In this document: positions 1 to 64,000 of the stretch, piece after piece
Layout of the letters: each line of letters opens with the position of its first letter
Position numbering within the stretch: the first letter of the stretch is position 1
Made by a program: the position numbers and the translations under genes
Notes under the pieces: generated by a model
What the model was told of the DNA's origin: nothing
The model's input: only the letters and a program-made list of their open reading frames with translations
The model's database searches: none
Source of the DNA: Clostridiales bacterium
Lineage (GTDB): Bacteria > Bacillota > Clostridia > Christensenellales > Aristaeellaceae
DNA length: 64,000 nt
Direction of reading: 5' to 3'
Assembly: GCA_015056205.1 (NCBI GenBank)
Contig: SVGS01000018.1
Span: 1 to 64,000, forward strand

Positions 1-507
1 CGTCAGAGACCTATTCATGCTGTACAAAGTTACATTGTCAACTGGGGAGAGCCTGCGGTGTCCGCAGAAACGTGTGGTCTGCGGTATGCCTAACAACGAA
101 AGGAGGGTTGCAAACGCATCGTAGGCAATCGGATGGCCCCATAGTACCAATGAAAGTGTGAAGTTCTCGTAAAACAGATATAAGCACTGGAGGGAAGGGG
201 AGAAGGAACTGTACCTTTTGCAGTTCCCGCCATGCAAAGCCATATCAGCCAAGGAAACATAGACCATACACAGGGATGGAGGAACCTATGGAAACGAAAC
301 TGGCGAGAATATCACAGATGTCTCGCGAAAGCCGTTTTGTTCACAGAATCGAAATGATACTTTTCAAATGGCTCAATCGGCGCAGTCAGAGAAGGTGCTA
401 TACCTGGGAAAACTTCCGGGAGATGCGGAAGAACTACCCACTGGCAAAGAAAGATGCACGCTGGGATCTTTGGGGGACAGACCTCGCAAGGGGTCTGTCT
501 ACCCGAC
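1..507 (+). mobile_element. Group II intron remnant, 5' end off window, internally deleted
   Basis: The first ~275 bases read like domain I-IV RNA of a bacterial group II intron (phrases such as GTGAAGTTCTCGTAAAACAG followed by GGAGGGAAGGGGAGAAGG). They lead into a maturase reading frame that keeps only its two ends. The segment near 471-507 forms a hairpin with a CTACCCGAC-type 3' end, as expected for domain VI and the 3' splice site. No clear domain V was found, and the reverse transcriptase core is missing, so the intron should be dead. The exact 3' boundary is approximate. Confidence 0.7.
288..462 (+). pseudogene. Group II intron maturase, N- and C-terminal ends only
   Basis: The frame opens with METKLARIS, the typical start of group II intron-encoded proteins. 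After about 20 residues it jumps to FKWLNRRSQRRCYTWENF, a signature of the maturase C-terminus. The whole reverse transcriptase and most of the maturase domain, normally about 350-400 residues, are absent. The end runs directly into what should be 3' intron RNA. An ATG four codons upstream (276) is also in frame. This is a deletion remnant, not a working enzyme. Confidence 0.75.
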
Positions 508-642
508 TTTTATATCGAGGAAAAAACACTGGAAGCCTATAACGAGTTCTTTGCCGATATCGTAGCGGTAGTATCAACAGCTCTATATAAAATGACGGAA
601 CGGCAAAAAACAGCTTGCAATTCCGCAATGACTGTGCTATAA
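508..642 (+). pseudogene. Exon remnant downstream of the intron, unknown gene
   Basis: Immediately after the proposed intron 3' end the frame reads FYIEEKTLEAYNEFF and continues for about 44 codons to a TAA at 640-642. It probably is the C-terminus of the gene the intron entered. I do not recognise the family. Its stop codon lies inside the -10 box of the promoter for the truncated tRNA copy, so this gene once ended right at the tRNA gene. That would fit an integrase-proximal gene of an older neighbouring element (inference). Confidence 0.4.
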
Positions 643-643
643 T
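615..643 (+). promoter_or_regulatory. Promoter of the truncated tRNA-Val copy
   Basis: TTGCAA (615-620), 17 bases, TATAAT (638-643), about 18 bases before the tRNA 5' end. It is probably the original chromosomal tRNA promoter, now separated from the 3' half of the gene. Confidence 0.75.
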
Positions 644-656
644 CATCTTCGTTGAC

Positions 657-704
657 CGCATGGGATTATAGCTCAGCTGGTTAGAGCACCACGTTGACAT
701 CGTG
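657..704 (+). repeat. attL: 48-bp repeat with truncated tRNA-Val 5' half
   Basis: Identical to 6873-6920. It covers tRNA bases from the first G (662) to the 3' side of the anticodon stem (704) and then diverges, so this copy lacks the T-arm and acceptor 3' strand. GTTGACAT occurs in the anticodon region at 693-700 and again just inside the element at 721-728, which could be integrase core sites. Confidence 0.85.
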
Positions 705-749
705 CAAAAAATGAGTTGGCGTTGACATGAGTTAAGCTGATATAACTTG

Positions 750-787
750 TTTCCCGGCATGAGAAAGTGCCGGGAAATTTTATTATT
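750..787 (+). terminator. Intrinsic terminator inside the left end of the element
   Basis: TTTCCCGGCA, 8-base loop, TGCCGGGAAA, then TTTTATTATT. It would stop transcription started at the orphan tRNA promoter. Confidence 0.75.
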
Positions 788-1193
788 GAAGCAACAGACC
801 GGCACGGAAAGATGGATCCGCTGAACGATAAGAAGGGTAGCGGGGAAAAGAACGCGTCGGAAATCACAACGCCAAAAACCAAAGCATGACGGCGTAAAAT
901 ATTGATAGATAAAAACTTGCTTGACCTATAGGAAACACCGCCTCAAAAAATAGCGACATAGGCAATGATATACCCCTTTCCCCGGCGAAATTTTCGCCGG
1001 GATTTTTATCAAGGATATACACTTCCCCGACAAGTCAGCGCGTTTTTTACATACCGTGCAATATTTTCCAGAAAAGGAAACTATATATTGTAGCGGGGAG
1101 GCAAAACAAAGCGATTCATATGGATCAAATACGGCGCAGATCCAAAGCAAAAAAAATATCTGTTATGATAGGCAGAGATTAAGGAGATAGGAA
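788..1193. other. Element left-end region without a gene
   Basis: Between the first terminator and the first gene I see no credible coding frame. The stretch holds a second terminator hairpin (981-1010) and an AAGGAGA ribosome binding site just before 1194. The small frames here are on the reverse strand and run through the hairpins. Confidence 0.6.
981..1010 (+). terminator. Second intrinsic terminator at the element left end
   Basis: CCCGGCGAA, short loop, TTCGCCGGG, then ATTTTTAT. Together with the hairpin at 750-787 it insulates the element from upstream transcription. Confidence 0.7.
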
Positions 1194-2213
1194 ATGCATA
1201 ACAAAGAGATTGAAAACTTCATTGTAAGAAACGTAAACTATTTTTGTTCCCCTGAAAAGCAGATGATATCTCATGTACCGTATACCAGGGAGCTTTCGGA
1301 AGGGAAAGACGGCGAAGGCTTTTCTATTGACGGGAACGGGGGAAACATCGAAGTTAAAGCAATAAATAATTTCTTGACGCGTGGCAATGATGGATATGAA
1401 GACACAGGAAGTATTCCTTTTGAAGTCTTCTTGTGGGGGAAGCCGAACGATATAAAAGACGCGAAAGACCGAGGACAAAACCCGGACTTTCCCGGATGGC
1501 TTTTTGCGCTATTCAATCCTTTGTATTATCGGGATGCGCGCGAGGACGAAGGACATACCGCGACCGCAAGCACATTTGATAAACTGGCGTTTGTGCTGAG
1601 GGATGAAAAAGAAGATCCTTTTGCCTGTATTATGTTTGATGATATCCCCCGCTTGCGGAAGTGTATAGCTATGCTAACACCGCCCATTGTCAAAGGCGAA
1701 TGGGATACATTGAATTTGAAGATACCGCCAAGATCAGAAGAGGCATATTGGCGGAGGTATCGGAGATGGGACAAGGATACAGGCGGAATGATAGGTAATT
1801 GTTGGCATATCCCTTTTTCAAAGATACTTCACCTTGCAACGGTGACTATGATCGGCGCAGACCCGGAGATAAAACCGAGCTACACAAACGAATATGGACA
1901 AGAGATCACGGCGGAGATGCAGGAAAAACGCCTGATGACTTTGAAGCGGTTAGCAGTAGACCCGGACGGAACGGAGCGCAGGGTATCAATACAGGAAATA
2001 CTTAAGCGCGATCCTAAGGGAAGGTATATGGACTTTTCGGCCTTGCCCCTATTAGACTACAGTAACCCTGAACATTTGAAAGCAAAGAGAATTGAGTTTG
2101 CGAGACAATGCGCCTGTCAAGCGCGGAGAGAGAAAGACCCGAAGATAGCGGAAGAATTAAGACTTGCGTCCGAGTTGATGTTGCAGTTAGCAGGGATAAG
2201 ACGCGAAGGATAA
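1194..2213 (+). CDS. Hypothetical element protein with an ExK-type motif
   Basis: A 339-residue protein that I do not recognise. Start ATG 1194 follows AAGGAGA with good spacing. Residues 40-57 contain DGEGFSIDGN followed by NIEVKA (Asp46, Glu53, Lys55). This resembles the D...ExK pattern of PD-(D/E)xK nucleases, but one motif is weak evidence. The C-terminal third is rich in Arg, Lys and Glu with likely helices and an FARQCACQARR stretch. There is no signal peptide or membrane segment. It is the first gene of the element, so a replication or nuclease role is possible but not shown. Confidence 0.6.
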   Translation: MHNKEIENFIVRNVNYFCSPEKQMISHVPYTRELSEGKDGEGFSIDGNGGNIEVKAINNFLTRGNDGYEDTGSIPFEVFLWGKPNDIKDAKDRGQNPDFPGWLFALFNPLYYRDAREDEGHTATASTFDKLAFVLRDEKEDPFACIMFDDIPRLRKCIAMLTPPIVKGEWDTLNLKIPPRSEEAYWRRYRRWDKDTGGMIGNCWHIPFSKILHLATVTMIGADPEIKPSYTNEYGQEITAEMQEKRLMTLKRLAVDPDGTERRVSIQEILKRDPKGRYMDFSALPLLDYSNPEHLKAKRIEFARQCACQARREKDPKIAEELRLASELMLQLAGIRREG

Positions 2214-2237
2214 AGCGAGATAAAGCGAGATCACAAC

Positions 2238-2274
2238 CCCGTCATACTATTGAGTATGGCGGGAATTTTTATTT
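2238..2274 (+). terminator. Terminator after the first element gene
   Basis: CCCGTCATACT, ATTG loop, AGTATGGCGGG (one G-T pair), then AATTTTTATTT. It is preceded by short tandem copies of GATAAAGCGA. Confidence 0.7.
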
Positions 2275-2298
2275 ATGCCATGAAGGGAGCGTTTCAGA

Positions 2299-3048
2299 AT
2301 GGACTACAGCCCGCCGAGAATATATCACGGCGCACGGAAGCCAACGACATTAAAAGAAGTTATAGAGACGGTAGAGGCGGCAGGTAAAAACGCAAAGCTG
2401 ACGCACAGCGAAAAAGCGTTGCTATTATTTTATGCGAGACAGAAACAAGGCTTTACCCCGGCGGAGAAGCTAACCCTAAAGGAAACAGGCATATCAGAAA
2501 GACGCTTGCATAATGTGCGGGACAGCTTGCAGAGAATGAATATTATTGACTACGGGAACACAGGCGAAAAGCATTTTCTTTTTGTTAACTGGACTGTTAT
2601 CTGGGGCCTTGAGTCACTGGATAAGCCGTTGAAAGTTGGCGGAAAAGATCGGAAGTATTTTGTGCCCATGGATCAAAAATGTTTTTGTGGACACCCATAT
2701 TTTACCAATGATGAACGGCTGAAATATGTTATCGGATACATCAGAGACAACCCGCCGAAAACGTGGACAGAATACGGGAATACCACTGAGAGTTGGGAGA
2801 TATGGCGTAGATACTTTAGGGCTATAGGAAAGTTTACCGAGGGCGAATACTTACAACTGGCGGAGGTTCTAATGCAGGCGGAAGGGGTAGAAAGAAAGTT
2901 ACCAATGCAACGGGAGATCAGGGAACATATAAAATATAGCTCCCCCGAAAGAATAATACCGAAGAAGGAAACGGCTTTACAGGTATATACCAACGGCGTT
3001 AGTGATGTGCTCGAAGAAGATACAGGCGAGTACCCTTTACCGTTTTAA
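2299..3048 (+). CDS. Putative winged-helix DNA-binding element protein
   Basis: A 249-residue soluble protein. ATG 2299 follows AAGGGAG at a 9-base spacing. Residues 36-80 read SEKALLLFYARQ, then LKETGISERRLHNVRDSL and MNIIDYG. This is a helix-turn-helix layout like that of replication-initiator or DnaD-type winged helices in Gram-positive plasmids and phages. The remainder has no motif I can name. The pattern suggests a replication or regulatory protein of the element (inference). A hairpin without a T-run follows at 3056-3081. Confidence 0.55.
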   Translation: MDYSPPRIYHGARKPTTLKEVIETVEAAGKNAKLTHSEKALLLFYARQKQGFTPAEKLTLKETGISERRLHNVRDSLQRMNIIDYGNTGEKHFLFVNWTVIWGLESLDKPLKVGGKDRKYFVPMDQKCFCGHPYFTNDERLKYVIGYIRDNPPKTWTEYGNTTESWEIWRRYFRAIGKFTEGEYLQLAEVLMQAEGVERKLPMQREIREHIKYSSPERIIPKKETALQVYTNGVSDVLEEDTGEYPLPF

Positions 3049-3055
3049 GATTGAC

Positions 3056-3081
3056 CGCCCCGCCCCCAAAAGGGCGGGGCG
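3056..3081 (+). repeat. GC-rich hairpin after the winged-helix gene
   Basis: CGCCCCGCCC and GGGCGGGGCG form a perfect 10-bp stem around a short loop just after the stop codon. No T-tract follows, so it may protect mRNA 3' ends rather than terminate. Confidence 0.6.
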
Positions 3082-3306
3082 TAGGGAATAACGACAAAGG
3101 GCTATGAGGATAAAAGGCGGAGCTTGCTATAGGGCTACCCCTTTATCCATTAAACAAGGACAGGTAATATCGTCACTGACAATATACTTTTATGGGGGAC
3201 GTTTCAGAAAAGAGACTTGTTAAGCAGACGGGGACGAGGTAGAATAGAAGCAAGCCAACACACCACCACCACAAAGGAAGCACAACACAAATGGAGGGGA
3301 TATACC

Positions 3307-3498
3307 ATGATCGAGGTAAGAAACAGGAAGCTTGAGCAATTCTATTTTATGCATGGCGTGGACTACACGAAAACATACAAGGACTATGAGGACGGCTTGA
3401 CCGTTTGGGAGTATGAGGACAACGAAGAAAACAGGCGAATACTTGAAGAGTTTAGACTTGCTGTCAGACGAAGAGACGCAAAGAAGAGCAGGGAATAA
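3307..3498 (+). CDS. Small element protein, DUF5659-like
   Basis: A 63-residue protein starting at ATG 3307, six bases after a strong GGAGGGG. An in-frame upstream extension to 3217 lacks a ribosome binding site and looks non-coding. The sequence KLEQFYFMHGVDYTKTYKD followed by GLTVWEYED resembles the small DUF5659 proteins common on Clostridial mobile elements, where a short helix-strand unit ends in a charged tail. No function is known to me for that family. The assignment is by eye and tentative. Confidence 0.55.
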   Translation: MIEVRNRKLEQFYFMHGVDYTKTYKDYEDGLTVWEYEDNEENRRILEEFRLAVRRRDAKKSRE

Positions 3499-3522
3499 TA
3501 AATTGGAGGGAGATATACGACC

Positions 3523-3873
3523 ATGGAAAATATTATGATAACACCCGGCACTTATTTTGACGGATATGTTACAGTTGAATATGGTGACCCATTATCATTG
3601 GATGTACAAATACTCATTGCTCCAGTTGATATACAAGCTCTTGCTAATAAAAGAGTCGGAAAAGTAGAGGAACAAATTGCAGAAGCAAAGAAAGCATTGC
3701 TTAATACCATTAAAAAGATAGCAATTTCCAAGAATTACAATGGTATCATCGGATTTAGATATGACTGTGTTAGCATCGCGTTAACAATACCCCCAAGGAT
3801 AAAAGTATTAGGTGAAAATCATGCTCTTATTATTTCTGTCCAAGGAACGCCAGTAAAGCTAGAAAAAGAATAA
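3523..3873 (+). CDS. YbjQ/UPF0145-like heavy-metal-binding-domain protein
   Basis: A 116-residue protein starting at ATG 3523 with GGAGGGAG upstream. The segment SKNYNGIIGFRYDC resembles the conserved core of the YbjQ (UPF0145) family, in which 'a..ANAVIGVRFD' is the usual pattern. Those proteins are small, about 105 residues, and form pentamers. Their biochemical role is unclear despite the 'heavy metal' label. The gene is clearly more AT-rich than its neighbours in the element, suggesting a separate acquisition. It sits directly upstream of the recombinase regulatory region. Confidence 0.55.
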   Translation: MENIMITPGTYFDGYVTVEYGDPLSLDVQILIAPVDIQALANKRVGKVEEQIAEAKKALLNTIKKIAISKNYNGIIGFRYDCVSIALTIPPRIKVLGENHALIISVQGTPVKLEKE

Positions 3874-3880
3874 CAGAATC

Positions 3881-3987
3881 GTATCAATTCTGACGTATCA
3901 AAAAAAGTATCAAAAGTATATTGACAATGGGATACTTTTGACTATAATTTAAGTATCAAATCTGACGAACGTCAGAATTAAGACGGA
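3881..3987. promoter_or_regulatory. Operator or res-like region before the serine recombinase
   Basis: Four copies of GTATCAA-type sequence (3881, 3895, 3907, 3953) surround two perfect inverted repeats: TCAAAAGTAT (3910-3919) with ATACTTTTGA (3932-3941), and TCTGACG (3961-3967) with CGTCAGA (3970-3976). AATTCTGACG at 3887-3894 is also the inverse of CGTCAGAATT near 3970-3979. Such clustered sites fit autoregulation or a resolvase crossover site. Confidence 0.6.
3921..3948 (+). promoter_or_regulatory. Promoter of the serine recombinase
   Basis: TTGACA (3921-3926), 16 bases, TATAAT (3943-3948). The inverted repeat 3910-3941 straddles the -35 box, as expected for a repressor site. Confidence 0.75.
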
Positions 3988-4004
3988 TGGGACGGTAACA
4001 CACA

Positions 4005-4712
4005 ATGACAACGAGGAACGCGAACACAAGCCGGACTTACGGATACTGCCGGATCAGCACGAACAAGCAGAGTATCGAACGGCAGGAGAGGAACATTAAG
4101 AACGTATACCCTGACGCGCTTATCATTAAGGAGGCGTACACGGGGACAAAGATCGAGGGGCGCGAGAAATTCGAGAAGCTTATCAAGAGCGTAAAGCCGG
4201 GGGACAAGATCGTATTCGACAGCGTTAGCCGGATGAGCCGGAACGCGGAAGAAGGGATCCGGCTTTATCAGGAGATGTACAGCAACGGCGTTGAACTTGT
4301 GTTCCTGAAGGAGCCGTACATTAACACGGAGACATACCGGAACGCGACAAGGCACGCGATCCCAATGACGGGGACAAACGTTGACTTGATCCTGAGGGGC
4401 GTTAACGAATACTTAATGGTACTTGCGAAAGATCAGATCAGGATAGCGTTTGATCAGGCGGAAAAGGAAGTAAAAGACCTGAGGCAGCGGACGCGCGAGG
4501 GGCTTGTAACGGCGAAGCTTGAGGGGAAGCAGATCGGACGGAACACGGGGGACAAGCTGACCACAAAGAAGAGCGTTGCGGTAAAGGCTGAAATTATCAA
4601 GCTGAGCCGGGACTTTGAGGGAAGCAATACGGACGTGGAGGTAATGAAGCTGACAGGCGTTGCGAGGAATACATACTACAAGTACAAGAAGGAGATCAGC
4701 GAGGGGAGATAA
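4005..4712 (+). CDS. Small serine recombinase (resolvase/invertase type)
   Basis: A 235-residue protein with an N-terminal resolvase domain (about residues 10-165) and a C-terminal helix-turn-helix region ending in GVARNTYYKYKKE. The motif YCRISTNKQSIERQ contains the nucleophilic serine (about residue 18). FDSVSRMSRN and the long E-helix follow in the expected places. Length and layout match Tn3 resolvase/Hin/Pin proteins that make and rejoin double-strand breaks through a serine-DNA link. It has its own promoter with operator-like repeats and its own terminator. It may resolve dimers of the excised element or invert a segment; no second target site was identified. Confidence 0.85.
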   Translation: MTTRNANTSRTYGYCRISTNKQSIERQERNIKNVYPDALIIKEAYTGTKIEGREKFEKLIKSVKPGDKIVFDSVSRMSRNAEEGIRLYQEMYSNGVELVFLKEPYINTETYRNATRHAIPMTGTNVDLILRGVNEYLMVLAKDQIRIAFDQAEKEVKDLRQRTREGLVTAKLEGKQIGRNTGDKLTTKKSVAVKAEIIKLSRDFEGSNTDVEVMKLTGVARNTYYKYKKEISEGR

Positions 4713-4720
4713 GCCGGAAG

Positions 4721-4747
4721 GAGGGGACAAGATCCCCTCTTTTTTTA
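4721..4747 (+). terminator. Terminator of the serine recombinase gene
   Basis: GAGGGGA, 5-base loop, TCCCCTC and then seven T residues, starting 9 bases after the stop codon. Confidence 0.85.
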
Positions 4748-5185
4748 CCCTGTTTTCCCTTGTCTACACGGGGGAAAAAGACCCTCCGCCGGGGCGGACG
4801 ATAAATGTATCGACCGGCGAGCGAGAGAGGTTAAAACGCACACGACAGACAGGGCTATAACGGGAAAGATGAGATCCGGCGAGCGGATCCGGAGGGCGAA
4901 TGATCCGGCGGACGAACAAGACCGGGGTAAACGGGGCTGAGAGGGGCGTTAACGGGCGAGCTGGGCGGAGGTTTACGTTTTGAAATGATAATAAGAGCGC
5001 GGAACGCTATACCCTGTTCTTTTTCAACTTCAATGTTTTTCGGAGGGGTAGCAAATAAGAGCATACCAAACTTATGACAAATGCGTACTAAACTGGATCA
5101 CCAGCGAACGCGAACAAGCGAGAACAAACAAGGCTTGCGCGGATCGCGCGAGGGCGCGTTTATCCTATGCAGTATTCTTAGATAT

Positions 5186-5227
5186 GCGTTAGATGGGCGT
5201 TTGACGGGCGTTTGATGGGCGTTAAGG
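5186..5227. repeat. 11-bp tandem repeat, iteron-like
   Basis: Nearly four consecutive copies of GCGTTTGAYGG: GCGTTAGATGG, GCGTTTGACGG, GCGTTTGATGG, then GCGTTAAGG. An 11-bp period puts all copies on the same DNA face. An AT-rich stretch follows within 20 bases, the usual arrangement of iterons beside a melting region. Confidence 0.65.
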
Positions 5228-5278
5228 AAAAGAAATATTTTAACCCGTTGAATATTACCAACATGTTACTTTGTTGCG

Positions 5279-5306
5279 TTGACATTATAGTTGTATAAAG
5301 TAAAAT
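5279..5306 (+). promoter_or_regulatory. Probable integrase promoter
   Basis: TTGACA (5279-5284), 16 bases, TAAAAT (5301-5306). The -35 box is embedded in GCGTTGACAT (5276-5285), a word also found at the left end (719-728), so integrase or its accessory protein may bind its own promoter. Confidence 0.55.
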
Positions 5307-5494
5307 ATATATGTGCTGATATCAAACTCAGCTGGCAAGAAAGGACGGCAGAGGGCATACTGACGGCAAGGGATACCGTCTAAGGCTTTTGCAGCAAATA
5401 GCACATACACAGCAAGTACGTAATACCGAAGTCTTGAGCGAACCGTTACCCTTAAATATCAGGACGGGAGCGCAACAAGAAAGGCAATTGTGTT

Positions 5495-6700
5495 ATGACC
5501 GGAGTTTGGAAGATAATGCCCAAACAGACGATCAAGGCGAACCTTGACAACTACACAGCGGAAAACAGCGAGACAGAGTCAACGCCTGAGGGAGGATATA
5601 CCGATATGGCGAGACTTAGAGAAAGAGTATATTTGTCTGACGGTTCAATGAAATGGGCAACGGGAATGACGAGACAAGAACTGTTTTTAAATGTGGCGAA
5701 GATACTTGCACCAATGCTGTCAAGTCAGGCAGTTCAAGACTTAAAGGGAAGCAAGATAACATTGAGGGCGTTTGTTGAGGATCAGTATAAACCGACATAT
5801 ATGAAAACGATCAAGGCAACGACAAAGGAAACATACAGGCAGTATCTTGACCTATATATTTACCGTTACTTAGGCGATATGATAATGACGGATATTAACG
5901 TCAAGACGGTTCAGGACTTTTATAATTGGATGGCGGAAGGATCAAAACACGGAATGAAAAACAATATCAACGCCGGAACAATTAACAGGGTTGGCGGACT
6001 TTTGACAAGAATATTCAGTATCGCGGAGGCATTGGGCTATATCAAAGAAACCCCTATGAAAAACGCGTTATTAAAAAACCCGGGAGCGAAAGCGAAGCAC
6101 CACAAAGCATTGATATTGTCAGATATTACGAAAGTCAGGAAGGGCATACCGAAACTGACAGATGAGCAGGAACGTTTATTCATGGCATTACTTGCGTATA
6201 CCGGAATGCGACCGGAAGAAATATTGGGCTTGCGCTGGGAAGAAGTGTTTATCAGTGATGGATATGCAAACATGAAACGCACGGTAACATATCCAACGAA
6301 GTCAAAGCCGGAAGTGAAGGAAGATGGCAAGACGGATAATTCTATACGCAATATAATTCTTGTTCCTGCTGTCGCAAATATTCTTCAGAGCGCGACACAG
6401 AAAGAAGGGTTTGTTATTCACGGGAAGGACGCGAACGCACCTTGTCCGCGAACAACTTATGTGAAATTGTATAGTAAAGCGTTTGCGAAATTGGGAATTG
6501 AAGGCTATACCCCGTATGACTTTAGAAGCAATTTTGCAACGGAATGCATTGAAGGAGGAATGACCAGTAAGCAAGTTGCGGACATGATGGGACACGCTGA
6601 TACCAGAATGGTTGAAACTGTATACGCCACGAAACGCAACGAAGGTATAATGAAGAGCAAAGAAAGTTTAGCAAGTCTAACCGCTGAATATGCTGTCTAA
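5495..6700 (+). CDS. Tyrosine recombinase, element integrase
   Basis: A 401-residue integrase. An arm-binding-like N-terminus (WATGMTRQELFLNVAK) leads to a SAM-like core-binding domain (about residues 95-185) and a catalytic domain (about 215-395). Visible catalytic residues are Arg in YTGMRPEEILGLRW (about 238), Arg in YTPYDFRSNFAT, His in MMGHADTRMVE and the nucleophile Tyr (about 378). The first His of the usual HDFRHTF box is Tyr here, and the second is Ser. ATG 5495 follows AAAGG. ATG 5516 is possible but has no good ribosome site. The gene lies 178 bases from the intact tRNA, the usual place for an integrase that targets it. Confidence 0.9.
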   Translation: MTGVWKIMPKQTIKANLDNYTAENSETESTPEGGYTDMARLRERVYLSDGSMKWATGMTRQELFLNVAKILAPMLSSQAVQDLKGSKITLRAFVEDQYKPTYMKTIKATTKETYRQYLDLYIYRYLGDMIMTDINVKTVQDFYNWMAEGSKHGMKNNINAGTINRVGGLLTRIFSIAEALGYIKETPMKNALLKNPGAKAKHHKALILSDITKVRKGIPKLTDEQERLFMALLAYTGMRPEEILGLRWEEVFISDGYANMKRTVTYPTKSKPEVKEDGKTDNSIRNIILVPAVANILQSATQKEGFVIHGKDANAPCPRTTYVKLYSKAFAKLGIEGYTPYDFRSNFATECIEGGMTSKQVADMMGHADTRMVETVYATKRNEGIMKSKESLASLTAEYAV

Positions 6701-6701
6701 G

Positions 6702-6788
6702 TGTGACAGAAAATGTGACAGAAAATAAGCCTCCGCCCGTTGAAAACACTATCGTTACGGGCGGAGGTTGTGACGCGAAGTGTGACAA
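6702..6788. repeat. GTGACA repeats and hairpin between integrase and tRNA
   Basis: TGTGACAGAAAA is repeated directly at 6702 and 6714, with further TGTGAC copies near 6768 and 6781. Between them CCTCCGCCCGT (6730-6740) and ACGGGCGGAGG (6757-6767) form an 11-bp stem. No T-run follows. The direct repeats are good candidates for integrase arm-type sites. Confidence 0.55.
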
Positions 6789-6828
6789 AACAGGCAAAGT
6801 GGAGAAAAGGAGCGAATAAAAAAAAGAC

Positions 6829-6857
6829 TTGCAATTCACGGGAAACCCTGTTATAAT
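6829..6857 (+). promoter_or_regulatory. Promoter of the intact tRNA-Val, supplied by the element
   Basis: TTGCAA (6829-6834), 17 bases, TATAAT (6852-6857). Same -35, spacing and -10 as the promoter at 615-643, but a different spacer, so it belongs to the element rather than to the duplication. Confidence 0.75.
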
Positions 6858-6872
6858 AGCGCTTGCGTTGAG

Positions 6873-6920
6873 CGCATGGGATTATAGCTCAGCTGGTTAG
6901 AGCACCACGTTGACATCGTG
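6873..6920 (+). repeat. attR: 48-bp repeat in the intact tRNA-Val
   Basis: Identical to 657-704. It ends within the 3' side of the anticodon stem, after which the sequence continues as the chromosomal tRNA 3' half. Confidence 0.85.
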
Positions 6921-6951
6921 GGGGTCATAGGTTCGAGTCCTACTAATCCCA
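6878..6951 (+). tRNA. tRNA-Val(GAC)
   Basis: A 74-base cloverleaf. The acceptor stem is GGGATTA with TAATCCC, the D-arm contains AGCTCAGCTGGTTAGAGC, the anticodon stem CACG/CGTG encloses loop TTGACAT (anticodon GAC), and the T-loop is TTCGAGT. The discriminator is A and no CCA is encoded. The 5' half and promoter derive from the integrated element's end, the 3' half from the chromosome. Confidence 0.95.
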
Positions 6952-6955
6952 CAGC

Positions 6956-6993
6956 CCGGAAGCGTTGAAAATAAAGCGCTTCCGGTTTTTTTT
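6956..6993 (+). terminator. Terminator of tRNA-Val
   Basis: CCGGAAGCG, 12-base loop, CGCTTCCGG and a run of eight T residues, five bases after the tRNA. Confidence 0.9.
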
Positions 6994-7192
6994 ACCTTTT
7001 CCAAGTTGTCATTAGGGCAAAAAACGGCCTCATGTCTAACAATTTTTTCTTTATCTAATTTTCCCAGCTTGAAACAGCATTTCATAATTTTTTATTAAAT
7101 TCGTTTTTTCCTCTTCAAGATGGCATACGCTCTTCCATTGATCTTTATCATGCTCGACCAATGTGCCCGAAGGATGACCGCAGGAGACCTTT

Positions 7193-7227
7193 CTTAAAAG
7201 GCCCCTGATCTATTGCAGATCAGGGGC
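7193..7227 (-). terminator. Terminator of the DUF308 gene
   Basis: An 11-bp perfect stem (GCCCCTGATCT with AGATCAGGGGC) followed on the minus strand by CTTTTAAG. Confidence 0.75.
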
Positions 7228-7270
7228 TCTGAATTGCGAAATATGCTGAGTGAATGAGGGGAACCTGTGA

Positions 7271-7783
7271 TTAATCATCCCCGGCGCCCATCATACCGAG
7301 CGTCATCATACTGAGGCCTCTGGAGACGAAGAAGAAGGTAAGCATCATGCTCAGGGCAACCACAGAGACCGTCGGGTTGATGAAGGCGAAGATACCCAGG
7401 ATGGCTGACAGGATACCGGTGATCAGCTCAAGCACCCAGGCCCGGTTCTCATCCTTAAACTGAATGGAAAGAACAATCTGGAGAATGCCCTGAACCAGGA
7501 AATCAGCAGCGAGCAGGTAAAGAATGACAGTGCTCAGCGCCAGGTTTCCGCCGGGGGTCACGACCGAAATGATACCGATGACGATCGACAGGATACCCAT
7601 AATCCAGACCAGGAAATGCTCTTTCTTCGTGATCGCGCGGACGAGGGTGGCAATACCATAGACCAGCAGCAGGATACCGACCATGTAACCGGTGGCCAGC
7701 AGGTTCAGAAGAGCGGGGCTGAACAGGAAGGAGAATCCGGCGATGACCATCAGAATGCCGAGAATGAAGAATAGAACCGACAT
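7271..7783 (-). CDS. DUF308 (HdeD-like) membrane protein
   Basis: A 170-residue, very hydrophobic protein with about six membrane segments in paired hairpins, such as LFFILGILMVIAGFSFLF and MGILSIVIGIISVVTPG. The repeated 'GI..I..GI....P' pattern is that of the DUF308 family, whose best-known member is E. coli HdeD (acid-stress associated). The start ATG at 7783 has GGAGG seven bases upstream. A longer in-frame extension to 7870 lacks a ribosome site. It is transcribed alone toward the tRNA with its own terminator. Its precise role is unknown. Confidence 0.85.
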   Translation of the reverse strand: MSVLFFILGILMVIAGFSFLFSPALLNLLATGYMVGILLLVYGIATLVRAITKKEHFLVWIMGILSIVIGIISVVTPGGNLALSTVILYLLAADFLVQGILQIVLSIQFKDENRAWVLELITGILSAILGIFAFINPTVSVVALSMMLTFFFVSRGLSMMTLGMMGAGDD

Positions 7784-7983
7784 GTTGCTTTCCTCCGTTT
7801 CAATTCTGGAAATTATACCTGTGTTTCGGGATGCTGTATAAACATGCCCGGAATGAACGTATTCTAACATAGAACAAGAAAAGTTACAAGAGCAGAAAGA
7901 TAAAAAACTGAAAAATGACTATGCAAAATAACCAGGAGGCGGAACGGAGATGACACGCGAAAAGGAAGGGAGAGAAGAGAGCA

Positions 7984-8012
7984 GAAAAGGCCGCGGCGGA
8001 AAGCCGCGGCCT
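7984..8012 (-). terminator. Terminator of the MATE gene
   Basis: AGGCCGCGGC and GCCGCGGCCT form a perfect 10-bp stem. The minus strand continues TTTTCTGC. Confidence 0.75.
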
Positions 8013-8045
8013 GAGAACCGGAATGACTGCTTCGTCTGACCGGCC

Positions 8046-9431
8046 TCAGGCGTACTGATACTTTTTCCGATATCTCTTGAGGAACCAGAGGGTCATGAGG
8101 GTCGCCAGCAGTTCGGAGAAGACGACGGAATACCATACGCCGTAGAAAGCCGCTTCGTAGCTGGAGCCGAAGACATGGAAGAAGATGACCGGGACGATGA
8201 CGATGGTCGCCAGGTTGAAGACCAGCGTCCGCACGATCGAGATGATTCCGGAAACCTTGCCGTTGTTAAAGGCCGTAAAGAGGCCGGAACCGAAGGTCGG
8301 GATCCCCTTGAAGAGGAAGGAGAGCGTGAAGATCGAGAGACCGTCGACCGTGATCTGCTGGAGCGTTGCGTCCCCATGGGAGAAGGCGCTGGCCAGCGGA
8401 TTCGAGAGAAGCTCGATCACGACGGTGGAGACAACGCTGAAGATAATGACGATCGTCATGCTCTTCTTATACAGATTCTTCAGGTTGTCCGTATTGCCGG
8501 CCCCGAAGTTATACGAGATCAGCGGGGAAACACCGAGCACGAAGCCGGAAGCGATGGCAGTGAAAATCGAGTTGACATAACCGACCGTACCGTAGGCGGC
8601 AACGCCCATATCGCCGATCATATAGAGGAAAAGACTGTTGTAAACGACGTTGATGAGGGAACCCGAGATATTGGTGAAGAATTCGGAGGAACCGTTTCCG
8701 CAGGTTTTGGCCAGCGCTTTTCCATCCTTAATCGGCTTGCCGAGGCGCAGAAGGCTTGTGTTTTTGCGGGCAAAATAGATCAGGGGAACGAAACCGCCGA
8801 TGAAAAGGCCGGCAGCGGTCGCGATGGCCGCTCCCTGAACCGCTTTAATCGGATCGCCCTTCGACAGAACGCCGACCAGAATTGCGTCGCCCACGATATT
8901 CGTCACGCCGGCCAGTACGGTGAAGACGAGGCCGAGCGTCGGCTTCTTCGCGGTCGCCAGGAAGCTCTGGCAATAGAACTGCAGCATGAAAAGCGGAATC
9001 GCCGGAATCAGAATGCGGCTGTATGCGAGGCAGTACTGCATCATATCCTCAGTCGCTCCCAGGGCTTTCAGGATCGGCTCCATCGTGAACCACAGGATCA
9101 CGGAGCAGGCCACGCCGATGCCGATCAGGACGTAGGCGATAAAGGAGAAAAGGCCGTTCGCCCGCTCCGTATCGCCTTCACCCAGGACCTTGCCGACCAG
9201 GGCGCTGCCGCCGGTACCGAACATGAAACCGATGGCCGCGACAATCATGAAGATAGGACCCACCTGGTTCAGCGCCGCAAAGGCCGCCGTTCCGCCGAAG
9301 TTGGAGACGAAAATACCGTCCACAATCGTGTAGAGCGACGCAAGCAGAACCGCGAGGATCGTCGGCAGGACATACTTGAACAGCTTGCCCAGGGTAAAGT
9401 GCTGTGTCAACGCAGTGGTGTTTTCACTCAT
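8046..9431 (-). CDS. MATE family multidrug/Na+ antiporter
   Basis: A 461-residue membrane protein with about 12 transmembrane segments in two homologous halves, the normal size for MATE transporters. Typical sequences are FKYVLPTILAVLLASLYTIV near the start, then FGTGGSALVGKVLGEGD and ASGFVLGVSPLISYNFGAGN in the equivalent position of the second half. MATE proteins export cationic compounds in exchange for Na+ or H+. The start MSENTT (ATG 9431) has AAGGGGA at good spacing. MLMSEN two codons upstream puts the ribosome site too close. The substrate cannot be told from sequence. The gene is monocistronic and divergent from the phosphatase gene. Confidence 0.9.
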   Translation of the reverse strand: MSENTTALTQHFTLGKLFKYVLPTILAVLLASLYTIVDGIFVSNFGGTAAFAALNQVGPIFMIVAAIGFMFGTGGSALVGKVLGEGDTERANGLFSFIAYVLIGIGVACSVILWFTMEPILKALGATEDMMQYCLAYSRILIPAIPLFMLQFYCQSFLATAKKPTLGLVFTVLAGVTNIVGDAILVGVLSKGDPIKAVQGAAIATAAGLFIGGFVPLIYFARKNTSLLRLGKPIKDGKALAKTCGNGSSEFFTNISGSLINVVYNSLFLYMIGDMGVAAYGTVGYVNSIFTAIASGFVLGVSPLISYNFGAGNTDNLKNLYKKSMTIVIIFSVVSTVVIELLSNPLASAFSHGDATLQQITVDGLSIFTLSFLFKGIPTFGSGLFTAFNNGKVSGIISIVRTLVFNLATIVIVPVIFFHVFGSSYEAAFYGVWYSVVFSELLATLMTLWFLKRYRKKYQYA

Positions 9432-9663
9432 AAGCATTCCCCTTACATCAGAAAATAAGATTACGAATGAGTATATCATTGATTTTTCCGGAATACAACC
9501 CAGGAATTGTAAAACAGAGCCGGTTTGTCATCCATATCCGTTTTTCTTCCGGAGAGGGAAGGGGCGGCGGAAGGGATATTCATTCTTGACCGAATCCGGC
9601 GCCCGCTGTAAAATTGACCGGTCCCTCCGCGGGACTTCCAATGAAAACAAGGAGACGGAACAC

Positions 9664-10998
9664 ATGAAAACAACCCGAATGATAACTTTTCTCCTGTGCA
9701 TTCTGCTGGCGATGGCCTGCATGACCGGAATTGTTTCCGCCGAAGGGGCTCCCGCGGCGGCCGACGGAGACATCGCGGAAAAATACACCCTCGAACAAGT
9801 GGTAATCCTGAGCCGCCACAATCTGCGTGCGCCGCTTTCCAGCAACGGATCCGTACCGAGCGAGCTGACGCCCCACTCCTGGATTCAGTGGTCGGCGGGT
9901 TCCAGCGAACTGACCCTGCTGGGCGGCATGGAAGAGACCAGCATGGGCCAGTATTTCCGCAAATGGATGGCAAGGGAAGGCCTGATTCCCGAAAACACCG
10001 TTCCCGAAGAGGGCGAGGTGCGTTTCAACGCCCGGAGCAAGCAGCGCTGCATCGCCACCGCCCGCTATTTCGCCGCGGGCATGCTGCCGACCGCCGATAT
10101 CGTGGTGGAGTATCCCGGCGACGCGAAAGGCAACGTGGACTTCATGCAGCCCGTGCTGCACTTTTACAGCGAAGACTACGCCGCGGCCGTGCGGGAGCAG
10201 GTGGCGGCTCAGCCCCGGGAAGCGGGCTTTGACACCGTCGAAGACCAGACGCGGGACGTGATCCGGCTGATCATGGACACCGTCGACATGCAGGACAGCG
10301 AAATCTACCGGAGCGGCAAGTACGGCGATCTGCTGAAGGATGGCTCCGGGTACAAGATGGAACCCGACAAGGAGCCGGACATCACCGGGTCGGTCAAGAC
10401 GGCGAATCAGGTGGCGGACGCGCTGATCCTGCAGTACTACGAGGAACCCGACGCGGTCAAAGCCGCCTTCGGCCACAAGCTGACGGAGGAGGAATGGGCG
10501 AAGATCGGCGCCTTCATGACCACGAGCCTGAGGATGAGGCACGGCGCGCCGCTAGTGGCCGCCAACATTGCCAACCCGCTGCTGCGGGAGCTGGACAGCG
10601 AACTGAAAAACGAAAAAAGGAAATTCACGTTCTTCTGCGCCCATGACGTCACCCTGCTCGGAACCCTCTCCGCGCTGGGCGTCGAGCCCTATACACTGCC
10701 CGGGAGCATTGAAACCGAAGCGCCCATCGGGGCGAAGCTGGTGTTCGAGCGTCGGCGCGACACCGCAGGCCAGGCCTGGTACCGGGTGAGCATGATCTAT
10801 CGCAGCACGGAGCAGATCCGCAGCGCTGAAATGCTGACGCCGGATAATCCGCCCCTGCGCTATGACCTGCGCTTTGCCGGCGTGGGGACGAACGAGGACG
10901 GGCTGATCTCCGAGGCCGACCTGTTTGCCCTGCTCGACCGCTCCATCGGGATCCTGGAAGAAATCGAAACCACCTACGCGCAGAAGGACGCCGCGTAA
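9664..10998 (+). CDS. Secreted histidine acid phosphatase (phytase/glucose-1-phosphatase type)
   Basis: A 444-residue protein with an N-terminal signal peptide (MKTTRMITFLLCILLAMACM..., cleavage likely after VSA). The phosphohistidine motif is SRHNLRAPL (His about residue 51; the family consensus is RHGxRxP), and the proton donor motif is CAHDVTLL near residue 325. Layout and length match branch-2 histidine acid phosphatases such as AppA and Agp, which remove phosphate from phytate or sugar phosphates outside the cytoplasm. The Gly after RH is Asn here. ATG 9664 follows AAGGAGACGG. The frame extends upstream to 9376, but that part lies over the MATE promoter and is not coding. The gene is followed by its own terminator. 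Confidence 0.88.
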   Translation: MKTTRMITFLLCILLAMACMTGIVSAEGAPAAADGDIAEKYTLEQVVILSRHNLRAPLSSNGSVPSELTPHSWIQWSAGSSELTLLGGMEETSMGQYFRKWMAREGLIPENTVPEEGEVRFNARSKQRCIATARYFAAGMLPTADIVVEYPGDAKGNVDFMQPVLHFYSEDYAAAVREQVAAQPREAGFDTVEDQTRDVIRLIMDTVDMQDSEIYRSGKYGDLLKDGSGYKMEPDKEPDITGSVKTANQVADALILQYYEEPDAVKAAFGHKLTEEEWAKIGAFMTTSLRMRHGAPLVAANIANPLLRELDSELKNEKRKFTFFCAHDVTLLGTLSALGVEPYTLPGSIETEAPIGAKLVFERRRDTAGQAWYRVSMIYRSTEQIRSAEMLTPDNPPLRYDLRFAGVGTNEDGLISEADLFALLDRSIGILEEIETTYAQKDAA

Positions 10999-11021
10999 AA
11001 GCGGCAGCGCCTGAGGAAACG

Positions 11022-11047
11022 GCGGGAGAACATGCTCCCGCTTTTTC
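11022..11047 (+). terminator. Terminator of the acid phosphatase gene
   Basis: GCGGGAG, 6-base loop, CTCCCGC, TTTTTCC. Confidence 0.85.
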
Positions 11048-11161
11048 CTTTGCCGGCGAACGGCTTCCGATCCCGGCGGGAAAAAACGGGAAACGGAGTG
11101 GACAGGGAAACGGGCGCGGAATATACTAAACCGGACAGGAAGGACGGAGGGGACGGCCTGG

Positions 11162-11950
11162 ATGCGACTGCTCTTTTTTGATATCGACGGAACGATTTTT
11201 GACGACAACCGCCGGCTGCCGGCCTCCGTGCTGCCGGCGATGGAAGCGGCCCGGCGGAACGGCCATCAGCTGATCATCAACACGGGGAGAACGCTCTGCA
11301 ACAGGGACCGCCGGCTGGACGGATTTCCGCTGGACGGGTGGATTATGGGCTGCGGAACCCGGATCATCTATCACGGGGAAACGCTTACGAGCCTGGAATA
11401 TGATCCGGAGGAATCCCTGCGGCTCAGACAGATTTTTCTGGAGCTGGGAATTCCGACGGTCTGGGAATGCGATACCGCGCTGTATTTTGATCCCGCAGGG
11501 GCTTCCTGTCCGGAAATCAGCGGATTCCGGAAGTTCGCCGAAAGGGAAGAAATCTGCCGGGACCTGGCGGAGGGGGATCCGGAATTCCGGGCGGTGAAGA
11601 TGTTCTGCTTCGCAGATGAGAGACGCATCGGGACGCTGGAGGCAAAAACGGCCCGGACCGGCATGCCGTTTACGGCCATCAACCGGGGACCGGAGGCCTG
11701 GGAGATCGTTCCGGCCGGCTGCTCCAAGGGAAAGGGCATCACGGTTCTCCGGGAGAAGCTCGGGGTCGGCCGGGATCACTGCTTCGCGTTCGGGGACAGC
11801 CCGAATGATCTGACCATGTTCGAAGCCGCCGGCCACAGCATCGCGATGGGAAACGCGCCGGAGGATGTGAAGGCCGTCTGCGGCTATGTCACGGATCCGC
11901 CGGAGCGGGACGGCATCCGGAATGCCATGAAGCATTACGGACTGATCTGA
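11162..11950 (+). CDS. HAD-superfamily hydrolase, Cof/YwpJ type
   Basis: A 262-residue cytoplasmic phosphatase. Motif I is FFDIDGTIFDD (nucleophile Asp7), motif II is INTGRT, motif III is SKGKGITVL and motif IV is FGDSPNDLTMFE. A C2-type cap lies between motifs II and III. Such enzymes dephosphorylate sugar phosphates, flavin precursors or similar small molecules; the substrate is unknown. Start ATG 11162 follows GGAGGGG. It stands alone between two transcription units. Confidence 0.9.
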   Translation: MRLLFFDIDGTIFDDNRRLPASVLPAMEAARRNGHQLIINTGRTLCNRDRRLDGFPLDGWIMGCGTRIIYHGETLTSLEYDPEESLRLRQIFLELGIPTVWECDTALYFDPAGASCPEISGFRKFAEREEICRDLAEGDPEFRAVKMFCFADERRIGTLEAKTARTGMPFTAINRGPEAWEIVPAGCSKGKGITVLREKLGVGRDHCFAFGDSPNDLTMFEAAGHSIAMGNAPEDVKAVCGYVTDPPERDGIRNAMKHYGLI

Positions 11951-12065
11951 ACCGGTTCGTATTTTGTGCGTATTTCATTGTTCTTTTCCGGCATTTTTCG
12001 CTTAGTTACATGAAAAGAATGGTATGATTACATTGCTCATGCTGATTATGCGGGAGGCCGGAACC

Positions 12066-12110
12066 ATGAACGGAAAAGTGGATTCCAGAATCCGGATCCG
12101 CAGGGAATGA
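12066..12110 (+). CDS. Possible 14-codon leader peptide upstream of mtnN
   Basis: ATG 12066 follows GGGAGG with normal spacing and encodes MNGKVDSRIRIRRE before a stop. A TATGAT box lies near 12025. It could be a leader peptide or chance. There is no homology evidence. Confidence 0.25.
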   Translation: MNGKVDSRIRIRRE

Positions 12111-12150
12111 AAAGGCCGGATTCACACAGAATGAAACGAGGAGGAGCAGC

Positions 12151-12873
12151 ATGAAAAACGGGGAAGAACGAGTCGGGATCCTTACCGCGATGGAAAACGA
12201 GGTCAGGCTTCTGCTCTCGAAGGCTGAGATTGAGCGGACGGACCGCATCGGGGGAGTGAATTTTCATACCGGCACGCTGAGCGGACGGAAGGTCGTCATC
12301 GCGCAGGCGGGGATCGGCAAGGCGCTTTCCGCGGCCGGCGCCTCCACCATGCTGAATCAGTACAACGTAAAGGCGCTGATCTTTACCGGTGTCGCCGGCG
12401 GCGTCGGCGACGAGACCCGGGTTCTGGATCTGGTCATCGGCACCGAACTGGTGCAGTATGACTACGGCATCCGGAATCAGGACGGGTTTCACTGGTCGCC
12501 GCCGCTGTTCAGCAGCGACACCGGGCACTTCATCTGCGACGCGGAGCTGGCGGACATGGCGTGGAACGCGGCGGTCGGGGTCGTCGGCCCGGAGCATACG
12601 TTCCGGGGAGTGATCGCCTCCGGCGATCAGTTTGTCGCGTCCGAGTCCTTTGTCCGGGAGCTGCGGGATACTTTCGGCGCGGTGGCCTGCGAGATGGAGG
12701 GCGCCGCGGTTGCCTCCGTCTGCGAACAGTACGGGGTTCCCTTCGCGGTGATCCGCTCCATGTCGGACAAGGCGGACGGGAAGGCGCATGAAAGCATCGA
12801 AAACATGGGGGATCTGGCGGCGGATCACTGCGGCCGCGTGGTCATGAGAATGCTGGAAGAAATGAAGAAATGA
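12151..12873 (+). CDS. mtnN: 5'-methylthioadenosine/S-adenosylhomocysteine nucleosidase
   Basis: A 240-residue enzyme that hydrolyses MTA and SAH to adenine plus the thioribose product, for methionine salvage and removal of SAM by-products. The hallmark sequences are present: GILTAMENEV (catalytic Glu), QAGIGKALSAAG, FTGVAGGVG, CEMEGAAVASV for substrate binding, and IRSMSDKAD with the catalytic Asp. The length matches the Pfs/MtnN family, with a few extra N-terminal residues. ATG 12151 has GAGGAGGAG upstream. No luxS is adjacent, so a role in AI-2 synthesis cannot be judged here. Confidence 0.93.
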   Translation: MKNGEERVGILTAMENEVRLLLSKAEIERTDRIGGVNFHTGTLSGRKVVIAQAGIGKALSAAGASTMLNQYNVKALIFTGVAGGVGDETRVLDLVIGTELVQYDYGIRNQDGFHWSPPLFSSDTGHFICDAELADMAWNAAVGVVGPEHTFRGVIASGDQFVASESFVRELRDTFGAVACEMEGAAVASVCEQYGVPFAVIRSMSDKADGKAHESIENMGDLAADHCGRVVMRMLEEMKK

Positions 12874-12920
12874 GCCGCTTTTTCCGGTAAATATGGCAAA
12901 TTGGTGAATAAATTGTTTCA

Positions 12921-12949
12921 TTTACATTTCAAAATAACAATGATATAAT
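12921..12949 (+). promoter_or_regulatory. Promoter of the stator-like operon
   Basis: TTTACA (12921-12926), 17 bases, TATAAT (12944-12949), in an AT-rich gap after mtnN. Confidence 0.7.
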
Positions 12950-13010
12950 ATTGTATGCTGTACCCGTGAAGCCCTGCGGGCGATGGGGACGAGATGCAAG
13001 GAGGCAAGCT

Positions 13011-14297
13011 ATGCCGGATTTATCGAAAGTGACCGCGATCCTGCCGGATCTGGCGGATTATCTGGTTTACGGCGCGATTGCCGTAGTCACCCTGATCGGC
13101 GTATTCAAGTGTCTGTTTCCGCTGTGGAACACCACCGGCGCCCTGCGGAAGGCCATCCGGCGGCTGCAGGAGGACGCGGGGAAAAAGACCGAAAAGCCGG
13201 TATGGCAGGAATCCCGCTTTGTGGGGCGGAGACTGCGGAACAGCTGGCTGCGTTTTCTGCAGAACGCGGAGCAGCTGGACCGCAGAGGGCTGCCCACCAA
13301 TGTGGAGGACTACATCAATGACGATACCGTGACGCACGGGCCGGGGAACGCCGGGCTGGCGGAGCTGATTCCGAACCTGCTGACCTCGCTGGGCATTCTG
13401 GGGACCTTCATGGGCCTGAGCCGGGGCCTGTCCTCCCTGAACTTTTCCGACGCTTCGCAGCTGGTGGAGGGCATTCCGAACCTGCTGGGCGGCATGCGCT
13501 TTGCTTTCGGAACGTCGGTGGCGGGCATCAGCTGCAGCATCGTGTTCAACATGCTGAACCGGATTTCCCAGGGATCCAGCTACCGGGCCATCGATGATTT
13601 CGTCACCAGCTTTACGCAGCTGGCCATGTCCCGTCCGCTGGACAACGACGTGCAGATGATCATCCAGAATCAGGACCGGAACTACATGCTGCAGGGGATC
13701 AACGAAACGCTGGCGGAGCGGATGGCGGAGAACGTCGGCCGGGCGGTCAGCCAGGCGCTGACGCCGGTGGGCGACAGCATGGACCGGTTTATTATCGGGG
13801 CGACGCGCAATCAGATCGACGGGGTAAATCATATCGTCGGACGGTTCCTGGAGGAAATGGACCGGCGGATGGGCCACCAGTTCGTCAGCCTGGCCGGGGG
13901 CATGAGCGCCCTGGCGGACGCCCAGGGCCGGGCCGCCCAGCAGACGGGCGAAACCCTGGCCAACGCCGGTGAGATCGTCCGGAACGCCCGCTCCCTGCAG
14001 GAGATGAGCAGCCATATTCTGGACAAATTCGAAGCTTATATGAGCACGATCAACGAGGTGCGGATCCGGGACGCCACCTTTGAAAGCCGCTCCTCGGAGC
14101 TGATGAACCGGATGAACCAGCAGAACCGGGAGCTGGAGGGACTGCTGAACGGCCTGGCCGAAAAGATCCGGGATCTGAAAACGGAAAACAAATCGGAAGG
14201 CGATTCCCTGAAGGGGCTTCGGGATCTGACCGCGCAGATGAACGAAAGCGTCCGGGGCATTCAGCGGACGCTGAACGAACTGGCCCGGGAGGAATAA
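13011..14297 (+). CDS. MotA/TolQ/ExbB (ZorA-like) proton-channel protein
   Basis: A 428-residue protein. A first membrane segment (about 16-38), then NLLTSLGILGTFMGLSRGL and MRFAFGTSVAGISCSIVFNM, match the two pore helices of the MotA/TolQ/ExbB family. From about residue 215 it is a long helical cytoplasmic tail with coiled-coil pattern, as in ZorA of the Zorya defence system. ATG 13011 follows AAGGAGG. An upstream in-frame start at 12951 lacks a ribosome site. The MotB-like partner starts four bases after the stop. Chemotaxis or flagellar genes are absent, so this is a non-flagellar stator of unknown duty. It contributes the proton path together with the next protein. Confidence 0.75.
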   Translation: MPDLSKVTAILPDLADYLVYGAIAVVTLIGVFKCLFPLWNTTGALRKAIRRLQEDAGKKTEKPVWQESRFVGRRLRNSWLRFLQNAEQLDRRGLPTNVEDYINDDTVTHGPGNAGLAELIPNLLTSLGILGTFMGLSRGLSSLNFSDASQLVEGIPNLLGGMRFAFGTSVAGISCSIVFNMLNRISQGSSYRAIDDFVTSFTQLAMSRPLDNDVQMIIQNQDRNYMLQGINETLAERMAENVGRAVSQALTPVGDSMDRFIIGATRNQIDGVNHIVGRFLEEMDRRMGHQFVSLAGGMSALADAQGRAAQQTGETLANAGEIVRNARSLQEMSSHILDKFEAYMSTINEVRIRDATFESRSSELMNRMNQQNRELEGLLNGLAEKIRDLKTENKSEGDSLKGLRDLTAQMNESVRGIQRTLNELAREE

Positions 14298-14300
14298 AGC

Positions 14301-15323
14301 ATGGCACGGCAACGAATCCATAACCGGCGGGCCGCCAGAGGCTCATCGGGCGGCGGAGCCAGCTGGATCAGCTATTCCGACATGATGGCCGCCCTGCTGC
14401 TGATTTTTGTGCTGATTCTGTGCTACAGCCTGTATCAGTATTTCAGCATGCTGGAAACCAAGACCCGGGAGCTGGAACAGCAGCAGATTCAGCTGAATCT
14501 GGCCCAGAACGACCTGGCGGCCAAGGAGAAGGCGCTGATCATCATCCAGACGGATCTGGACTCGCTGAAGGAAACCCTGACCTCCAAGGAAGAGGAGCTG
14601 AACGCGGCCAACGTCATCCTGATCAGCCGGGAGAAGGAACTGGAGGAGCTGCAGGCCGTGCTGGCCCTGAAGCAGGCCGATCTGGACGCGGCGACCGCCA
14701 AGCTGGCCGAGCAGCAGCTGGCCCTGACCAGCCAGGCCAAACGAATCGAGGATCTGATCGGCGTGAAGGCCAACATTATCCAGGATCTTTCCGCCAGCCT
14801 GAGCAAGGCGAACATGAAAGCCACCGTCGATCCCAACAACGGCGATATCGTGCTGGACAGCGCGGTGTTCTTCGAGACTGGCAAATCCACCATCAAGGCG
14901 GAGGGCCAGGCGCTGCTGGACCGCTTTATACCGGTGTATCTGGACGTGCTGCTTCGCCCGGAATACGAGGATTATCTGGGAGAGATCATCATCGAGGGGC
15001 ATACCGATTCCTCCGGCAGCTATGACAACAACCTGAAGCTGAGCCAGGACCGGGCGCTGCAGGTTGCCCTGTACTGCCTGAATCTGAATACCCTGAGCCG
15101 GGTGCAGAAAAACAAGCTGCAGCAGATTATGACCGCCAAGGGGCGCAGCTATTCCGATCTGGTTTATGACGCGAACGGACGCGAGGACGCGGACGCTTCC
15201 CGGCGGGTGGAATTCAAATTCAGCCTGAAGGATTCGGAGATGATCGAAGAAATGAACCGGATCCTGGAGGGAGACGGCGCGCAGAACGGCGCGGATCCGG
15301 CCGGGGAGGCGGGAACAACGTGA
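14301..15323 (+). CDS. MotB/OmpA-domain stator partner with long coiled coil
   Basis: A 340-residue protein. The single membrane segment WISYSDMMAALLLIFVLILC carries the Asp (about residue 31) that in MotB and ZorB accepts protons. Residues about 50-160 form an unusually long coiled coil of E/L/Q heptads (ELEQQQIQLNLAQNDL and so on). Residues about 185-310 form an OmpA-like peptidoglycan-binding domain with EGHTDSSGSYDNNLKLSQDR. The pair with the preceding gene is a classic stator arrangement. The extended coil between membrane and cell-wall domain is longer than in flagellar MotB. The stop overlaps the start of the third gene. Confidence 0.8.
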   Translation: MARQRIHNRRAARGSSGGGASWISYSDMMAALLLIFVLILCYSLYQYFSMLETKTRELEQQQIQLNLAQNDLAAKEKALIIIQTDLDSLKETLTSKEEELNAANVILISREKELEELQAVLALKQADLDAATAKLAEQQLALTSQAKRIEDLIGVKANIIQDLSASLSKANMKATVDPNNGDIVLDSAVFFETGKSTIKAEGQALLDRFIPVYLDVLLRPEYEDYLGEIIIEGHTDSSGSYDNNLKLSQDRALQVALYCLNLNTLSRVQKNKLQQIMTAKGRSYSDLVYDANGREDADASRRVEFKFSLKDSEMIEEMNRILEGDGAQNGADPAGEAGTT

Positions 15324-15799
15324 GAGTTACGGCCATCATTCTGATCGTCCTCTGCCTGGCGGCGGTGGGGGGCCTGGGATACCTGTACATGAACTCCCGC
15401 CTGACCGTGGAGGCGGCGGGCTGCATCGCCGCGGACGCGGTGACGGAGCGGGAAACCTTTGACCGGCTGAAAGCGGAGGCGCTGGGGGAAACCCTGGCGG
15501 GGACGGTTTTTCAGCCCCCGGAGGACGCAACCGCCGAAAACAGCCTGTTCTACACCTATACGCTGCGGGTCACCAATCACACCTTTCTGAAGGCGGAGGT
15601 GATCGAGATCAGCCTCACCCCCATGAGCGGAGACTGGCTGCAGACCGGCGGGACCGAAGCCGCCGACCTGCAGCCGGGAAAAAGCACGGAGCTGACCGCG
15701 ACCCTTCTGTCCGCCAAGGGCGGCCATCAGGTGAGGGAAGCAACCGTGACGTATTATTTCTGGGGTATTCCCTTTTCCACCAAAGTGACGTGCAAATAA
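15320..15799 (+). CDS. Third gene of the stator operon, membrane-anchored, unknown
   Basis: A 159-residue protein starting with GTG 15320, overlapping the preceding stop by four bases (GTGA), which implies coupled translation. It has one N-terminal membrane anchor (AIILIVLCLAAVGGLGYLYM) and an extracytoplasmic domain with YTLRVTNHTFLKAEVIEISL, a pattern like FxLYD or other small beta-sandwich domains. I recognise no named family. It ends four bases from the convergent Sir2 gene. The tight overlap argues that it works with the stator pair at the envelope. Confidence 0.65.
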   Translation: MRVTAIILIVLCLAAVGGLGYLYMNSRLTVEAAGCIAADAVTERETFDRLKAEALGETLAGTVFQPPEDATAENSLFYTYTLRVTNHTFLKAEVIEISLTPMSGDWLQTGGTEAADLQPGKSTELTATLLSAKGGHQVREATVTYYFWGIPFSTKVTCK

Positions 15800-15803
15800 A
15801 GCC

Positions 15804-16520
15804 TTACGGAAGAGACCCCAGCACCTGGCCCACCTTATCCCGGATCACCAGATCGCAGTTCCGGTCCATCGGGGTCGCGTCCCGGTTGATCAGCACCAGA
15901 TGGCTGCCCCGGAAATACTGCAGGAGGCCGGCGGCGGGATAAACGGTCAGGCTGGTGCCGGCGACGATCATCAGATCCGCCCCGGCGATGGCCCGGACGG
16001 CGCCGGTGACGACATCGTTATCCAGTCCTTCTTCATATAATACCACATCCGGCTTGATCAGGCCGCCGCATTCACAGCGGGGAACCGTTCCGGGAGCGTC
16101 CCGGATATACTCCGGCGGGTAGAAGCGGCGGCATTTCATGCAGTAATTCCGGTGAATGCTGCCGTGCAGCTCGAAAACCTTCCGGCTGCCGGCGGCCTGA
16201 TGAAGGCCGTCGATATTCTGGGTGACCACGCCGGTCAGCTTTCCTTCCGCCTCCCACTGGGCCAGCTTCCGGTGGGCGGCGTTGGGTTTGGCGTCCAGGG
16301 GCAGCATTTTATCCCGGTAAAACCGGTAAAACTCCTCCGTGTGCCGCATGAAAAAGGTATGGGACAGGATTTCCTCGGGCGGCCAGTCGTATTTCTGATG
16401 ATACAGACCGTCGGTGCTGCGGAAATCCGGGATTCCGCTTTCCGTTGAAACTCCGGCTCCGCCGAAGAACACCATGCTTTTCGCTTCCGTAACCAGACGG
16501 GCCAGTTCCTCGTATGCCAT
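15804..16520 (-). CDS. cobB: Sir2-family NAD-dependent protein deacylase
   Basis: A 238-residue sirtuin that removes acyl groups from lysine at the cost of NAD. The visible hallmarks are FFGGAGVSTESGIPDFRS (NAD binding), TQNIDGLHQAAG, catalytic His in FELHGSIH, the zinc cysteines CMKC and CEC with spacing of about 20, IKPDVVLYEE and AGTSLTVYPA. ATG 16520 has GGAGG seven bases upstream. A longer in-frame version to 16592 is less likely. It is convergent with the stator operon with almost no gap and no obvious terminator between them. Confidence 0.92.
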   Translation of the reverse strand: MAYEELARLVTEAKSMVFFGGAGVSTESGIPDFRSTDGLYHQKYDWPPEEILSHTFFMRHTEEFYRFYRDKMLPLDAKPNAAHRKLAQWEAEGKLTGVVTQNIDGLHQAAGSRKVFELHGSIHRNYCMKCRRFYPPEYIRDAPGTVPRCECGGLIKPDVVLYEEGLDNDVVTGAVRAIAGADLMIVAGTSLTVYPAAGLLQYFRGSHLVLINRDATPMDRNCDLVIRDKVGQVLGSLP

Positions 16521-16675
16521 CGGAACGCCTCCTTCTTCGCGTATGAATGAAACAGATGCTTTTTCTTCTCTCAGGATCCGGCCAGGGTCCATACAGAATC
16601 ATACCGTATGAAATTCTACGGCGGGAAGGAAAAATCCTTGTAAAAAAAGGAAAACCGAGAAAGAGCAGCATTCGG

Positions 16676-16704
16676 TTGACAGGCCGTGGTTCCGGTGCTA
16701 TGAT
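16676..16704 (+). promoter_or_regulatory. Promoter of asd
   Basis: TTGACA (16676-16681), 17 bases, TATGAT (16699-16704), 75 bases before the start codon. Confidence 0.8.
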
Positions 16705-16779
16705 TGCAGTCAAACCAACGGTCGGGGCGCATCCGGAAGGACGTGGCCGCGGACGGCCGGGCGGACGGAGGATGGAAGA

Positions 16780-17877
16780 ATGAATCATTATCGTGTCGGT
16801 ATTATCGGCGCCACCGGAATGGTGGGGCAGCGCTTTATTTCCCTTCTGAAGGACCATCCGTGGTTCGAGGTGACCTGCGTGGCCGCTTCCGCCCGAAGCG
16901 CCGGGAAAACCTATCGCGAAGCGGTGGGGGAAAGATGGGCTTTTGACTGGCCGATTCCGGAAAAGGTGGCCGGGATGACCGTGGTGGACGCGCAGAACAT
17001 CGAGGAAGTCGGAAAGAAAGTGGATTTCGTTTTCTGCGCGGTGGATATGAAGAAGGACGAGATCCGGGCGCTGGAGGAAAGCTATGCCCGTCACGAGATT
17101 CCGGTGGTGAGCAATAACAGCGCGTGCCGGGGGATTGAGGACGTGCCCATGGTGGTGCCGGAGATCAACGCGGAGCATCTGGCGGTGATCGAAACCCAGC
17201 GGAAGCGGCTGGGCAGCCGGTACGGGTTTATCGCCGTGAAGCCGAACTGCTCCATCCAGAGCTATGTTCCGGCGCTGACGCCGCTTCTGGACTTTGAGCC
17301 CGAGCAGGTCAGCGTATGCACCTATCAGGCGATCAGCGGCGCAGGGAAGACCTTCAAAACCTGGCCCGAAATGGTGGATAACGTGATTCCCTATATCGGC
17401 GGCGAGGATGAAAAGAGCGAGCAGGAGCCCCTGAAGCTGTGGGGCCACCTGGAAGACCGTGGGAACGGACCCGTCATCGTGAACGCTCAGGCGCCGGTCA
17501 TCAGCGCCCAGTGCCTGCGGGTCGCCTGCAGCGACGGCCATATGGCGGCGGTTTCCGTCCGCTTCGGAAAGAAAGTGACGAAGGAAGAAATTCTCGACCG
17601 CTGGAATCATTACGAGACGGAAGCGCAGCGGCTGGAGCTGCCCAGCGCGCCCAAGCCCTTCCTGCAGTATTTCGACGATCCTGCCCGGCCTCAGACCCGG
17701 CTGGACCGGGATTTCCAGAACGGCTTCGGCGTCAGCATCGGCCGGCTGCGGGAGGACAGGATTTTTGACTGGCGTTTTGTCTGCCTGAGCCACAATACCG
17801 TGCGCGGCGCGGCGGGCGGCGGCATTCTGACCGCCGAGCTTCTGTGCAGAAAGGGGTACATTCAGGCAAAGGAATAA
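16780..17877 (+). CDS. asd: Aspartate-semialdehyde dehydrogenase
   Basis: A 365-residue NADP enzyme that reduces aspartyl phosphate to the semialdehyde for lysine, threonine and methionine synthesis and, through diaminopimelate, for peptidoglycan. GIIGATGMVGQRF is the nucleotide-binding loop, VKPNCSIQSY holds the catalytic Cys, and HNTVRGAAGGG is near the C-terminus. The sequence resembles the archaeal/fungal-type branch (about 350-365 residues) more than the E. coli type. ATG 16780 follows GGAGG. It is transcribed alone from a good promoter. Confidence 0.93.
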   Translation: MNHYRVGIIGATGMVGQRFISLLKDHPWFEVTCVAASARSAGKTYREAVGERWAFDWPIPEKVAGMTVVDAQNIEEVGKKVDFVFCAVDMKKDEIRALEESYARHEIPVVSNNSACRGIEDVPMVVPEINAEHLAVIETQRKRLGSRYGFIAVKPNCSIQSYVPALTPLLDFEPEQVSVCTYQAISGAGKTFKTWPEMVDNVIPYIGGEDEKSEQEPLKLWGHLEDRGNGPVIVNAQAPVISAQCLRVACSDGHMAAVSVRFGKKVTKEEILDRWNHYETEAQRLELPSAPKPFLQYFDDPARPQTRLDRDFQNGFGVSIGRLREDRIFDWRFVCLSHNTVRGAAGGGILTAELLCRKGYIQAKE

Positions 17878-17904
17878 ACCGGAGAAACGGAAGAAAACGA
17901 TTCG

Positions 17905-18005
17905 TACGGGCAGAGTAGCGTTTTTCGCGTTAAGTGTCCATGAACGGGGAGTTGTCATGGAACGAAGCGGCCAGGCCACGCGGTGAAAAATGCGCATCCC
18001 GCTGC
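17905..18005 (+). promoter_or_regulatory. Tetrahydrofolate (THF) riboswitch
   Basis: The conserved core is clear: CAGAGTAG, then GCGTTAAGTGTCC (17928-17940), a GGGGAGTTGTC segment, AACGAAGCGG, CGCGGTGAA and GCATCCCGC. These are the invariant blocks of the THF riboswitch (folT RNA), including the three-way junction and pseudoknot strands. It stands directly upstream of a folate-uptake gene, its usual partner. About 60 bases separate it from the ribosome site, so it could act on translation or on a terminator I do not see. Confidence 0.92.
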
Positions 18006-18075
18006 TTTATCCGGCAGGAAAGCCTCTGCGAATCACTGATTCAGGCAATCAGATGAAAGAAGGAGGCTTTTTTTC

Positions 18076-19125
18076 ATGCAAAGAAAAAACGGCGACAACA
18101 GAATTTTCACGAATCCCTTCAGCAGGGAATACTGGCGTCTGGCCCTGGCGGAAATGAAGGATCCGCGGATGCTGGCGTTCGCGGCCCTGATCCTGGCGCT
18201 CCGCATCGCGCTGAAACCGCTGAGCATTCCGATCTTCGGCGATCTGAAGGAAGGACTCGGGTTCATTGTCAACGCGTTCGGATCTATGATTTACGGACCG
18301 GTGATGGCCCTGCTGAGCGGCGCCCTTTCGGATACGCTGGGGTATCTTCTGTTTCCCAGCGGCGTCTATTTTCCGGCCTATATGATCACGGAGATGGCCG
18401 GCGGCTTTGTGTTCGGCCTGTTCCTGTACCGGGCGGAAATCACGGTGCCCCGGCTGCTGCTCTGCCGGTTTTCCATCTGCTTTTTTGTCAACGTGCTGCT
18501 GGCCTATCCGATCCACCTGTGGTATTACAACGCGGTGATGGGAAGGGATTATTCGATCGCGATGATCCGCGTCGTGAAAAACATCGCTCTGTTCCCTGTG
18601 GAAACCGTCATTCTGGCGGTGGTTTTCCGGGCGCTGCTTCCTCCTTTCAAAAAGCTGGGCTACACGGTTTCGGGCGGGGAGAAGCTCCGGTTTACCCGGA
18701 AGCATATCGCCGTGCTGATCGCCCTGACGGTGATCGGCGCCGGGGCGGTCGCCGGATACGCGATCTACAGCTATAACACCACGTCGCTGAGCGCCTCCTA
18801 TACCGCGGAGGAGCGGCTGAACCGGAACCGCGCCCTGGAGAAGTACGTGCTGAAGGAGCATCCGGATCTGAAGGAGGAGGACACGGTCTGCATTATCGAG
18901 TCCGCCTTTCCCCGGGCCTTCCGGCCGGAAGTGACCTATCAGGTGGCGGTATACCGGGCCGATCTTTCCGGAGCGGATCAGCCGGAAGCGCTGATGACGG
19001 AGCTGGAGGGACTGAGCAAATCCAAAGCCGCGAAACGGGAAGAGCTGAGCCTCCTGTTCCGGGAGGAGATCGTTATTTCGTCCGAATATGCCAAAGAACC
19101 GGAAAAAGGCAGGGAAACCGAATGA
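18076..19125 (+). CDS. folT: Folate ECF transporter S component with extra C-terminal domain
   Basis: The first ~200 residues match FolT: RMLAFAALILALRIALKPL, PVMALLSGALSDTLGYLLFP and SGVYFPAYMITEMAGGF. About six membrane segments bind folate and dock with the shared EcfAAT module encoded elsewhere. Normal FolT ends near residue 180. Here a seventh membrane segment (AVLIALTVIGAGAVAGYAIY) and about 120 soluble residues follow, with no family I know. AGGAGG lies nine bases before ATG 18076. Expression should be folate-controlled through the THF riboswitch. The stop overlaps the nth start (ATGA). Confidence 0.88.
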   Translation: MQRKNGDNRIFTNPFSREYWRLALAEMKDPRMLAFAALILALRIALKPLSIPIFGDLKEGLGFIVNAFGSMIYGPVMALLSGALSDTLGYLLFPSGVYFPAYMITEMAGGFVFGLFLYRAEITVPRLLLCRFSICFFVNVLLAYPIHLWYYNAVMGRDYSIAMIRVVKNIALFPVETVILAVVFRALLPPFKKLGYTVSGGEKLRFTRKHIAVLIALTVIGAGAVAGYAIYSYNTTSLSASYTAEERLNRNRALEKYVLKEHPDLKEEDTVCIIESAFPRAFRPEVTYQVAVYRADLSGADQPEALMTELEGLSKSKAAKREELSLLFREEIVISSEYAKEPEKGRETE

Positions 19126-19766
19126 ACCGCAAACAGAAGGAACAGATCCTGGCGAAGCTGGAGGCCATGTATCCGGAAGCCAAAGCCGAGCTCCGCTTCA
19201 GCAACCCCTATGAGATGCTGGTGGCGACCATGCTCTCCGCCCAGTGCACCGACAAGCAGGTCAACCGGGTTACGCCAGCCGTCTTTGCCCGATATCCGGA
19301 CGCGACAGCCATGGCGGAGGCCGCGGAGGAAGAGCTGTATCCAATGGTGAAAAGCTGCGGCTTCAAATCCAAGGCCGGCAACATCATCGCGGCCTGCCGC
19401 ATCATCCGGGACGAGCACGGCGGGGAGGTGCCCCGGACCCGGGAGGAACTGACCCGGCTGCCGGGCGTCGGCCGGAAAACGGCCAATGTGGTGCTTTCCA
19501 ACGCGTTCGGGATTCCCGCCTTCGCGGTCGACACCCACGTGTTCCGGGTCAGCAACCGGCTGGGGCTGTGCCGGGCGGACACCGTGGAGGAGACGGAGAA
19601 GCAGATGACCGCGCTGATTCCGGAAGAAAAATGGGGACAGGCGCATCACTGGCTGATCTGGCACGGACGGCGGGTCTGCAAAGCCCAACGGCCCCTGTGC
19701 GAAAGCTGCGGCCTGCGGGAGGACTGCCCGTACGGCCGGAAAAACGGGGATGGAAAACATGACTAA
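19122..19766 (+). CDS. nth: Endonuclease III
   Basis: A 214-residue bifunctional DNA glycosylase/AP lyase that removes oxidised pyrimidines. The helix-hairpin-helix LPGVGRKTANVVL contains the catalytic Lys, AFAVDTHVFRVSNRL contains the catalytic Asp, and the C-terminal cysteines in VCKAQRPLCESCGLREDC have the C-x6-C-x2-C-x5-C spacing of the [4Fe-4S] cluster. Length is normal. It is translationally coupled to folT (ATGA overlap), an unusual pairing with no obvious functional link. Confidence 0.95.
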   Translation: MNRKQKEQILAKLEAMYPEAKAELRFSNPYEMLVATMLSAQCTDKQVNRVTPAVFARYPDATAMAEAAEEELYPMVKSCGFKSKAGNIIAACRIIRDEHGGEVPRTREELTRLPGVGRKTANVVLSNAFGIPAFAVDTHVFRVSNRLGLCRADTVEETEKQMTALIPEEKWGQAHHWLIWHGRRVCKAQRPLCESCGLREDCPYGRKNGDGKHD

Positions 19767-19941
19767 TACCATCGCTCCGGGCGATACTCTCATCTCACGA
19801 AAAAAGCACGCCTGCGGCGGGGACCGGTGGACCGTGCTCCGAGCGGGAGCGGATTTCAGGATCCGCTGTGAAAGCTGCGGCCGCACGATTCTGATGGACC
19901 GGGAAACGGTGCTGCGGAATATGAAGAGCCCTGTGGGGTAG
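19750..19941 (+). CDS. DUF951 small protein
   Basis: A 63-residue protein. The pattern KKHACGGDRWTVLRAGADFRIRCESCGR with paired cysteines and an RETVLRNMK end matches the DUF951 family (usual form: KKPHPCG...W.V.R.G.D...KC..CGR). The family is common in Firmicutes, often close to ychF or parB; the function is not known to me. It may bind zinc or nucleic acid. It overlaps the end of nth by 17 bases. An in-frame ATG three codons later (19759) is an equally likely start. Confidence 0.85.
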   Translation: MENMTNTIAPGDTLISRKKHACGGDRWTVLRAGADFRIRCESCGRTILMDRETVLRNMKSPVG

Positions 19942-19949
19942 GGGTGCGA

Positions 19950-20066
19950 CTGAGTCGAATGAGTCATGGGGACGGTTCTCCTTGACTCACCTATGGTGAG
20001 TCAGAAAGAACCGTCCCCGTGACTCAGTGATGGTGAGTCAGAAAGAACCGTCCCCCTGACTCACTT
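19950..20066. repeat. REP-like palindromic repeat cluster, copy 1
   Basis: Three imperfect arms of a repeat with GAGTCA...GGGGACGGTTCT or its complement AGAACCGTCCCC...TGACTC. TGAGTCATGGGGACGGTTCT (about 19960-19979) pairs with the arms at 19997-20026 and 20033-20064, giving alternative long hairpins. The same repeat is found at 45676-45808. This kind of element is typically spread by IS200-like REP-associated transposases, none of which lies in the window. Confidence 0.85.
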
Positions 20067-20094
20067 GCCAAGGTTTCAGGGGTTATGCTATAAT
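20065..20094 (+). promoter_or_regulatory. Promoter at the edge of the repeat cluster
   Basis: TTGCCA (20065-20070), 18 bases, TATAAT (20089-20094). The -35 box abuts the last repeat arm, so the repeat may influence the following gene. Confidence 0.6.
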
Positions 20095-20121
20095 CAGCCT
20101 GATTATGAGCAAGAAGGTCGG

Positions 20122-21660
20122 GTGATTTCCGTGCGGAAGTCCTTTTTTGTGCTGATTCTGGCTGTGCTGGCGCTGTGCATCACGCAGGCGTCCGCGGATA
20201 CAACGGTTCCGCTGGAACCGGTTTCCGGGTCGGTGGTTTTCAACGGAAACTATATTGTGGTGACCCCCGGGACGCTGTCGGAGCATCAGGAGCTGCTGAG
20301 CGCTCTGGGCACCACCCAGGAGCAGGCGCAGGCGGACTGGACGGCCCGGGGCGTGCTGGCGCAGGCATGGACCGCGGACCGGTCCATCTGCGTGGAGATT
20401 ACTGCCGTTCAGGATGACGAGGCGAAACAGTATTACGACCTGGATCAGCAGTCCTCCAAAGTCCGGGCGGAATACCGCTCCATGCATCTGAAGGACGTCC
20501 GGTACAATAACGAAATCTACGATGTAAAAACGGCGGACTGGAAGCTGCAGGCCAAAGGCGGCCGCTTCCTGATCCTGAAATACAAGGCGCTGCGGAACGG
20601 CGTTTTCCGCTGGGGATACGAACGGAAAACCGTGCGGAACGGCTATACCGTGTCCCTGGATTATCAGGTGCTGACGGACCGGGCGCTGCGGGAGACGGAC
20701 GCCCGGGCGCTGAACGTGATCGCCAATACGGTGACCTTCGAAAAGATGGGGGAGGCCATTACGGAGACTTCCGCGATGGTTCATTTCACGGAGGAGCCGC
20801 CGACGGAGACCAACAGCGATACCTTCACCGTGAGCGGCAATGCCGTTCCCGGGGCGCATGTGATCGCCGTGCTGATGCGTATGTCCTCCAGCAACGTGGT
20901 CCGGCTGGAGACGGACGCGAATAAAAAAGGCGATTTCAAGATCAAGGTCCGACTGCCGGAGGAGGGCGTCTGGGTTCTGTCCATGACCTTCGACGTGGGG
21001 GAGACCACGGTCGCGGAGCACGCCTTCCAGGCCACCACCTACAGCAAATCCCTGCTGCCCGTGGTGCTGGATCAGCCCATTCCGGAGGAGATCGGCAGCG
21101 ATGAGCTGGTGATTTCCGGCGTGACCTCCAAGGCCGTGACCGTGCAGTGCATTGTGGACAACGGAACCTCCAACTATACCAAACAGATCCGGACCAACGG
21201 ATCCGGAAGATTCAACTTCAAGGTGCCCACCTCGATCAACGGAACCTATCAGATCGTGCTGGCCTTCGCGAAGAAGGGCCTCAACGACCGGCGTTTCTCC
21301 TACACTGCCACCCGGGTGGTGTCCGAGGCGGATATTCAGAAGCGGGTCCGGGACGAGGCGATCAAGCCCGCCTATTCCGTGCTGACCGCCAAGCTGGCCG
21401 GCTATACCGGGAAGACCATGACCTATAACGTCTACATCACGGAGGTGACCCAGCTCGGTGAGGAATGGATCATCCGGGCCGCGATGAAAAACTCCGCCAA
21501 GGGATACAGCAATCCGATCGTGATCGTGGCCGGCGAGAATCCCGGCTTCACCATCGGCAGCCAGCACCGTTTCTACGGTACCTGCACGGGAGCCTATCAG
21601 ATTCAGTCCGAGGAAGGGAGCGACGGGCTGCCTTCCTTCGACCTGCTGTTCTGGGAGTGA
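20122..21660 (+). CDS. Secreted beta-sandwich-type protein, unknown
   Basis: About 512 residues with a signal peptide (KSFFVLILAVLALCITQASA). The first ~230 residues form an alpha/beta region without a name. Then come two similar ~85-residue segments with FTVSGNAVPGAHVIAVL...GDFKIKVRLPEEGVWVLSM and LVISGVTSKAVTVQCIV...GRFNFKVPTSINGTYQIVL, which look like tandem Ig-like domains. The final ~100 residues resemble an OB-like barrel. The start is uncertain: GTG 20122 has AAGAAGG five bases upstream; GTG 20131 is also possible. The function is unknown; an envelope role is likely. murI follows after eight bases. Confidence 0.6.
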   Translation: MISVRKSFFVLILAVLALCITQASADTTVPLEPVSGSVVFNGNYIVVTPGTLSEHQELLSALGTTQEQAQADWTARGVLAQAWTADRSICVEITAVQDDEAKQYYDLDQQSSKVRAEYRSMHLKDVRYNNEIYDVKTADWKLQAKGGRFLILKYKALRNGVFRWGYERKTVRNGYTVSLDYQVLTDRALRETDARALNVIANTVTFEKMGEAITETSAMVHFTEEPPTETNSDTFTVSGNAVPGAHVIAVLMRMSSSNVVRLETDANKKGDFKIKVRLPEEGVWVLSMTFDVGETTVAEHAFQATTYSKSLLPVVLDQPIPEEIGSDELVISGVTSKAVTVQCIVDNGTSNYTKQIRTNGSGRFNFKVPTSINGTYQIVLAFAKKGLNDRRFSYTATRVVSEADIQKRVRDEAIKPAYSVLTAKLAGYTGKTMTYNVYITEVTQLGEEWIIRAAMKNSAKGYSNPIVIVAGENPGFTIGSQHRFYGTCTGAYQIQSEEGSDGLPSFDLLFWE

Positions 21661-21668
21661 GATCAGGC

Positions 21669-22442
21669 ATGGAAACCAGGCGGGACCGGCAGGATCCGGT
21701 CGGCGTATTAGACAGCGGCATCGGGGGAATCAGCACGCTGCAGAGCATGGCGCGCCTTATGCCGCTGGAGCGGTTCATCTTCTACGGGGATCTGGCGAAC
21801 GCGCCCTACGGGACCAAAAGCACCGAAGAGGTGACCGACTGCGTCCGCCGGGTCGTACGGAAGCTGACGGAGCAGCGGATCAAGGCGCTGGTGATCGCCT
21901 GCAATACCGCTACCGGAGCGGCCGCCGCGGTGCTGCGGCGGGAGCTGGACATTCCGGTGGTGGGCATGGAACCCGCGCTGAAACCGGCCTCCGAGCTTCG
22001 GCAGGACGGGAAAATCCTGGTGCTGGCCACACCGCTGACGCTGCGCCAGGAGAAATTCGAGCGGCTGATGGCGCTGTACGGCCGGGGAGCGGAGAAGGTG
22101 CCGTGCCCCGGGCTGATGGAACTGGTGGAACGGGAGGACGACGACGGCGCCCGGGAGTATCTGGAGAAGCTGCTGCTGACCCGGCAGGATCTGGACCGGG
22201 TGGACGCGGTGGTGCTGGGCTGCACCCACTATGTCTTTTTAAAGGAAATGATCCGGCGGATGCTGCCGGAACATATCGCGATCACGGAGGGCAACGAGGG
22301 CACCGCCCGGCAGCTGCGGCGGGTGCTGGAGCGGGAGGATCTGCTGAATCCGGAAGGCCCCGGGCAGATCACCTTCGAGACCAGCGGATCCCCCGCTTCC
22401 CTGGAGCAGATGCGCAGAACCTTTTACGAGCGGCGGACCTGA
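21669..22442 (+). CDS. murI: Glutamate racemase
   Basis: A 257-residue enzyme that makes D-glutamate for peptidoglycan. GVLDSGIGGISTL provides the substrate loop, VIACNTATGAAA carries the first catalytic Cys and VVLGCTHYVFLK the second. Length is normal. ATG 21669 begins eight bases after the upstream stop, so the two genes are probably cotranscribed. The frame is open further upstream but without a plausible start. Confidence 0.93.
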   Translation: METRRDRQDPVGVLDSGIGGISTLQSMARLMPLERFIFYGDLANAPYGTKSTEEVTDCVRRVVRKLTEQRIKALVIACNTATGAAAAVLRRELDIPVVGMEPALKPASELRQDGKILVLATPLTLRQEKFERLMALYGRGAEKVPCPGLMELVEREDDDGAREYLEKLLLTRQDLDRVDAVVLGCTHYVFLKEMIRRMLPEHIAITEGNEGTARQLRRVLEREDLLNPEGPGQITFETSGSPASLEQMRRTFYERRT

Positions 22443-22450
22443 TTTTTTTC

Positions 22451-22479
22451 TTTTCAATTTTCAATCGGTATGATATACT
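22451..22479 (+). promoter_or_regulatory. Probable promoter of the EF-G-like gene
   Basis: TTTTCA (22451-22456), 17 bases, TATACT (22474-22479). A GC-rich hairpin (CCCGCGGGCC...GGCGCGGGG) lies in the 5' leader at about 22502-22530. Confidence 0.5.
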
Positions 22480-22569
22480 ATCATCTGATTGTGTTTGATT
22501 CTCCCGCGGGCCCTTTCAGGCGCGGGGGGAAACGTTCAGAAAAATATACTTTATTGGAGGAATGATACC

Positions 22570-24657
22570 ATGGCTGAATTCGCAACCGGAAACATTCGGA
22601 ATATTGCCCTCATGGGGCATGGCAGCGAGGGCAAAACCACGCTGACCGAGGCGATGCTCTTCGCTGCCGGAATGATTGACCGTCAGGGCAAGGTGGAGGA
22701 CGGCTCCACGGTGTCCGACTTTGACCCGGAAGAGAAAAAGCGCGGTTTTTCCATCAGCGCCAGTTACGCTCCCGTGCCGTGGAACGGCAAGGTGATCAAC
22801 GTGATCGACGTTCCCGGATACTTTGATTTCGTGGGCGAGATGATGGGGCCGCTGCGGGTTGCGGAAACCGCCGTGATCGTTGTGGGCGGCGTGAACGGGC
22901 TGTCCGTCGGCGCCGAAAAGGCGTGGGATCTGGCCGGCGAGCATAAGCTGGGCCGCATGTTTGTGGTGAACCAGATGGACCGCGAGCACGCCAACTTTGA
23001 AAAGGTGACCACTCAGCTGCGGGAAAAGTACGGCTCCAGCGTGGTGCCGATCCTGATCCCCCTGGGCCAGGGCGCGTCCTTCCGCGGCGTGGTGAACGTG
23101 CTGGAGAAGAAGGCGTATGAAGGCGCCTACAAGAAGAGCAAGGAAGTGCCCATGCCGGCCGACCTGGAAGCCGAGGTCAACGAAGCTTTTGAGTTCCTGA
23201 CCGAGCAGGCCGCGGCGGCGGATGACGACCTGATGATGAAATATCTGGAAGGCGAGGAGCTGACCTATGACGAGATCATGGACGGCTTCCGCAAGGGCAT
23301 GAAGGACGGAAGCATCGTGCCGGTGGTGGCCTGCTCCGCGCTGACGGGCGTAGGCATTGCCCGGACCATGGACCTGATGGCCAAGTATCTGCCCTCTCCC
23401 GCGCATGAAGGCCTGAGCGTGACCGGCGTGAATCCGAAGACCGGTGAGAAAGTGACCCGGGAATGCAAGGATGATCTGCCCTTCTCCGCCCTCGTGTTCA
23501 AGACCATCGCCGACCCCTTTGTCGGCAAGCTGAGCCTGTTCCGGATTTTCTCCGGCATGCTGACCGGCTCCACCCAGCTGTATAACGCGAACAAGGAAAA
23601 GACCGAAAAGGCCGGCGGCCTGTTCACCCTGCGGGGCAACAAGCAGACCAACGTGGACAAGCTGCACGCGGGCGATATCGGCGCGCTGGCGAAGCTGCAG
23701 TTCACCTCCACCGGCGATACGCTGTGCGATCCCGCCAACCCGGTGAAGTATCCGGAAATCGCCTTCCCGGCTCCCTGCATTTCCAAGGCTGTTTTCGCCG
23801 CCAAGCAGGGTGAGGAAGACAAGGTCTTCAGCGGCCTGAACCGGCTGGCGGAAGAAGATCCCTCCATCCGCATCGAAAAGAACGCGGAGACCATGGAAAC
23901 CGAGCTGAGCGGCCAGGGCGAGATGCATCTGGACGTGATCCGGAACAAGCTGGCCTCCAAGTTCGGCGCCAACGCGGTGCTGCAGGATCCCAAGATTCCC
24001 TACCGTGAAACCATCCGGAAGACCGTGAAGGTTCAGGGCCGCCACAAGAAGCAGACCGGCGGACACGGCCAGTTCGGCGACGTGTGGATCGAGTTCAGCC
24101 CCATTCTGGACAGCGATGCCGACTTCGAGTTTGAAGACGCGGTCGTCGGCGGCGTCGTGCCGAGGAACTTCATCCCCAGCGTTGAAAAGGGCCTGCGGGA
24201 AAATATCGTTAAGGGCGTGCTGGCCGGCTATCCCATGGTTCACCTGCATGCCAAGCTGTACGACGGATCCTACCATCCGGTGGACTCCTCCGAAATGGCG
24301 TTCAAGACCGCAGCCAGGATCGCCTACAAGAAGGGCTGCACCGAAGCGAGCCCCGTGCTGCTCGAGCCGATCATGCACGTGGAAGTCCGCGTTCCGAACG
24401 AATACATGGGCGACATCATGGGCGACATGAACAAGCGCCGCGGCCGCATCATCGGCATGAACCAGGAGGGCAGCATGCAGCTGCTGGAGGCGGAGGCGCC
24501 CCAGGCGGAAATGTTCAAGTACGCCACCGACCTGCGCAGCATGACCCAGGCCAGAGGTTCCTTCAGCATGCGTTTTGAGCGCTATGAGGAAGTGCCCGCG
24601 AACGAAGCGCAGAAGATTATCGCCAACGCCAAGATCGAAGAGGATGAGGATGAATAA
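22570..24657 (+). CDS. EF-G-like translational GTPase (divergent paralogue)
   Basis: A 695-residue protein with the full EF-G domain order. The P-loop reads MGHGSEGKTTLTEAM instead of the canonical AHIDAGKTT. DFDPEEKKRGFSI is switch I, IDVPGYFDFVGEM is G3 and VVNQMDRE is the G4 motif (NQMD where EF-G has NKMD). Domain IV includes KKQTGGHGQFGDVWIE. These features mark the 'EF-G2-like' group found in many Firmicutes next to a canonical fusA elsewhere; its role in translocation or ribosome recycling is unsettled. ATG 22570 follows TTGGAGGAATG. No second fusA is visible here. Confidence 0.88.
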   Translation: MAEFATGNIRNIALMGHGSEGKTTLTEAMLFAAGMIDRQGKVEDGSTVSDFDPEEKKRGFSISASYAPVPWNGKVINVIDVPGYFDFVGEMMGPLRVAETAVIVVGGVNGLSVGAEKAWDLAGEHKLGRMFVVNQMDREHANFEKVTTQLREKYGSSVVPILIPLGQGASFRGVVNVLEKKAYEGAYKKSKEVPMPADLEAEVNEAFEFLTEQAAAADDDLMMKYLEGEELTYDEIMDGFRKGMKDGSIVPVVACSALTGVGIARTMDLMAKYLPSPAHEGLSVTGVNPKTGEKVTRECKDDLPFSALVFKTIADPFVGKLSLFRIFSGMLTGSTQLYNANKEKTEKAGGLFTLRGNKQTNVDKLHAGDIGALAKLQFTSTGDTLCDPANPVKYPEIAFPAPCISKAVFAAKQGEEDKVFSGLNRLAEEDPSIRIEKNAETMETELSGQGEMHLDVIRNKLASKFGANAVLQDPKIPYRETIRKTVKVQGRHKKQTGGHGQFGDVWIEFSPILDSDADFEFEDAVVGGVVPRNFIPSVEKGLRENIVKGVLAGYPMVHLHAKLYDGSYHPVDSSEMAFKTAARIAYKKGCTEASPVLLEPIMHVEVRVPNEYMGDIMGDMNKRRGRIIGMNQEGSMQLLEAEAPQAEMFKYATDLRSMTQARGSFSMRFERYEEVPANEAQKIIANAKIEEDEDE

Positions 24658-24720
24658 TCTTTCAGAATCTTGTCAGAAGTTGTACGAAATCGAACGAACT
24701 TATTAATTTTCTGAGAATAT

Positions 24721-24765
24721 GAGCTCCGGACCCCTATTCCGGCAGGAAAACGGGGCCCGGAGCTC
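24721..24765 (+). terminator. Hairpin after the EF-G-like gene
   Basis: GAGCTCCGGACCCC and GGGGCCCGGAGCTC form a 14-bp stem with one mismatch, followed by TGGTTTCATTC. It separates the translation gene from the uronate operon. Confidence 0.7.
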
Positions 24766-24776
24766 TGGTTTCATTC

Positions 24777-24805
24777 TTGACGGAGTTCCGAAAATATTGT
24801 ACATT
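24777..24805 (+). promoter_or_regulatory. Promoter of the uronate operon
   Basis: TTGACG (24777-24782), 17 bases, TACATT (24800-24805), 36 bases before uxaB. No obvious operator palindrome is seen beyond this. Confidence 0.6.
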
Positions 24806-24841
24806 TTATGTATATAAAATAACCTGTCGGAGGAAAAAGGC

Positions 24842-26329
24842 ATGGCACAGCTCAATTATCAGGTTCTGAAACAGTCTTCTTATGATGGATATGTGCTGGA
24901 AAAAGCCCCGGAAAAGGTAATGCAGTTCGGAGAGGGCAATTTCCTGCGCGCGTTTGTGGACTATTTTTTTGATCTGGCCAACGAGAAAGCCGGATTCAAC
25001 GGAAAGGTCGCGCTGGTGCAGCCCATCGCCCAGGGGCTGACGGAGCTGATCAACGCGCAGGAGGGGCTGTACACCCTGTATCTCCGCGGCAGCGAAAAGG
25101 GCCGGAAGGTGGACGACAAACGCGTGATTTCCTGCGTCAGCCGCTGCATCAATCCCTACGGGGAGTGGGACAAGGTGCTGGAGCTGGCCAAGAGCCCCGA
25201 TCTGGAGATCGTCGTTAGCAACACCACCGAGGCGGGAATCGTGCACGATACGGAGAGCCTTTTTGACCAGGCGCCCCCCATCACCTTCCCGGCCAAGCTG
25301 ACCCGGGTGCTGTACGAGCGCTGGAAGGCCGGGCAGAAGGGGCTGATCATTCTCAGCTGCGAGCTGATCGACAACAACGGCAAAGAGCTGCTCAGGTGCG
25401 TGAATCAGTATATTGAGGACTGGAAGCTGGAAGAAGGTTTCCGCGCCTGGGTGAACGGGGAGAACGTATTCTGCTCCACCCTGGTGGACCGGATTGTTCC
25501 CGGACGGATCCGGGATCCGCAGGAAGTGAGCGCCCTGGCGAAGGAAAACGGATACGACGATCCCCTGACGGACGTGGGCGAAGTATTCGGCTTCTGGGCG
25601 ATCGAAGGCCCCGCCGGGCTGGAAGACCGGCTGCCCTTCAAAAAGGCCGGCGTACCGGTGATCGTGGTAGAGGATGTGACCCCGTACAAGAAGCGCAAGG
25701 TCCGCATTCTGAACGGCGCGCATACCGGCTTTGTGCTGGGCGCGTATCTGGCCGGCTTCGATATCGTGCGGGACTGCATGAACGACGATACGGTCCGGGG
25801 CTTCATGAACAAAATGCTGGAAGAGGAAGTCATTCCCACCCTGCCGCTTGACAGGAAGGATCTGGAGGATTTCGCCGCGGCGGTGCAGGACCGGTTCAAC
25901 AATCCCTTTGTGAATCATGAGCTGATGAGCATTTCCCTGAATTCCACCTCCAAGTGGCGGGCCCGGAACATGCCCAGCTTCCTCGAATACATTGAGAAAA
26001 CCGGCAAGCTGCCGCCCTGCCTGACCATGAGCCTGGCGGCCTATCTGGCCTTCTATTCCAATGACCTGCAGGCGCTGGACGAAAAGGGCCTGCATGCCCG
26101 CCGCCCGAAGGGCAACGAATACGTCATCAACGACGACCGCTGGGCGCTGGAGTTCTACTGGAATCACCGGGCGGATACCCCGGAGCAGCTGGTGCACGCT
26201 GCACTGAGCAACGAGGAGATGTGGGGGCGCGATCTGACGGCGGTTTCCGGCCTGGAGGAGGCGACGGTCCGGAACCTGAAGCTGATCCGCGGGGAAGGAG
26301 CCCTGGCGGCTTTCCGCTCCTGCCTGTAA
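24842..26329 (+). CDS. uxaB: Tagaturonate reductase (altronate dehydrogenase)
   Basis: A 495-residue NAD-dependent enzyme of the mannitol dehydrogenase superfamily that converts tagaturonate to altronate, the second step of galacturonate breakdown. MQFGEGNFLRAFVDYFFD is the characteristic N-terminal signature, and IVVSNTTEAGI, VRILNGAHTGFVLGAYL with the catalytic Lys region, and LNSTSKWRARNMPS match UxaB. Length is as expected. It is the first gene of the run uxaB-uxaA-kdgA-kdgK-uxaC, with GGAGG upstream of ATG 24842. Confidence 0.92.
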   Translation: MAQLNYQVLKQSSYDGYVLEKAPEKVMQFGEGNFLRAFVDYFFDLANEKAGFNGKVALVQPIAQGLTELINAQEGLYTLYLRGSEKGRKVDDKRVISCVSRCINPYGEWDKVLELAKSPDLEIVVSNTTEAGIVHDTESLFDQAPPITFPAKLTRVLYERWKAGQKGLIILSCELIDNNGKELLRCVNQYIEDWKLEEGFRAWVNGENVFCSTLVDRIVPGRIRDPQEVSALAKENGYDDPLTDVGEVFGFWAIEGPAGLEDRLPFKKAGVPVIVVEDVTPYKKRKVRILNGAHTGFVLGAYLAGFDIVRDCMNDDTVRGFMNKMLEEEVIPTLPLDRKDLEDFAAAVQDRFNNPFVNHELMSISLNSTSKWRARNMPSFLEYIEKTGKLPPCLTMSLAAYLAFYSNDLQALDEKGLHARRPKGNEYVINDDRWALEFYWNHRADTPEQLVHAALSNEEMWGRDLTAVSGLEEATVRNLKLIRGEGALAAFRSCL

Positions 26330-26352
26330 GCTGAAAGACGAAGGAGAAACGC

Positions 26353-27834
26353 ATGAACGAGTTGGTAAGAATCCGCCCGGAGGATCTGGTAGCGGTCGCC
26401 CTGAAGCCCCTGAAAGCGGGAGAATGCCTTGACTACGGCAGCGGAACCGTGACCCTGAAGGAAGACCTGCCCATGGGGCACAAGGTGGCCCTGCGGGACA
26501 TCCGAAAGGGCGAGCCGGTGATCAAATACGGTTTCCCCATCGGCGAGGCTACGGAGGATATTCCGGAAGGGACGCATGTGCATACGCATAACCTGCACAC
26601 GCTCCTGTCCGGGGAGAAGGAGTATGCCTGGCATCCGACCTATCCGAAGCAGGATCCCGTTCCGCCCGCGACCTTCATGGGCTATCCCCGGAAGAACGGG
26701 CGGCCGGGCATCCGGAACGAGCTCTGGATTATTCCGACGGTCGGCTGCGTCAACGATGTCGCCCATGCCATCGCCCGGGATGCCCAGACGCTGGTGGGCG
26801 GAAGCGTGGAAGGCGTATATGCCTTCCCCCATCCTTACGGCTGCTCCCAGCTGGGCGGCGACCAGGAAAATACCCGGAAAGCGCTGGCGGCGCTGGCGAC
26901 CCATCCGAACGCCGGCGGCGTGCTGCTACTGGGGCTGGGCTGCGAGAACAGCGGCATCCAGCAAATCCGCCCGCTGATGGGGGACTTTGACGAGAGCCGG
27001 GTCCGCTTCCTGGTCTGCCAGGACGTGGAGGACGAGCACGAGACCGCCCTGCAGATGCTCGGGGAACTGGCGGAGCGGATGCGGCAGGATCAGCGGAAGC
27101 CCTGCGGCGCCGACCGGCTGGTGGTCGGCCTGAAATGCGGCGGCTCCGACGGGCTCAGCGGCATTACGGCCAATCCGACCATCGGCGTGTTCAGCGATCT
27201 GCTGACAGCCATGGGCGGCAGCACCATTCTGACCGAAGTGCCGGAGATGTTCGGCGCGGAAACCATCCTGATGGACCGCTGCGGCACCGAGGAGCTCTTC
27301 GGCAAGACGGTGCATCTGATCAACGATTTCAAGGCCTATTTTGAATCCTACCATATGCCGGTTTATGAAAACCCCTCTCCGGGAAACAAAGCCGGCGGCA
27401 TCACGACCCTGGAGGATAAAGCCCTCGGCTGCACCCAGAAGAGCGGCTCTTCCGCGGTTTGCGGCGTGCTGCAGTACGGGGAGCCGGTGACGGAGCAGGG
27501 GCTGAACCTGCTCAGCGCTCCGGGAAACGATCTGGTGGCGTCCACCGCCCTGGCGGTTTCCGGCGCCCAGCTGATTCTGTTCTCAACGGGACGGGGGACT
27601 CCCTTCGGCTGTCCGGTTCCCACGCTGAAAATCGCCTCCAACACCCCGCTGGCGGAAAAGAAGCATCTCTGGATCGACTTCAACGCCGGGCGGCTGCTGG
27701 AAGGCAAAACGCTGGAGGAGCTGGGGCAGGAGCTGATGGAGCTGGTGCTGGCCACCGCCTCCGGTCAGCCGGCCCGCAATGAGAAGAACGGATTCCATAA
27801 TCTGGCCATCTTCAAGCAGGGCGTGACCCTGTAA
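26353..27834 (+). CDS. uxaA: Altronate dehydratase
   Basis: A 493-residue enzyme that dehydrates altronate to 2-keto-3-deoxygluconate. Residues 1-95 form the SAF domain (ending HVHTHNLHTLLSG). The catalytic part begins at FMGYPRKNGRPGIRNELW and continues with FPHPYGCSQLGGD, LGLGCENSGIQQI and LKCGGSDGLSGITANP, all typical of full-length UxaA/GarD enzymes that use Fe2+. Spacing to uxaB is 23 bases with AAGGAG. It feeds the KDG kinase downstream. Confidence 0.93.
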   Translation: MNELVRIRPEDLVAVALKPLKAGECLDYGSGTVTLKEDLPMGHKVALRDIRKGEPVIKYGFPIGEATEDIPEGTHVHTHNLHTLLSGEKEYAWHPTYPKQDPVPPATFMGYPRKNGRPGIRNELWIIPTVGCVNDVAHAIARDAQTLVGGSVEGVYAFPHPYGCSQLGGDQENTRKALAALATHPNAGGVLLLGLGCENSGIQQIRPLMGDFDESRVRFLVCQDVEDEHETALQMLGELAERMRQDQRKPCGADRLVVGLKCGGSDGLSGITANPTIGVFSDLLTAMGGSTILTEVPEMFGAETILMDRCGTEELFGKTVHLINDFKAYFESYHMPVYENPSPGNKAGGITTLEDKALGCTQKSGSSAVCGVLQYGEPVTEQGLNLLSAPGNDLVASTALAVSGAQLILFSTGRGTPFGCPVPTLKIASNTPLAEKKHLWIDFNAGRLLEGKTLEELGQELMELVLATASGQPARNEKNGFHNLAIFKQGVTL

Positions 27835-27879
27835 GACGGAAAGAACACAAAGCAAAAGGAAACGAGGAGGAGAACAATC

Positions 27880-28518
27880 ATGACCGAAATGATGAAACAG
27901 CTGCAGAAACTGGGCATTGTGCCCGTGGTTGTGCTGAACGACGCGGAGGACGCGCTGCCCCTGGCGGAGCGCCTGGTGAAGGGCGGCCTGCCCTGTGCGG
28001 AAGTCACCTTCCGGACCGCGGCGGCGGAGGAGTCCATCCGGAGGATGGTCAAGGCCTTCCCGGAGATGATCGTCGGCGCCGGCACGGTGCTGACCACGGA
28101 GCAGGCGGACCGGGCGATCGACGCCGGCGCGAAGTTTATCGTCAGCCCCGGCCTGAATCCGAAGGTTACCGAATACGTGCTGAAGAAGGGCGTTCCCATG
28201 ACGCCCGGCGTCTGCACGCCCACCGAAGTGGAAGCGGCGCTTCAGTTCGGCCTGGACGTGGTGAAATTCTTCCCGGCGGAGCCCAGCGGCGGCCTGAAGA
28301 TGATCAAAGCCATGGCCGCGCCTTACGTGGGCCTGAATTTCATGCCGACCGGCGGCATCAGCGCGGCCAACGTGCGCGAGTATCTGGCCTATGACCGGAT
28401 CGTCGCCTGCGGCGGAAGCTGGATGGTCTCCGGCGCCCTGGTGAAGGAAGGCCGGTTTGACGAAATCGAGAACCTTGTGCGGGAAGCCGCCAATATTGTG
28501 AAAGAAGTCAGGGGGTAA
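27880..28518 (+). CDS. kdgA: KDPG aldolase (2-keto-3-deoxy-6-phosphogluconate/4-hydroxy-2-oxoglutarate aldolase)
   Basis: A 212-residue class I aldolase that splits KDPG to pyruvate and glyceraldehyde-3-phosphate. LGIVPVVVLND, AEVTFRTAAAEESI (Glu acid/base), GAGTVLTTEQ, KFIVSPGLNP (Schiff-base Lys), PGVCTPTEVEAAL and FMPTGGISAANV are the standard Eda blocks. The preceding ribosome site is GAGGAGGAG. It closes the galacturonate route begun by UxaB and UxaA. Confidence 0.93.
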   Translation: MTEMMKQLQKLGIVPVVVLNDAEDALPLAERLVKGGLPCAEVTFRTAAAEESIRRMVKAFPEMIVGAGTVLTTEQADRAIDAGAKFIVSPGLNPKVTEYVLKKGVPMTPGVCTPTEVEAALQFGLDVVKFFPAEPSGGLKMIKAMAAPYVGLNFMPTGGISAANVREYLAYDRIVACGGSWMVSGALVKEGRFDEIENLVREAANIVKEVRG

Positions 28519-28524
28519 AAGAAA

Positions 28525-29562
28525 ATGTCCGGAAAAGTTGTTACCTTTGGTGAAATCATGCTGCGCCTCAAGTCTCCCGGTTATGAACGGCTGATGCAGT
28601 CTCCCGTGCTGGAGGCGACCTTCGGCGGCGGCGAGGCCAATGTGTCTGTTTCTCTGGCCAACTACGGCATGAAGACCGCTTTCGTGACCGTGCTGCCCGA
28701 CAATGATCTGGGCAAAGCCTGCGCCCGTGAGCTGCGGGGCTTCGGCGTGGATGTGGACGGGATCGTTTACAAGCCCGGCCGGATGGGCATCTATTATCTG
28801 GAAACCGGCGCCGTGCAGCGGCCCAGCAAGGTGATTTACGACCGGGCCGGCAGCGCCATCGCGGAAGCGGACGCGTCGGATATCGACTGGGAAAAGGTCT
28901 TTGACGGAGCTTCCTGGTTCCATATCACCGGCATTACGCCCGCGATTTCCCAGGGCGCGGCCGATCTGAGCCTGGCGGCCGTCAAAGCGGCGAAGAAGCA
29001 CGGCCTGCACGTCAGCTGCGACCTGAACTACCGCAAGAATCTGTGGAAGTACGGCAAGACCGCGGATCAGGTGATGCGCGAGCTGGTGAAATACGTGGAT
29101 ACCGTGATCGCCAACGAGGAAGACTTCCAGAAGGCGCTGCTGCTGAAGGCGGAGAGCGCCGGCAGCGTCGAGGAAGGCGAACTGAATCTGGACAACTACA
29201 AGGCGATTGCGAAGCTGGCCATGGATACCTTCCCGAACATCAAGAGGGTCGCGATCACGCTGCGGGAATCCAAGTCCGCCAACCACAACGACTGGAGCGC
29301 CTGCCTGTACAACGGCAAGGACTTCTTCGTCTCCCGGAAATACCGGATCACCGACATCGTGGACCGGGTCGGCGGCGGCGACAGCTTCGGCGGCGGCCTG
29401 ATTTACGGCCTGAATACCTATGACAACGAGAAGGACGCGCTGGAGTTCGCAGTGGCGGCCAGCTGCCTGAAGCACACCATCCCCGGAGACTACAACCGGA
29501 TGAGCGCGGCGGAAGTGGAAAGCCTGATGAAGGGCAGCGGCAGCGGCCGGGTACAGCGCTGA
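28525..29562 (+). CDS. kdgK: 2-keto-3-deoxygluconate kinase
   Basis: A 345-residue PfkB-family sugar kinase that phosphorylates KDG to KDPG. It opens with [19 protein letters not shown], has [15 protein letters not shown] for the substrate, [12 protein letters not shown]-like text ([10 protein letters not shown]) and the PfkB C-terminal signature [16 protein letters not shown] with the catalytic Asp. It starts six bases after kdgA, so they are cotranscribed. It is slightly longer than E. coli KdgK owing to an insert near residues 205-225. Confidence 0.92.
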
Positions 29563-29606
29563 CGTACCGGAATCAGCCATCGGAATACGACGAGAAGGAG
29601 AAAACG

Positions 29607-31022
29607 ATGAAACCGTTTCTGGACAAGGATTTTCTGCTGAACACGGAAGCCGCCCGGATTCTCTATCACGAAGCGGCGGAAAAATGTCCCATTATCGACT
29701 ATCACTGCCATCTCAGCCCCCGGGAAATCTATGAGGATATCCGGTATGAGAATATCACCCAGGTCTGGCTGGGCGGGGATCATTACAAATGGCGCCTGAT
29801 GCGCAGCGCCGGCGTGCCGGAAAAGTATATTACCGGCGACGCCTCGGACCGGGAAAAGTTCCAGAAGTACGCGGAAGTGCTGGGAAAGGCCATCGGCAAT
29901 CCCCTGCATCACTGGAGCCATCTGGAGCTCCGGCGCTTCTTCGGCTATGAGGGCATCCTGAACAAGGATACGGCGGAAGAAGTATGGCAGCTGGCCAACG
30001 CGAAGCTGCAGAGCGAAGGCTATACGTCCCGCGGGCTGATCATGATGAGCAACGTGGACACCATCTGCACCACGGACGATCCGGTGGACAGCCTGGAATG
30101 GCACGAGAAGCTGGCGGCCGACGCCTCCTTCCCCGTGACGGTGCTGCCGGCCTGGCGCCCCGACAAAGCCATGAACCTGGAGAAGGAAACGTATCCGGAG
30201 TATGTGGCGGCGCTGGAAGCCGCCGCCGGCATGGAAATCAGCAGCTTCGCCGGGCTGATCACGGCCCTGAAAAAGCGGCTGGATTTCTTCGGAGCGCACG
30301 GCTGCAAGCTCAGCGATCACGCGCTGAACTATGTGATGTACGCTCCCGCGGCGGACAAGGAAGTGGAAGGCATTTTCGAAAAGCGCCTGAACGGCACGCT
30401 GCCGACCGCGGAGGAAGAAGCGAAATTCAAGTATGCCTTCATGACCGCCATGGCCGCCGAGTACAACCGGCGCGGCTGGGTCATGCAGCTGCACTACGGA
30501 TGCCGCCGGGACAACAATCCCGTGATGTTCCGCGCGATGGGCCCGGATACCGGATTCGACTGCGTGGACAATTACGCTCCTTCCGCGCAGACCGCCGCAT
30601 TCCTGGGCGCCCTGGAGGACAGCGGCAATCTGCCCAGAACCATTCTGTACAGCCTGAATACCAATGACAACGCGGCGATCGACACGATTCTGGGCTGCTT
30701 CCAGAACGACACCGCGGTCGGCCGGATTCAGCACGGTTCCGCCTGGTGGTTCAACGATCACTTCGACGGCATGAGCGATCAGCTGAAATCCCTGGCCAGC
30801 CTGGGCTATCTGGCGGGCTTTGTGGGAATGCTGACGGACAGCCGCTCCTTCCTGAGCTATCCCCGCCATGAATACTTCCGGCGGATCCTCTGCCGGATCT
30901 TCGGCGAGTGGGTGGAGGAAGGCTTCTATCCCGAGGATATGGAGACGCTGAAGGAAATCGTCCGCGACATCAGCTATTACAACGCGGACCGGTACTTTGG
31001 CTTCGCAAAGAAAAAAATCTGA
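29607..31022 (+). CDS. uxaC: Uronate (glucuronate/galacturonate) isomerase
   Basis: A 471-residue amidohydrolase-fold isomerase that turns D-galacturonate into tagaturonate (and glucuronate into fructuronate), the first pathway step. IIDYHCHLSPREIYED carries the metal HxH pair. RGWVMQLHYGCRRDNNP, ILYSLNTNDNAAIDT and QHGSAWWFNDHFDGM are diagnostic UxaC blocks. GAGAAGGAG precedes ATG 29607. It is the last gene of the catabolic run; a strong hairpin follows. Confidence 0.94.
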   Translation: MKPFLDKDFLLNTEAARILYHEAAEKCPIIDYHCHLSPREIYEDIRYENITQVWLGGDHYKWRLMRSAGVPEKYITGDASDREKFQKYAEVLGKAIGNPLHHWSHLELRRFFGYEGILNKDTAEEVWQLANAKLQSEGYTSRGLIMMSNVDTICTTDDPVDSLEWHEKLAADASFPVTVLPAWRPDKAMNLEKETYPEYVAALEAAAGMEISSFAGLITALKKRLDFFGAHGCKLSDHALNYVMYAPAADKEVEGIFEKRLNGTLPTAEEEAKFKYAFMTAMAAEYNRRGWVMQLHYGCRRDNNPVMFRAMGPDTGFDCVDNYAPSAQTAAFLGALEDSGNLPRTILYSLNTNDNAAIDTILGCFQNDTAVGRIQHGSAWWFNDHFDGMSDQLKSLASLGYLAGFVGMLTDSRSFLSYPRHEYFRRILCRIFGEWVEEGFYPEDMETLKEIVRDISYYNADRYFGFAKKKI

Positions 31023-31043
31023 TTCAATAGGAAAAAGGCAGAA

Positions 31044-31084
31044 TCATCCGGATGAAGCGGCTTCGGCCGCTTTCATCCGGATGA
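31044..31084. repeat. Long hairpin between uxaC and the GH28 gene
   Basis: TCATCCGGATGA plus AGCGGC, a TTCG loop, then GCCGCT plus TTCATCCGGATGA: about 18 bp with one bulged base. There is no T-run, so it is more likely a transcript-stabilising or attenuating structure than a terminator. CATCCGGATG is itself a palindrome. Confidence 0.7.
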
Positions 31085-31103
31085 CGCCGCAGGAGGACAT
31101 TTT

Positions 31104-32657
31104 TTGAGAACCTTGTATGTATCATCCCGCAGCTGTACGGTGCTGCTGGATCCGGAAGGCCGGTATGAAGCCCGGGAGCCCATGAACCTGACGCTGAACG
31201 GGAAGCCGCTCCGGGAGGAAAACCGGTCGGTCGCTTCCATTTTCGGACTCGAGCCGGACACGGAATACACACTGGGATCCGAGACGGCTTCCGGACATCC
31301 GGACCATGTGGTCTTCCGGACGAAAAAGGAAACCTGCACCCTGAACGTGCGGGACTTCGGCGCGCAGGGAGACGGAGAGAAGGACGATACCGCCATGCTG
31401 CAGGCGGCCATTCTGGCCTGCCCCCGGGGCGGACGGGTGCTGATCCCCGCGGGAACCTATCTGACGGGCCCCCTGTTTCTGAAAAGCCATATGACGCTGG
31501 AGATCAGCGAAGGCGCCGTGCTGGCACTGAAAACGGACCGGAATGAGTTTCCGGTCCTTCCGGGAAGTACGCCGGCCCGCAACGCGGACGGGGAGATGCT
31601 CCTCGGACTGTGGGAAGGGGAGGAGCGGAACGGCTACGCGGCCGCTCTGACCGGCATTGAGGTAACGGATACGGCCGTGATCGGCGAGGGCACGGTGGAC
31701 GGACGGGCGCAGGAGGGCGACTGGTGGGTGAATCCCAAGGTCATCCGGGGAGCCGCCCGGGGAAACCTGTTCTTTCTGATGCGCTCCAGCCATGTGACCG
31801 TCCAGGGCATTACGTTCCGGAACAGCCCGGCCTGGAATCTGCATCCCGCCATGAGCAAGGATCTGGATTTCCTGAATATCCGCATCGAGGCGCCCTGGGA
31901 CAGCCCGAATACCGACGGGTTCGATCCGGAAAGCTGTTCCCGGGTTCGGTTGATGGGCAGCCGGATCTCCGTCGGGGATGACTGTATCGCCATCAAATCC
32001 GGAAAAATCGGCATCGGCCGGAAGTACCGGATGCCCTGTGAGGAGATCGAAATCGGCTGGTGCGCCATGCTGGACGGGCACGGCGGTGTCACCGTGGGCA
32101 GCGAGATGGCCGGCGGTGTACGCAACGTCTGGGCGCATCACTGCTACATGAGAGGAAACGACCGGGCGCTGCGGATCAAAACCAGGCGGGGCCGGGGCAA
32201 GGACGGCGTCATCGACAATATCCTGTTCGAAAACGTGCGGATGAAGGATATCAAGGTGCCGCTGGTGGTCAACGCCCTGTATTTCTGCGATCCGGACGGA
32301 CACAGCGCCTGGGTTCAGAGCCGGGCGCACGAGGCGGTGGATGAAACCACCCCGCGCATCGGCAGCATCCGGTTCGAGCATGTCAAAGCCACCGGCTGCC
32401 AGGGCTGCGTGGCCTATGTGCTGGGCCTTCCGGAGCAGCCCATGGAGGAGCTGGCCATCCGGGACAGCACGTTCGACTTCGCGGAGGACGCCGCGGGCAT
32501 GAATCAGCCGGCCATGGCGGAGGGCGTGGACCCTGTGCGGAAGCGGGGACTGATTCTGAAATACGCCCAGCGGGTGGAGCTGACCGGCATCCGGGTTTCC
32601 GGCATGGAGGGTCCGATGCTGGATCTGCAGGAAGTACAGGAAATCATACAGGAATAA
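31104..32657 (+). CDS. GH28 polygalacturonase / exo-galacturonosidase
   Basis: A 517-residue right-handed beta-helix glycoside hydrolase. An N-terminal fibronectin-like part (about 1-75) precedes VRDFGAQGDGEKDDTAM. The four GH28 signatures are present: NTDGFDPESC (about 269), GDDCIAIKSG (about 290, catalytic Asp pair), GHGGVTVGSE (about 325) and RIKTRRGRG (about 357). No signal peptide is visible, so it likely acts inside the cell on imported oligogalacturonides or rhamnogalacturonides. The start is TTG 31104, eight bases after GGAGG. It lies inside the uronate locus. Confidence 0.9.
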   Translation: MRTLYVSSRSCTVLLDPEGRYEAREPMNLTLNGKPLREENRSVASIFGLEPDTEYTLGSETASGHPDHVVFRTKKETCTLNVRDFGAQGDGEKDDTAMLQAAILACPRGGRVLIPAGTYLTGPLFLKSHMTLEISEGAVLALKTDRNEFPVLPGSTPARNADGEMLLGLWEGEERNGYAAALTGIEVTDTAVIGEGTVDGRAQEGDWWVNPKVIRGAARGNLFFLMRSSHVTVQGITFRNSPAWNLHPAMSKDLDFLNIRIEAPWDSPNTDGFDPESCSRVRLMGSRISVGDDCIAIKSGKIGIGRKYRMPCEEIEIGWCAMLDGHGGVTVGSEMAGGVRNVWAHHCYMRGNDRALRIKTRRGRGKDGVIDNILFENVRMKDIKVPLVVNALYFCDPDGHSAWVQSRAHEAVDETTPRIGSIRFEHVKATGCQGCVAYVLGLPEQPMEELAIRDSTFDFAEDAAGMNQPAMAEGVDPVRKRGLILKYAQRVELTGIRVSGMEGPMLDLQEVQEIIQE

Positions 32658-32679
32658 AAAACGGAGGAAACAGGCAAGT

Positions 32680-33522
32680 ATGGATATTCGTTACAGCTGC
32701 AATCAGAAAGATTTCAAACGCTACACCACGGAGGAAACCCGGAAGGAATTTCTGATTGAGAAGCTTTTCACCCCGGATACGGTGGAAGCGGTATACAGTC
32801 ACGTGGACCGGATGGTCACCCTGGGCGTGATGCCGGTCGCGGAAACCGTCAGCATTGACAAGGGAATCGATATCTGGAAAAACTTCGGCACCGAGTATTT
32901 CCTGGAGCGCCGGGAATGCGGCATGTTCAACGTGGGCGGCGCCGGCCGGGTTACCGTGGACGGGACCGTGTACGAACTGGGCTACAAGGACTGTCTCTAC
33001 ATCACCAAGGGCGCGAAAACCGTGCTCTTCGCGAGCGATGACAGCGCCGCTCCCGCCAAGTTCTATATCGTATCCGCTCCGGCGCACTGCAGCTATGAGA
33101 ACCGGCTGATCAAAATCGCGGACGCGGCGAAGAAGCCCTGCGGCGACGCGGCGACCAGCAACAAGCGCACGATCAACCAGTTCATCCATCCCAGCGTGCT
33201 GAAAACCTGCCAGCTGAGCATGGGCATGACGGTGCTGGAAAGCGGTTCCGTATGGAACACCATGCCGGCCCATACCCATGAGCGCCGGATGGAAGTGTAT
33301 TTCTACTTCGAAGTGCCGAAGGACAACGTGGTCTTCCATATGATGGGCGAGGGCCAGGAAACCCGCCATATCGTCATGCAGAACGAGCAGGCGGTCATCT
33401 CCCCCAGCTGGTCCATTCATGCGGGCGCCGGAACCAGCAACTATACCTTCATCTGGGCGATGGGCGGCGAGAACCAGGCTTTCGACGATATGGACAACAT
33501 TCCGACCACGGAGCTGAGATAA
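32680..33522 (+). CDS. kduI: 5-keto-4-deoxyuronate isomerase
   Basis: A 280-residue cupin-fold, metal-dependent enzyme that isomerises 5-keto-4-deoxyuronate, made from unsaturated galacturonate, to 2,5-diketo-3-deoxygluconate. MDIRYSCNQKDFKRYTTEETR is the typical start, and MPAHTHERRMEVYFYF and SPSWSIHAGAGTSNYTFIW hold the metal ligands. Length matches KduI exactly. It follows the GH28 gene by 23 bases. Its substrate would come from GH105 and lyase products. Confidence 0.94.
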   Translation: MDIRYSCNQKDFKRYTTEETRKEFLIEKLFTPDTVEAVYSHVDRMVTLGVMPVAETVSIDKGIDIWKNFGTEYFLERRECGMFNVGGAGRVTVDGTVYELGYKDCLYITKGAKTVLFASDDSAAPAKFYIVSAPAHCSYENRLIKIADAAKKPCGDAATSNKRTINQFIHPSVLKTCQLSMGMTVLESGSVWNTMPAHTHERRMEVYFYFEVPKDNVVFHMMGEGQETRHIVMQNEQAVISPSWSIHAGAGTSNYTFIWAMGGENQAFDDMDNIPTTELR

Positions 33523-33600
33523 ACCGGCCCGCGAACCGGCCCGCGAACCGGCCGGAACAGACCGGAACAAACCGGAACAGAACGGAACAATCAGAACGAA
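33523..33600. repeat. Short tandem repeats between kduI and kduD
   Basis: AACCGGCCCGCG appears about twice, followed by four to five copies of a 10-base unit close to AACCGGAACA. This is slippage-prone simple sequence. It could alter kduI-kduD spacing between strains. Confidence 0.75.
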
Positions 33601-33625
33601 ACAGAAAGACGAGGAGGAAATCACC

Positions 33626-34423
33626 ATGGATATGAACGCTTTCAGCCTGAAGGGAAAAATTGCCTGGATTACCGGAGCCAGCTACGGCATCGGCTTTGCC
33701 ATCGCGCAGGCCTACGCAGCCGCCGGCGCGACCATCGTTTTCAATGACATCAATCAGGAGCTGGTGGACCGGGGCCTGAAGTCCTACGCGGACTGCGGCA
33801 TCGACGCCAAAGGCTATGTCTGCGACGTGACCAATGAGGAAGCGGTCGCCGCTCTGGTGAAGCAGATCGAAGCGGAAGTCGGCGTGATCGACATTCTGGT
33901 CAACAATGCCGGAATCATCCGCCGGATCCCCATGATCGAGATGAGCGCGGCGGAGTTCCGCAAGGTGATCGACGTGGACCTGAACGCCCCCTTCATCTGC
34001 GCCAAGGCGGTCATTCCTTCCATGATTCAGAAGGGCCACGGCAAGATCATCAACATCTGCAGCATGATGAGCGAGCTGGGCCGGGAAACCGTGTCCGCCT
34101 ACGCCGCGGCCAAGGGCGGCCTGAAGATGCTGACCCGGAACATCTGCTCCGAATACGGCGGATACAACATTCAGTGCAACGGCATCGGGCCGGGCTATAT
34201 CGCCACGCCTCAGACCGCTCCGCTGCGGGAACGCCAGGCGGACGGAAGCCGTCATCCCTTCGACCAGTTCATTATTGCCAAGACGCCCGCGGCCCGCTGG
34301 GGTGAAGCGGAGGATCTGCAGGGCCCGGCCGTCTTCCTGGCCAGCGATGCCAGCAACTTTGTGAACGGCCATATCCTGTACGTGGACGGCGGAATTCTGG
34401 CCTATATCGGCAAGCAGCCCTGA
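33626..34423 (+). CDS. kduD: 2-keto-3-deoxygluconate oxidoreductase (2-deoxy-D-gluconate 3-dehydrogenase)
   Basis: A 265-residue short-chain dehydrogenase. WITGASYGIGFAIA is the NAD-binding loop, LVNNAGIIRRIPM the NNAG motif, ICSMMSELG the catalytic Ser region, and YAAAKGGL contributes Tyr and Lys. It reduces 2,5-diketo-3-deoxygluconate to KDG, joining the unsaturated-uronate branch to KdgK. The kduI-kduD order is the classic one. GAGGAGG precedes ATG 33626. Confidence 0.92.
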   Translation: MDMNAFSLKGKIAWITGASYGIGFAIAQAYAAAGATIVFNDINQELVDRGLKSYADCGIDAKGYVCDVTNEEAVAALVKQIEAEVGVIDILVNNAGIIRRIPMIEMSAAEFRKVIDVDLNAPFICAKAVIPSMIQKGHGKIINICSMMSELGRETVSAYAAAKGGLKMLTRNICSEYGGYNIQCNGIGPGYIATPQTAPLRERQADGSRHPFDQFIIAKTPAARWGEAEDLQGPAVFLASDASNFVNGHILYVDGGILAYIGKQP

Positions 34424-34518
34424 TTCCGGACCGGAAACGGACGGAAAAACGGCGAAAAAGCCCGCGGTTGTGCGGACATTATTGCGCCAATTTCCGGAAT
34501 ATTACGGACATTTTTCGC

Positions 34519-34548
34519 TTTACTTTTGTCCGAAACGTACGGTATAAT
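34519..34548 (+). promoter_or_regulatory. Promoter of the transport operon
   Basis: TTTACT (34519-34524), 18 bases, TATAAT (34543-34548), 41 bases before the next start. The region just upstream is AT-rich, in contrast with kduD. Confidence 0.55.
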
Positions 34549-34588
34549 AAAGTCGTATTGAACGGCTGTATGCCGGCCGGATCGGGAG

Positions 34589-35164
34589 ATGAGCCGCGTG
34601 CACAATCAAATGACTGTCGGGAAGTATCGGGTGATTGACCTGTCTCTTTTCGCGGTAATTCTGATTGTGTTTGAAAGCGTGCTCGTCCGGGCGGCCACAC
34701 AATGGTTTCCGAAAGAGGCCTGGACGGTTTCGGCGGTGGCGGCGATCACCGGGATTGTGATGGTGCGATGGGGGCTCTGGGCCGCGCTTCACGCGGCGCT
34801 GGGCGGCATCGTGTTCGTCCTGACTTCCCGGGGGACGCCCGCCCAGTTCGTGATCTACGGAATCGGCAATCTGGCCGGAATGGCTGTCTGGCCCCTGGTG
34901 AAGCGCTGGGGCTGGCAGAGCCTGAAGGGCAATCCGCTGCGGATCATTGTCTTCGGCGGGCTGCTTCTGCTGGCGATGCAGGCGGGCAGGGGACTGCTGT
35001 CCCTGGCCTTTGGCGCTTCGCTGAACGCGGCTGTGGGGTTTATCACGACGGACGCGATCAGCTACCTGTTTACCATCGTGATTCTCTGGATCATGTCCCG
35101 GCTGGACGGGATGCTGGAGGATCAGAAGCATTATCTGAAGCGGCTGAATGAGCAGCAAGCGTAG
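34589..35164 (+). CDS. Integral membrane protein, unknown
   Basis: A 191-residue protein with about five to six membrane segments: VIDLSLFAVILIVFESVLV, VSAVAAITGIVMVRWGLW, LHAALGGIVFVL, IVFGGLLLLAMQAGRGLL and SYLFTIVILWIMSRLDGML. The small size and compact helical bundle recall ECF S components or other accessory transport proteins, but I see no diagnostic motif. It is the first gene of the transport transcription unit, 15 bases before the permease, so a part in oligosaccharide uptake is inferred. Confidence 0.6.
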   Translation: MSRVHNQMTVGKYRVIDLSLFAVILIVFESVLVRAATQWFPKEAWTVSAVAAITGIVMVRWGLWAALHAALGGIVFVLTSRGTPAQFVIYGIGNLAGMAVWPLVKRWGWQSLKGNPLRIIVFGGLLLLAMQAGRGLLSLAFGASLNAAVGFITTDAISYLFTIVILWIMSRLDGMLEDQKHYLKRLNEQQA

Positions 35165-35179
35165 AGAAGGAGGATTTCA

Positions 35180-36235
35180 ATGAAAGGGAGAGCGGCGGAT
35201 TATCTGGTTCTGGATCCGGTCAGCGGCACCTATCATGAAAACCCGGAACAGGCAGTTCGGGACGATGTGGAGAAGCATTACTGGCTGAATGTGGGGCGCA
35301 CCATTCTGAAAGACTGGCGGCTGTACCTGATGCTGGTGCCCATGCTGCTTGTTTTCCTGTTCTGGCGGTATTTCCCCATGTATGAACTGCTGGGATGTTT
35401 CAAGGTGACGGACGCGGTTATTCCCGTGAACGACCAACTTTTCTCCGGCTTCAGCTATTTCAAGCGGCTGCTGGTGGGCGGGGACAGCCTGAGCCAGAGC
35501 TTCTGGATGGCCATGCGGAACACCTTCCTGCTGAGCTTCTACGGCCTGTGCTTCGGATTCCCGATGCCCATCATCCTGGCGCTGTTCTTCAATGAAGTCC
35601 GCTCCAACGCGGCCCGCAGCGTGCTGCAGGTGATGACCTATCTGCCGAAGTTCATGTCCACGGTTGTTATGACCTCTCTGGTGGCGCTGCTGGTCAAGCA
35701 GGGCTCCATCATCGGCCAGATGGGTATCGTCAGCCAGGCGCTGGTGAAGCTGGGCCTGATTTCGGAGGAGGTCGGCAACGCCGGCCTGCTGAACAACCCG
35801 GGCTTCTTCCGCGCGATCTACCAGATCAGCGGAATCTGGGAAGGCGCCGGATATGACAGCATCGTCTATTTCGCGGCGATTATCGCCATTTCGCCGACCA
35901 GCTATGAAGCGGCGCAGATCGACGGAGCCGGCAAATGGGCGCAGATGCGGTACGTGGTTCTGCCCAGCATTCTGAGCACCATCGTCATCATGCTGATCAC
36001 CCGGATCGGTTCCCTGCTGAACATCGGATACGAAAAGGTCCTGCTTTTGTACAACACCAAGACCTATATGACGGCGGACGTGATTTCCACCCTGGCTTAC
36101 CGGACAGGTCTCGGAGGAGGCGCAGGCACCGGCATTGCCAGCGCGGCGGAAATGATGAACAACGTGGTCGGCATGCTGCTGGTGATCGGAGCCAACACCA
36201 TTGCCCGCAAGGCTGCCAACACCTCGCTGTACTGA
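35180..36235 (+). CDS. Sugar ABC transporter permease, LplB/YteP type
   Basis: A 351-residue inner-membrane permease with a ~45-residue cytoplasmic N-terminus and six membrane segments beginning YLMLVPMLLVFLFWRYFPMY. The EAA loop reads EAAQIDGAGKWAQMRYVVLP, which contacts the ATPase. The N-terminal pattern and GYEKVLLLYN are characteristic of Bacillus YteP/LplB permeases for rhamnogalacturonan or polygalacturonate oligosaccharides. GAAGGAGG precedes ATG 35180. It works with the next permease, the large binding protein and an MsmX-type ATPase. Confidence 0.93.
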   Translation: MKGRAADYLVLDPVSGTYHENPEQAVRDDVEKHYWLNVGRTILKDWRLYLMLVPMLLVFLFWRYFPMYELLGCFKVTDAVIPVNDQLFSGFSYFKRLLVGGDSLSQSFWMAMRNTFLLSFYGLCFGFPMPIILALFFNEVRSNAARSVLQVMTYLPKFMSTVVMTSLVALLVKQGSIIGQMGIVSQALVKLGLISEEVGNAGLLNNPGFFRAIYQISGIWEGAGYDSIVYFAAIIAISPTSYEAAQIDGAGKWAQMRYVVLPSILSTIVIMLITRIGSLLNIGYEKVLLLYNTKTYMTADVISTLAYRTGLGGGAGTGIASAAEMMNNVVGMLLVIGANTIARKAANTSLY

Positions 36236-36251
36236 GAAGGGAGAGGTTCGC

Positions 36252-37142
36252 ATGAAAAGAAAGCTCGAAATATCCGAACTGATCTTCAAGATTCTCAGTT
36301 ACTTCCTGCTGACGGTCTTTGCCCTGATGTGCCTGTATCCCTTCGTGTACGCGATCTCCGCTTCCATTTCCGGAAGCCATGCCGTGGAATACAGCGAAGT
36401 GGTGCTGTTCCCGAAGGATATTCAGTTCGAAGCCTTTTCCACCATGTTTCAGAACAACATGTTCTGGAATTCCTATTCCAACACGCTGTTCCTGACCCTG
36501 TACGGAACGATCTGGGCCCTGGGCGTATCCATCCTGGGCGGCTATGCCCTGAGCAAGAAGCGGCTTCTGTTCCGGAAGACCTTCAACTTCTTCCTGGTCT
36601 TCACCATGTGGTTCAGCGCCGGTATTATTCCCCAGTATCTGAATTATCTGGAAACCCAGAAGGTCTTCCAGTCCGTGGGCATCATGGATGACAAGTGGCT
36701 GGTGGTTATCGCCATGGGTATGGCGGCCATGAACATCATCCTGCTGCGGAACGCGTTCGAGAACGTGCCTTCCGAAATTGAGGAAGCCGCGATCGTGGAC
36801 GGCGCGACCGAAATGCAGGTGCTGAGCAAGGTCTATATCCCCATGAGCAAGAGCACCATCGCGACGGTGGCCCTGTTCTTCGCCATCAGCCGCTGGAACG
36901 GATACTTCTGGGCCCGGCAGATGATCAGCAACCAGAACGAGCATCCGCTGCAGGTATTCATCCGGCTGCAGCTGGAAATGTATACCGATCCGGATCAGAT
37001 GACCGGCTGGAACCGGGTCTACGCGCCGGACAGCATGATCTACGCGCTGATCGTGTGCTCCATCATCCCGATTCTGATCATCTATCCCTTCATTCAGAAG
37101 TACTTCGCCAAGGGCGCCAACGCAGGCGGCGTCAAGGAGTAA
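36252..37142 (+). CDS. Sugar ABC transporter permease, LplC/YtcP type
   Basis: A 296-residue permease with six membrane segments (SYFLLTVFALMCLYPFVYAI first). The EAA motif is EIEEAAIVDGATEMQVLSKVYIP. The ending AKGANAGGVKE is typical of the YtcP/LplC family. It forms the heterodimeric channel with the preceding gene. ATG 36252 has GAGAGG upstream; the frame is open further 5' but overlaps the previous gene. Confidence 0.93.
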   Translation: MKRKLEISELIFKILSYFLLTVFALMCLYPFVYAISASISGSHAVEYSEVVLFPKDIQFEAFSTMFQNNMFWNSYSNTLFLTLYGTIWALGVSILGGYALSKKRLLFRKTFNFFLVFTMWFSAGIIPQYLNYLETQKVFQSVGIMDDKWLVVIAMGMAAMNIILLRNAFENVPSEIEEAAIVDGATEMQVLSKVYIPMSKSTIATVALFFAISRWNGYFWARQMISNQNEHPLQVFIRLQLEMYTDPDQMTGWNRVYAPDSMIYALIVCSIIPILIIYPFIQKYFAKGANAGGVKE

Positions 37143-37196
37143 CGTTTTCCCGCGGGGAGGCCCCGCACAATATATATTAAGGAGGAATCACCCATT

Positions 37197-39269
37197 ATGA
37201 AAAAGGTTCTTTCCCTGGTATTGGCCCTGGTTATGGTCCTTTCCATGGTGAGCCTGGCTTCCGCTTCGGAAACCCTGCCCTACGCGGAAGGCACTGTGCT
37301 CCGGATGGCTGTGGGCTATAACAACAGCAAGACCGGTCTCCGCTTTGATCCCGAAGTGGCCGGCGAAGGCGTCACCCTGGCGGATGGCGTAACCTATCAC
37401 TCCGGCGATTTCAAGCCCACCTGGGTCGCGGTTCAGAATCTGCTGAAGATCTCGATCGAGGACAAGTATCAGGGCAACGGCGCCAGCAAGGAATTTGACT
37501 ACTGGAAAGAGCAGCTGGATCAGGTCGACATGGTGGCCGGCACTGCCGCGAAGCTGAGCGAAAACGGCGAAGCGGGCCTGCTGGTCAACATCGGCGAGTA
37601 CCTGGATCAGATGCCCAACTTCAAGGCCTATCTGGATGCCAACCCCATCGTCCGGCTGTCCATCACCGGTAACGTGGAGAACGGCGCGATCTACTTCAGC
37701 CCCTACTTCGACGGCGTGAACGACATCGAGAAGATGCCCCTCATGCGGACGGACTGGGTGCAGAAGCTGCTGAACGGCGAAGGCGAATTCACCGCGGAAT
37801 CCGTGAAGGTCACGAACAAAAAGGCCTACACCCCCTACATGCCCACCTCCGGCAAAGTGGAAGTGGAAGTTGTGAAGGCGGACGGTTCCGGCGTGGAAAC
37901 CATCACCAAGGACTATGATGCCTACGGCAACATCATCGACAAGATGAACGCCGCGATGGACAATTCCCTGTCCGGCGATCAGATGGTCAACATGCTCCGT
38001 GAGTACATCGACAAGACCTACAACGGATACTACGGCACCGAGCGCGCCGATCTGTTCATCGGACAGAACGCCGCGTGGGACGCGGACGAGCTGGTCGCCC
38101 TGCTGCGCTGCGTCGTGAACAACCCCAACACCCTGAACGGCACCGACAACATCGAAGGCCTGTTCAGCCGTGAGGAAAACAACACCGCCCGCCGCGCCGA
38201 CATCTTCCGCTTCGGCGGCATCCTGTTCGGCGTACGCGGCCTGGAATCCCGTCAGGATTACCTGTATATCGGCGCCGACAACATGCTGCATGACGCCCGT
38301 CAGGAAGTGGCGACCTACGAAGCCCTGGGCCGGCTGCATGCCATGGTTGAGGAAGGCCTGATCTCCACCGCTTATGTCAACGGCCAGGAAGTCAAGACCG
38401 AGAACTATCTGGAGCAGGATCTGGGATTCATGCACTATGACTACAACCAGACCCAGACCGTGTACAACGCCACCAAGCTGGACAACGCGGCCGGCGAGAA
38501 GTACATGGCCGTGATGATTCCCGTGGCCCGCTGGTATGACGGCAGCAACGAGGAAGGCGTTTACATGCGGTTCACCGAGAGCTGGCGTTCCGTGAAGACC
38601 GACGGCTGGGGCATCTCCAAGCCCGGCGTCGGCAGCGACACAAACAAGCTGAACGCGGCTCTGTCCCTGATCGACTACGCGTATTCCGAAGAAGGCACCA
38701 TCATGATGAGCTACGGCCCCGAAGCCTTCCGGAAGACCGAAACCTTCATCTTCAACGGCAAGGAAATGCCGCAGATCGCGGACGCGACCTACGCCGAACT
38801 GTGGGAGAAGGCCAACGGCAACTACACCAACTATGCTCGTCAGTTCCTGGGCTCCACGCTGAGCTTCATGAAGAGCCAGGCGTTCGAGTATCAGTGCACG
38901 CACGAGGTTGGCAAGGAAGGCGCCGGCAAGATTTCCACCGCCATCGGGCTGGGAACCATCAAGCACCCGCTGCTGGCTGTGGCTGAGAATGCCTGGTACA
39001 CCTCCGTGCCCACCGTGCTGCCGACCACCAAGGAAGACAACCAGGCGCTGGGCAACCTGACCGACCTGACCGAGAAGTTCTCCTCCTCCAAGGACGGCGA
39101 GAACCTCCTGATCGACATCATCGTCAAGGGCTTCACCCTCGATGGCATGACTTCTCCGGAAGCTGCCGCCGAATATGTGAAGACCACCATGAGCGGCGCT
39201 CAGTATCTCGACATTAAGGAACTGGCCTGGGAAGACCTGCTGGTCTACTTCCTGACCCTGGCCCTGTAA
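37197..39269 (+). CDS. Large extracellular sugar-binding protein, LplA/YtcQ type
   Basis: A 690-residue solute-binding protein. The signal peptide MKKVLSLVLALVMVLSMVSL ends in ASASE without a lipobox Cys, although most Gram-positive binding proteins are lipoproteins. The size is above the usual 500-560 residues of LplA. Motifs such as YGNIIDKMNAAMDNS and GWGISKPGVGSDTNKLNAAL with a late DYAYSEEGTIMMSYGPE fit family 1 binding proteins that present oligosaccharides. GGAGGAATC precedes ATG 37197. How it is retained at the cell is unclear; it could rely on an uncleaved signal. Confidence 0.88.
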   Translation: MKKVLSLVLALVMVLSMVSLASASETLPYAEGTVLRMAVGYNNSKTGLRFDPEVAGEGVTLADGVTYHSGDFKPTWVAVQNLLKISIEDKYQGNGASKEFDYWKEQLDQVDMVAGTAAKLSENGEAGLLVNIGEYLDQMPNFKAYLDANPIVRLSITGNVENGAIYFSPYFDGVNDIEKMPLMRTDWVQKLLNGEGEFTAESVKVTNKKAYTPYMPTSGKVEVEVVKADGSGVETITKDYDAYGNIIDKMNAAMDNSLSGDQMVNMLREYIDKTYNGYYGTERADLFIGQNAAWDADELVALLRCVVNNPNTLNGTDNIEGLFSREENNTARRADIFRFGGILFGVRGLESRQDYLYIGADNMLHDARQEVATYEALGRLHAMVEEGLISTAYVNGQEVKTENYLEQDLGFMHYDYNQTQTVYNATKLDNAAGEKYMAVMIPVARWYDGSNEEGVYMRFTESWRSVKTDGWGISKPGVGSDTNKLNAALSLIDYAYSEEGTIMMSYGPEAFRKTETFIFNGKEMPQIADATYAELWEKANGNYTNYARQFLGSTLSFMKSQAFEYQCTHEVGKEGAGKISTAIGLGTIKHPLLAVAENAWYTSVPTVLPTTKEDNQALGNLTDLTEKFSSSKDGENLLIDIIVKGFTLDGMTSPEAAAEYVKTTMSGAQYLDIKELAWEDLLVYFLTLAL

Positions 39270-39292
39270 GATTCCTTTTGGTACCCATTCTT

Positions 39293-39318
39293 CCGGGAGG
39301 GGAGCAATCCCCTCCCGG
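39293..39318 (+). terminator. Hairpin after the binding-protein gene
   Basis: CCGGGAGGGG, 6-base loop, CCCCTCCCGG. No T-run follows, so it probably gives partial termination or raises the level of the binding-protein mRNA, as is usual after such genes. Confidence 0.6.
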
Positions 39319-39340
39319 GGGATTCGCGAAAATGGCAAAC

Positions 39341-39445
39341 GTGAACCGACGTTCACAGGGAGACAGATGTTGTCCGCGAACGCGCCAGCGAAGCGGTACC
39401 AAAATCGTCATCCGGACAGAATGACAGACGTGAACTGACATTCAC
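39341..39445. promoter_or_regulatory. Two GTGAAC-type palindromes, possible operators
   Basis: GTGAACCGACGTTCAC (39341-39356) and GTGAACTGACATTCAC (39430-39445) share a GTGAA-N6-TTCAC frame, and each is followed by CAGRG. Both lie between the binding-protein gene and the next membrane gene. A dimeric regulator could bind here. Confidence 0.5.
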
Positions 39446-39463
39446 AGAGGAGTGAGGTCTATC

Positions 39464-40042
39464 ATGTATAAAAAGCAAGTGAAACTTCAAAGAATCATCT
39501 GCCTGGCGCTGTTGATTCTGAGCGCTGTGGTATTTGTGTACTCGCTGGGAATCATGACGGACCTTTATGATTCGCTGTACAGCACCTACCGCCGCGGGAA
39601 AACCAGTATCTCCGGCGCGGAGGTGTATATGGACATGCAGGGATTCAATCAGAACCTCCTGCATGCGTCCATCGGACTGATTCTGCTGGCGGTGCTTCTG
39701 TTTGTCACCAACACCCAGAGCCGGCGCCGCTACTATATCGGAAACTACTGTGCCATCGGCCTTTTCTCGGCGGCCAGCGTGGCCCTGAGCATCTGGGCCC
39801 ACGGCCAGATCGAAACCTTCAAGGCCCAGTGGCTGACCATTGACTTTACCGCGCTGGCGGAAAACGCGGTAAAAAAGAAAACCCTTTACACGGAATCCAC
39901 CTTCTGGTTCGATATTCACTACGTGATCTTCGGCCTTCTGCTGATCGGCACGGCGCTGCTGATCGCGAACGCCGTCTGGAAATGCAGGCTCATGAAAGAA
40001 GAACAAACCCTGATTCATCAGGGAAAGGAGGCAGCAGCATGA
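39464..40042 (+). CDS. Small membrane protein A of the transport locus, unknown
   Basis: A 192-residue protein with four membrane segments: IICLALLILSAVVFVYSLGI, then an external loop of about 50 residues with TYRRGKTSISGAEVYMDM, SIGLILLAVLLFVT, YCAIGLFSAASVALSIW and IFGLLLIGTALLIANAVW. I know no family. ATG 39464 was chosen over GTG 39452 because of GAGG spacing. Its stop overlaps the next start (ATGA). The neighbours suggest a companion of the ABC transporter. Confidence 0.6.
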   Translation: MYKKQVKLQRIICLALLILSAVVFVYSLGIMTDLYDSLYSTYRRGKTSISGAEVYMDMQGFNQNLLHASIGLILLAVLLFVTNTQSRRRYYIGNYCAIGLFSAASVALSIWAHGQIETFKAQWLTIDFTALAENAVKKKTLYTESTFWFDIHYVIFGLLLIGTALLIANAVWKCRLMKEEQTLIHQGKEAAA

Positions 40043-40542
40043 CACAGGCCATGGACGATCGCCAAATCAGGCTGGACCGGATGCGGTACATCAAAAACAC
40101 CTCTTCCTCCAGGCTGTGCTATCTGGCCATTCTGCTCAACGTTCTGTATTTCATTTCGATATATAAGTCCGACGTGGGAAACTGGTATTATCAGATCCTG
40201 GTCGGCGGGTCCATCGTTTACAATCTGCTGTTCCTGCTGATGGCTTTCCTGGCCTCAGAGGGCGTCAAAAGCTATCAGATTAACTATTCCTATCTGCTGT
40301 ACGCGCTGGGCGTCCTGCAGGTGGTCAGGATCTTTATCCTGCCCATGCAGGCCCATTCGGCGACAGTGGTGGTCAACGGCGTGGAAACGGTCGTCATGGG
40401 GAATGCCCAGTTCATCCGGTGCGTGATCTATCTGGCCGGAAGCGCGGCCTGCCTGATCATCGCCGGGATCATCAATCAGCAGAAGTCCATCGCCCTGAAT
40501 AAGCACCTGGCCAGCCTGGGAACCGGGAAGGAGGCTGCGTAA
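40039..40542 (+). CDS. Small membrane protein B of the transport locus, unknown
   Basis: A 167-residue protein with four membrane segments (LCYLAILLNVLYFISIY, ILVGGSIVYNLLFLLMAFL, YLLYALGVLQVVRIFIL, CVIYLAGSAACLIIAGI). It is translationally coupled to the previous gene, and the ATPase gene starts one base after its stop. The four-helix layout with charged cytoplasmic N-terminus resembles protein A and may be related in fold. No named domain is seen. Confidence 0.6.
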   Translation: MTQAMDDRQIRLDRMRYIKNTSSSRLCYLAILLNVLYFISIYKSDVGNWYYQILVGGSIVYNLLFLLMAFLASEGVKSYQINYSYLLYALGVLQVVRIFILPMQAHSATVVVNGVETVVMGNAQFIRCVIYLAGSAACLIIAGIINQQKSIALNKHLASLGTGKEAA

Positions 40543-40543
40543 G

Positions 40544-41614
40544 ATGGCTCAGCTGAATCTGCAGCATCTGGATAAGATTTATGACAACAAGGTGCAGGCC
40601 GTCTTTGACTTCAACATGGACGTGGCGGACGGCGAACTGATCGTGCTGGTCGGGCCTTCCGGCTGCGGCAAGAGCACAACCCTGCGGATGGTGGCCGGCC
40701 TGGAGGATATTTCCAGAGGCCATCTGCTGCTGGACGGAAAGGATATCACGCAGGCCCCGGCCAAGGACCGGGATATGGCCATGGTGTTCCAGAACTACGC
40801 GCTGTACGGGCATATGACGATTTATGAAAACATGGCGTTCAGCCTGACGCTGCGGAAGGAAAATCCCAACGTCATTCATAAGAAGGTTCTGGCCGCCGCG
40901 GAAATTCTCGGACTGACCAGCCAGCTGAACAAAAAGCCTTCCCAGCTGTCCGGTGGACAGCGGCAGCGGGTGGCCATGGGCCGAAGCATCGTGCGGAACC
41001 CCAAGGTCTTCCTGTTTGACGAGCCGCTTTCCAACCTGGACGCCAAGCTGCGCGGCGCGACCCGCCGGGAAATCCTGCTGCTGCACAAACGGCTGCAGGC
41101 AACCATGCTCTATGTGACCCATGACCAGACGGAAGCCCTGACCCTTGCGGACCGGATCGTCTGTATGAGCATGGGCCATGTGCAGCAGATCGGAACGCCG
41201 CTGGAGCTGTACGATACGCCCGCGAATCTTTTCGTGGCCGGATTTATCGGCCTGCCGCCCATGAACTTCTATGACGTGCGGTTTGAGGACGGCATGCTGA
41301 AGGGCCAGGGGTTCAAGGTTCCGCTGACGGACGAGGAGAAATATACGCTGTCCGGATACAACGGAAAGGAAATTACGCTGGGCGTGCGTCCGGAGGACGT
41401 CAGCGCCGGCGGCGATATTCAGACGAGAGTCTTCAGCAATGAGAACCTGGGCATGAATACGCTGGTTCACGGATATATGGGAGACAATCTGCGGGTGACC
41501 GCCAAGCTGCGGGGCTGGACAGATTATCGCAACGGGGACGTGGTTTCGCTTCAGTTCGGAAGAAAGCATTTCTTCGATAAGGAGACCACGAACGCCATCA
41601 GGAAGGAGAAATAA
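40544..41614 (+). CDS. MsmX/UgpC-type ABC transporter ATPase, copy 1
   Basis: A 356-residue ATPase for carbohydrate importers. Walker A is GPSGCGKST (about residue 38), the Q-loop VFQNYALYGHM, the signature LSGGQRQRVAMGR, Walker B VFLFDEP and the switch His in THDQTEAL. The C-terminal ~120 residues form the regulatory TOBE/OB domain (TLGVRPEDVSA). One such ATPase usually serves several sugar permeases. It lies between pairs of unknown membrane proteins. AAGGAGG precedes ATG 40544. Confidence 0.93.
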   Translation: MAQLNLQHLDKIYDNKVQAVFDFNMDVADGELIVLVGPSGCGKSTTLRMVAGLEDISRGHLLLDGKDITQAPAKDRDMAMVFQNYALYGHMTIYENMAFSLTLRKENPNVIHKKVLAAAEILGLTSQLNKKPSQLSGGQRQRVAMGRSIVRNPKVFLFDEPLSNLDAKLRGATRREILLLHKRLQATMLYVTHDQTEALTLADRIVCMSMGHVQQIGTPLELYDTPANLFVAGFIGLPPMNFYDVRFEDGMLKGQGFKVPLTDEEKYTLSGYNGKEITLGVRPEDVSAGGDIQTRVFSNENLGMNTLVHGYMGDNLRVTAKLRGWTDYRNGDVVSLQFGRKHFFDKETTNAIRKEK

Positions 41615-41617
41615 GCC

Positions 41618-42157
41618 ATGAAGGAATTCTTCCGGAAGAAAATGGTCGGCCTCAAGCGGAAGCCGCAGACCATCGCTCTGGTTGTGCTGGTGGTCGCCTT
41701 CCTCTATTATTCGCTGAACCTGACGCAGATCTCCAATACCACGGCGAAGGTACAGGGGCCGGGCATGGGTCTGTCGGGCTTTGTGACCATGCTTTTCAGC
41801 ATGCTGAGCCTGGTTTGCTTCATGAACGCCTTTCCGCACCGGAAAAAGGTGAACATTCCGATGCTGGTTCTGATGTTCATCATGATCGGGGTGATCATCT
41901 ACTGTGATATCTACTACGGCGGAAGAATTACCAGCGCCATTACCCGGGCGGACAATCCGATCGATCCCACGGGCACAAACAGTTATATCACGAACGCGCA
42001 GAACATGCTTAAGGTCCACATGATCATTCTGATCATCGGAGCCGGGCTGACCGCGCTGCTGCCGGTTTACGCCCCGCTGCTGAAGAAGGTCAATACCTCC
42101 ATCGAGGTTGCCGGAAACGATGATATGGGCGCTCTGGATCTGAGAGGCGAAGACTGA
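41618..42157 (+). CDS. Small membrane protein C of the transport locus, unknown
   Basis: A 179-residue protein with four predicted membrane segments (TIALVVLVVAFLYYSLNL, MGLSGFVTMLFSMLSLVCFM, IPMLVLMFIMIGVIIYCDIYY, MIILIIGAGLTALLPVYAPL). The N-terminus is strongly basic (FFRKKMVGLKRK) and the C-terminus acidic. It starts three bases after the ATPase gene. I recognise no family. It could be a structural partner of the ATPase or a separate small transporter. Confidence 0.6.
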   Translation: MKEFFRKKMVGLKRKPQTIALVVLVVAFLYYSLNLTQISNTTAKVQGPGMGLSGFVTMLFSMLSLVCFMNAFPHRKKVNIPMLVLMFIMIGVIIYCDIYYGGRITSAITRADNPIDPTGTNSYITNAQNMLKVHMIILIIGAGLTALLPVYAPLLKKVNTSIEVAGNDDMGALDLRGED

Positions 42158-42161
42158 TTCC

Positions 42162-42818
42162 ATGGCCGGAAGGAAACGGAGCCCCGGGAGAAAGCAGACT
42201 CCCGAAAAGCCGGCGGAGCAGACGCTTTCGGATTATTATAAGCTGAACACGAAAGCGGTGGAGGATCTGGTCACCGCGGACGAAACCAACTCTCCGAAGG
42301 TGAGCCAGGCGGAACTGAATCGCTATCGCTCCGGTCCGAAGATCAGGGTCGCATCGTGGGTGAAGGTGATCCTGCTCAAGTGGTGGTTTGCGGGCGCCTG
42401 CTGCTTCTTCTTTTACTGGGGGCTGGGAGTGGCCGTTCCAAGCCATGAGAATCTGCTGCTGATTCTCGGCGCGGGTCTGGGCTTTGTGATGGACCTGCTG
42501 GAGAACAATATCCTGAGGTATTACGCGAAAACGCCGGGAGGAAACAACCGCTGGATGATGGTGACCCGGAAAGGGTTTGCCTCCCTGCCGTTAAACATTC
42601 TGTACGGATATCTGCTGCTGTTCCTGGTGATCCTGAGCTATAACGGGATTAACGCGGGATACATCGCGCTGACCGGGCCGACGGATACGATTCCCGTGGG
42701 CGTGGAGCCGATCCTTTTCGGACTGCTGGTAACGGCCTGGGATCTGCTGCTGCTGAAGATGAAGCGCGTGATGAGGTCCATGGTGGCGGACGCGAAGAAA
42801 CAGAATGGGAGAGGATAA
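42162..42818 (+). CDS. Small membrane protein D of the transport locus, unknown
   Basis: A 218-residue protein. The first ~75 residues are soluble and basic (AGRKRSPGRKQTPEKP), followed by YRSGPKIRVASWVKVILLKWW, three to four more membrane segments (FFYWGLGVAVP, LGAGLGFVMDLLENNILRY, FASLPLNILYGYLLLFLVIL and GVEPILFGLLVTAWDLLLLK) and a basic tail. No named domain is known to me. It lies four bases after protein C and five before GH105. Confidence 0.6.
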   Translation: MAGRKRSPGRKQTPEKPAEQTLSDYYKLNTKAVEDLVTADETNSPKVSQAELNRYRSGPKIRVASWVKVILLKWWFAGACCFFFYWGLGVAVPSHENLLLILGAGLGFVMDLLENNILRYYAKTPGGNNRWMMVTRKGFASLPLNILYGYLLLFLVILSYNGINAGYIALTGPTDTIPVGVEPILFGLLVTAWDLLLLKMKRVMRSMVADAKKQNGRG

Positions 42819-42823
42819 AAACC

Positions 42824-43948
42824 ATGTACGAAATGCTCGACCGCTACATCGACAGTCTGGTTGCCCGTTCTTCTCCCGGCCGGACGGTCTGGAATCAGGA
42901 AATTATCCGGGACGGGAAGGAAGGCAGCTGGAATTATATTGACGGCTGCATGCTGACCGCCCTGATGACCCTGGGAGAGCTGACCGGAAAGGATGAGTAT
43001 CTCGGCTTCGCGGAACGGGTGGTGGATCATTACGTTCGGGAGGACGGAACCATTGCCACTCTGGAAACGGACAAGCACCGGCTGGATGATGTGAACGAAG
43101 GCCGGGCGCTGTTCCCGGCATACCGGCGGACCGGAAAGGAAAAATACCGGAAGGCCGCGGAGCTTCTGATGGATATGCTGGCGAAGCAGCCCAGAACGCC
43201 GGAGGGCAGCTACTGGCACAAGTCCATTTATGTGGAACAGGTCTGGCTGGACGGCATTTATATGGCGCAGCCCTTTAAGGCGCTGTATGAGAAGGAATTC
43301 GGAATCCGTGATTACAGCGATATCATCGATCAGATCCGCATCGTGAAAAAGCATATGCGGGATGAGAAAACCGGGCTGTATTATCACGGATACGATTATA
43401 CGAAGAGCATGTACTGGGCCGATCCTGTGACCGGCTGCAGCCAGTGCTTCTGGCTGAGGGCGATCGGATGGTTCTCCATCGCGCTGGCGGATCTGGCCGA
43501 GATTATCGATGACGAGCCGGTGCGGAAGGAAATCGGGGAAATCCTGCTGGATCTGATGACTTCCATGGCCCGCTACGCGGATCCGGAAACCGGAATGTAT
43601 TACCAGGTGGTGGATCAGGGCGGCCGGGAAGGCAATTACCTGGAATCCAGCGGCAGCTCCATGGTGGCCTACGCCATGATGAAGGGCGCCCGGCTGGGCG
43701 TGCTGCCGGAAAGCTTCCGGGAGCTGGGACGGAAAACCTTTGACGGGCTGGTTCGCACCCGCCTCACCTTTGACGGGGAGCATATGGGGCTGAGCGGGAT
43801 CTGCCTGGTGGCCGGGCTCGGGGATTCCAACGGAAAGCCCCGGAACGGAACCTACGAGTACTATATCTCGGAACCGGTGGTTCAGGATGACGCCAAGGGC
43901 ATCGCCCCGCTGGTGCTGAGCTACAGCGAGGTCAAACGGTTCGCCTGA
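42824..43948 (+). CDS. GH105 unsaturated rhamnogalacturonyl hydrolase
   Basis: A 374-residue alpha/alpha-barrel enzyme like Bacillus YteR/YesR. It hydrates the double bond of unsaturated uronates at the end of lyase-made oligosaccharides, releasing 5-keto-4-deoxyuronate for KduI. The catalytic Asp motif is VWLDGIYMAQPF (about residue 143). WNYIDGCMLTALM, YYHGYDYTKSMYWADP and FWLRAIGWFSIALADL match the family. No signal peptide, so it is cytoplasmic. AGGATAAAAACC precedes ATG 42824. Confidence 0.92.
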   Translation: MYEMLDRYIDSLVARSSPGRTVWNQEIIRDGKEGSWNYIDGCMLTALMTLGELTGKDEYLGFAERVVDHYVREDGTIATLETDKHRLDDVNEGRALFPAYRRTGKEKYRKAAELLMDMLAKQPRTPEGSYWHKSIYVEQVWLDGIYMAQPFKALYEKEFGIRDYSDIIDQIRIVKKHMRDEKTGLYYHGYDYTKSMYWADPVTGCSQCFWLRAIGWFSIALADLAEIIDDEPVRKEIGEILLDLMTSMARYADPETGMYYQVVDQGGREGNYLESSGSSMVAYAMMKGARLGVLPESFRELGRKTFDGLVRTRLTFDGEHMGLSGICLVAGLGDSNGKPRNGTYEYYISEPVVQDDAKGIAPLVLSYSEVKRFA

Positions 43949-44042
43949 TCGGAAAAACGGAGAAACCCATCCATCCGGAAGGCCGGATGAAACACGATAT
44001 CAACGGGACGCTGTCAGAGGCAGCCAAGGAGGCAAGAAGCGG

Positions 44043-45122
44043 ATGTATATTACGCTGAAGGACATCAACAAGATTTACCCCAATGGATTCCATGCGGTGC
44101 ATAACTTCAACCTGGAGATCGAAAAGGGTGAGTTCATTGTGTTCGTCGGCCCTTCCGGCTGCGGAAAATCCACGACGCTCCGCATGATTGCGGGTCTGGA
44201 AAACATCTCCAGCGGAGAATTCCTGATTAACGGAAAGCGGGCGAATGAAATGGGCCCCCGGGAACGGGAGGTCGCCATGGTTTTCCAGAGCTACGCCCTC
44301 TATCCCCAGATGACCGTGTATGACAACATCGCGTTCGGTCTGACGCTGCAGGGCGTGGATGAGGACGTGATTGAGCAACGCGTTCTGAAGACGGCTAAAA
44401 TCCTGGGCCTGACGGATTATCTGGACCGGCTGCCGAAGGCACTGTCCGGCGGCCAGCGTCAGCGTGTGGCCATCGGCCGGGCGATTATCCGGAAGGTGGG
44501 CATCTTCCTCATGGACGAGCCTCTGTCCAACCTGGATGCCAAGCAGCGGGTGACCATGCGGTATGAAATCGCCCAGATTCACCAGGAAACCGGCGCCACC
44601 ACGATCTATGTTACCCATGACCAGACGGAAGCCATGACGCTGGCGGACCGCATCGTGGTAATGAAGGATGGCTATGTACAGCAGATCGGAACGCCCTACG
44701 AACTGTATTTCAAGCCGGCGAATGTCTTCGTCGGAGGCTTTATCGGCGAGCCGCCCATGAACTTTGCCAGGGGCAGGGTGGAGAACGGCGTGTTCCGCTT
44801 CGGCAGCGTGGACCTGAATCTGAAGGCCTGCCGGAAGGATGCCGCGGCGCTGGAAGGAAAGGAAATCGTGCTGGGCTTCCGTCCGGAAGCGATCGTCCTG
44901 AACCCGCAGGAAAACGCTTTCCGGGTGGACTGCGATGTGGAACTGACGGAGATGCTGGGCGACAATACCAACGTCTATATCACCAGCGGTGAGCAGCAGG
45001 CGATTCTGAAGGTGGACAGCCATGACACGCCCGAAATGGACGCTCCGCTGACCTTCTACATTCCCTATGAGTCCGTCTATCTTTTCGACGGAGAGACGGA
45101 ACTGGTGATCAGTCAGGACTGA
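44043..45122 (+). CDS. MsmX/UgpC-type ABC transporter ATPase, copy 2
   Basis: A 359-residue ATPase with Walker A GPSGCGKST, signature LSGGQRQRVAIGR, Walker B IFLMDEP and HDQTEAM, and a TOBE domain from about residue 240 (VLGFRPEAIVL). It is close to copy 1 in the first 230 residues but different in the regulatory part. The 94-base gap before it has an AAGGAGG ribosome site. Two such ATPases in one locus imply separate regulation or preference for different permeases. Confidence 0.92.
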   Translation: MYITLKDINKIYPNGFHAVHNFNLEIEKGEFIVFVGPSGCGKSTTLRMIAGLENISSGEFLINGKRANEMGPREREVAMVFQSYALYPQMTVYDNIAFGLTLQGVDEDVIEQRVLKTAKILGLTDYLDRLPKALSGGQRQRVAIGRAIIRKVGIFLMDEPLSNLDAKQRVTMRYEIAQIHQETGATTIYVTHDQTEAMTLADRIVVMKDGYVQQIGTPYELYFKPANVFVGGFIGEPPMNFARGRVENGVFRFGSVDLNLKACRKDAAALEGKEIVLGFRPEAIVLNPQENAFRVDCDVELTEMLGDNTNVYITSGEQQAILKVDSHDTPEMDAPLTFYIPYESVYLFDGETELVISQD

Positions 45123-45129
45123 TCCGCGT

Positions 45130-45678
45130 ATGATGAAACTGTATGAAGGCCGGCCGGAAACGACGGAAGGGCGGCTTCCCCGGGAAATACGAACCTATGA
45201 TTTTCTGGACCGGCTGGGGATCCGCTATCTGCGAACCGATCATGAGCGGGCGGACAACATGGAAGCCTGCAATCAGATCGACACCGTTCTGGGCGTGATC
45301 ATCTGCAAAAACCTTTTTCTCTGCAACCGGCAGAAGACGGCATTTTATCTGCTGATGATGCCCGGAGACAAAAAATTCAAAACCAAAGAGCTGTCCGGAC
45401 AGATTCATTCTGCCCGGCTCTCCTTTGCCGATCCTGAGGACATGCTGAAATACCTGGATATCGAACCCGGCGCGGTCAGCATTATGGGGCTGATGAACGA
45501 CCGGGATCACCGGGTGCGTCTGCTGATCGACGAGGATGTGCTGAAGGGGGAGTTTATCGGCTGCCATCCCTGCGTCTGCACCTCCAGCCTGAAAATCCGG
45601 ACGGAGGATGTGATCAATGTCTTCCTGAAGGCCACCGGGCACCCCTACGAGACCGTTTTCCTGACCGGCGAGGACTGA
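45130..45678 (+). CDS. YbaK/ProX-type prolyl-tRNA editing protein (ProXp-ala)
   Basis: A 182-residue trans-editing deacylase of the YbaK/ProRS-INS superfamily that clears Ala-tRNA(Pro). TYDFLDRLGIRYLRTDHE is the N-terminal signature, and KNLFLCNRQKTAFYLLMMPGDKKFK with its catalytic Lys, ARLSFADPEDMLKYLDIEPGAVSIMGLMND and the final GHPYETV match the PrdX/ProXp-ala group. It begins eight bases after the ATPase gene; ATG 45133 is an alternative start. It has no link with pectin use, so the operon may simply end here. Confidence 0.88.
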   Translation: MMKLYEGRPETTEGRLPREIRTYDFLDRLGIRYLRTDHERADNMEACNQIDTVLGVIICKNLFLCNRQKTAFYLLMMPGDKKFKTKELSGQIHSARLSFADPEDMLKYLDIEPGAVSIMGLMNDRDHRVRLLIDEDVLKGEFIGCHPCVCTSSLKIRTEDVINVFLKATGHPYETVFLTGED

Positions 45679-45808
45679 GTCAGGGGGTGAGTCACGGGGA
45701 CGTGAGTCACAGGGGGACGGTTCTTTCTGACTCACCAAAGGCGAGTCAGCGAGAACCGTCCCCGTGACTCAGTGAACCGTCCCCGTGACTCATCCCCATG
45801 ACTCATCA
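45676..45808. repeat. REP-like palindromic repeat cluster, copy 2
   Basis: Same repeat family as 19950-20066. GTGAGTCACAGGGGGACGGT with TTCTTTCTGACTCAC on one side and GAGTCAGCGAGAACCGTCCC with CGTGACTC on the other form one long hairpin. Further partial arms (AACCGTCCCCGTGACTCA) follow, showing internal duplication. The cluster starts two bases before the end of the editing gene. Confidence 0.85.
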
Positions 45809-45994
45809 CTGAAAAAAAGATGGCAGACTGCAACCCCTTGAAACTCAAGGGGTTGTGGATTTGAGAACGGAAAAAACACAAAATGTACGATAAAGTGACC
45901 AAAAAAGACATTGCCAAAGCGGAATGATTTCAGTAGAATCATTCCGGTTTCAGAAACAACCCATCATCCTTTCGGGGAGAAAGAAGGTATGGTT
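45809..45994. other. Intergenic region with a hairpin, no gene
   Basis: Next to the repeat cluster lies CAACCCCTTGA (45831-45841) with TCAAGGGGTTG (45845-45855), a perfect 11-bp stem with a 3-base loop. No T-run follows. The rest is AT-rich with no supported gene until the short frame at 45995. Confidence 0.6.
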
Positions 45995-46135
45995 ATGCCG
46001 GAAGAGGAACGTAAAACTGCCGCGGATACCCCGTCGGGGAGAGATCCCAAGGATCATCCCTGGCTGGAGATGCCGATGGATGAATCGTCCCTCGATGAAG
46101 CCCTGCGTTACACGCTGGATGAAATCCGCTTCTGA
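45995..46135 (+). CDS. Short hypothetical protein
   Basis: A 46-residue acidic peptide (MPEEERKTAADTPSGRDPKD...) starting at ATG 45995, seven bases after AAGAAGG. An in-frame ATG at 45989 sits too near the ribosome site. It ends LDEALRYTLDEIRF. There are no cysteines, leader motif or family. It could be a real small protein or a fragment, since the next region is decayed. Confidence 0.4.
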   Translation: MPEEERKTAADTPSGRDPKDHPWLEMPMDESSLDEALRYTLDEIRF

Positions 46136-46313
46136 TTGCTTCTGATCATTGCTGATTTCCATTCATTCCGGTTCATAATACATCATTGATTCCCTCTGTT
46201 TTTCTGTATGCTGGTATAGACGGAGGGATTTTTACCGTTCGGAAGAATCGCTTCAGATCCTTGCCTGTGTGAGAAGGAGATGCCGAAGATGAAGTGTGCC
46301 GGACAGCGGAACG

Positions 46314-46790
46314 ATGAAGGGCTATTTCACGGAATCCGAACGAGGGGGAACCGTCAGGACGGAGTCCGTCCGGGATCAGGAGTACGATGTCGGGTAGTAT
46401 ATCAAGGACATCGAGCGTCTGGTTCAGACGGAAAAGCTCCGAAAAGCCGTTTCGTACGCATGGACGGATCTGCAGAATCCGGAATGCGGAAAGAACTCCG
46501 CTGAATATACCTATCAGCCGGTTGGTCTGGTCAGCGGGGCGGAATAGGATTATACCTTCTATTTTCAGCCGGTGGTCTATACCGTGGCGGAAGGCCACCA
46601 TCTGGAGCTGTTTCTGATGACCTGGGATCCTTACAGAGTGTATCTGGATGCCTGGTACAAGCTGGACGGCTCGCTGGATACCTATCTGGACGACGCAGCC
46701 TATACCATGACGATCGACAATGATTCCCTGGAGCTGGTTCTTCCGCTCGGGAAGGGAAGCGTTTACGATCCGGAGAACTACGGACGCTGA
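46314..46790 (+). pseudogene. Decayed CocE/NonD-type (X-Pro dipeptidyl-peptidase C-terminal) remnant
   Basis: Read in one frame, this segment has two internal TAG stops (46395-46397 and 46545-46547) but a continuous sense: MKGYFTESERGG, LRKAVSYAWTDLQNPE, FYFQPVVYTVAEGHHLEL, TWDPYRVYLD, MTIDNDSLELVLP. The block VVYTVAEGHHLEL is typical of the C-terminal beta domain of CocE/NonD peptidases. The hydrolase domain, about 350 residues, is missing upstream. It is a gene relic. Confidence 0.65.
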
Positions 46791-46813
46791 GAACCCGGAA
46801 AGGAGAGCCTCCC

Positions 46814-48576
46814 ATGGACTGGATGTATCTGGTTTATTTCTTTCTGGGGCTGCTGATTTTTTCGGCGCCGGGGGCATGGGAAAAGGAAAATGGAATGAAG
46901 AATACACTTCACTGAAACAGACGAAGACGCTCCAGGGCATTTCCGCCCTTGGCATCGCCTTTCATCATATGGCGCAGAAAACCTGCGCTCCCTGGCATTC
47001 GCCTATGGTGATCGTGCACGGCCTGGATGTCTTCCTTCCCGTGGGTTATATGCTGGTGGGGGTGTTCCTTTTCTGCAGCGGTCTCGGCCTGTATAAAAGC
47101 TTTAAAACCAAACCCGGTTATCTGGAAAAGGGGTTCTTCCGCAGAAGGATTCTGCCGCTGATCATCGCTTTCTGGCTGTCTGAGATCCTCTATACCGTTG
47201 TCCGCCTGCTGATGGGCGAAAAGATGAACGCTCTGACCGTTCTCTGGTATCTTTCCGGGCTGCATATGGCGAATACCAACGCCTGGTATCTGATTGTCAT
47301 TCCCTTCTTCTATCTGGCTTTTCAGGCCGCGTTCCGCCTGTGCAGACGGGAAGGAACCGCGATATTCTGGCTTTTTGTCTTCACCCTCGGGTATACGGTG
47401 CTGGGAGCCTGTATCGATCATCAGGACGACTGGTGGATGCGGGGAGAATGGTGGTACAACAGCATTCTGCTTTTCCCGCTCGGCGTGATGTTCGGCCGCT
47501 ACGAAAAGCCTGTCACACGCTTTTTCCGCAAAGGCTACTGGTTCTGGCTGATCTTTTTCCTGGCCGGGTTTTTCCTGCTGTTCTGGCAGTCGGAATGGCT
47601 GATCGACCACCGCTGGGGGTATTACGGAGAGGGAACCGCGCTGAAAATCCCGCACCGGCTGATGAGCGCGGGAATCCAGTGGACCGTCGCGCTGTTCTTT
47701 GTCGGGTTCTTCTTCCTGCTGATGATGAAGGTGCGCTTCGGCAACAAGGCGCTCAGCTGGCTGGGCGCTGTGACGCTGGACTTTTACCTGATCCACGGGC
47801 TGTTTGTGGAACTGTTCGGCTACAGTTTTCTGGACGTGGCCAAAAGCCTTGTCTACATACGCAATGTTCCGTTGTATATCGCGGCGGTTCTGGTCGGCTC
47901 CGTCGCGGGGACGCTGCTGTTCCGCCGGCTGCGGCTTTGGATCACGGGTCGGCTGATCAAGGGGTCAGACAGACCGGCCGCGGCACGGGTGACCGAAGGG
48001 CCAAACGAACCGGCCGCGGAGCAGGCAGTCCTTGCGCAAAACAGAGCGGCCGAAAAGCAGAAGGAACTGGAAAAGGCCAGGATCCGTCTGCAATGGATCA
48101 GAAGGCTGATTCTGCTGGTACTGTTCCTGGGGGTCTGCGGAATCATGCTGTTCGGATTTCAGAAAAACAAGGTTCGCACAGTGGGCGGACTGATCATTGA
48201 GCCTCCGGAAGGCTATGAAACGCGTTTCAGTGACGGCCGGTACGCGGTCTGGGAGTATACCGGAAAGGATCGGAAACCCGGGAATATCGTCCTGGATGAG
48301 GAGATCCGGGGGGATTACGCACAGAATTTCGCGGATGCGGACGCGGTGCTGCGGGAATGCGACTGGATGACCGACGCCGAGCTCTATGTCAACCCGTACG
48401 GCGTCCGGATGGCCAGGGGCTTTGCCCGGAACGGCGACTACCCGGAGCGCCGGTATTATGTGGAAAACGGGAAGGCGGTTTTTCTGCTGAGCATGATCGA
48501 GGACAGCCGCTATTACAGCCCGGAGGATTGTGAGCAGGCCATGCTGCAGACGGCGGATCGGATCCGGAAAAAATAA
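46814..48576 (+). CDS. Acyltransferase-3 (OafA-like) membrane protein, frame broken near 46857
   Basis: The strong ribosome site AAAGGAGAG lies before ATG 46814, which encodes MDWMYLVYFFLGLLIFSAP and soon stops. The -1 frame then runs open to 48576 (MGKGKWNEEYTSLKQTKTLQ onward, about 566 residues). A slip at the T6 run (46857-46862) joins them. The long part has about ten membrane segments with TLQGISALGIAFHHMAQ (catalytic His region) and VTLDFYLIHGLFVELFGY, as in acyltransferases that O-acetylate surface polysaccharides. A coiled segment (AEKQKELEKARIRLQW), another membrane helix and an extracellular ~130-residue domain follow. It may be a true frameshift mutation, a sequencing error or programmed slippage. 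Confidence 0.7.
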
Positions 48577-48674
48577 TAAAAATATATTACTGTCGCAATA
48601 GCCAGCAGCGCGTTCTGATCCGTATATTCCTACGGAGAAATATCTGAGTCTGACAGTGAAAGGAGATTAACATA

Positions 48675-48908
48675 ATGGAGGATAGAATGATGAGTGAACT
48701 GAAACCGGAAGAGATGGACAAAGTCTTCGGCGGAGCAATCATCGGCCAGGAATGTGCGGTTCATGTATGGATGCATATGGGTCCGGGATCTGAGGGTGAA
48801 ATATATCAATGCCGGATATGCGGGAAAATAGAAAACCGCTATGAAAAAAAGTCCATTCCTGACGATCATAATTCCAAACCGAATCCGACGCCGGTTCCTT
48901 TGAATTAA
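48675..48908 (+). CDS. Small peptide with double-glycine leader, possible bacteriocin/RiPP precursor
   Basis: A 77-residue peptide. MSELKPEEMDKVFGG followed by AI is the classic double-glycine leader (hydrophobic residues spaced around EE, GG at the cleavage site) cut by peptidase-containing ABC exporters. The remaining ~55 residues contain three cysteines (ECAVHVW, QCRICGKIE) and a Pro-rich tail (KPNPTPVP). AGGAGA lies eight bases before ATG 48675; ATG 48687 is also possible. No exporter, immunity or modification gene is next to it, so it may use machinery elsewhere. Confidence 0.6.
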   Translation: MEDRMMSELKPEEMDKVFGGAIIGQECAVHVWMHMGPGSEGEIYQCRICGKIENRYEKKSIPDDHNSKPNPTPVPLN

Positions 48909-48927
48909 CCGGCTTTGTGAGCCGGTT
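48907..48927 (+). terminator. Hairpin after the small peptide gene
   Basis: AACCGGCT and AGCCGGTT, a perfect 8-bp stem just at the stop codon. Without a T-run it is a weak terminator. Confidence 0.5.
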
Positions 48928-48976
48928 CCCCGCACTCAATGCATGAATTGTTAAACGGACGAAAAGGAGAAACAAG

Positions 48977-49864
48977 ATGCCAGAGAAAGTTTTGTCAGGC
49001 GATTCGATTGCCATTAACCGCAGATACCTGGACCACCTGCTGGTGGAGAGCCGGATTGTCGGCGCGGTTCATCCGGATACGACGGTGAAGCTGTTTCATC
49101 ATACATTCAACACACCGATCACCACCGGCGCGCTCAGCCATCTTCAACCGGGAATGAAGGCTTTTGCGGAAGGCGCGGCGCAGGCGGGAGCGGCCTGCTT
49201 TATCGGCATGGGATCCTGCGAGGAACTGGAGCAGGTGCTTCAGACCGGCGCAGGAGTGATCAAAATCATCAAGCCCTACGCGGATCCGGATGAAATCTAT
49301 CGACGGATCGAGTGCGCGGAGAAGAACGGCGCGATCGCGGTCGGAATGGACGTGGAGCACGCCGTGAATGCGAGCGATGACCGGGATTCCTTCGTGGCCG
49401 GTTTTCAGATGAAGCTGCCGACCCTGAAGGAGCTGTGCCGGTATGTTCAGTCGACGAAGCTGCCGTTTGTCATCAAGGGCGGTCTGAGCGTCCATGACGC
49501 CGAAACCTGTGCGGAGATCGGCTGTGCGGGAATGATCCTCAGTCACCACAACGGACTGATGCGCTGGGCGGTCCCACCGACCATGATGGTGAGCGAGATC
49601 CGGGAGGCGGTGGGCGACAGCCTGACGCTGATCGTGGACGGCGGAATTGCGGACGGATTTGACGCCTTCAAGGCCCTGGCGCTCGGAGCGGACGCGGTAT
49701 CCATCGGCCGGCCGCTGATGGATCCGCTGAAGGAGAAGGGGCCGGAAGGCGTGGCGGAAACGATCCGGCAGTTTACGGACGAGCTGAAGGCCATGATGGT
49801 CCGAACCGGAACGAAAAAGCTGAAGCACATGGATCCGACCGTCATTCATCCGATTGACTGGTAA
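48977..49864 (+). CDS. FMN-dependent alpha-hydroxy-acid oxidoreductase family protein
   Basis: A 295-residue TIM-barrel protein. LPFVIKGGLSVHDAETCAE with the catalytic Lys, MILSHHNGLMRWAVPP, LIVDGGIADGFDAFKALALGADAVSIGRPL (phosphate-binding GG and GR loops) and FNTPITTGALSHL fit the lactate/glycolate oxidase-IMP dehydrogenase-like FMN family. It is shorter than classic LldD (about 380), as in many anaerobe members. The natural substrate is unknown. GAAAAGGAG precedes ATG 48977. The HD gene follows after 64 bases. Confidence 0.8.
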   Translation: MPEKVLSGDSIAINRRYLDHLLVESRIVGAVHPDTTVKLFHHTFNTPITTGALSHLQPGMKAFAEGAAQAGAACFIGMGSCEELEQVLQTGAGVIKIIKPYADPDEIYRRIECAEKNGAIAVGMDVEHAVNASDDRDSFVAGFQMKLPTLKELCRYVQSTKLPFVIKGGLSVHDAETCAEIGCAGMILSHHNGLMRWAVPPTMMVSEIREAVGDSLTLIVDGGIADGFDAFKALALGADAVSIGRPLMDPLKEKGPEGVAETIRQFTDELKAMMVRTGTKKLKHMDPTVIHPIDW

Positions 49865-49928
49865 TCCCGGAAAGCCATCCTGCTTTGGAGCAGAGAAAAA
49901 TCCAAAAAGCTGAAAGAGGAACACGCAG

Positions 49929-50498
49929 ATGGAAAAACTGACGATGGAAAAAGCCAAGGAACTGAACGCGACCATGGTGACCGAGGATCATCTGCTGCTG
50001 CATGCCGCCAATGTATCGGCCGCCATGGAAGCGATGGCGGCTCATTTCGGCGCCGATCCCGAACACTGGGCGGCTGTCGGCTGGCTGCATGATTATGATT
50101 ACGAGCGCTTTCCGGATGAGCACCTGGCCCATACCGAAGACGATCTTCGGAAAGCCGGGGTGCCGGAAGAGGATATCCGGGCCATTCTGAGCCACGGTTA
50201 TTCCATCTGCACTGATGTGGAACCGAAGACGGAGCTGGAGAAAAGCCTCTTTACCGTGGATGAGCTGACCGGGATCGTCCAGGCCGCGGCCAGAATGCGC
50301 CCGGCCGGAATCACGGATCTGGAAATCAAAAGCTTCATGAAAAAATGGAAGGATAAAAAGTTCGCTGCCAAATGCAACCGCGAGCTGATCCTTCGCGGCT
50401 GTGAAATGCTTGGGATGGATATCCGGGATGTTGCGGAAATCGTGATCGAGGGCATGAAGGCGCACGCGGAGGAACTCCATCTGACCGGCTCCATGTAA
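49929..50498 (+). CDS. HD/HDIG-domain phosphohydrolase-like protein
   Basis: A 189-residue protein with EDHLLLHAANVSAAMEAMA (first His), WLHDYDYERFPDEH (the HD pair), and ILSHGYSICTDVEPKT, all metal-binding positions in HD proteins of the YfdR/HDIG type. It lacks other domains. Substrates could be nucleotides or small phosphoesters; none can be assigned. GAAAGAGGAAC lies before ATG 49929. It is likely cotranscribed with the FMN enzyme. Confidence 0.8.
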   Translation: MEKLTMEKAKELNATMVTEDHLLLHAANVSAAMEAMAAHFGADPEHWAAVGWLHDYDYERFPDEHLAHTEDDLRKAGVPEEDIRAILSHGYSICTDVEPKTELEKSLFTVDELTGIVQAAARMRPAGITDLEIKSFMKKWKDKKFAAKCNRELILRGCEMLGMDIRDVAEIVIEGMKAHAEELHLTGSM

Positions 50499-50837
50499 CC
50501 AAGCGAAAAAATCATGTAACCACACGGAAGGACATGAAGAAATCAATACGCATTTTTGACGATTATATTTCATAAATTCATATCCGGTTCACAACAGACT
50601 GAAGTATTGTTTTGCAGGCTGATTTCTCAACGGATCGGCCTGCAAAATGTCTTTTTTGGACAGCAAATCATCCGCTTTTTCATTGTGCCTTCAGGAAAAA
50701 TGTGGTAACATCAAAGTTGGAACTTTTCACCACGAACGGTTACGTCTGAGCAATGCTAAAAATGCAAAGCGTGACGGACACTTCGCGGCACATCCATGCT
50801 GCGCGGAACGATTTCTCCCAGGGACGAAGAGGTGCTG
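50499..50837. other. Leader region before the surface-protein genes
   Basis: This 340-base gap holds a terminator (50610-50657) and then a ~180-base leader before the acidic protein gene with GC-rich palindromic parts (CGCGGCACATCCATGCTGCG near 50790). It may be a structured 5' untranslated region, but I could not match it to a known riboswitch. Confidence 0.5.
50610..50657 (+). terminator. Terminator before the surface-protein cluster
   Basis: TTTTGCAGGC, 18-base loop, GCCTGCAAAA, then TGTCTTTTTT. Confidence 0.8.
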
Positions 50838-52631
50838 ATGATGATGAATCGCTTCAAAAGATTTCTTTCACTGATCTGCGCGCTGTCTATGCTGATCAGC
50901 ATAGCCGGAAGCTACGCGGATCCGAATGAAGGGGACCGGCCCGATCTGCCGGCTGCCACAGAACCGGCATCGGAGCCGGAGCCTGCGCCGGCCGAAGAGC
51001 CCCCGCAGGAGTCTGAAGCGGATGAAGCGAATGAAACGAATGATCCGGAAGGGGACGATCCGTCTGATACGGATCCTTCCGATGAGGATCCTTCTGATGA
51101 GGAGCCTTCCGGTCAGGAAGAACCGTCCGGTTCAGAAGAATCTTCAGAAGATGACTCTCAACCCGGCGGAGAACCGGCTTCGGATCAGCAGAAAGAGCAT
51201 TCAGACGAAGAGAAGCCTTCTGAAGAAGAAAAGCCGTCCGCAGACGAACGGAAGGACCCGAAGCCAGATGATTCGAAGAACGACGAATCACAGCCGGACG
51301 GAGCGAAGCAGGAGGATGAAAACCAGACTCCGGCTTCTGAAGGGGAGGAAAAGCAGGCATCCGGTTCAGGGAACGGGGAAAACCGGGAATCATCTGACCA
51401 GACCGGAACCGATCATCCGTCCGACGCAGATTCTGCCGCTACACAGACGGCCGGGCAGGAAACTTCCGGTTCATCCGACGGCTCCGGAACGGCGGAACAG
51501 GGCAACCCGGCTGAAAACGAAGCGGAGAACAAGGACGCTCAGGCATCCGAACAGAACGTTTCTGATCAGAATGCATCCAGTCAGAACGGTTCCGATCAGA
51601 ACCCATCCAGTCAGAATACACTCGGACAGGAAAGTGCTGTGCAGGAAATGCCTTCCGATTCCGATGAAAACCTGAACGAAGCGGAGGAGCCGAAAGACGA
51701 TCCGGAAGAAAAAGAAAACGAAGAGGATCAGACCGGACTGAATGTGCTCGAAATCGGCGGCAGCGTGAAAAAGGGCACCGTCGTTCCGGATGAACCGGTC
51801 CGGCTGGTCATGAGATCCGAAAGAACCGAGACCATTCTGCTGACCGTGATCCTGGCAGCAGAGGATGAAATCCGGCTGGCAGTTAACAGCAGGGAACTGA
51901 GCTTCGCCGAAAGCACCGTGGACGAGGAGAACGGAGAACAGACGCTGATTTATCCGCTGGAGGCGAAAGACGGGAACGCGTATCTGCTGGAGATCACGGC
52001 GGATAAAGAGACCGGGTTCTCCATTCAGGCGGCCTACCGGGAAGCGGAAGTCCCGAAGGAAGAAGAATTGCCGGAAGGGGAAGAAAACAAAGAACAGACC
52101 GAAGTCCAAAACGACAATAATCCGGATGATTATGTTGAAAAACCTGCAGAATCAGAGAATTCAAAAGATACGAATAATCAAGAACCCCAAGAACCTGATA
52201 AAAAGGAAGAGTCATCAAACATTCCCGAACTGAGTATACCGGAAAACGCCAGTATAACATATGACGTATTCTGGGATGGAGAAGCAGCGATTGGGGAAGT
52301 GGCACATTTTGTAGCTGTTGTTACCGGAATGGAAGGGTATAATTATCAGCTTCAGTGGCAGGCAAGTGACGATAATGAGAAATGGTTTGATTTAGATAAT
52401 GAAACCGGAATGAAGATGGATGTCCTGATTACGAATGAAAACTGTGATTTATACTGGCGCGTACAGATGAAAGTAACCGGTATGATTCATTCTGAAAAAG
52501 AGATTGATTCAAACCTTAACGAGGAAAGTGATGACAATCATGATGCCGGTATGAGTAATGATGGAATCCTTGACGAGCACATTCCAAATGAAGAAAAGTC
52601 TGATGAAAAGACTGAAACAGAAGTAAATTAA
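50838..52631 (+). CDS. Secreted acidic low-complexity stalk-like protein
   Basis: About 597 residues. The start lies in three consecutive ATG codons (50838-50846) after AGAGGTG. MNRFKRFLSLICALSMLISI is a signal peptide. Residues about 30-310 are a disordered Glu/Ser/Asp/Gln/Asn/Pro-rich region with short repeats such as DPSDEDPSDEEPSG and SDQNASSQNGSDQNPSSQN. Then come a beta-rich domain (about 315-410) and, after another acidic linker, a final Ig-like domain (ITYDVFWDGEAAIGEVAHF, YQLQWQASDDNEKWFDL). There is no LPxTG or lipobox. It immediately precedes the giant adhesin and probably shares the cell surface with it. Confidence 0.75.
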   Translation: MMMNRFKRFLSLICALSMLISIAGSYADPNEGDRPDLPAATEPASEPEPAPAEEPPQESEADEANETNDPEGDDPSDTDPSDEDPSDEEPSGQEEPSGSEESSEDDSQPGGEPASDQQKEHSDEEKPSEEEKPSADERKDPKPDDSKNDESQPDGAKQEDENQTPASEGEEKQASGSGNGENRESSDQTGTDHPSDADSAATQTAGQETSGSSDGSGTAEQGNPAENEAENKDAQASEQNVSDQNASSQNGSDQNPSSQNTLGQESAVQEMPSDSDENLNEAEEPKDDPEEKENEEDQTGLNVLEIGGSVKKGTVVPDEPVRLVMRSERTETILLTVILAAEDEIRLAVNSRELSFAESTVDEENGEQTLIYPLEAKDGNAYLLEITADKETGFSIQAAYREAEVPKEEELPEGEENKEQTEVQNDNNPDDYVEKPAESENSKDTNNQEPQEPDKKEESSNIPELSIPENASITYDVFWDGEAAIGEVAHFVAVVTGMEGYNYQLQWQASDDNEKWFDLDNETGMKMDVLITNENCDLYWRVQMKVTGMIHSEKEIDSNLNEESDDNHDAGMSNDGILDEHIPNEEKSDEKTETEVN

Positions 52632-52704
52632 CTCCAGGCTCCAGTCAAGAAAAACGTAACAATATTAATGTGAAGATTGACGTTAAAAGACAAGGATGAT
52701 CAAA

Positions 52705-55700
52705 ATGAAACGTACCGGAAATCGAATTCTCGCTCTGGTTATGGCAGTTGTAATGGCTACGGGCATTCTCCCGTTTAATGCGTATGCGGATGAAATCAGG
52801 AATTCATCCGGGAGAAAGCTTACTTTGAATTCTCCGGTTGCCAAATCTGAAGGAGTATGGGATTTGGCCGATTCATCCAATACCCAGTATCTGCATGTGT
52901 CATCTGAAGCGACTACTTCAGAACAAGAGCGGGATGCGGCTTTTAAAGTTCGCTTTATTTATTCTTTGAATGAAGATATTGTCCGGGCGATTGATTCATA
53001 TGATGGAAATCCGGTTCTTGTATATGATCTGAACAGCGTTGTTGCAGATTCACCATTAGGCGGAATCCGCAATAATACCAATGGTTCGATCACAATCGGT
53101 TCGCGTAAATTAGGACGATATACAATCATTGACAATGTCGTTACAATGACATTTACGGATACGGATTATTTCAACGGAAAAACCAGCTTTGTTGGCTTTT
53201 TTGACGCAACACTTGAAACCAGCATTACCGAATTGGAAAACAACGATGAATATACATATACTTTTCCCGGGACGACGGACACAATTCCTGTAAAATATAA
53301 AAAGACGGTAGAAGATGGAACAAAGAGCGTATATTCTACCCAGGATGAGAACGGCGATACCATTCTTCACTATACGGCCAATATCAGTGTAAACAATGAC
53401 CTGGATTCACTCGAATTTAATGATGTAATATCCGGATTACAGACATTGGATTCGAACAGCGTAAAGGTAAACGGTAAAGGAGCTTCTGTTACAGTTTCCG
53501 GTAGTGGCTTCAGCTTTAAAGTAGAAGACGCTTTAGGTACAACGGGTGTTCCCAAAGGTTCTTATCAGGTTACGTATGATACGAGAGTTACGGCTGAGCA
53601 GCTTCAAAGTATGACTGCGAATAGCACAAAAGAAGATAATAAAGCCTCATGGAAAGTGAACGGAAAAAAAGACGTTCCCGGCGGAGAAACCAGAATAGAA
53701 TTCGATAAGCCCAAAGAACCTATACCCGTAAAGAAACAAATTAACAATGGAACGGATGCAAAAGAACCGGGAGATGAGATAGAGTATTCTGTTTCCTATG
53801 GAAGTGACACAACGGTTCTGGCAGGATTTACGATTGCGGATTATTTTACTGATGTACAGGTTTTGCAGGGAGATATTTCCATCAGTTATGGAGATACAAC
53901 AATTAAACTGCCTGAAAACGCAATTGACTCAGCTGCGACAGATAACCATTACAGTACAGGCATGACCACGCTTTTTGAATATCCCTTCCCGGATACTACA
54001 GTGGGCAATGGCCCTGTTACGGTTACTTACAGGACGAAATTAATTGATCAGGAAACAGCAAAGAAGAATGGTATTTTTGATACAATCCAGGTAAGCAATA
54101 CTGCGGAAGAAAAACGGCAGAATACAAAGGATACTGTAACGACTGCTGTAAAGTATGAGAAAGAACCGGTTTATTCTGTTCAGAAAACAGCAGCTGCGAA
54201 CAACGACGGAGAAACGTGGTCTCCTGAAGAGGAAATCACATATACTTTAACAATTGGCGACAGTAATACAGAAATGGCCGGTGTCGAAATCCGGGATGTG
54301 ATGACTGACCTTCAGATCCTGTCAGGCGATGTTATGATCCAAATTGGATCCGGGACCGCCACGAAGCTTAGTGATTATGTTCCGGGTGCCCTCACTTATA
54401 CAGACGATAAAAACTATAGTTCGAATGATGTGGAGCTTTTCCATTTCAACATGCCAAACGACGCCGGTGTTGGTCCGGTAATCATTACATACACGGCTAA
54501 GATTATTTCGCAGACTGAGGCTGAAGAGGCGGGTATTTACGGAAACGTTCAAATTCGGAATACAGGTTATGGCGGGCAACAATCAGCAGGAACACAGGGT
54601 CAGGGAGAATTCGCCGGATATCCGATTAATAAAAACGTTGCAAATCTGAATAATGAAGACATCAATCATCAAACGATAGAGATGGGGGACACGATTCACT
54701 ACGTTTTAACATTTGGCAAATCAGGCATGGATATGTCAAATGTGACGATTTATGATGAATTCACAGATATACAAAAATTAACCGGGTCTGTCACGATTAA
54801 GAAGAATGATGGCAGTTCGTTTACCATGCCTGCAGGAAGCGGTCAGTGGAATGATGACGGTGTGGTATGGATGTATCTTGATGACGATCGCTATTCAAAT
54901 GAAAATGTTCGGGTGTTTAATTACAGACTGCCGAATGACATTGGCGTGGGACCGATCACTGTGGAATATGATGCACAGATCATATCGGCAGACGAAGCGA
55001 AGGAATCCGGCATCAGCGACACACAAAATGCCTATAATACTTTCAGAATTAACAATTATCAGGCACAGACGGATGTGAAAATAGAATTTCCCAAAGAGCA
55101 AAAGCATAATCCTCAGGTGAAAAAGGAGTTTGATCATTGGGATGTTCCTAACAGCAAAGTGTACTGGAATATCATCGTAGAGAAAGATGCCGAATCTTCT
55201 TATCCTTTGGAAAATGTCACCGTACAGGAAGCTTGGATGTACGGTAAAGTATCAATCAACGAGGGAAATCAGGGCTATTATGGGTATAATCAATTCAATG
55301 GGAGCAATTTTGATGTTCTGAATGCTGTTGTTATGACAGACGACGGGACCGTATTAACACCTGGTAAAGATTATCTTGTGGACAAATCTTCCAGTAAGTT
55401 TTCTTTCCCGATTCTTCGGGAACGAGTGCATATTAATCTCGCATTTCTCAGCCCTGCCAAAATAATTGACGGCTATTACATGAGAAACGAAGTTATATTA
55501 AATGAAAAAGACAGTGGAATTGCCGAACAAACATATCATAAGCCGGATATTGAAGCGGTTAAGAATGGACAATATGATGAAACCAGGAAAATTATCACCT
55601 GGGAAGTCCAGATAAACCCGACCGCGAAGCAATTTACCATCAGTGACGAAAACAAGTATACTGTTCTGTTCAAGGACAATATTCCAAATGGATTAACATT

Positions 55701-58700
55701 ATTGAATTATGCAAATGAGAGCGAAACAAATCCAACAGTATTTGTTAAATTCGGATGGCGTGAATATGAGGTTTCAGTTCAGCCCACAGCCCTGGGGGAC
55801 GGAGGATCGGCCATTGAATGCAATGTTCATCCAAAGGGCAGAATGGAATATAACTGGGATGAGTCCTTAAGCGGAAATAAGGTGGTTGTCACCTACAAAA
55901 CAAAGATTTCTGATGAGGAATGGAATCGAATAACCAGTTCATTAAGCGGAGAAAAGGAATTCACAAACCATGCAACGATTACGGCAGGCGATGATGAAAG
56001 CTTCGAGGCCACTGATACGGTAACTGTGACGTCGGAAGGCTTTATCACAAAGACTGATTCCACTAAGGAGAATGGTGGAGTGGTTATTGACGAAAACGGA
56101 TCGAACAGCAAAATAATCACTTACCGTATTGATATCAATCCCAATTCATATGTATTAAACAACGGAAACACGTTAACATTGACGGATTATCTTGATACCA
56201 ATATGGATATTGATACTGAATCAGTTACCCTGAAAGATGAGACAGGAAGTGATATTTCAAATACCATCATTTCATACAACGATGATTCAAGACTGTTCAC
56301 GATCCGGCGTATTCCCGATCAGAAGCACCTGATTTTAACTTATTCCTGTATCGCGAGAGCACAGGGAACAGATACTTTTAAGAATACCGCTACTCTTATT
56401 GGCGGAGGCAGTCATAGTGCCAATACCAGTGAAGAACACAGGATTTATACGGATGAAGCAGGTGTTGCTGTTGATGGCCTGATGATCAATCTGCATAAGA
56501 TTGATGAAAACGGATTAAAGGCTCTTGAAGGAGCAGAGTTCCAGCTCTATGAATGCGAGCTGGCTATTGGAGACCTTACCAACAAGGAAAAATACCCGGC
56601 CGATTGGTGGAATAATTTCCTGAATCATTATGAACAGGAACATTACGATGTTGAAAACAAATTCAAAATCACAAAATACAAACCTCTGGACAGTGTAAAA
56701 CGATCGGGTTCAAATGGATATATCGATTGGAGCAGCCTGTCAGAAAATAAATTATATGCATGGAAAGAAATCAAGGCTCCAGATGGATATATCGGCAATT
56801 CCGAGTATCACTATTTTGTTCTCTATCAGCATATTGATGTGAACACAGAAGACCCAACGCAGAACAAACCTCTTCCGGAGACGGAACAAATGAACCGTAA
56901 AAACGCAGCCTGGGCACTGGATGATGCCTGTCAGATTGCAAACGGAATTCGTGTAGCTTCGCTGGCCAATTTCTCTACCTGGACAGCCACGAACATTGAG
57001 AATCAGTATACATACATTAACGCCACGAAAATGTGGGAAGGCGATAGTGACAACCTCTATGAGACACGGCCCAAAGATGGAATCGTATTGCAGTTATGGG
57101 CAATCCATTCCGATGGTTTCAGAGAAAGGGAAGGCTCTCCGGTCGCTATTAATGTGGATCAGAATGGAAACTGGCCGAGTTATATCTGGAACAGACTTCC
57201 TGCCTTTGATCAAGAAGGCAATCCGATAAAATATACTGTAATCGAAAACCCTGTAGAAAACTATTCGACTACCTATTCAGACCGTGGGAAAGGACAAACA
57301 TCGGGAACAATTACAGTTACCAACAAGATGATTCCCAAGAGTACAGATCTTTATGTGAGAAAAGAATTTGTTCCTGCAAACGCAGATAAACCATCACAAA
57401 TTATCGTTAATTTGATGGTCATCAAAACAGATAAACAGGGCAATTCTTTACCGGCTGAAGAAGCAGGGATACAGGGGATGCTTTCGTCTTCCAATAACTG
57501 GACATATCATTTTGAAAAACTTCCGACAAAAGAAGTTGTAAATGGCATCCCCTATACATTGTCGTATACTGTCGTGGAAGACCCTGCATCTGCAAATCAT
57601 TACGATCTGGTTGAGTATTCTGACGGCGGCAGGGGAGTAATTGAAGCGACGGAAGAGGATCCCTTAATTATTACGAACAAGATCATTACCTCAGGCGATT
57701 TGGTCTTGAAGAAAAAACTGAAGAATGGCAGCAGCGATAATGTATTTGAATTTGAAATTTCTTTTTCCGGAGAAAAGGCGAATGAATTAGCAAATGAATA
57801 CAGTATCGTGATTACAGATGATGCCGGCGGGGAACCTGAGTTCAAACCAGTATCCGTAGAAAACAAAACTGCCGTAATAGGCATTAAAGCCGGTCAAACC
57901 ATTACAATCAAAGATTTGCCATTAGGGCTACAATACCGGGTATCAGAAAAGACCATCTCCGGATATAAAGTGGTTTCTTCATCCGGAATCACAGGACAGA
58001 TTCAAAAGGGCATTGTTTCCGAAGTTGAATATACGAATGAGAAAGTATCTGACATCCAGGTGACAAAAGCCTTTGATGGGATCAGTAACCTTCCCGCCGG
58101 TTTTAAGATTACCAATAATTATAATAACTCTGTTTTCACGGTTGAAAACGCAGAAGAAACCAATCCCTATATCTGGGTCATTCGTGATATACCGGTTGGA
58201 ACAGAGATCACATTTACTGAAAGCGGCATGACGGCGGAAGGCTATGACTTAACTGTCAATGGGACTGCCATTACAGAAGAAAACGCAACAATTGAAGTGA
58301 AAGCGACCGCCGAGACAGGAAAAGTCAATTCTGCAAGTTTTATCAATGCTTATAAACAATTGCCCGGAACGCTGAAAGTTACCAAGAATGTAAAAGTAAA
58401 TGAAGCGGATCCTACAGCACAGAATAAAAAGGCTGCGGATGGAATTTATAAGTTTAATGTGTACGCAACAAATGCGGACGGGGAGAAGACTGGAAATGTC
58501 CTTGAAGTGATTTCAGTTGAAATCAAGGACGGCGTATCCAAGACTGTGGAATCTGTCAAGAAGTATACGGCGGGCCGGTATGTTGTGGAAGAAGATGCTT
58601 CCGCTATGCCCGATCATGTAAGATTGCTTCAGCCTTCAAATAATACAACTGTGACCGTTTCTGCCGGGAAGACGGGGGATGCTGTTGAAGCATCCGGTAT

Positions 58701-61700
58701 TGCGAGCTTCACAAACAATATCGACGTGGGAAGCCTGGAGATCGAAAAGGCAGTTACGGTAAACGGAGCACCGACAGAGGAAACACTGGCAGACGGTACG
58801 TATACCTTTGCAATTACCGGCCCGGAGGGATACTCTGATTCCGTTAATCTGACAATCTCTCAAGGAAAGAGTACCAGCAAAACTCTGATCAATCTGATTC
58901 CCGGAGAATATACGATTACGGAAATGGATCCCGGGAACGGAACTCAGGTAGTTAGAGAAGGCAGTCGGAAGATTACCGTATCCGGCGGAAAGACCGCAAC
59001 GGAACCAGTCAAGGTATCGTTTACCAATAATGTTGACGTCGGCAGTCTGAAGATCAAGAAGAACGTTCAGGTGAATGGAACGAAAACGACAACAACAGAA
59101 GCGGACGGGACCTATACATTTACGGTCACAAACGCGGAGGGGAAGACAACCACACACACGATTACGATCAAAAACGGAAAAAGCAATGAAATCACAATCG
59201 GCAATCTCAAGCCCGGCACCTATACGGTAGCTGAGGATACGAGCAAAAATCCTGAGGGGATGGCTGTGGTCGGAGCCGCCAGCCAGGAGGTGACAGTTTC
59301 CGCCGGAACAGGCAGTCAGATTAGAACGGCTGAATTTACAAACAACAAGACCAGCGTCGGTGCGCTGAAGATCACCAAGAACGTGACAGTGAACGGCGCG
59401 GCTGTAACCAATGCCACAAAGAATCTGGCAGATGCTGTTTATCAGTTTACTGTTCAGGGGACGGGCGACAATGCTGATTATCAAAGCACTGTCGAGATCA
59501 GAATAACAAACGGCAAATCGAACACCGCCACCGTTTCCAATCTGATTCCCGGAAACTATACAATTACCGAAATCACGCCAACCAACGGAACAAGCCTGAC
59601 AGGGAACCAAAACCCGGTGACAGTGACGGTTGCTGCAGGCACCACCGAAGACACTACAGAAGCTATTGCTTCGTTTACGAATAATATTGATGTTGGCGGA
59701 TTAAAAATCCGGAAAGCACTGACCGAAAACGGAAAAGAAACGCTTTCTGATCATACAAAATCCAAGCTGGCCGGAACATATTCCTTTGCAATCTATACAG
59801 ATGCCGGATGTTCTCAGACTCTGAAGAACGCAGCGGGGCAGGATTACAGGATTCAGCTGACCGTTGGAGATGACGGAGAAGCGGTAACCAGCGATGAGAT
59901 CATCAATCTGCCGGCGGGTGATTATTGGATTAAGGAAACGGATCCCCAAAATGGATCTGTTGCAACAGAGAATCCGGTTAAGGTAACCGTTGTCGCCGGA
60001 AAAACCGGAGATCAGGCTGCAATTGCCACAATCACGAATAATTATCTGGTTGGCGATCTTGAGATAACAAAAAAGGTTACCGGAAATGCCGGTAACAAAG
60101 ATCAATACTTCTCCTTTAAAGTTACGCTGGACGATATCAACATTCAGGGCACTTATGAAGATCTGACATTCGTTGACGGCGTAGCTGAATTCAAACTAAA
60201 AGACGACGAAACCAAGATAGCGAGAGGATTGCCGGCCGGAACGAAGTACAAGGTTACGGAGACGGCGAACAACAATTATACCACCACCTCTACCGGGACT
60301 GACGGAACGATTCCGGCGGGCCAAAAAGCTCAGGCTGTGGTGACCAATAAACGCGAAGCGTTCGGGAATCTGACCATCTCGAAGAAAGTAAGGGGAAATG
60401 CAGTCAACCAGAATACGTTTGAATTCACCGTAACCCTGAAGAATGCAGACGGACAACCGGTTACAGGTACGATCGGAACGCATACGTTCAACGAAAACGG
60501 ACAGACAACCGTCAGCATTAAAGCCAATGAATCCTTAACCATTCAGCATATTCCCAACGGAACAAGCTACACAGTCACGGAGAAGGATGAAGGCTTTATC
60601 GTAACGGGAAAAGCCGGAAATGAAACGGAAGAACGAACACTTGCCGACAGGACACTGAACGGAAAGTTTGATATAAACAGTTCCGTTTCATACGAGAAGC
60701 AGGGAGACCAGACGGTCAGCTTTACCAACGAACGAAACACCTATGGCGGTCTGAAAGTTTCCAAAGTCGTTATAGGTACAGGATCTGTACAGAGCTTTAA
60801 GTTCACCGTAACATTGAAGGATGCTTCCATCAACGGAACCTATGGTCAGATGACATTCAAAGACGGAGTCGCAACCTTTAACCTGGGTGAAAACGAAAGC
60901 AAATATGCTCTTGGCCTGCCGAATGGATTGGCCTATACGGTTACTGAACAATCCTATGCTCCCAACGGATATACGACGGCGATGAACGGCTGTGAGAATG
61001 CGTCTGTCGAAGGGGTCGTGACAGAAGTCGCCCAGATGACGGAAGACAGGATTCATGCAAACAATATCGTTGTCGTAACCAATACCGTCCATGCCGGAGA
61101 CGATCTCGTGATTTCCAAGACAGTAACGGGAAATTCAGGAGATAAAAACAAGCCGTTCAGCTTCAAGGTGACGCTGCTTCAGGCTGCTCTCACGAGCAAC
61201 TTCAACGGAACGCTCGACGGGGCTGAACACACATTCACCTTTACAAGCGGTATATGTGAAAACATCCAGCTCAAGGACGGTCAGACAGCGGTTATTAAGG
61301 GCTTGCCGGCCGGAACGGAATATACTGTTACAGAAACGAAAGAAGAGGGCTATATTATTAAGGATGCGGACGGACAGGTGATTGAGTCCGCGTCAATGAA
61401 CGGGAAGACCAATAAAAAAGGCGAAGGGGCATCCGTAACAGCTTTTGTCAATGAGAAAAACCTTTACGGCGGACTCAGGATCACCAAGGCTACCGGCGGT
61501 AATGACGGAGATAAAAAGAGCTGGTTTGCTTTCCAAGTTGTACTTGATGATAAAACCATAAATGGATCCTATGGCGATGTTGTTTTCGTGAACGGTGTGT
61601 CCGATCACAACACAGAGAGCAGCAAGGAGAAGCTTGCGGCGGCCGGGGTTGCCGAAAACCTGTATTTGAACAAGTATCCTGAAGCCAACAGGCCGGTAAA

Positions 61701-64000
61701 TGACAAGGGGCAGACAAGCGGTGAGTCTTCCGATACGAGCGGATGGGTGATTGCGTCCACGAATTGCCCGATTGTTATCACCGGGCTGCCGGCGGGCATC
61801 CGATACGAAGTGACGGAAGATACCTATGCATCGCAGCGGTATCAGCAGAGCGGAATCCGAATGACGGGAACAATCAATGGCCTCAGCAACACGCCGGAAG
61901 GCGTGACGGAAACAGCGATTCCGCCAGCCAACACCGCTGAAGCGACCAACATTCGGAACTCCTATAACAATCTGACGCTGCATAAGCTGATCAGCGAAGA
62001 CAGTTCCTTTGTCGATAATGACAGGGAATTCGAATTCGCGATCGAACTGAAGGATGAAAAAGGTGCTCCTGTAACCGGGACTTACGGGGATGTTGAGTTC
62101 AACGCAGGGAAGGCAACCGTTAAACTGAAGAACGGAGATTCGATCATTGCCAGTCAGATACCGGTCAAGTATGAGTACTCCGTTCACGAGAATCTCCCGA
62201 CCGGATATGCGGTAACGTATACCCATACGGATAAAAACGGCAGTCTGGAAGGTGTCACCAAAAATGGTGTGATCGGGAAGATTTCCAATAACGGGCATGT
62301 GGTGGAGGCGACGAATACCTACTCCTCCGAAGGAACGGGTTCCATCAGCGTAACAAAGCTGATTAACCGGCAGGATGGTCAAAACTATGTATGGAACGAC
62401 CGGGATCAGTATACCTTCACCCTCACCGGCCTGGATCATGCACCGATGCCGTCTAAGACAAGTATTACCATAACGAAGGATGATCCGAAGCATACGAAAT
62501 CCTTTGGCGAGATTACATTTACCAAGGCCGGTATCTACCAGTACAGGGTGAAGGAAACCAAAGGAACTGTTGGCGGCATAACATATGATGAAGCTGAACA
62601 CCCGGTTACAATCGAGGTGACGGACAATAAGGAAGGGGAACTGATTGCGTCCGGCGTAAGCAACCTGAACCAGACCGTTACAGTTAAAAATACTTATAGT
62701 GTCTCCGTGAAAGGAGAGATCAAAGTTCAGAAGCGGCTGGATGGCAGGGAATGGGTAAACAGTGATCAGTTTACGTTTGAAATCCAGGGGTCGGCGGGTG
62801 CGCCAATGCCTGCTCAACGGACCATTACTATCAGAAAAGCAGATGTCAATCATACTGTCAGCTTCGGAGAAATCGCATTTAACAAGGCTGGGACCTATAC
62901 CTATCTGATCAAGGAAACCCAGGGTAATATTCCCGGAATTGAATACGATTCCGTAAGCCATGTAGTGACGATTAAGGTGATCGAAGATTCTGCGAATCAT
63001 GGCAGCCTGATTGCCGACACCGGAAGCAGTCTGATCCAGACTGTACAGTCGATCAATACCTATCGCGCCACCGGAGAGGGCGAGGTTCAGGTACAGAAAG
63101 TACTGATTGGACGGGACTGGATGGATTCGGACGAATTCACATTCACGCTGAACGCGGTCGGGGAGGCTCCGCTGCCCGTGAATACAAGTATTACCCTGAA
63201 CAGCAGCACTAAGGATCACATTCAGCCTTTTGAAAAAATTCCGTTTACCAAGGCCGGAACCTATACCTATACTGTGACGGAGAGTAAAGGATCAGCTAAT
63301 CGCATCGGATATGATCCGACTGTTCAGCAGGTTGTATTTACGGTTGTGGATGATGGTATGGGCCATCTGTCAGCGTCTGCCAACAGTAAGCTGGTACAGA
63401 AGGTTCAGTTCACCAATCAGTACACCCCGGATGTTCCGGAATTCAACAAGAAGATTCTCGATATCAACGATACAACCGATGCGGCCATCGATTATAATGA
63501 TCCGGAGAAGTACACCGGATGGCAGGACTCCGCGGATTACGATATCGGAGATGACGTACCGTATCGACTGCAGGCTGTGCTGCCGGATGATGTGACAAGC
63601 TATTATACATACCATCTTACCTTCCATGACAAATTGGAGGACACATTAAGCTTCAAGGACGATATTCGGATTATTGTCATGGATCAGAATCATCAGGTTC
63701 TGTCTGAACCCGGGTTTACAAAGAGTAGGGATCATAAAACCGATGCAGATACGTTCGCTGTCACGCTGAGCTGGGGGAATGAAACAGAACGGATCACAGA
63801 CACCCGACTGAATAATGCAATCATTGAAGTCTATTTCAGCGCGAAGCTTCTGGAAAACGCGAATCTGGGCAAGCGGGGAAATGTCAACGAGGCGTATCTT
63901 GAATTCAGCAATCAGCCCAGTCTGAAGGACGGAGGCCAGATTGGAACGAATCAAACCGGGAAGACGGAGTATGATTCTGTTATTGCCTTTACCTACAAAG
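52705..64000 (+). CDS. Giant isopeptide-type surface adhesin, 3' end off window
   Basis: A single frame stays open from ATG 52705 to the window edge (3,765 codons). Signal peptide MKRTGNRILALVMAVVMATG ends at AYA. Order of modules: N-terminal domain; three ~150-residue repeats (start about 337, 486, 636) with 'I.D..TD.Q.L.G'; a large adhesin-like part; SpaA/Cna-B domains (about 1257-1650; GAEFQLYECEL, KEIKAPDGYIG); four to five ~105-residue repeats (about 1885-2440; 'GSLKIKKNV..NG'); six domains with 'GLPAGTKYKVTET' (about 2448-3200); three pilin FctA/Spy0128-type domains (about 3210-3570; FTKAGTYTYTVTES); and a fimbrial isopeptide domain. Lys, Asn and Glu residues for self-formed isopeptide bonds recur. 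The C-terminus, where a sortase motif would be, is not seen. It is more AT-rich than most of the window. ATG 52696 is an alternative start. Confidence 0.9.
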   Translation, partial: MKRTGNRILALVMAVVMATGILPFNAYADEIRNSSGRKLTLNSPVAKSEGVWDLADSSNTQYLHVSSEATTSEQERDAAFKVRFIYSLNEDIVRAIDSYDGNPVLVYDLNSVVADSPLGGIRNNTNGSITIGSRKLGRYTIIDNVVTMTFTDTDYFNGKTSFVGFFDATLETSITELENNDEYTYTFPGTTDTIPVKYKKTVEDGTKSVYSTQDENGDTILHYTANISVNNDLDSLEFNDVISGLQTLDSNSVKVNGKGASVTVSGSGFSFKVEDALGTTGVPKGSYQVTYDTRVTAEQLQSMTANSTKEDNKASWKVNGKKDVPGGETRIEFDKPKEPIPVKKQINNGTDAKEPGDEIEYSVSYGSDTTVLAGFTIADYFTDVQVLQGDISISYGDTTIKLPENAIDSAATDNHYSTGMTTLFEYPFPDTTVGNGPVTVTYRTKLIDQETAKKNGIFDTIQVSNTAEEKRQNTKDTVTTAVKYEKEPVYSVQKTAAANNDGETWSPEEEITYTLTIGDSNTEMAGVEIRDVMTDLQILSGDVMIQIGSGTATKLSDYVPGALTYTDDKNYSSNDVELFHFNMPNDAGVGPVIITYTAKIISQTEAEEAGIYGNVQIRNTGYGGQQSAGTQGQGEFAGYPINKNVANLNNEDINHQTIEMGDTIHYVLTFGKSGMDMSNVTIYDEFTDIQKLTGSVTIKKNDGSSFTMPAGSGQWNDDGVVWMYLDDDRYSNENVRVFNYRLPNDIGVGPITVEYDAQIISADEAKESGISDTQNAYNTFRINNYQAQTDVKIEFPKEQKHNPQVKKEFDHWDVPNSKVYWNIIVEKDAESSYPLENVTVQEAWMYGKVSINEGNQGYYGYNQFNGSNFDVLNAVVMTDDGTVLTPGKDYLVDKSSSKFSFPILRERVHINLAFLSPAKIIDGYYMRNEVILNEKDSGIAEQTYHKPDIEAVKNGQYDETRKIITWEVQINPTAKQFTISDENKYTVLFKDNIPNGLTLLNYANESETNPTVFVKFGWREYEVSVQPTALGDGGSAIECNVHPKGRMEYNWDESLSGNKVVVTYKTKISDEEWNRITSSLSGEKEFTNHATITAGDDESFEATDTVTVTSEGFITKTDSTKENGGVVIDENGSNSKIITYRIDINPNSYVLNNGNTLTLTDYLDTNMDIDTESVTLKDETGSDISNTIISYNDDSRLFTIRRIPDQKHLILTYSCIARAQGTDTFKNTATLIGGGSHSANTSEEHRIYTDEAGVAVDGLMINLHKIDENGLKALEGAEFQLYECELAIGDLTNKEKYPADWWNNFLNHYEQEHYDVENKFKITKYKPLDSVKRSGSNGYIDWSSLSENKLYAWKEIKAPDGYIGNSEYHYFVLYQHIDVNTEDPTQNKPLPETEQMNRKNAAWALDDACQIANGIRVASLANFSTWTATNIENQYTYINATKMWEGDSDNLYETRPKDGIVLQLWAIHSDGFREREGSPVAINVDQNGNWPSYIWNRLPAFDQEGNPIKYTVIENPVENYSTTYSDRGKGQTSGTITVTNKMIPKSTDLYVRKEFVPANADKPSQIIVNLMVIKTDKQGNSLPAEEAGIQGMLSSSNNWTYHFEKLPTKEVVNGIPYTLSYTVVEDPASANHYDLVEYSDGGRGVIEATEEDPLIITNKIITSGDLVLKKKLKNGSSDNVFEFEISFSGEKANELANEYSIVITDDAGGEPEFKPVSVENKTAVIGIKAGQTITIKDLPLGLQYRVSEKTISGYKVVSSSGITGQIQKGIVSEVEYTNEKVSDIQVTKAFDGISNLPAGFKITNNYNNSVFTVENAEETNPYIWVIRDIPVGTEITFTESGMTAEGYDLTVNGTAITEENATIEVKATAETGKVNSASFINAYKQLPGTLKVTKNVKVNEADPTAQNKKAADGIYKFNVYATNADGEKTGNVLEVISVEIKDGVSKTVESVKKYTAGRYVVEEDASAMPDHVRLLQPSNNTTVTVSAGKTGDAVEASGIASFTNNIDVGSLEIEKAVTVNGAPTEETLADGTYTFAITGPEGYSDSVNLTISQGKSTSKTLINLIPGEYTITEMDPGNGTQVVREGSRKITVSGGKTATEPVKVSFTNNVDVGSLKIKKNVQVNGTKTTTTEADGTYTFTVTNAEGKTTTHTITIKNGKSNEITIGNLKPGTYTVAEDTSKNPEGMAVVGAASQEVTVSAGTGSQIRTAEFTNNKTSVGALKITKNVTVNGAAVTNATKNLADAVYQFTVQGTGDNADYQSTVEIRITNGKSNTATVSNLIPGNYTITEITPTNGTSLTGNQNPVTVTVAAGTTEDTTEAIASFTNNIDVGGLKIRKALTENGKETLSDHTKSKLAGTYSFAIYTDAGCSQTLKNAAGQDYRIQLTVGDDGEAVTSDEIINLPAGDYWIKETDPQNGSVATENPVKVTVVAGKTGDQAAIATITNNYLVGDLEITKKVTGNAGNKDQYFSFKVTLDDINIQGTYEDLTFVDGVAEFKLKDDETKIARGLPAGTKYKVTETANNNYTTTSTGTDGTIPAGQKAQAVVTNKREAFGNLTISKKVRGNAVNQNTFEFTVTLKNADGQPVTGTIGTHTFNENGQTTVSIKANESLTIQHIPNGTSYTVTEKDEGFIVTGKAGNETEERTLADRTLNGKFDINSSVSYEKQGDQTVSFTNERNTYGGLKVSKVVIGTGSVQSFKFTVTLKDASINGTYGQMTFKDGVATFNLGENESKYALGLPNGLAYTVTEQSYAPNGYTTAMNGCENASVEGVVTEVAQMTEDRIHANNIVVVTNTVHAGDDLVISKTVTGNSGDKNKPFSFKVTLLQAALTSNFNGTLDGAEHTFTFTSGICENIQLKDGQTAVIKGLPAGTEYTVTETKEEGYIIKDADGQVIESASMNGKTNKKGEGASVTAFVNEKNLYGGLRITKATGGNDGDKKSWFAFQVVLDDKTINGSYGDVVFVNGVSDHNTESSKEKLAAAGVAENLYLNKYPEANRPVNDKGQTSGESSDTSGWVIASTNCPIVITGLPAGIRYEVTEDTYASQRYQQSGIRMTGTINGLSNTPEGVTETAIPPANTAEATNIRNSYNNLTLHKLISEDSSFVDNDREFEFAIELKDEKGAPVTGTYGDVEFNAGKATVKLKNGDSIIASQIPVKYEYSVHENLPTGYAVTYTHTDKNGSLEGVTKNGVIGKISNNGHVVEATNTYSSEGTGSISVTKLINRQDGQNYVWNDRDQYTFTLTGLDHAPMPSKTSITITKDDPKHTKSFGEITFTKAGIYQYRVKETKGTVGGITYDEAEHPVTIEVTDNKEGELIASGVSNLNQTVTVKNTYSVSVKGEIKVQKRLDGREWVNSDQFTFEIQGSAGAPMPAQRTITIRKADVNHTVSFGEIAFNKAGTYTYLIKETQGNIPGIEYDSVSHVVTIKVIEDSANHGSLIADTGSSLIQTVQSINTYRATGEGEVQVQKVLIGRDWMDSDEFTFTLNAVGEAPLPVNTSITLNSSTKDHIQPFEKIPFTKAGTYTYTVTESKGSANRIGYDPTVQQVVFTVVDDGMGHLSASANSKLVQKVQFTNQYTPDVPEFNKKILDINDTTDAAIDYNDPEKYTGWQDSADYDIGDDVPYRLQAVLPDDVTSYYTYHLTFHDKLEDTLSFKDDIRIIVMDQNHQVLSEPGFTKSRDHKTDADTFAVTLSWGNETERITDTRLNNAIIEVYFSAKLLENANLGKRGNVNEAYLEFSNQPSLKDGGQIGTNQTGKTEYDSVIAFTYK

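Follow-up and report, generated by a model that had tools for sequence, protein, structure and literature searches.

A giant isopeptide-type surface protein of a gut clostridial bacterium ends in a hydrophilic C-terminal tag that is often paired with OppA-like genes

An uncultured gut bacterium encodes a giant surface protein of 4,361 aa built from stacked beta-domains; flush with the stop codon, its sequence ends in the hydrophilic tail ...FEDYDTPLGVEIMINHVGDCFD*. The C-terminal residues of this tail, approximately 24 in number, form a tag that recurs on unlike proteins of related genomes, where it is often paired with a gene for a secreted OppA-like protein. The tag and its pairing with that gene are well supported, and the tag-and-partner system is unmatched by any described system in the literature searched. 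The stretch of DNA analysed (the window) comprises bases 1–64000 of the 75,738-base contig 45 of a 2.94 Mb genome in 46 contigs (91% complete).

The giant gene and its product

The giant gene begins with an ATG at 52696 on the + strand, and its reading frame is stop-free up to the window edge. The frame closes beyond the window, with a TAA whose last base is contig position 65781. The preliminary description had placed a stop-free frame of more than 3,765 residues between 52705 and the window edge; the frame was confirmed, with the true ATG three codons earlier, and extension along the contig brings the product to its full length. An open frame of this size is beyond chance explanation. The features are as follows.

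50796..52631, + strand: upstream gene of 611 aa with a signal peptide, an acidic low-complexity middle and a C-terminal Ig-like domain ('LQWQ.S.D...W...YWRV')
52696..64000, + strand: giant isopeptide-type surface protein, 3,768 aa in the window; the gene continues to contig position 65781
52696..52791, + strand: Sec signal peptide MIKMKRTGNRILALVMAVVMATGILPFNAYADE, boundary placed by eye; sole hydrophobic stretch at residues 9–30, after K/R residues
52792..56475, + strand: N-terminal beta-rich repeat region; sub-threshold Pfam matches only (AgI_II_C2, E 0.0011; SEF14_adhesin, 0.0019; DUF7927; Collagen_bind)
56485..57327, + strand: SpaA domain, then Cna_B domain (best stretches, shifted three residues)
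57670..62300 (approximate), + strand: DUF7601/DUF5979 block of 7 and 8 stretches, respectively (best 2453–2553)
62310..63435 (approximate), + strand: three FctA/Spy0128-type domains (FctA, 3 stretches, best 3464–3577; TIGR03786, 3 stretches)
63436..63909, + strand: RrgB-type isopeptide domain D2 (TIGR04226, best stretch 3581–3738)
about contig 65704–65778, + strand: C-terminal tag of the giant, outside the window

The Pfam stretches that pass alone in the giant are of the Cna_B (6), SpaA (4), FctA (3), DUF7601 (7) and DUF5979 (8) families, the DUF5979 stretches covering the same part of the protein as those of DUF7601. NCBIfam models add two RrgB-type isopeptide D2 domains and three streptococcal pilin isopeptide linkage domains. 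Sequence matches in the PDB include the B repeats of the Cna collagen adhesin (1d2p, E 2.9e-70) and several pilins, and the DUF7601/DUF5979 block matches the T-antigen pilin and ancillary protein 1. In the slices tried, residues 1 to ~1,260 had no Pfam model above cut-off. Cna_B, SpaA, FctA and related domains are those of the isopeptide-type Gram-positive adhesins and pilins, and the giant itself is, judged by its sequence, a further member of this known class.

The earlier account of about 20 stacked beta-domains arranged in blocks by type is a fair description of these Pfam and NCBIfam stretches; the Cna_B, SpaA and FctA/Spy0128 classes that it had named for domain searches were all matched, and its picture of a secreted giant with several isopeptide-type families is supported by the signal peptide, the Pfam and NCBIfam models and the PDB sequence matches. 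It had also called proteins of this length with so many isopeptide families in one chain rare, which does not apply within the genus, where the tail is found repeatedly on frames of between 3,500 and 11,632 aa.

The GC content of the gene is 40–44% over residues 1–1800, 45–51% up to residue 3900 and 60% over residues 3901–4361, against 58.7% in the surroundings (window bases 8001–50000). The gene is a mosaic, with AT-richer domains preceding a host-like, GC-rich 3′-end to which the tail and the final Cna_B repeats belong. The composition described earlier as AT-rich against GC-rich neighbours thus holds for most of the gene (40–51%) but not for its last 461 residues, and the acquisition suggested on that ground is, with such a mosaic, no more than possible.

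The 611-aa gene ends 64 bases ahead of the giant gene and has one hydrophobic stretch (residues 23–41); no Pfam or NCBIfam match was found for its protein. A secreted Ig-like 'LQWQ...YWRV' gene precedes 7 of the 10 tag-bearing giants whose start was seen, the window's included, the exceptions being L181, L182 and L183. Elsewhere in the window, bases 29607–45122 resemble, by eye, a cluster for uronate/pectin use with sugar ABC transporter genes. No match came from a search of plasmids in which a neighbouring gene served as query.

Absence of a standard anchor

As in LPxTG substrates, the giant has an N-terminal signal peptide. Sequence and Pfam searches of the giant found no LPxTG motif, no Gram-positive anchor match and no basic C-terminal end, and the signal peptide holds the protein's only hydrophobic stretch. 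Nor did Pfam match a C-terminal SH3b or other wall-binding domain, or a dockerin or cohesin domain, in the giant. An LPxTG or other known sorting signal with a sortase had been implied in the preliminary description; the signal is absent from the giant's end, and both sortases of the genome lie on contigs other than that of the giant.

Standard anchors are present in the same lineage. A 4,197-aa protein of the genus (L165:3077–15670) ends in an LPSTG-like sorting signal and a membrane helix, so that both endings coexist, and a VPKTG-type anchored protein in the window genome (L016:5769–8660, contig 41) is encoded immediately ahead of one of that genome's two sortase genes.

The C-terminal tag

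The last residues of the giant are TPGNTFYIFEDYDTPLGVEIMINHVGDCFD. The pattern N.VGDCF[DE]-stop matched 82 stretches in a database of genome contigs, of which 80 were read (all but L140 and L141). In these 80 loci, 76 of 83 pattern matches have INHVGDCFD after a recognisable tag, and the other 7 look like chance. The pattern leaves positions −9, −7 and −1 wholly or partly open; each of the 76 INHVGDCFD tags has I, H and D there, respectively. Because the entropy table admitted only rows ending in INHVGDCFD, its last nine residues are invariant by construction; without that filter the count is the 76 of 83 given above. Two exceptions to INHVGDCFD are L140, which ends in E, and L081, which reads INHAGDCFD. 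Further upstream, among 65 rows less than 80% alike, the tag has L at −15 (65/65), T at −17 (62/65), G at −14 (61/65) and Y at −19 (60/65), and it is preceded by a linker rich in Pro, Gly and Lys. Chance conservation is rejected on the pattern counts. Synonymous codons vary within the tag, with all four Val codons and all four Gly codons in use, and a DNA-level signal is rejected on that ground.

The frames that carry the tag include Cna_B, SpaA, MBG, MucBP and sortase proteins. Looser forms of the tag end MBG, MucBP and other proteins, and these retain the G at −5 and still finish on an acidic residue. Not all tags have the Cys (variants read GETIE, GEIIE and GDTFE), and some partner-paired tags lack it, which makes Cys lipidation unlikely as a general mechanism. 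In 102 tag genes no membrane-like stretch was found near the end, save the signal peptide of a 92-aa protein, and no membrane helix or basic residues follow the motif as they do in CTERM tags, the tag stopping at the stop codon. The 92-aa protein (L069, frame ending at 7636) consists almost entirely of a signal peptide, an acidic linker and the tag itself. In the proteins scanned, the tag is covered by neither Pfam nor NCBIfam models, and no description of it was found in the literature searched, including by the string NHVGDCF.

A search of the window genome with the 46-aa end of the giant returned four further places; with profile and partner searches, the other tag proteins of this genome number six, on contigs 14, 34, 38, 42 (two) and 46. 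Among 61 relatives, a first search at a loose E of 0.5 found the tag in 32 of 37 genomes of the genus and in 0 of 24 from other families. A broader profile (A4) located 118 tag places, spread at 1–7 per genome over 38 of the 45 genomes of the genus. As is typical of CTERM-type systems, a short homologous C-terminus is thus carried by several unlike proteins per genome. Across the order (297 genomes), a profile search found the tag in 6 of 6 genomes of the genus, 3 of the 17 listed from the same family and 0 of 274 others, and looser forms of it occur in other genera and in one other family. The phylum-wide search (398 genomes) returned the window genome itself and five partial matches (E 0.008–0.0097) that were taken as chance. 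The longest tag-bearing open frame, of 11,632 aa, lies on contig 4 of genome G007 (tag at 46025–46117); other tag-bearing frames of at least 6,000 aa were seen in G002, G007, G018 and G035.

The OppA-like partner gene

Of 102 distinct tag genes, 88 have at least 700 bases of downstream sequence, and in 53 of these the next gene, on the same strand, encodes a secreted OppA-like protein (SBP_bac_5). The partner lies next door to 47 of 79 tags with NHVGDC and 6 of 9 others. The SBP_bac_5 domain was present in all 3 partner proteins scanned, and the best PDB match of the partner is OppA (9p48, E 2.4e-18). In the window genome, an OppA-like gene follows the tag genes of contigs 14, 34 and 42 (one of two there), and the giant gene and the tag genes of contigs 46 and 38 have no such neighbour.

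The pairing was also approached from the partner, with one OppA-like protein as query against the 297 genomes of the order and 20 match regions fetched. All 13 strong partner genes from this search have a tag-like end directly upstream, and it reached eight tags that the tag searches had missed (L198, L199, L200, L201, L202, L205, L206 and L210), two of which belong to another family of the order. Seven weaker relatives in six loci have no tag upstream; six of them stand directly before an OppB-like permease, as identified by eye, and one before a second binding protein. The 237-bit OppA-like frame at L203 could be placed with neither group and is not among the rows of the tree described below. 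A phylum-wide search with the partner returned 12 other genomes (152–181 bits), in all of which an OppB-like permease follows (by eye) and in none of which a tag lies upstream.

The tags of L198 and L199, from another family of the order, have the form IPDEEVPLA...GECFE. This resembles a stretch often found before LPxTG in clostridial proteins, so an LPxTG region may have been the origin of the tag.

In a 75-row tree, 56 tag-linked and 19 permease-linked proteins are split by one branch (SH-aLRT 100). Of the 56 tag-linked genes, 55 have the end pattern upstream (the tag of the 56th, L174, being recognised by eye), vs 0 of the 19 permease-linked genes. Most of the 56 had themselves been retrieved by way of the tag, so a fair test of this association is confined to the 13 genes that the partner search brought up. 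A lipobox pattern is present in 4 of 56 tag-linked vs 15 of 19 permease-linked proteins, and the combination of lipid anchor and permease neighbour that marks a transporter component was not found for the tag-linked partners, as judged by lipobox and by downstream genes read by eye.

Tag convergence within genomes

Tags were compared over their variable part, positions −10 to −24, among 21 named genomes with at least 2 tag rows. This part differs by 0.26 within genomes (39 pairs) vs 0.51 between them (2,589 pairs), and the adjoining Cna_B part differs by 0.50 within (31 pairs) vs 0.57 between (400 sampled pairs). Where the Cna_B parts diverge by at least 0.4, the tag still differs by only 0.225 within (27 pairs) vs 0.508 between genomes (385 sampled pairs). 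None of 2,000 label shuffles reached the observed within-genome tag mean. The exceptions are three of the 31 Cna_B-aligned within-genome pairs, whose tags differ as much as, or almost as much as, those of separate genomes: L135/L136 (0.67, twice) and L068/L111 (0.47). Gene conversion or recent copying is not supported as the source of this likeness, because within-genome codon identity at same-residue positions is 0.514 in the tag, not above the 0.543 of the Cna_B part. Convergence at the protein level, unaccompanied by copying of codons, would be as expected for a shared recogniser acting in trans. Tag distance is correlated with partner distance (r 0.876; 0 of 2,000 permutations), a correlation that may come from linked inheritance alone.

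A proposed role for the tag

The reading we prefer, and hold with about even confidence, is that the giant is an adhesin-like rod and that its C-terminal ~24 residues act as a docking or sorting tag recognised in trans, likeliest by the OppA-like protein. Sec would export the giant, and the tag, having no membrane helix, would leave it outside the membrane. Recognition of the free C-terminus by a component provided in trans would keep or place the giant at the surface. The likeliest recogniser would be the secreted OppA-like protein (SBP family 5) encoded beside many other tag genes, which may be descended from, or sister to, the binding protein of an oligopeptide transporter, having lost its permease neighbour and, for the most part, its lipid anchor. 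The window gene would use a partner encoded elsewhere in the genome, on contig 14, 34 or 42. We infer the binding of the tag by the partner, the service of that binding to surface display and the use of a distant partner by the window gene. Weighed against docking are the 35 of 88 tag genes with no partner next door, and the lack of an OppA-like neighbour at the window gene and at the genes of contigs 46 and 38. In an AlphaFold2 prediction of the L128 tag read through into its OppA-like protein, the binding protein is folded (mean pLDDT 73, pTM 0.73) and the tag is disordered (pLDDT 26–30). This prediction lends docking no support and would be evidence against it, weak because the fusion loses the free C-terminus and only three rows cover the tag.

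A wider reading, put forward more tentatively, is that of a docking code at the cell surface, in which OppA-like proteins, parted from the transporter and for the most part from the lipid anchor, would read the free tags of giants and some sortases, with tags tuned by species and separate receptor paralogues for each tag type (here those of contigs 14, 42 and 34).

Sortase links and alternative readings

A recogniser other than the OppA-like protein is possible, as some tags lie beside or inside sortase genes. Among 92 sortase places in the genus, 13 have a tag at most 2.5 kb downstream on the same strand, where ~0.12 would be expected by a crude estimate. A sortase domain and a C-terminal tag share one frame in L168:3044–4450, L169:2029–3810, L174 (1,395 aa) and L206 (474 aa); one of these fusions scores as a class B sortase, below the cut-off of the model. 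L168 and L169 keep the LSTC...R motif of sortases. Such links favour a reading in which a class B sortase, another transpeptidase or some other enzyme cuts or joins the tag and attaches the protein covalently, with the OppA-like protein as an accessory. We nevertheless regard this as unlikely, given the lack of an LPxTG motif, membrane helix or basic end, the position of most tag genes away from sortases, and the 5 of 38 tag-bearing genomes that show no sortase (all five less than 90% complete). The sortase-like protein at L164:5019–5978, beside a small tag protein of about 313 aa, also seems to lack the catalytic Cys. Among the sortase places and gene neighbourhoods compared, no general protease or transpeptidase for the tag was found, sortase linkage being confined to a minority.

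At L085, L091, L113, L162 and L170, a tag gene, an OppA-like gene, a coiled-coil gene and a signal peptidase I gene stand in series, which looks like an export cluster and would suit a role of the tag and the OppA-like protein in helping very long secreted proteins to be exported, folded or quality-controlled, instead of in attachment to the surface. Several other tag loci are without the coiled-coil and signal peptidase I genes. This explanation is somewhat less probable than enzymatic attachment, as tag proteins can be as short as those of L069 and L164.

The membership of the partner in a peptide-binding family would allow the C-terminal peptide to be released and sensed as a signal, in the style of pheromones and Opp, but the absence of an adjacent permease where downstream DNA was read by eye, together with the scarcity of the lipobox pattern among the partners, renders this improbable. 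Least credible of all is an ordinary LPxTG adhesin whose true end was lost by truncation or misassembly in a draft genome of 46 contigs; it is refuted, as far as sequence can show, by a contig that runs on to a stop codon and by independent genomes that repeat the same end, always at a stop codon.

Comparison with known systems

How very long secreted proteins other than LPxTG substrates stay on Gram-positive cells is a largely open question, which is addressed here by a lineage of gut Clostridia in which one short hydrophilic C-terminus is carried by the largest surface proteins and linked to a partner family. The convergence of tags in each genome and the existence of the partner family mean that recognition in trans could be tested with no more than a short peptide and a single soluble protein, and the tag gives annotators a handle on surface proteins overlooked by present models.

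With LPxTG adhesins and pilins of the Cna, RrgB and FctA/Spy0128 types, the giant shares its signal peptide and beta-domain families, and it differs from them in having the new tag in place of an LPxTG motif, membrane helix and basic tail. The PEP-CTERM (PMC1569441), GlyGly-CTERM (PMC3237569) and MYXO-CTERM (PMC11980579) tags carry, behind the motif, a hydrophobic helix and basic residues, and their partner is a membrane protease; MYXO-CTERM has an invariant Cys (PMC11980579). They resemble the new tag as short homologous C-termini on many unlike proteins per genome with a dedicated partner family; the new tag differs in having no helix or basic residues, in its linkage to a peptide-binding protein and in a Cys that is not universal. 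Giant1–5 of Apilactobacillus kunkeei are secreted repeat proteins of 3,000–8,000 aa without membrane domains and bind the wall through SH3b-like ends (PMC12863079); the likeness lies in huge secreted repeat proteins, and the difference in the window giant's lack of an SH3 domain match.

The partner shares with the OppA/SBP family 5 proteins of transporters the SBP_bac_5 domain of Pfam and the PDB match to OppA, but it is paired with tag genes rather than permeases, mostly lacks a lipobox and forms its own clade. In the dockerin–cohesin system, a C-terminal module on many proteins docks to a shared receptor. Although the giant itself has no dockerin or cohesin match, the proposed tag and partner would work alike, and the docking code, if true, would amount to a cohesin–dockerin-like assembly system made from a transporter part.
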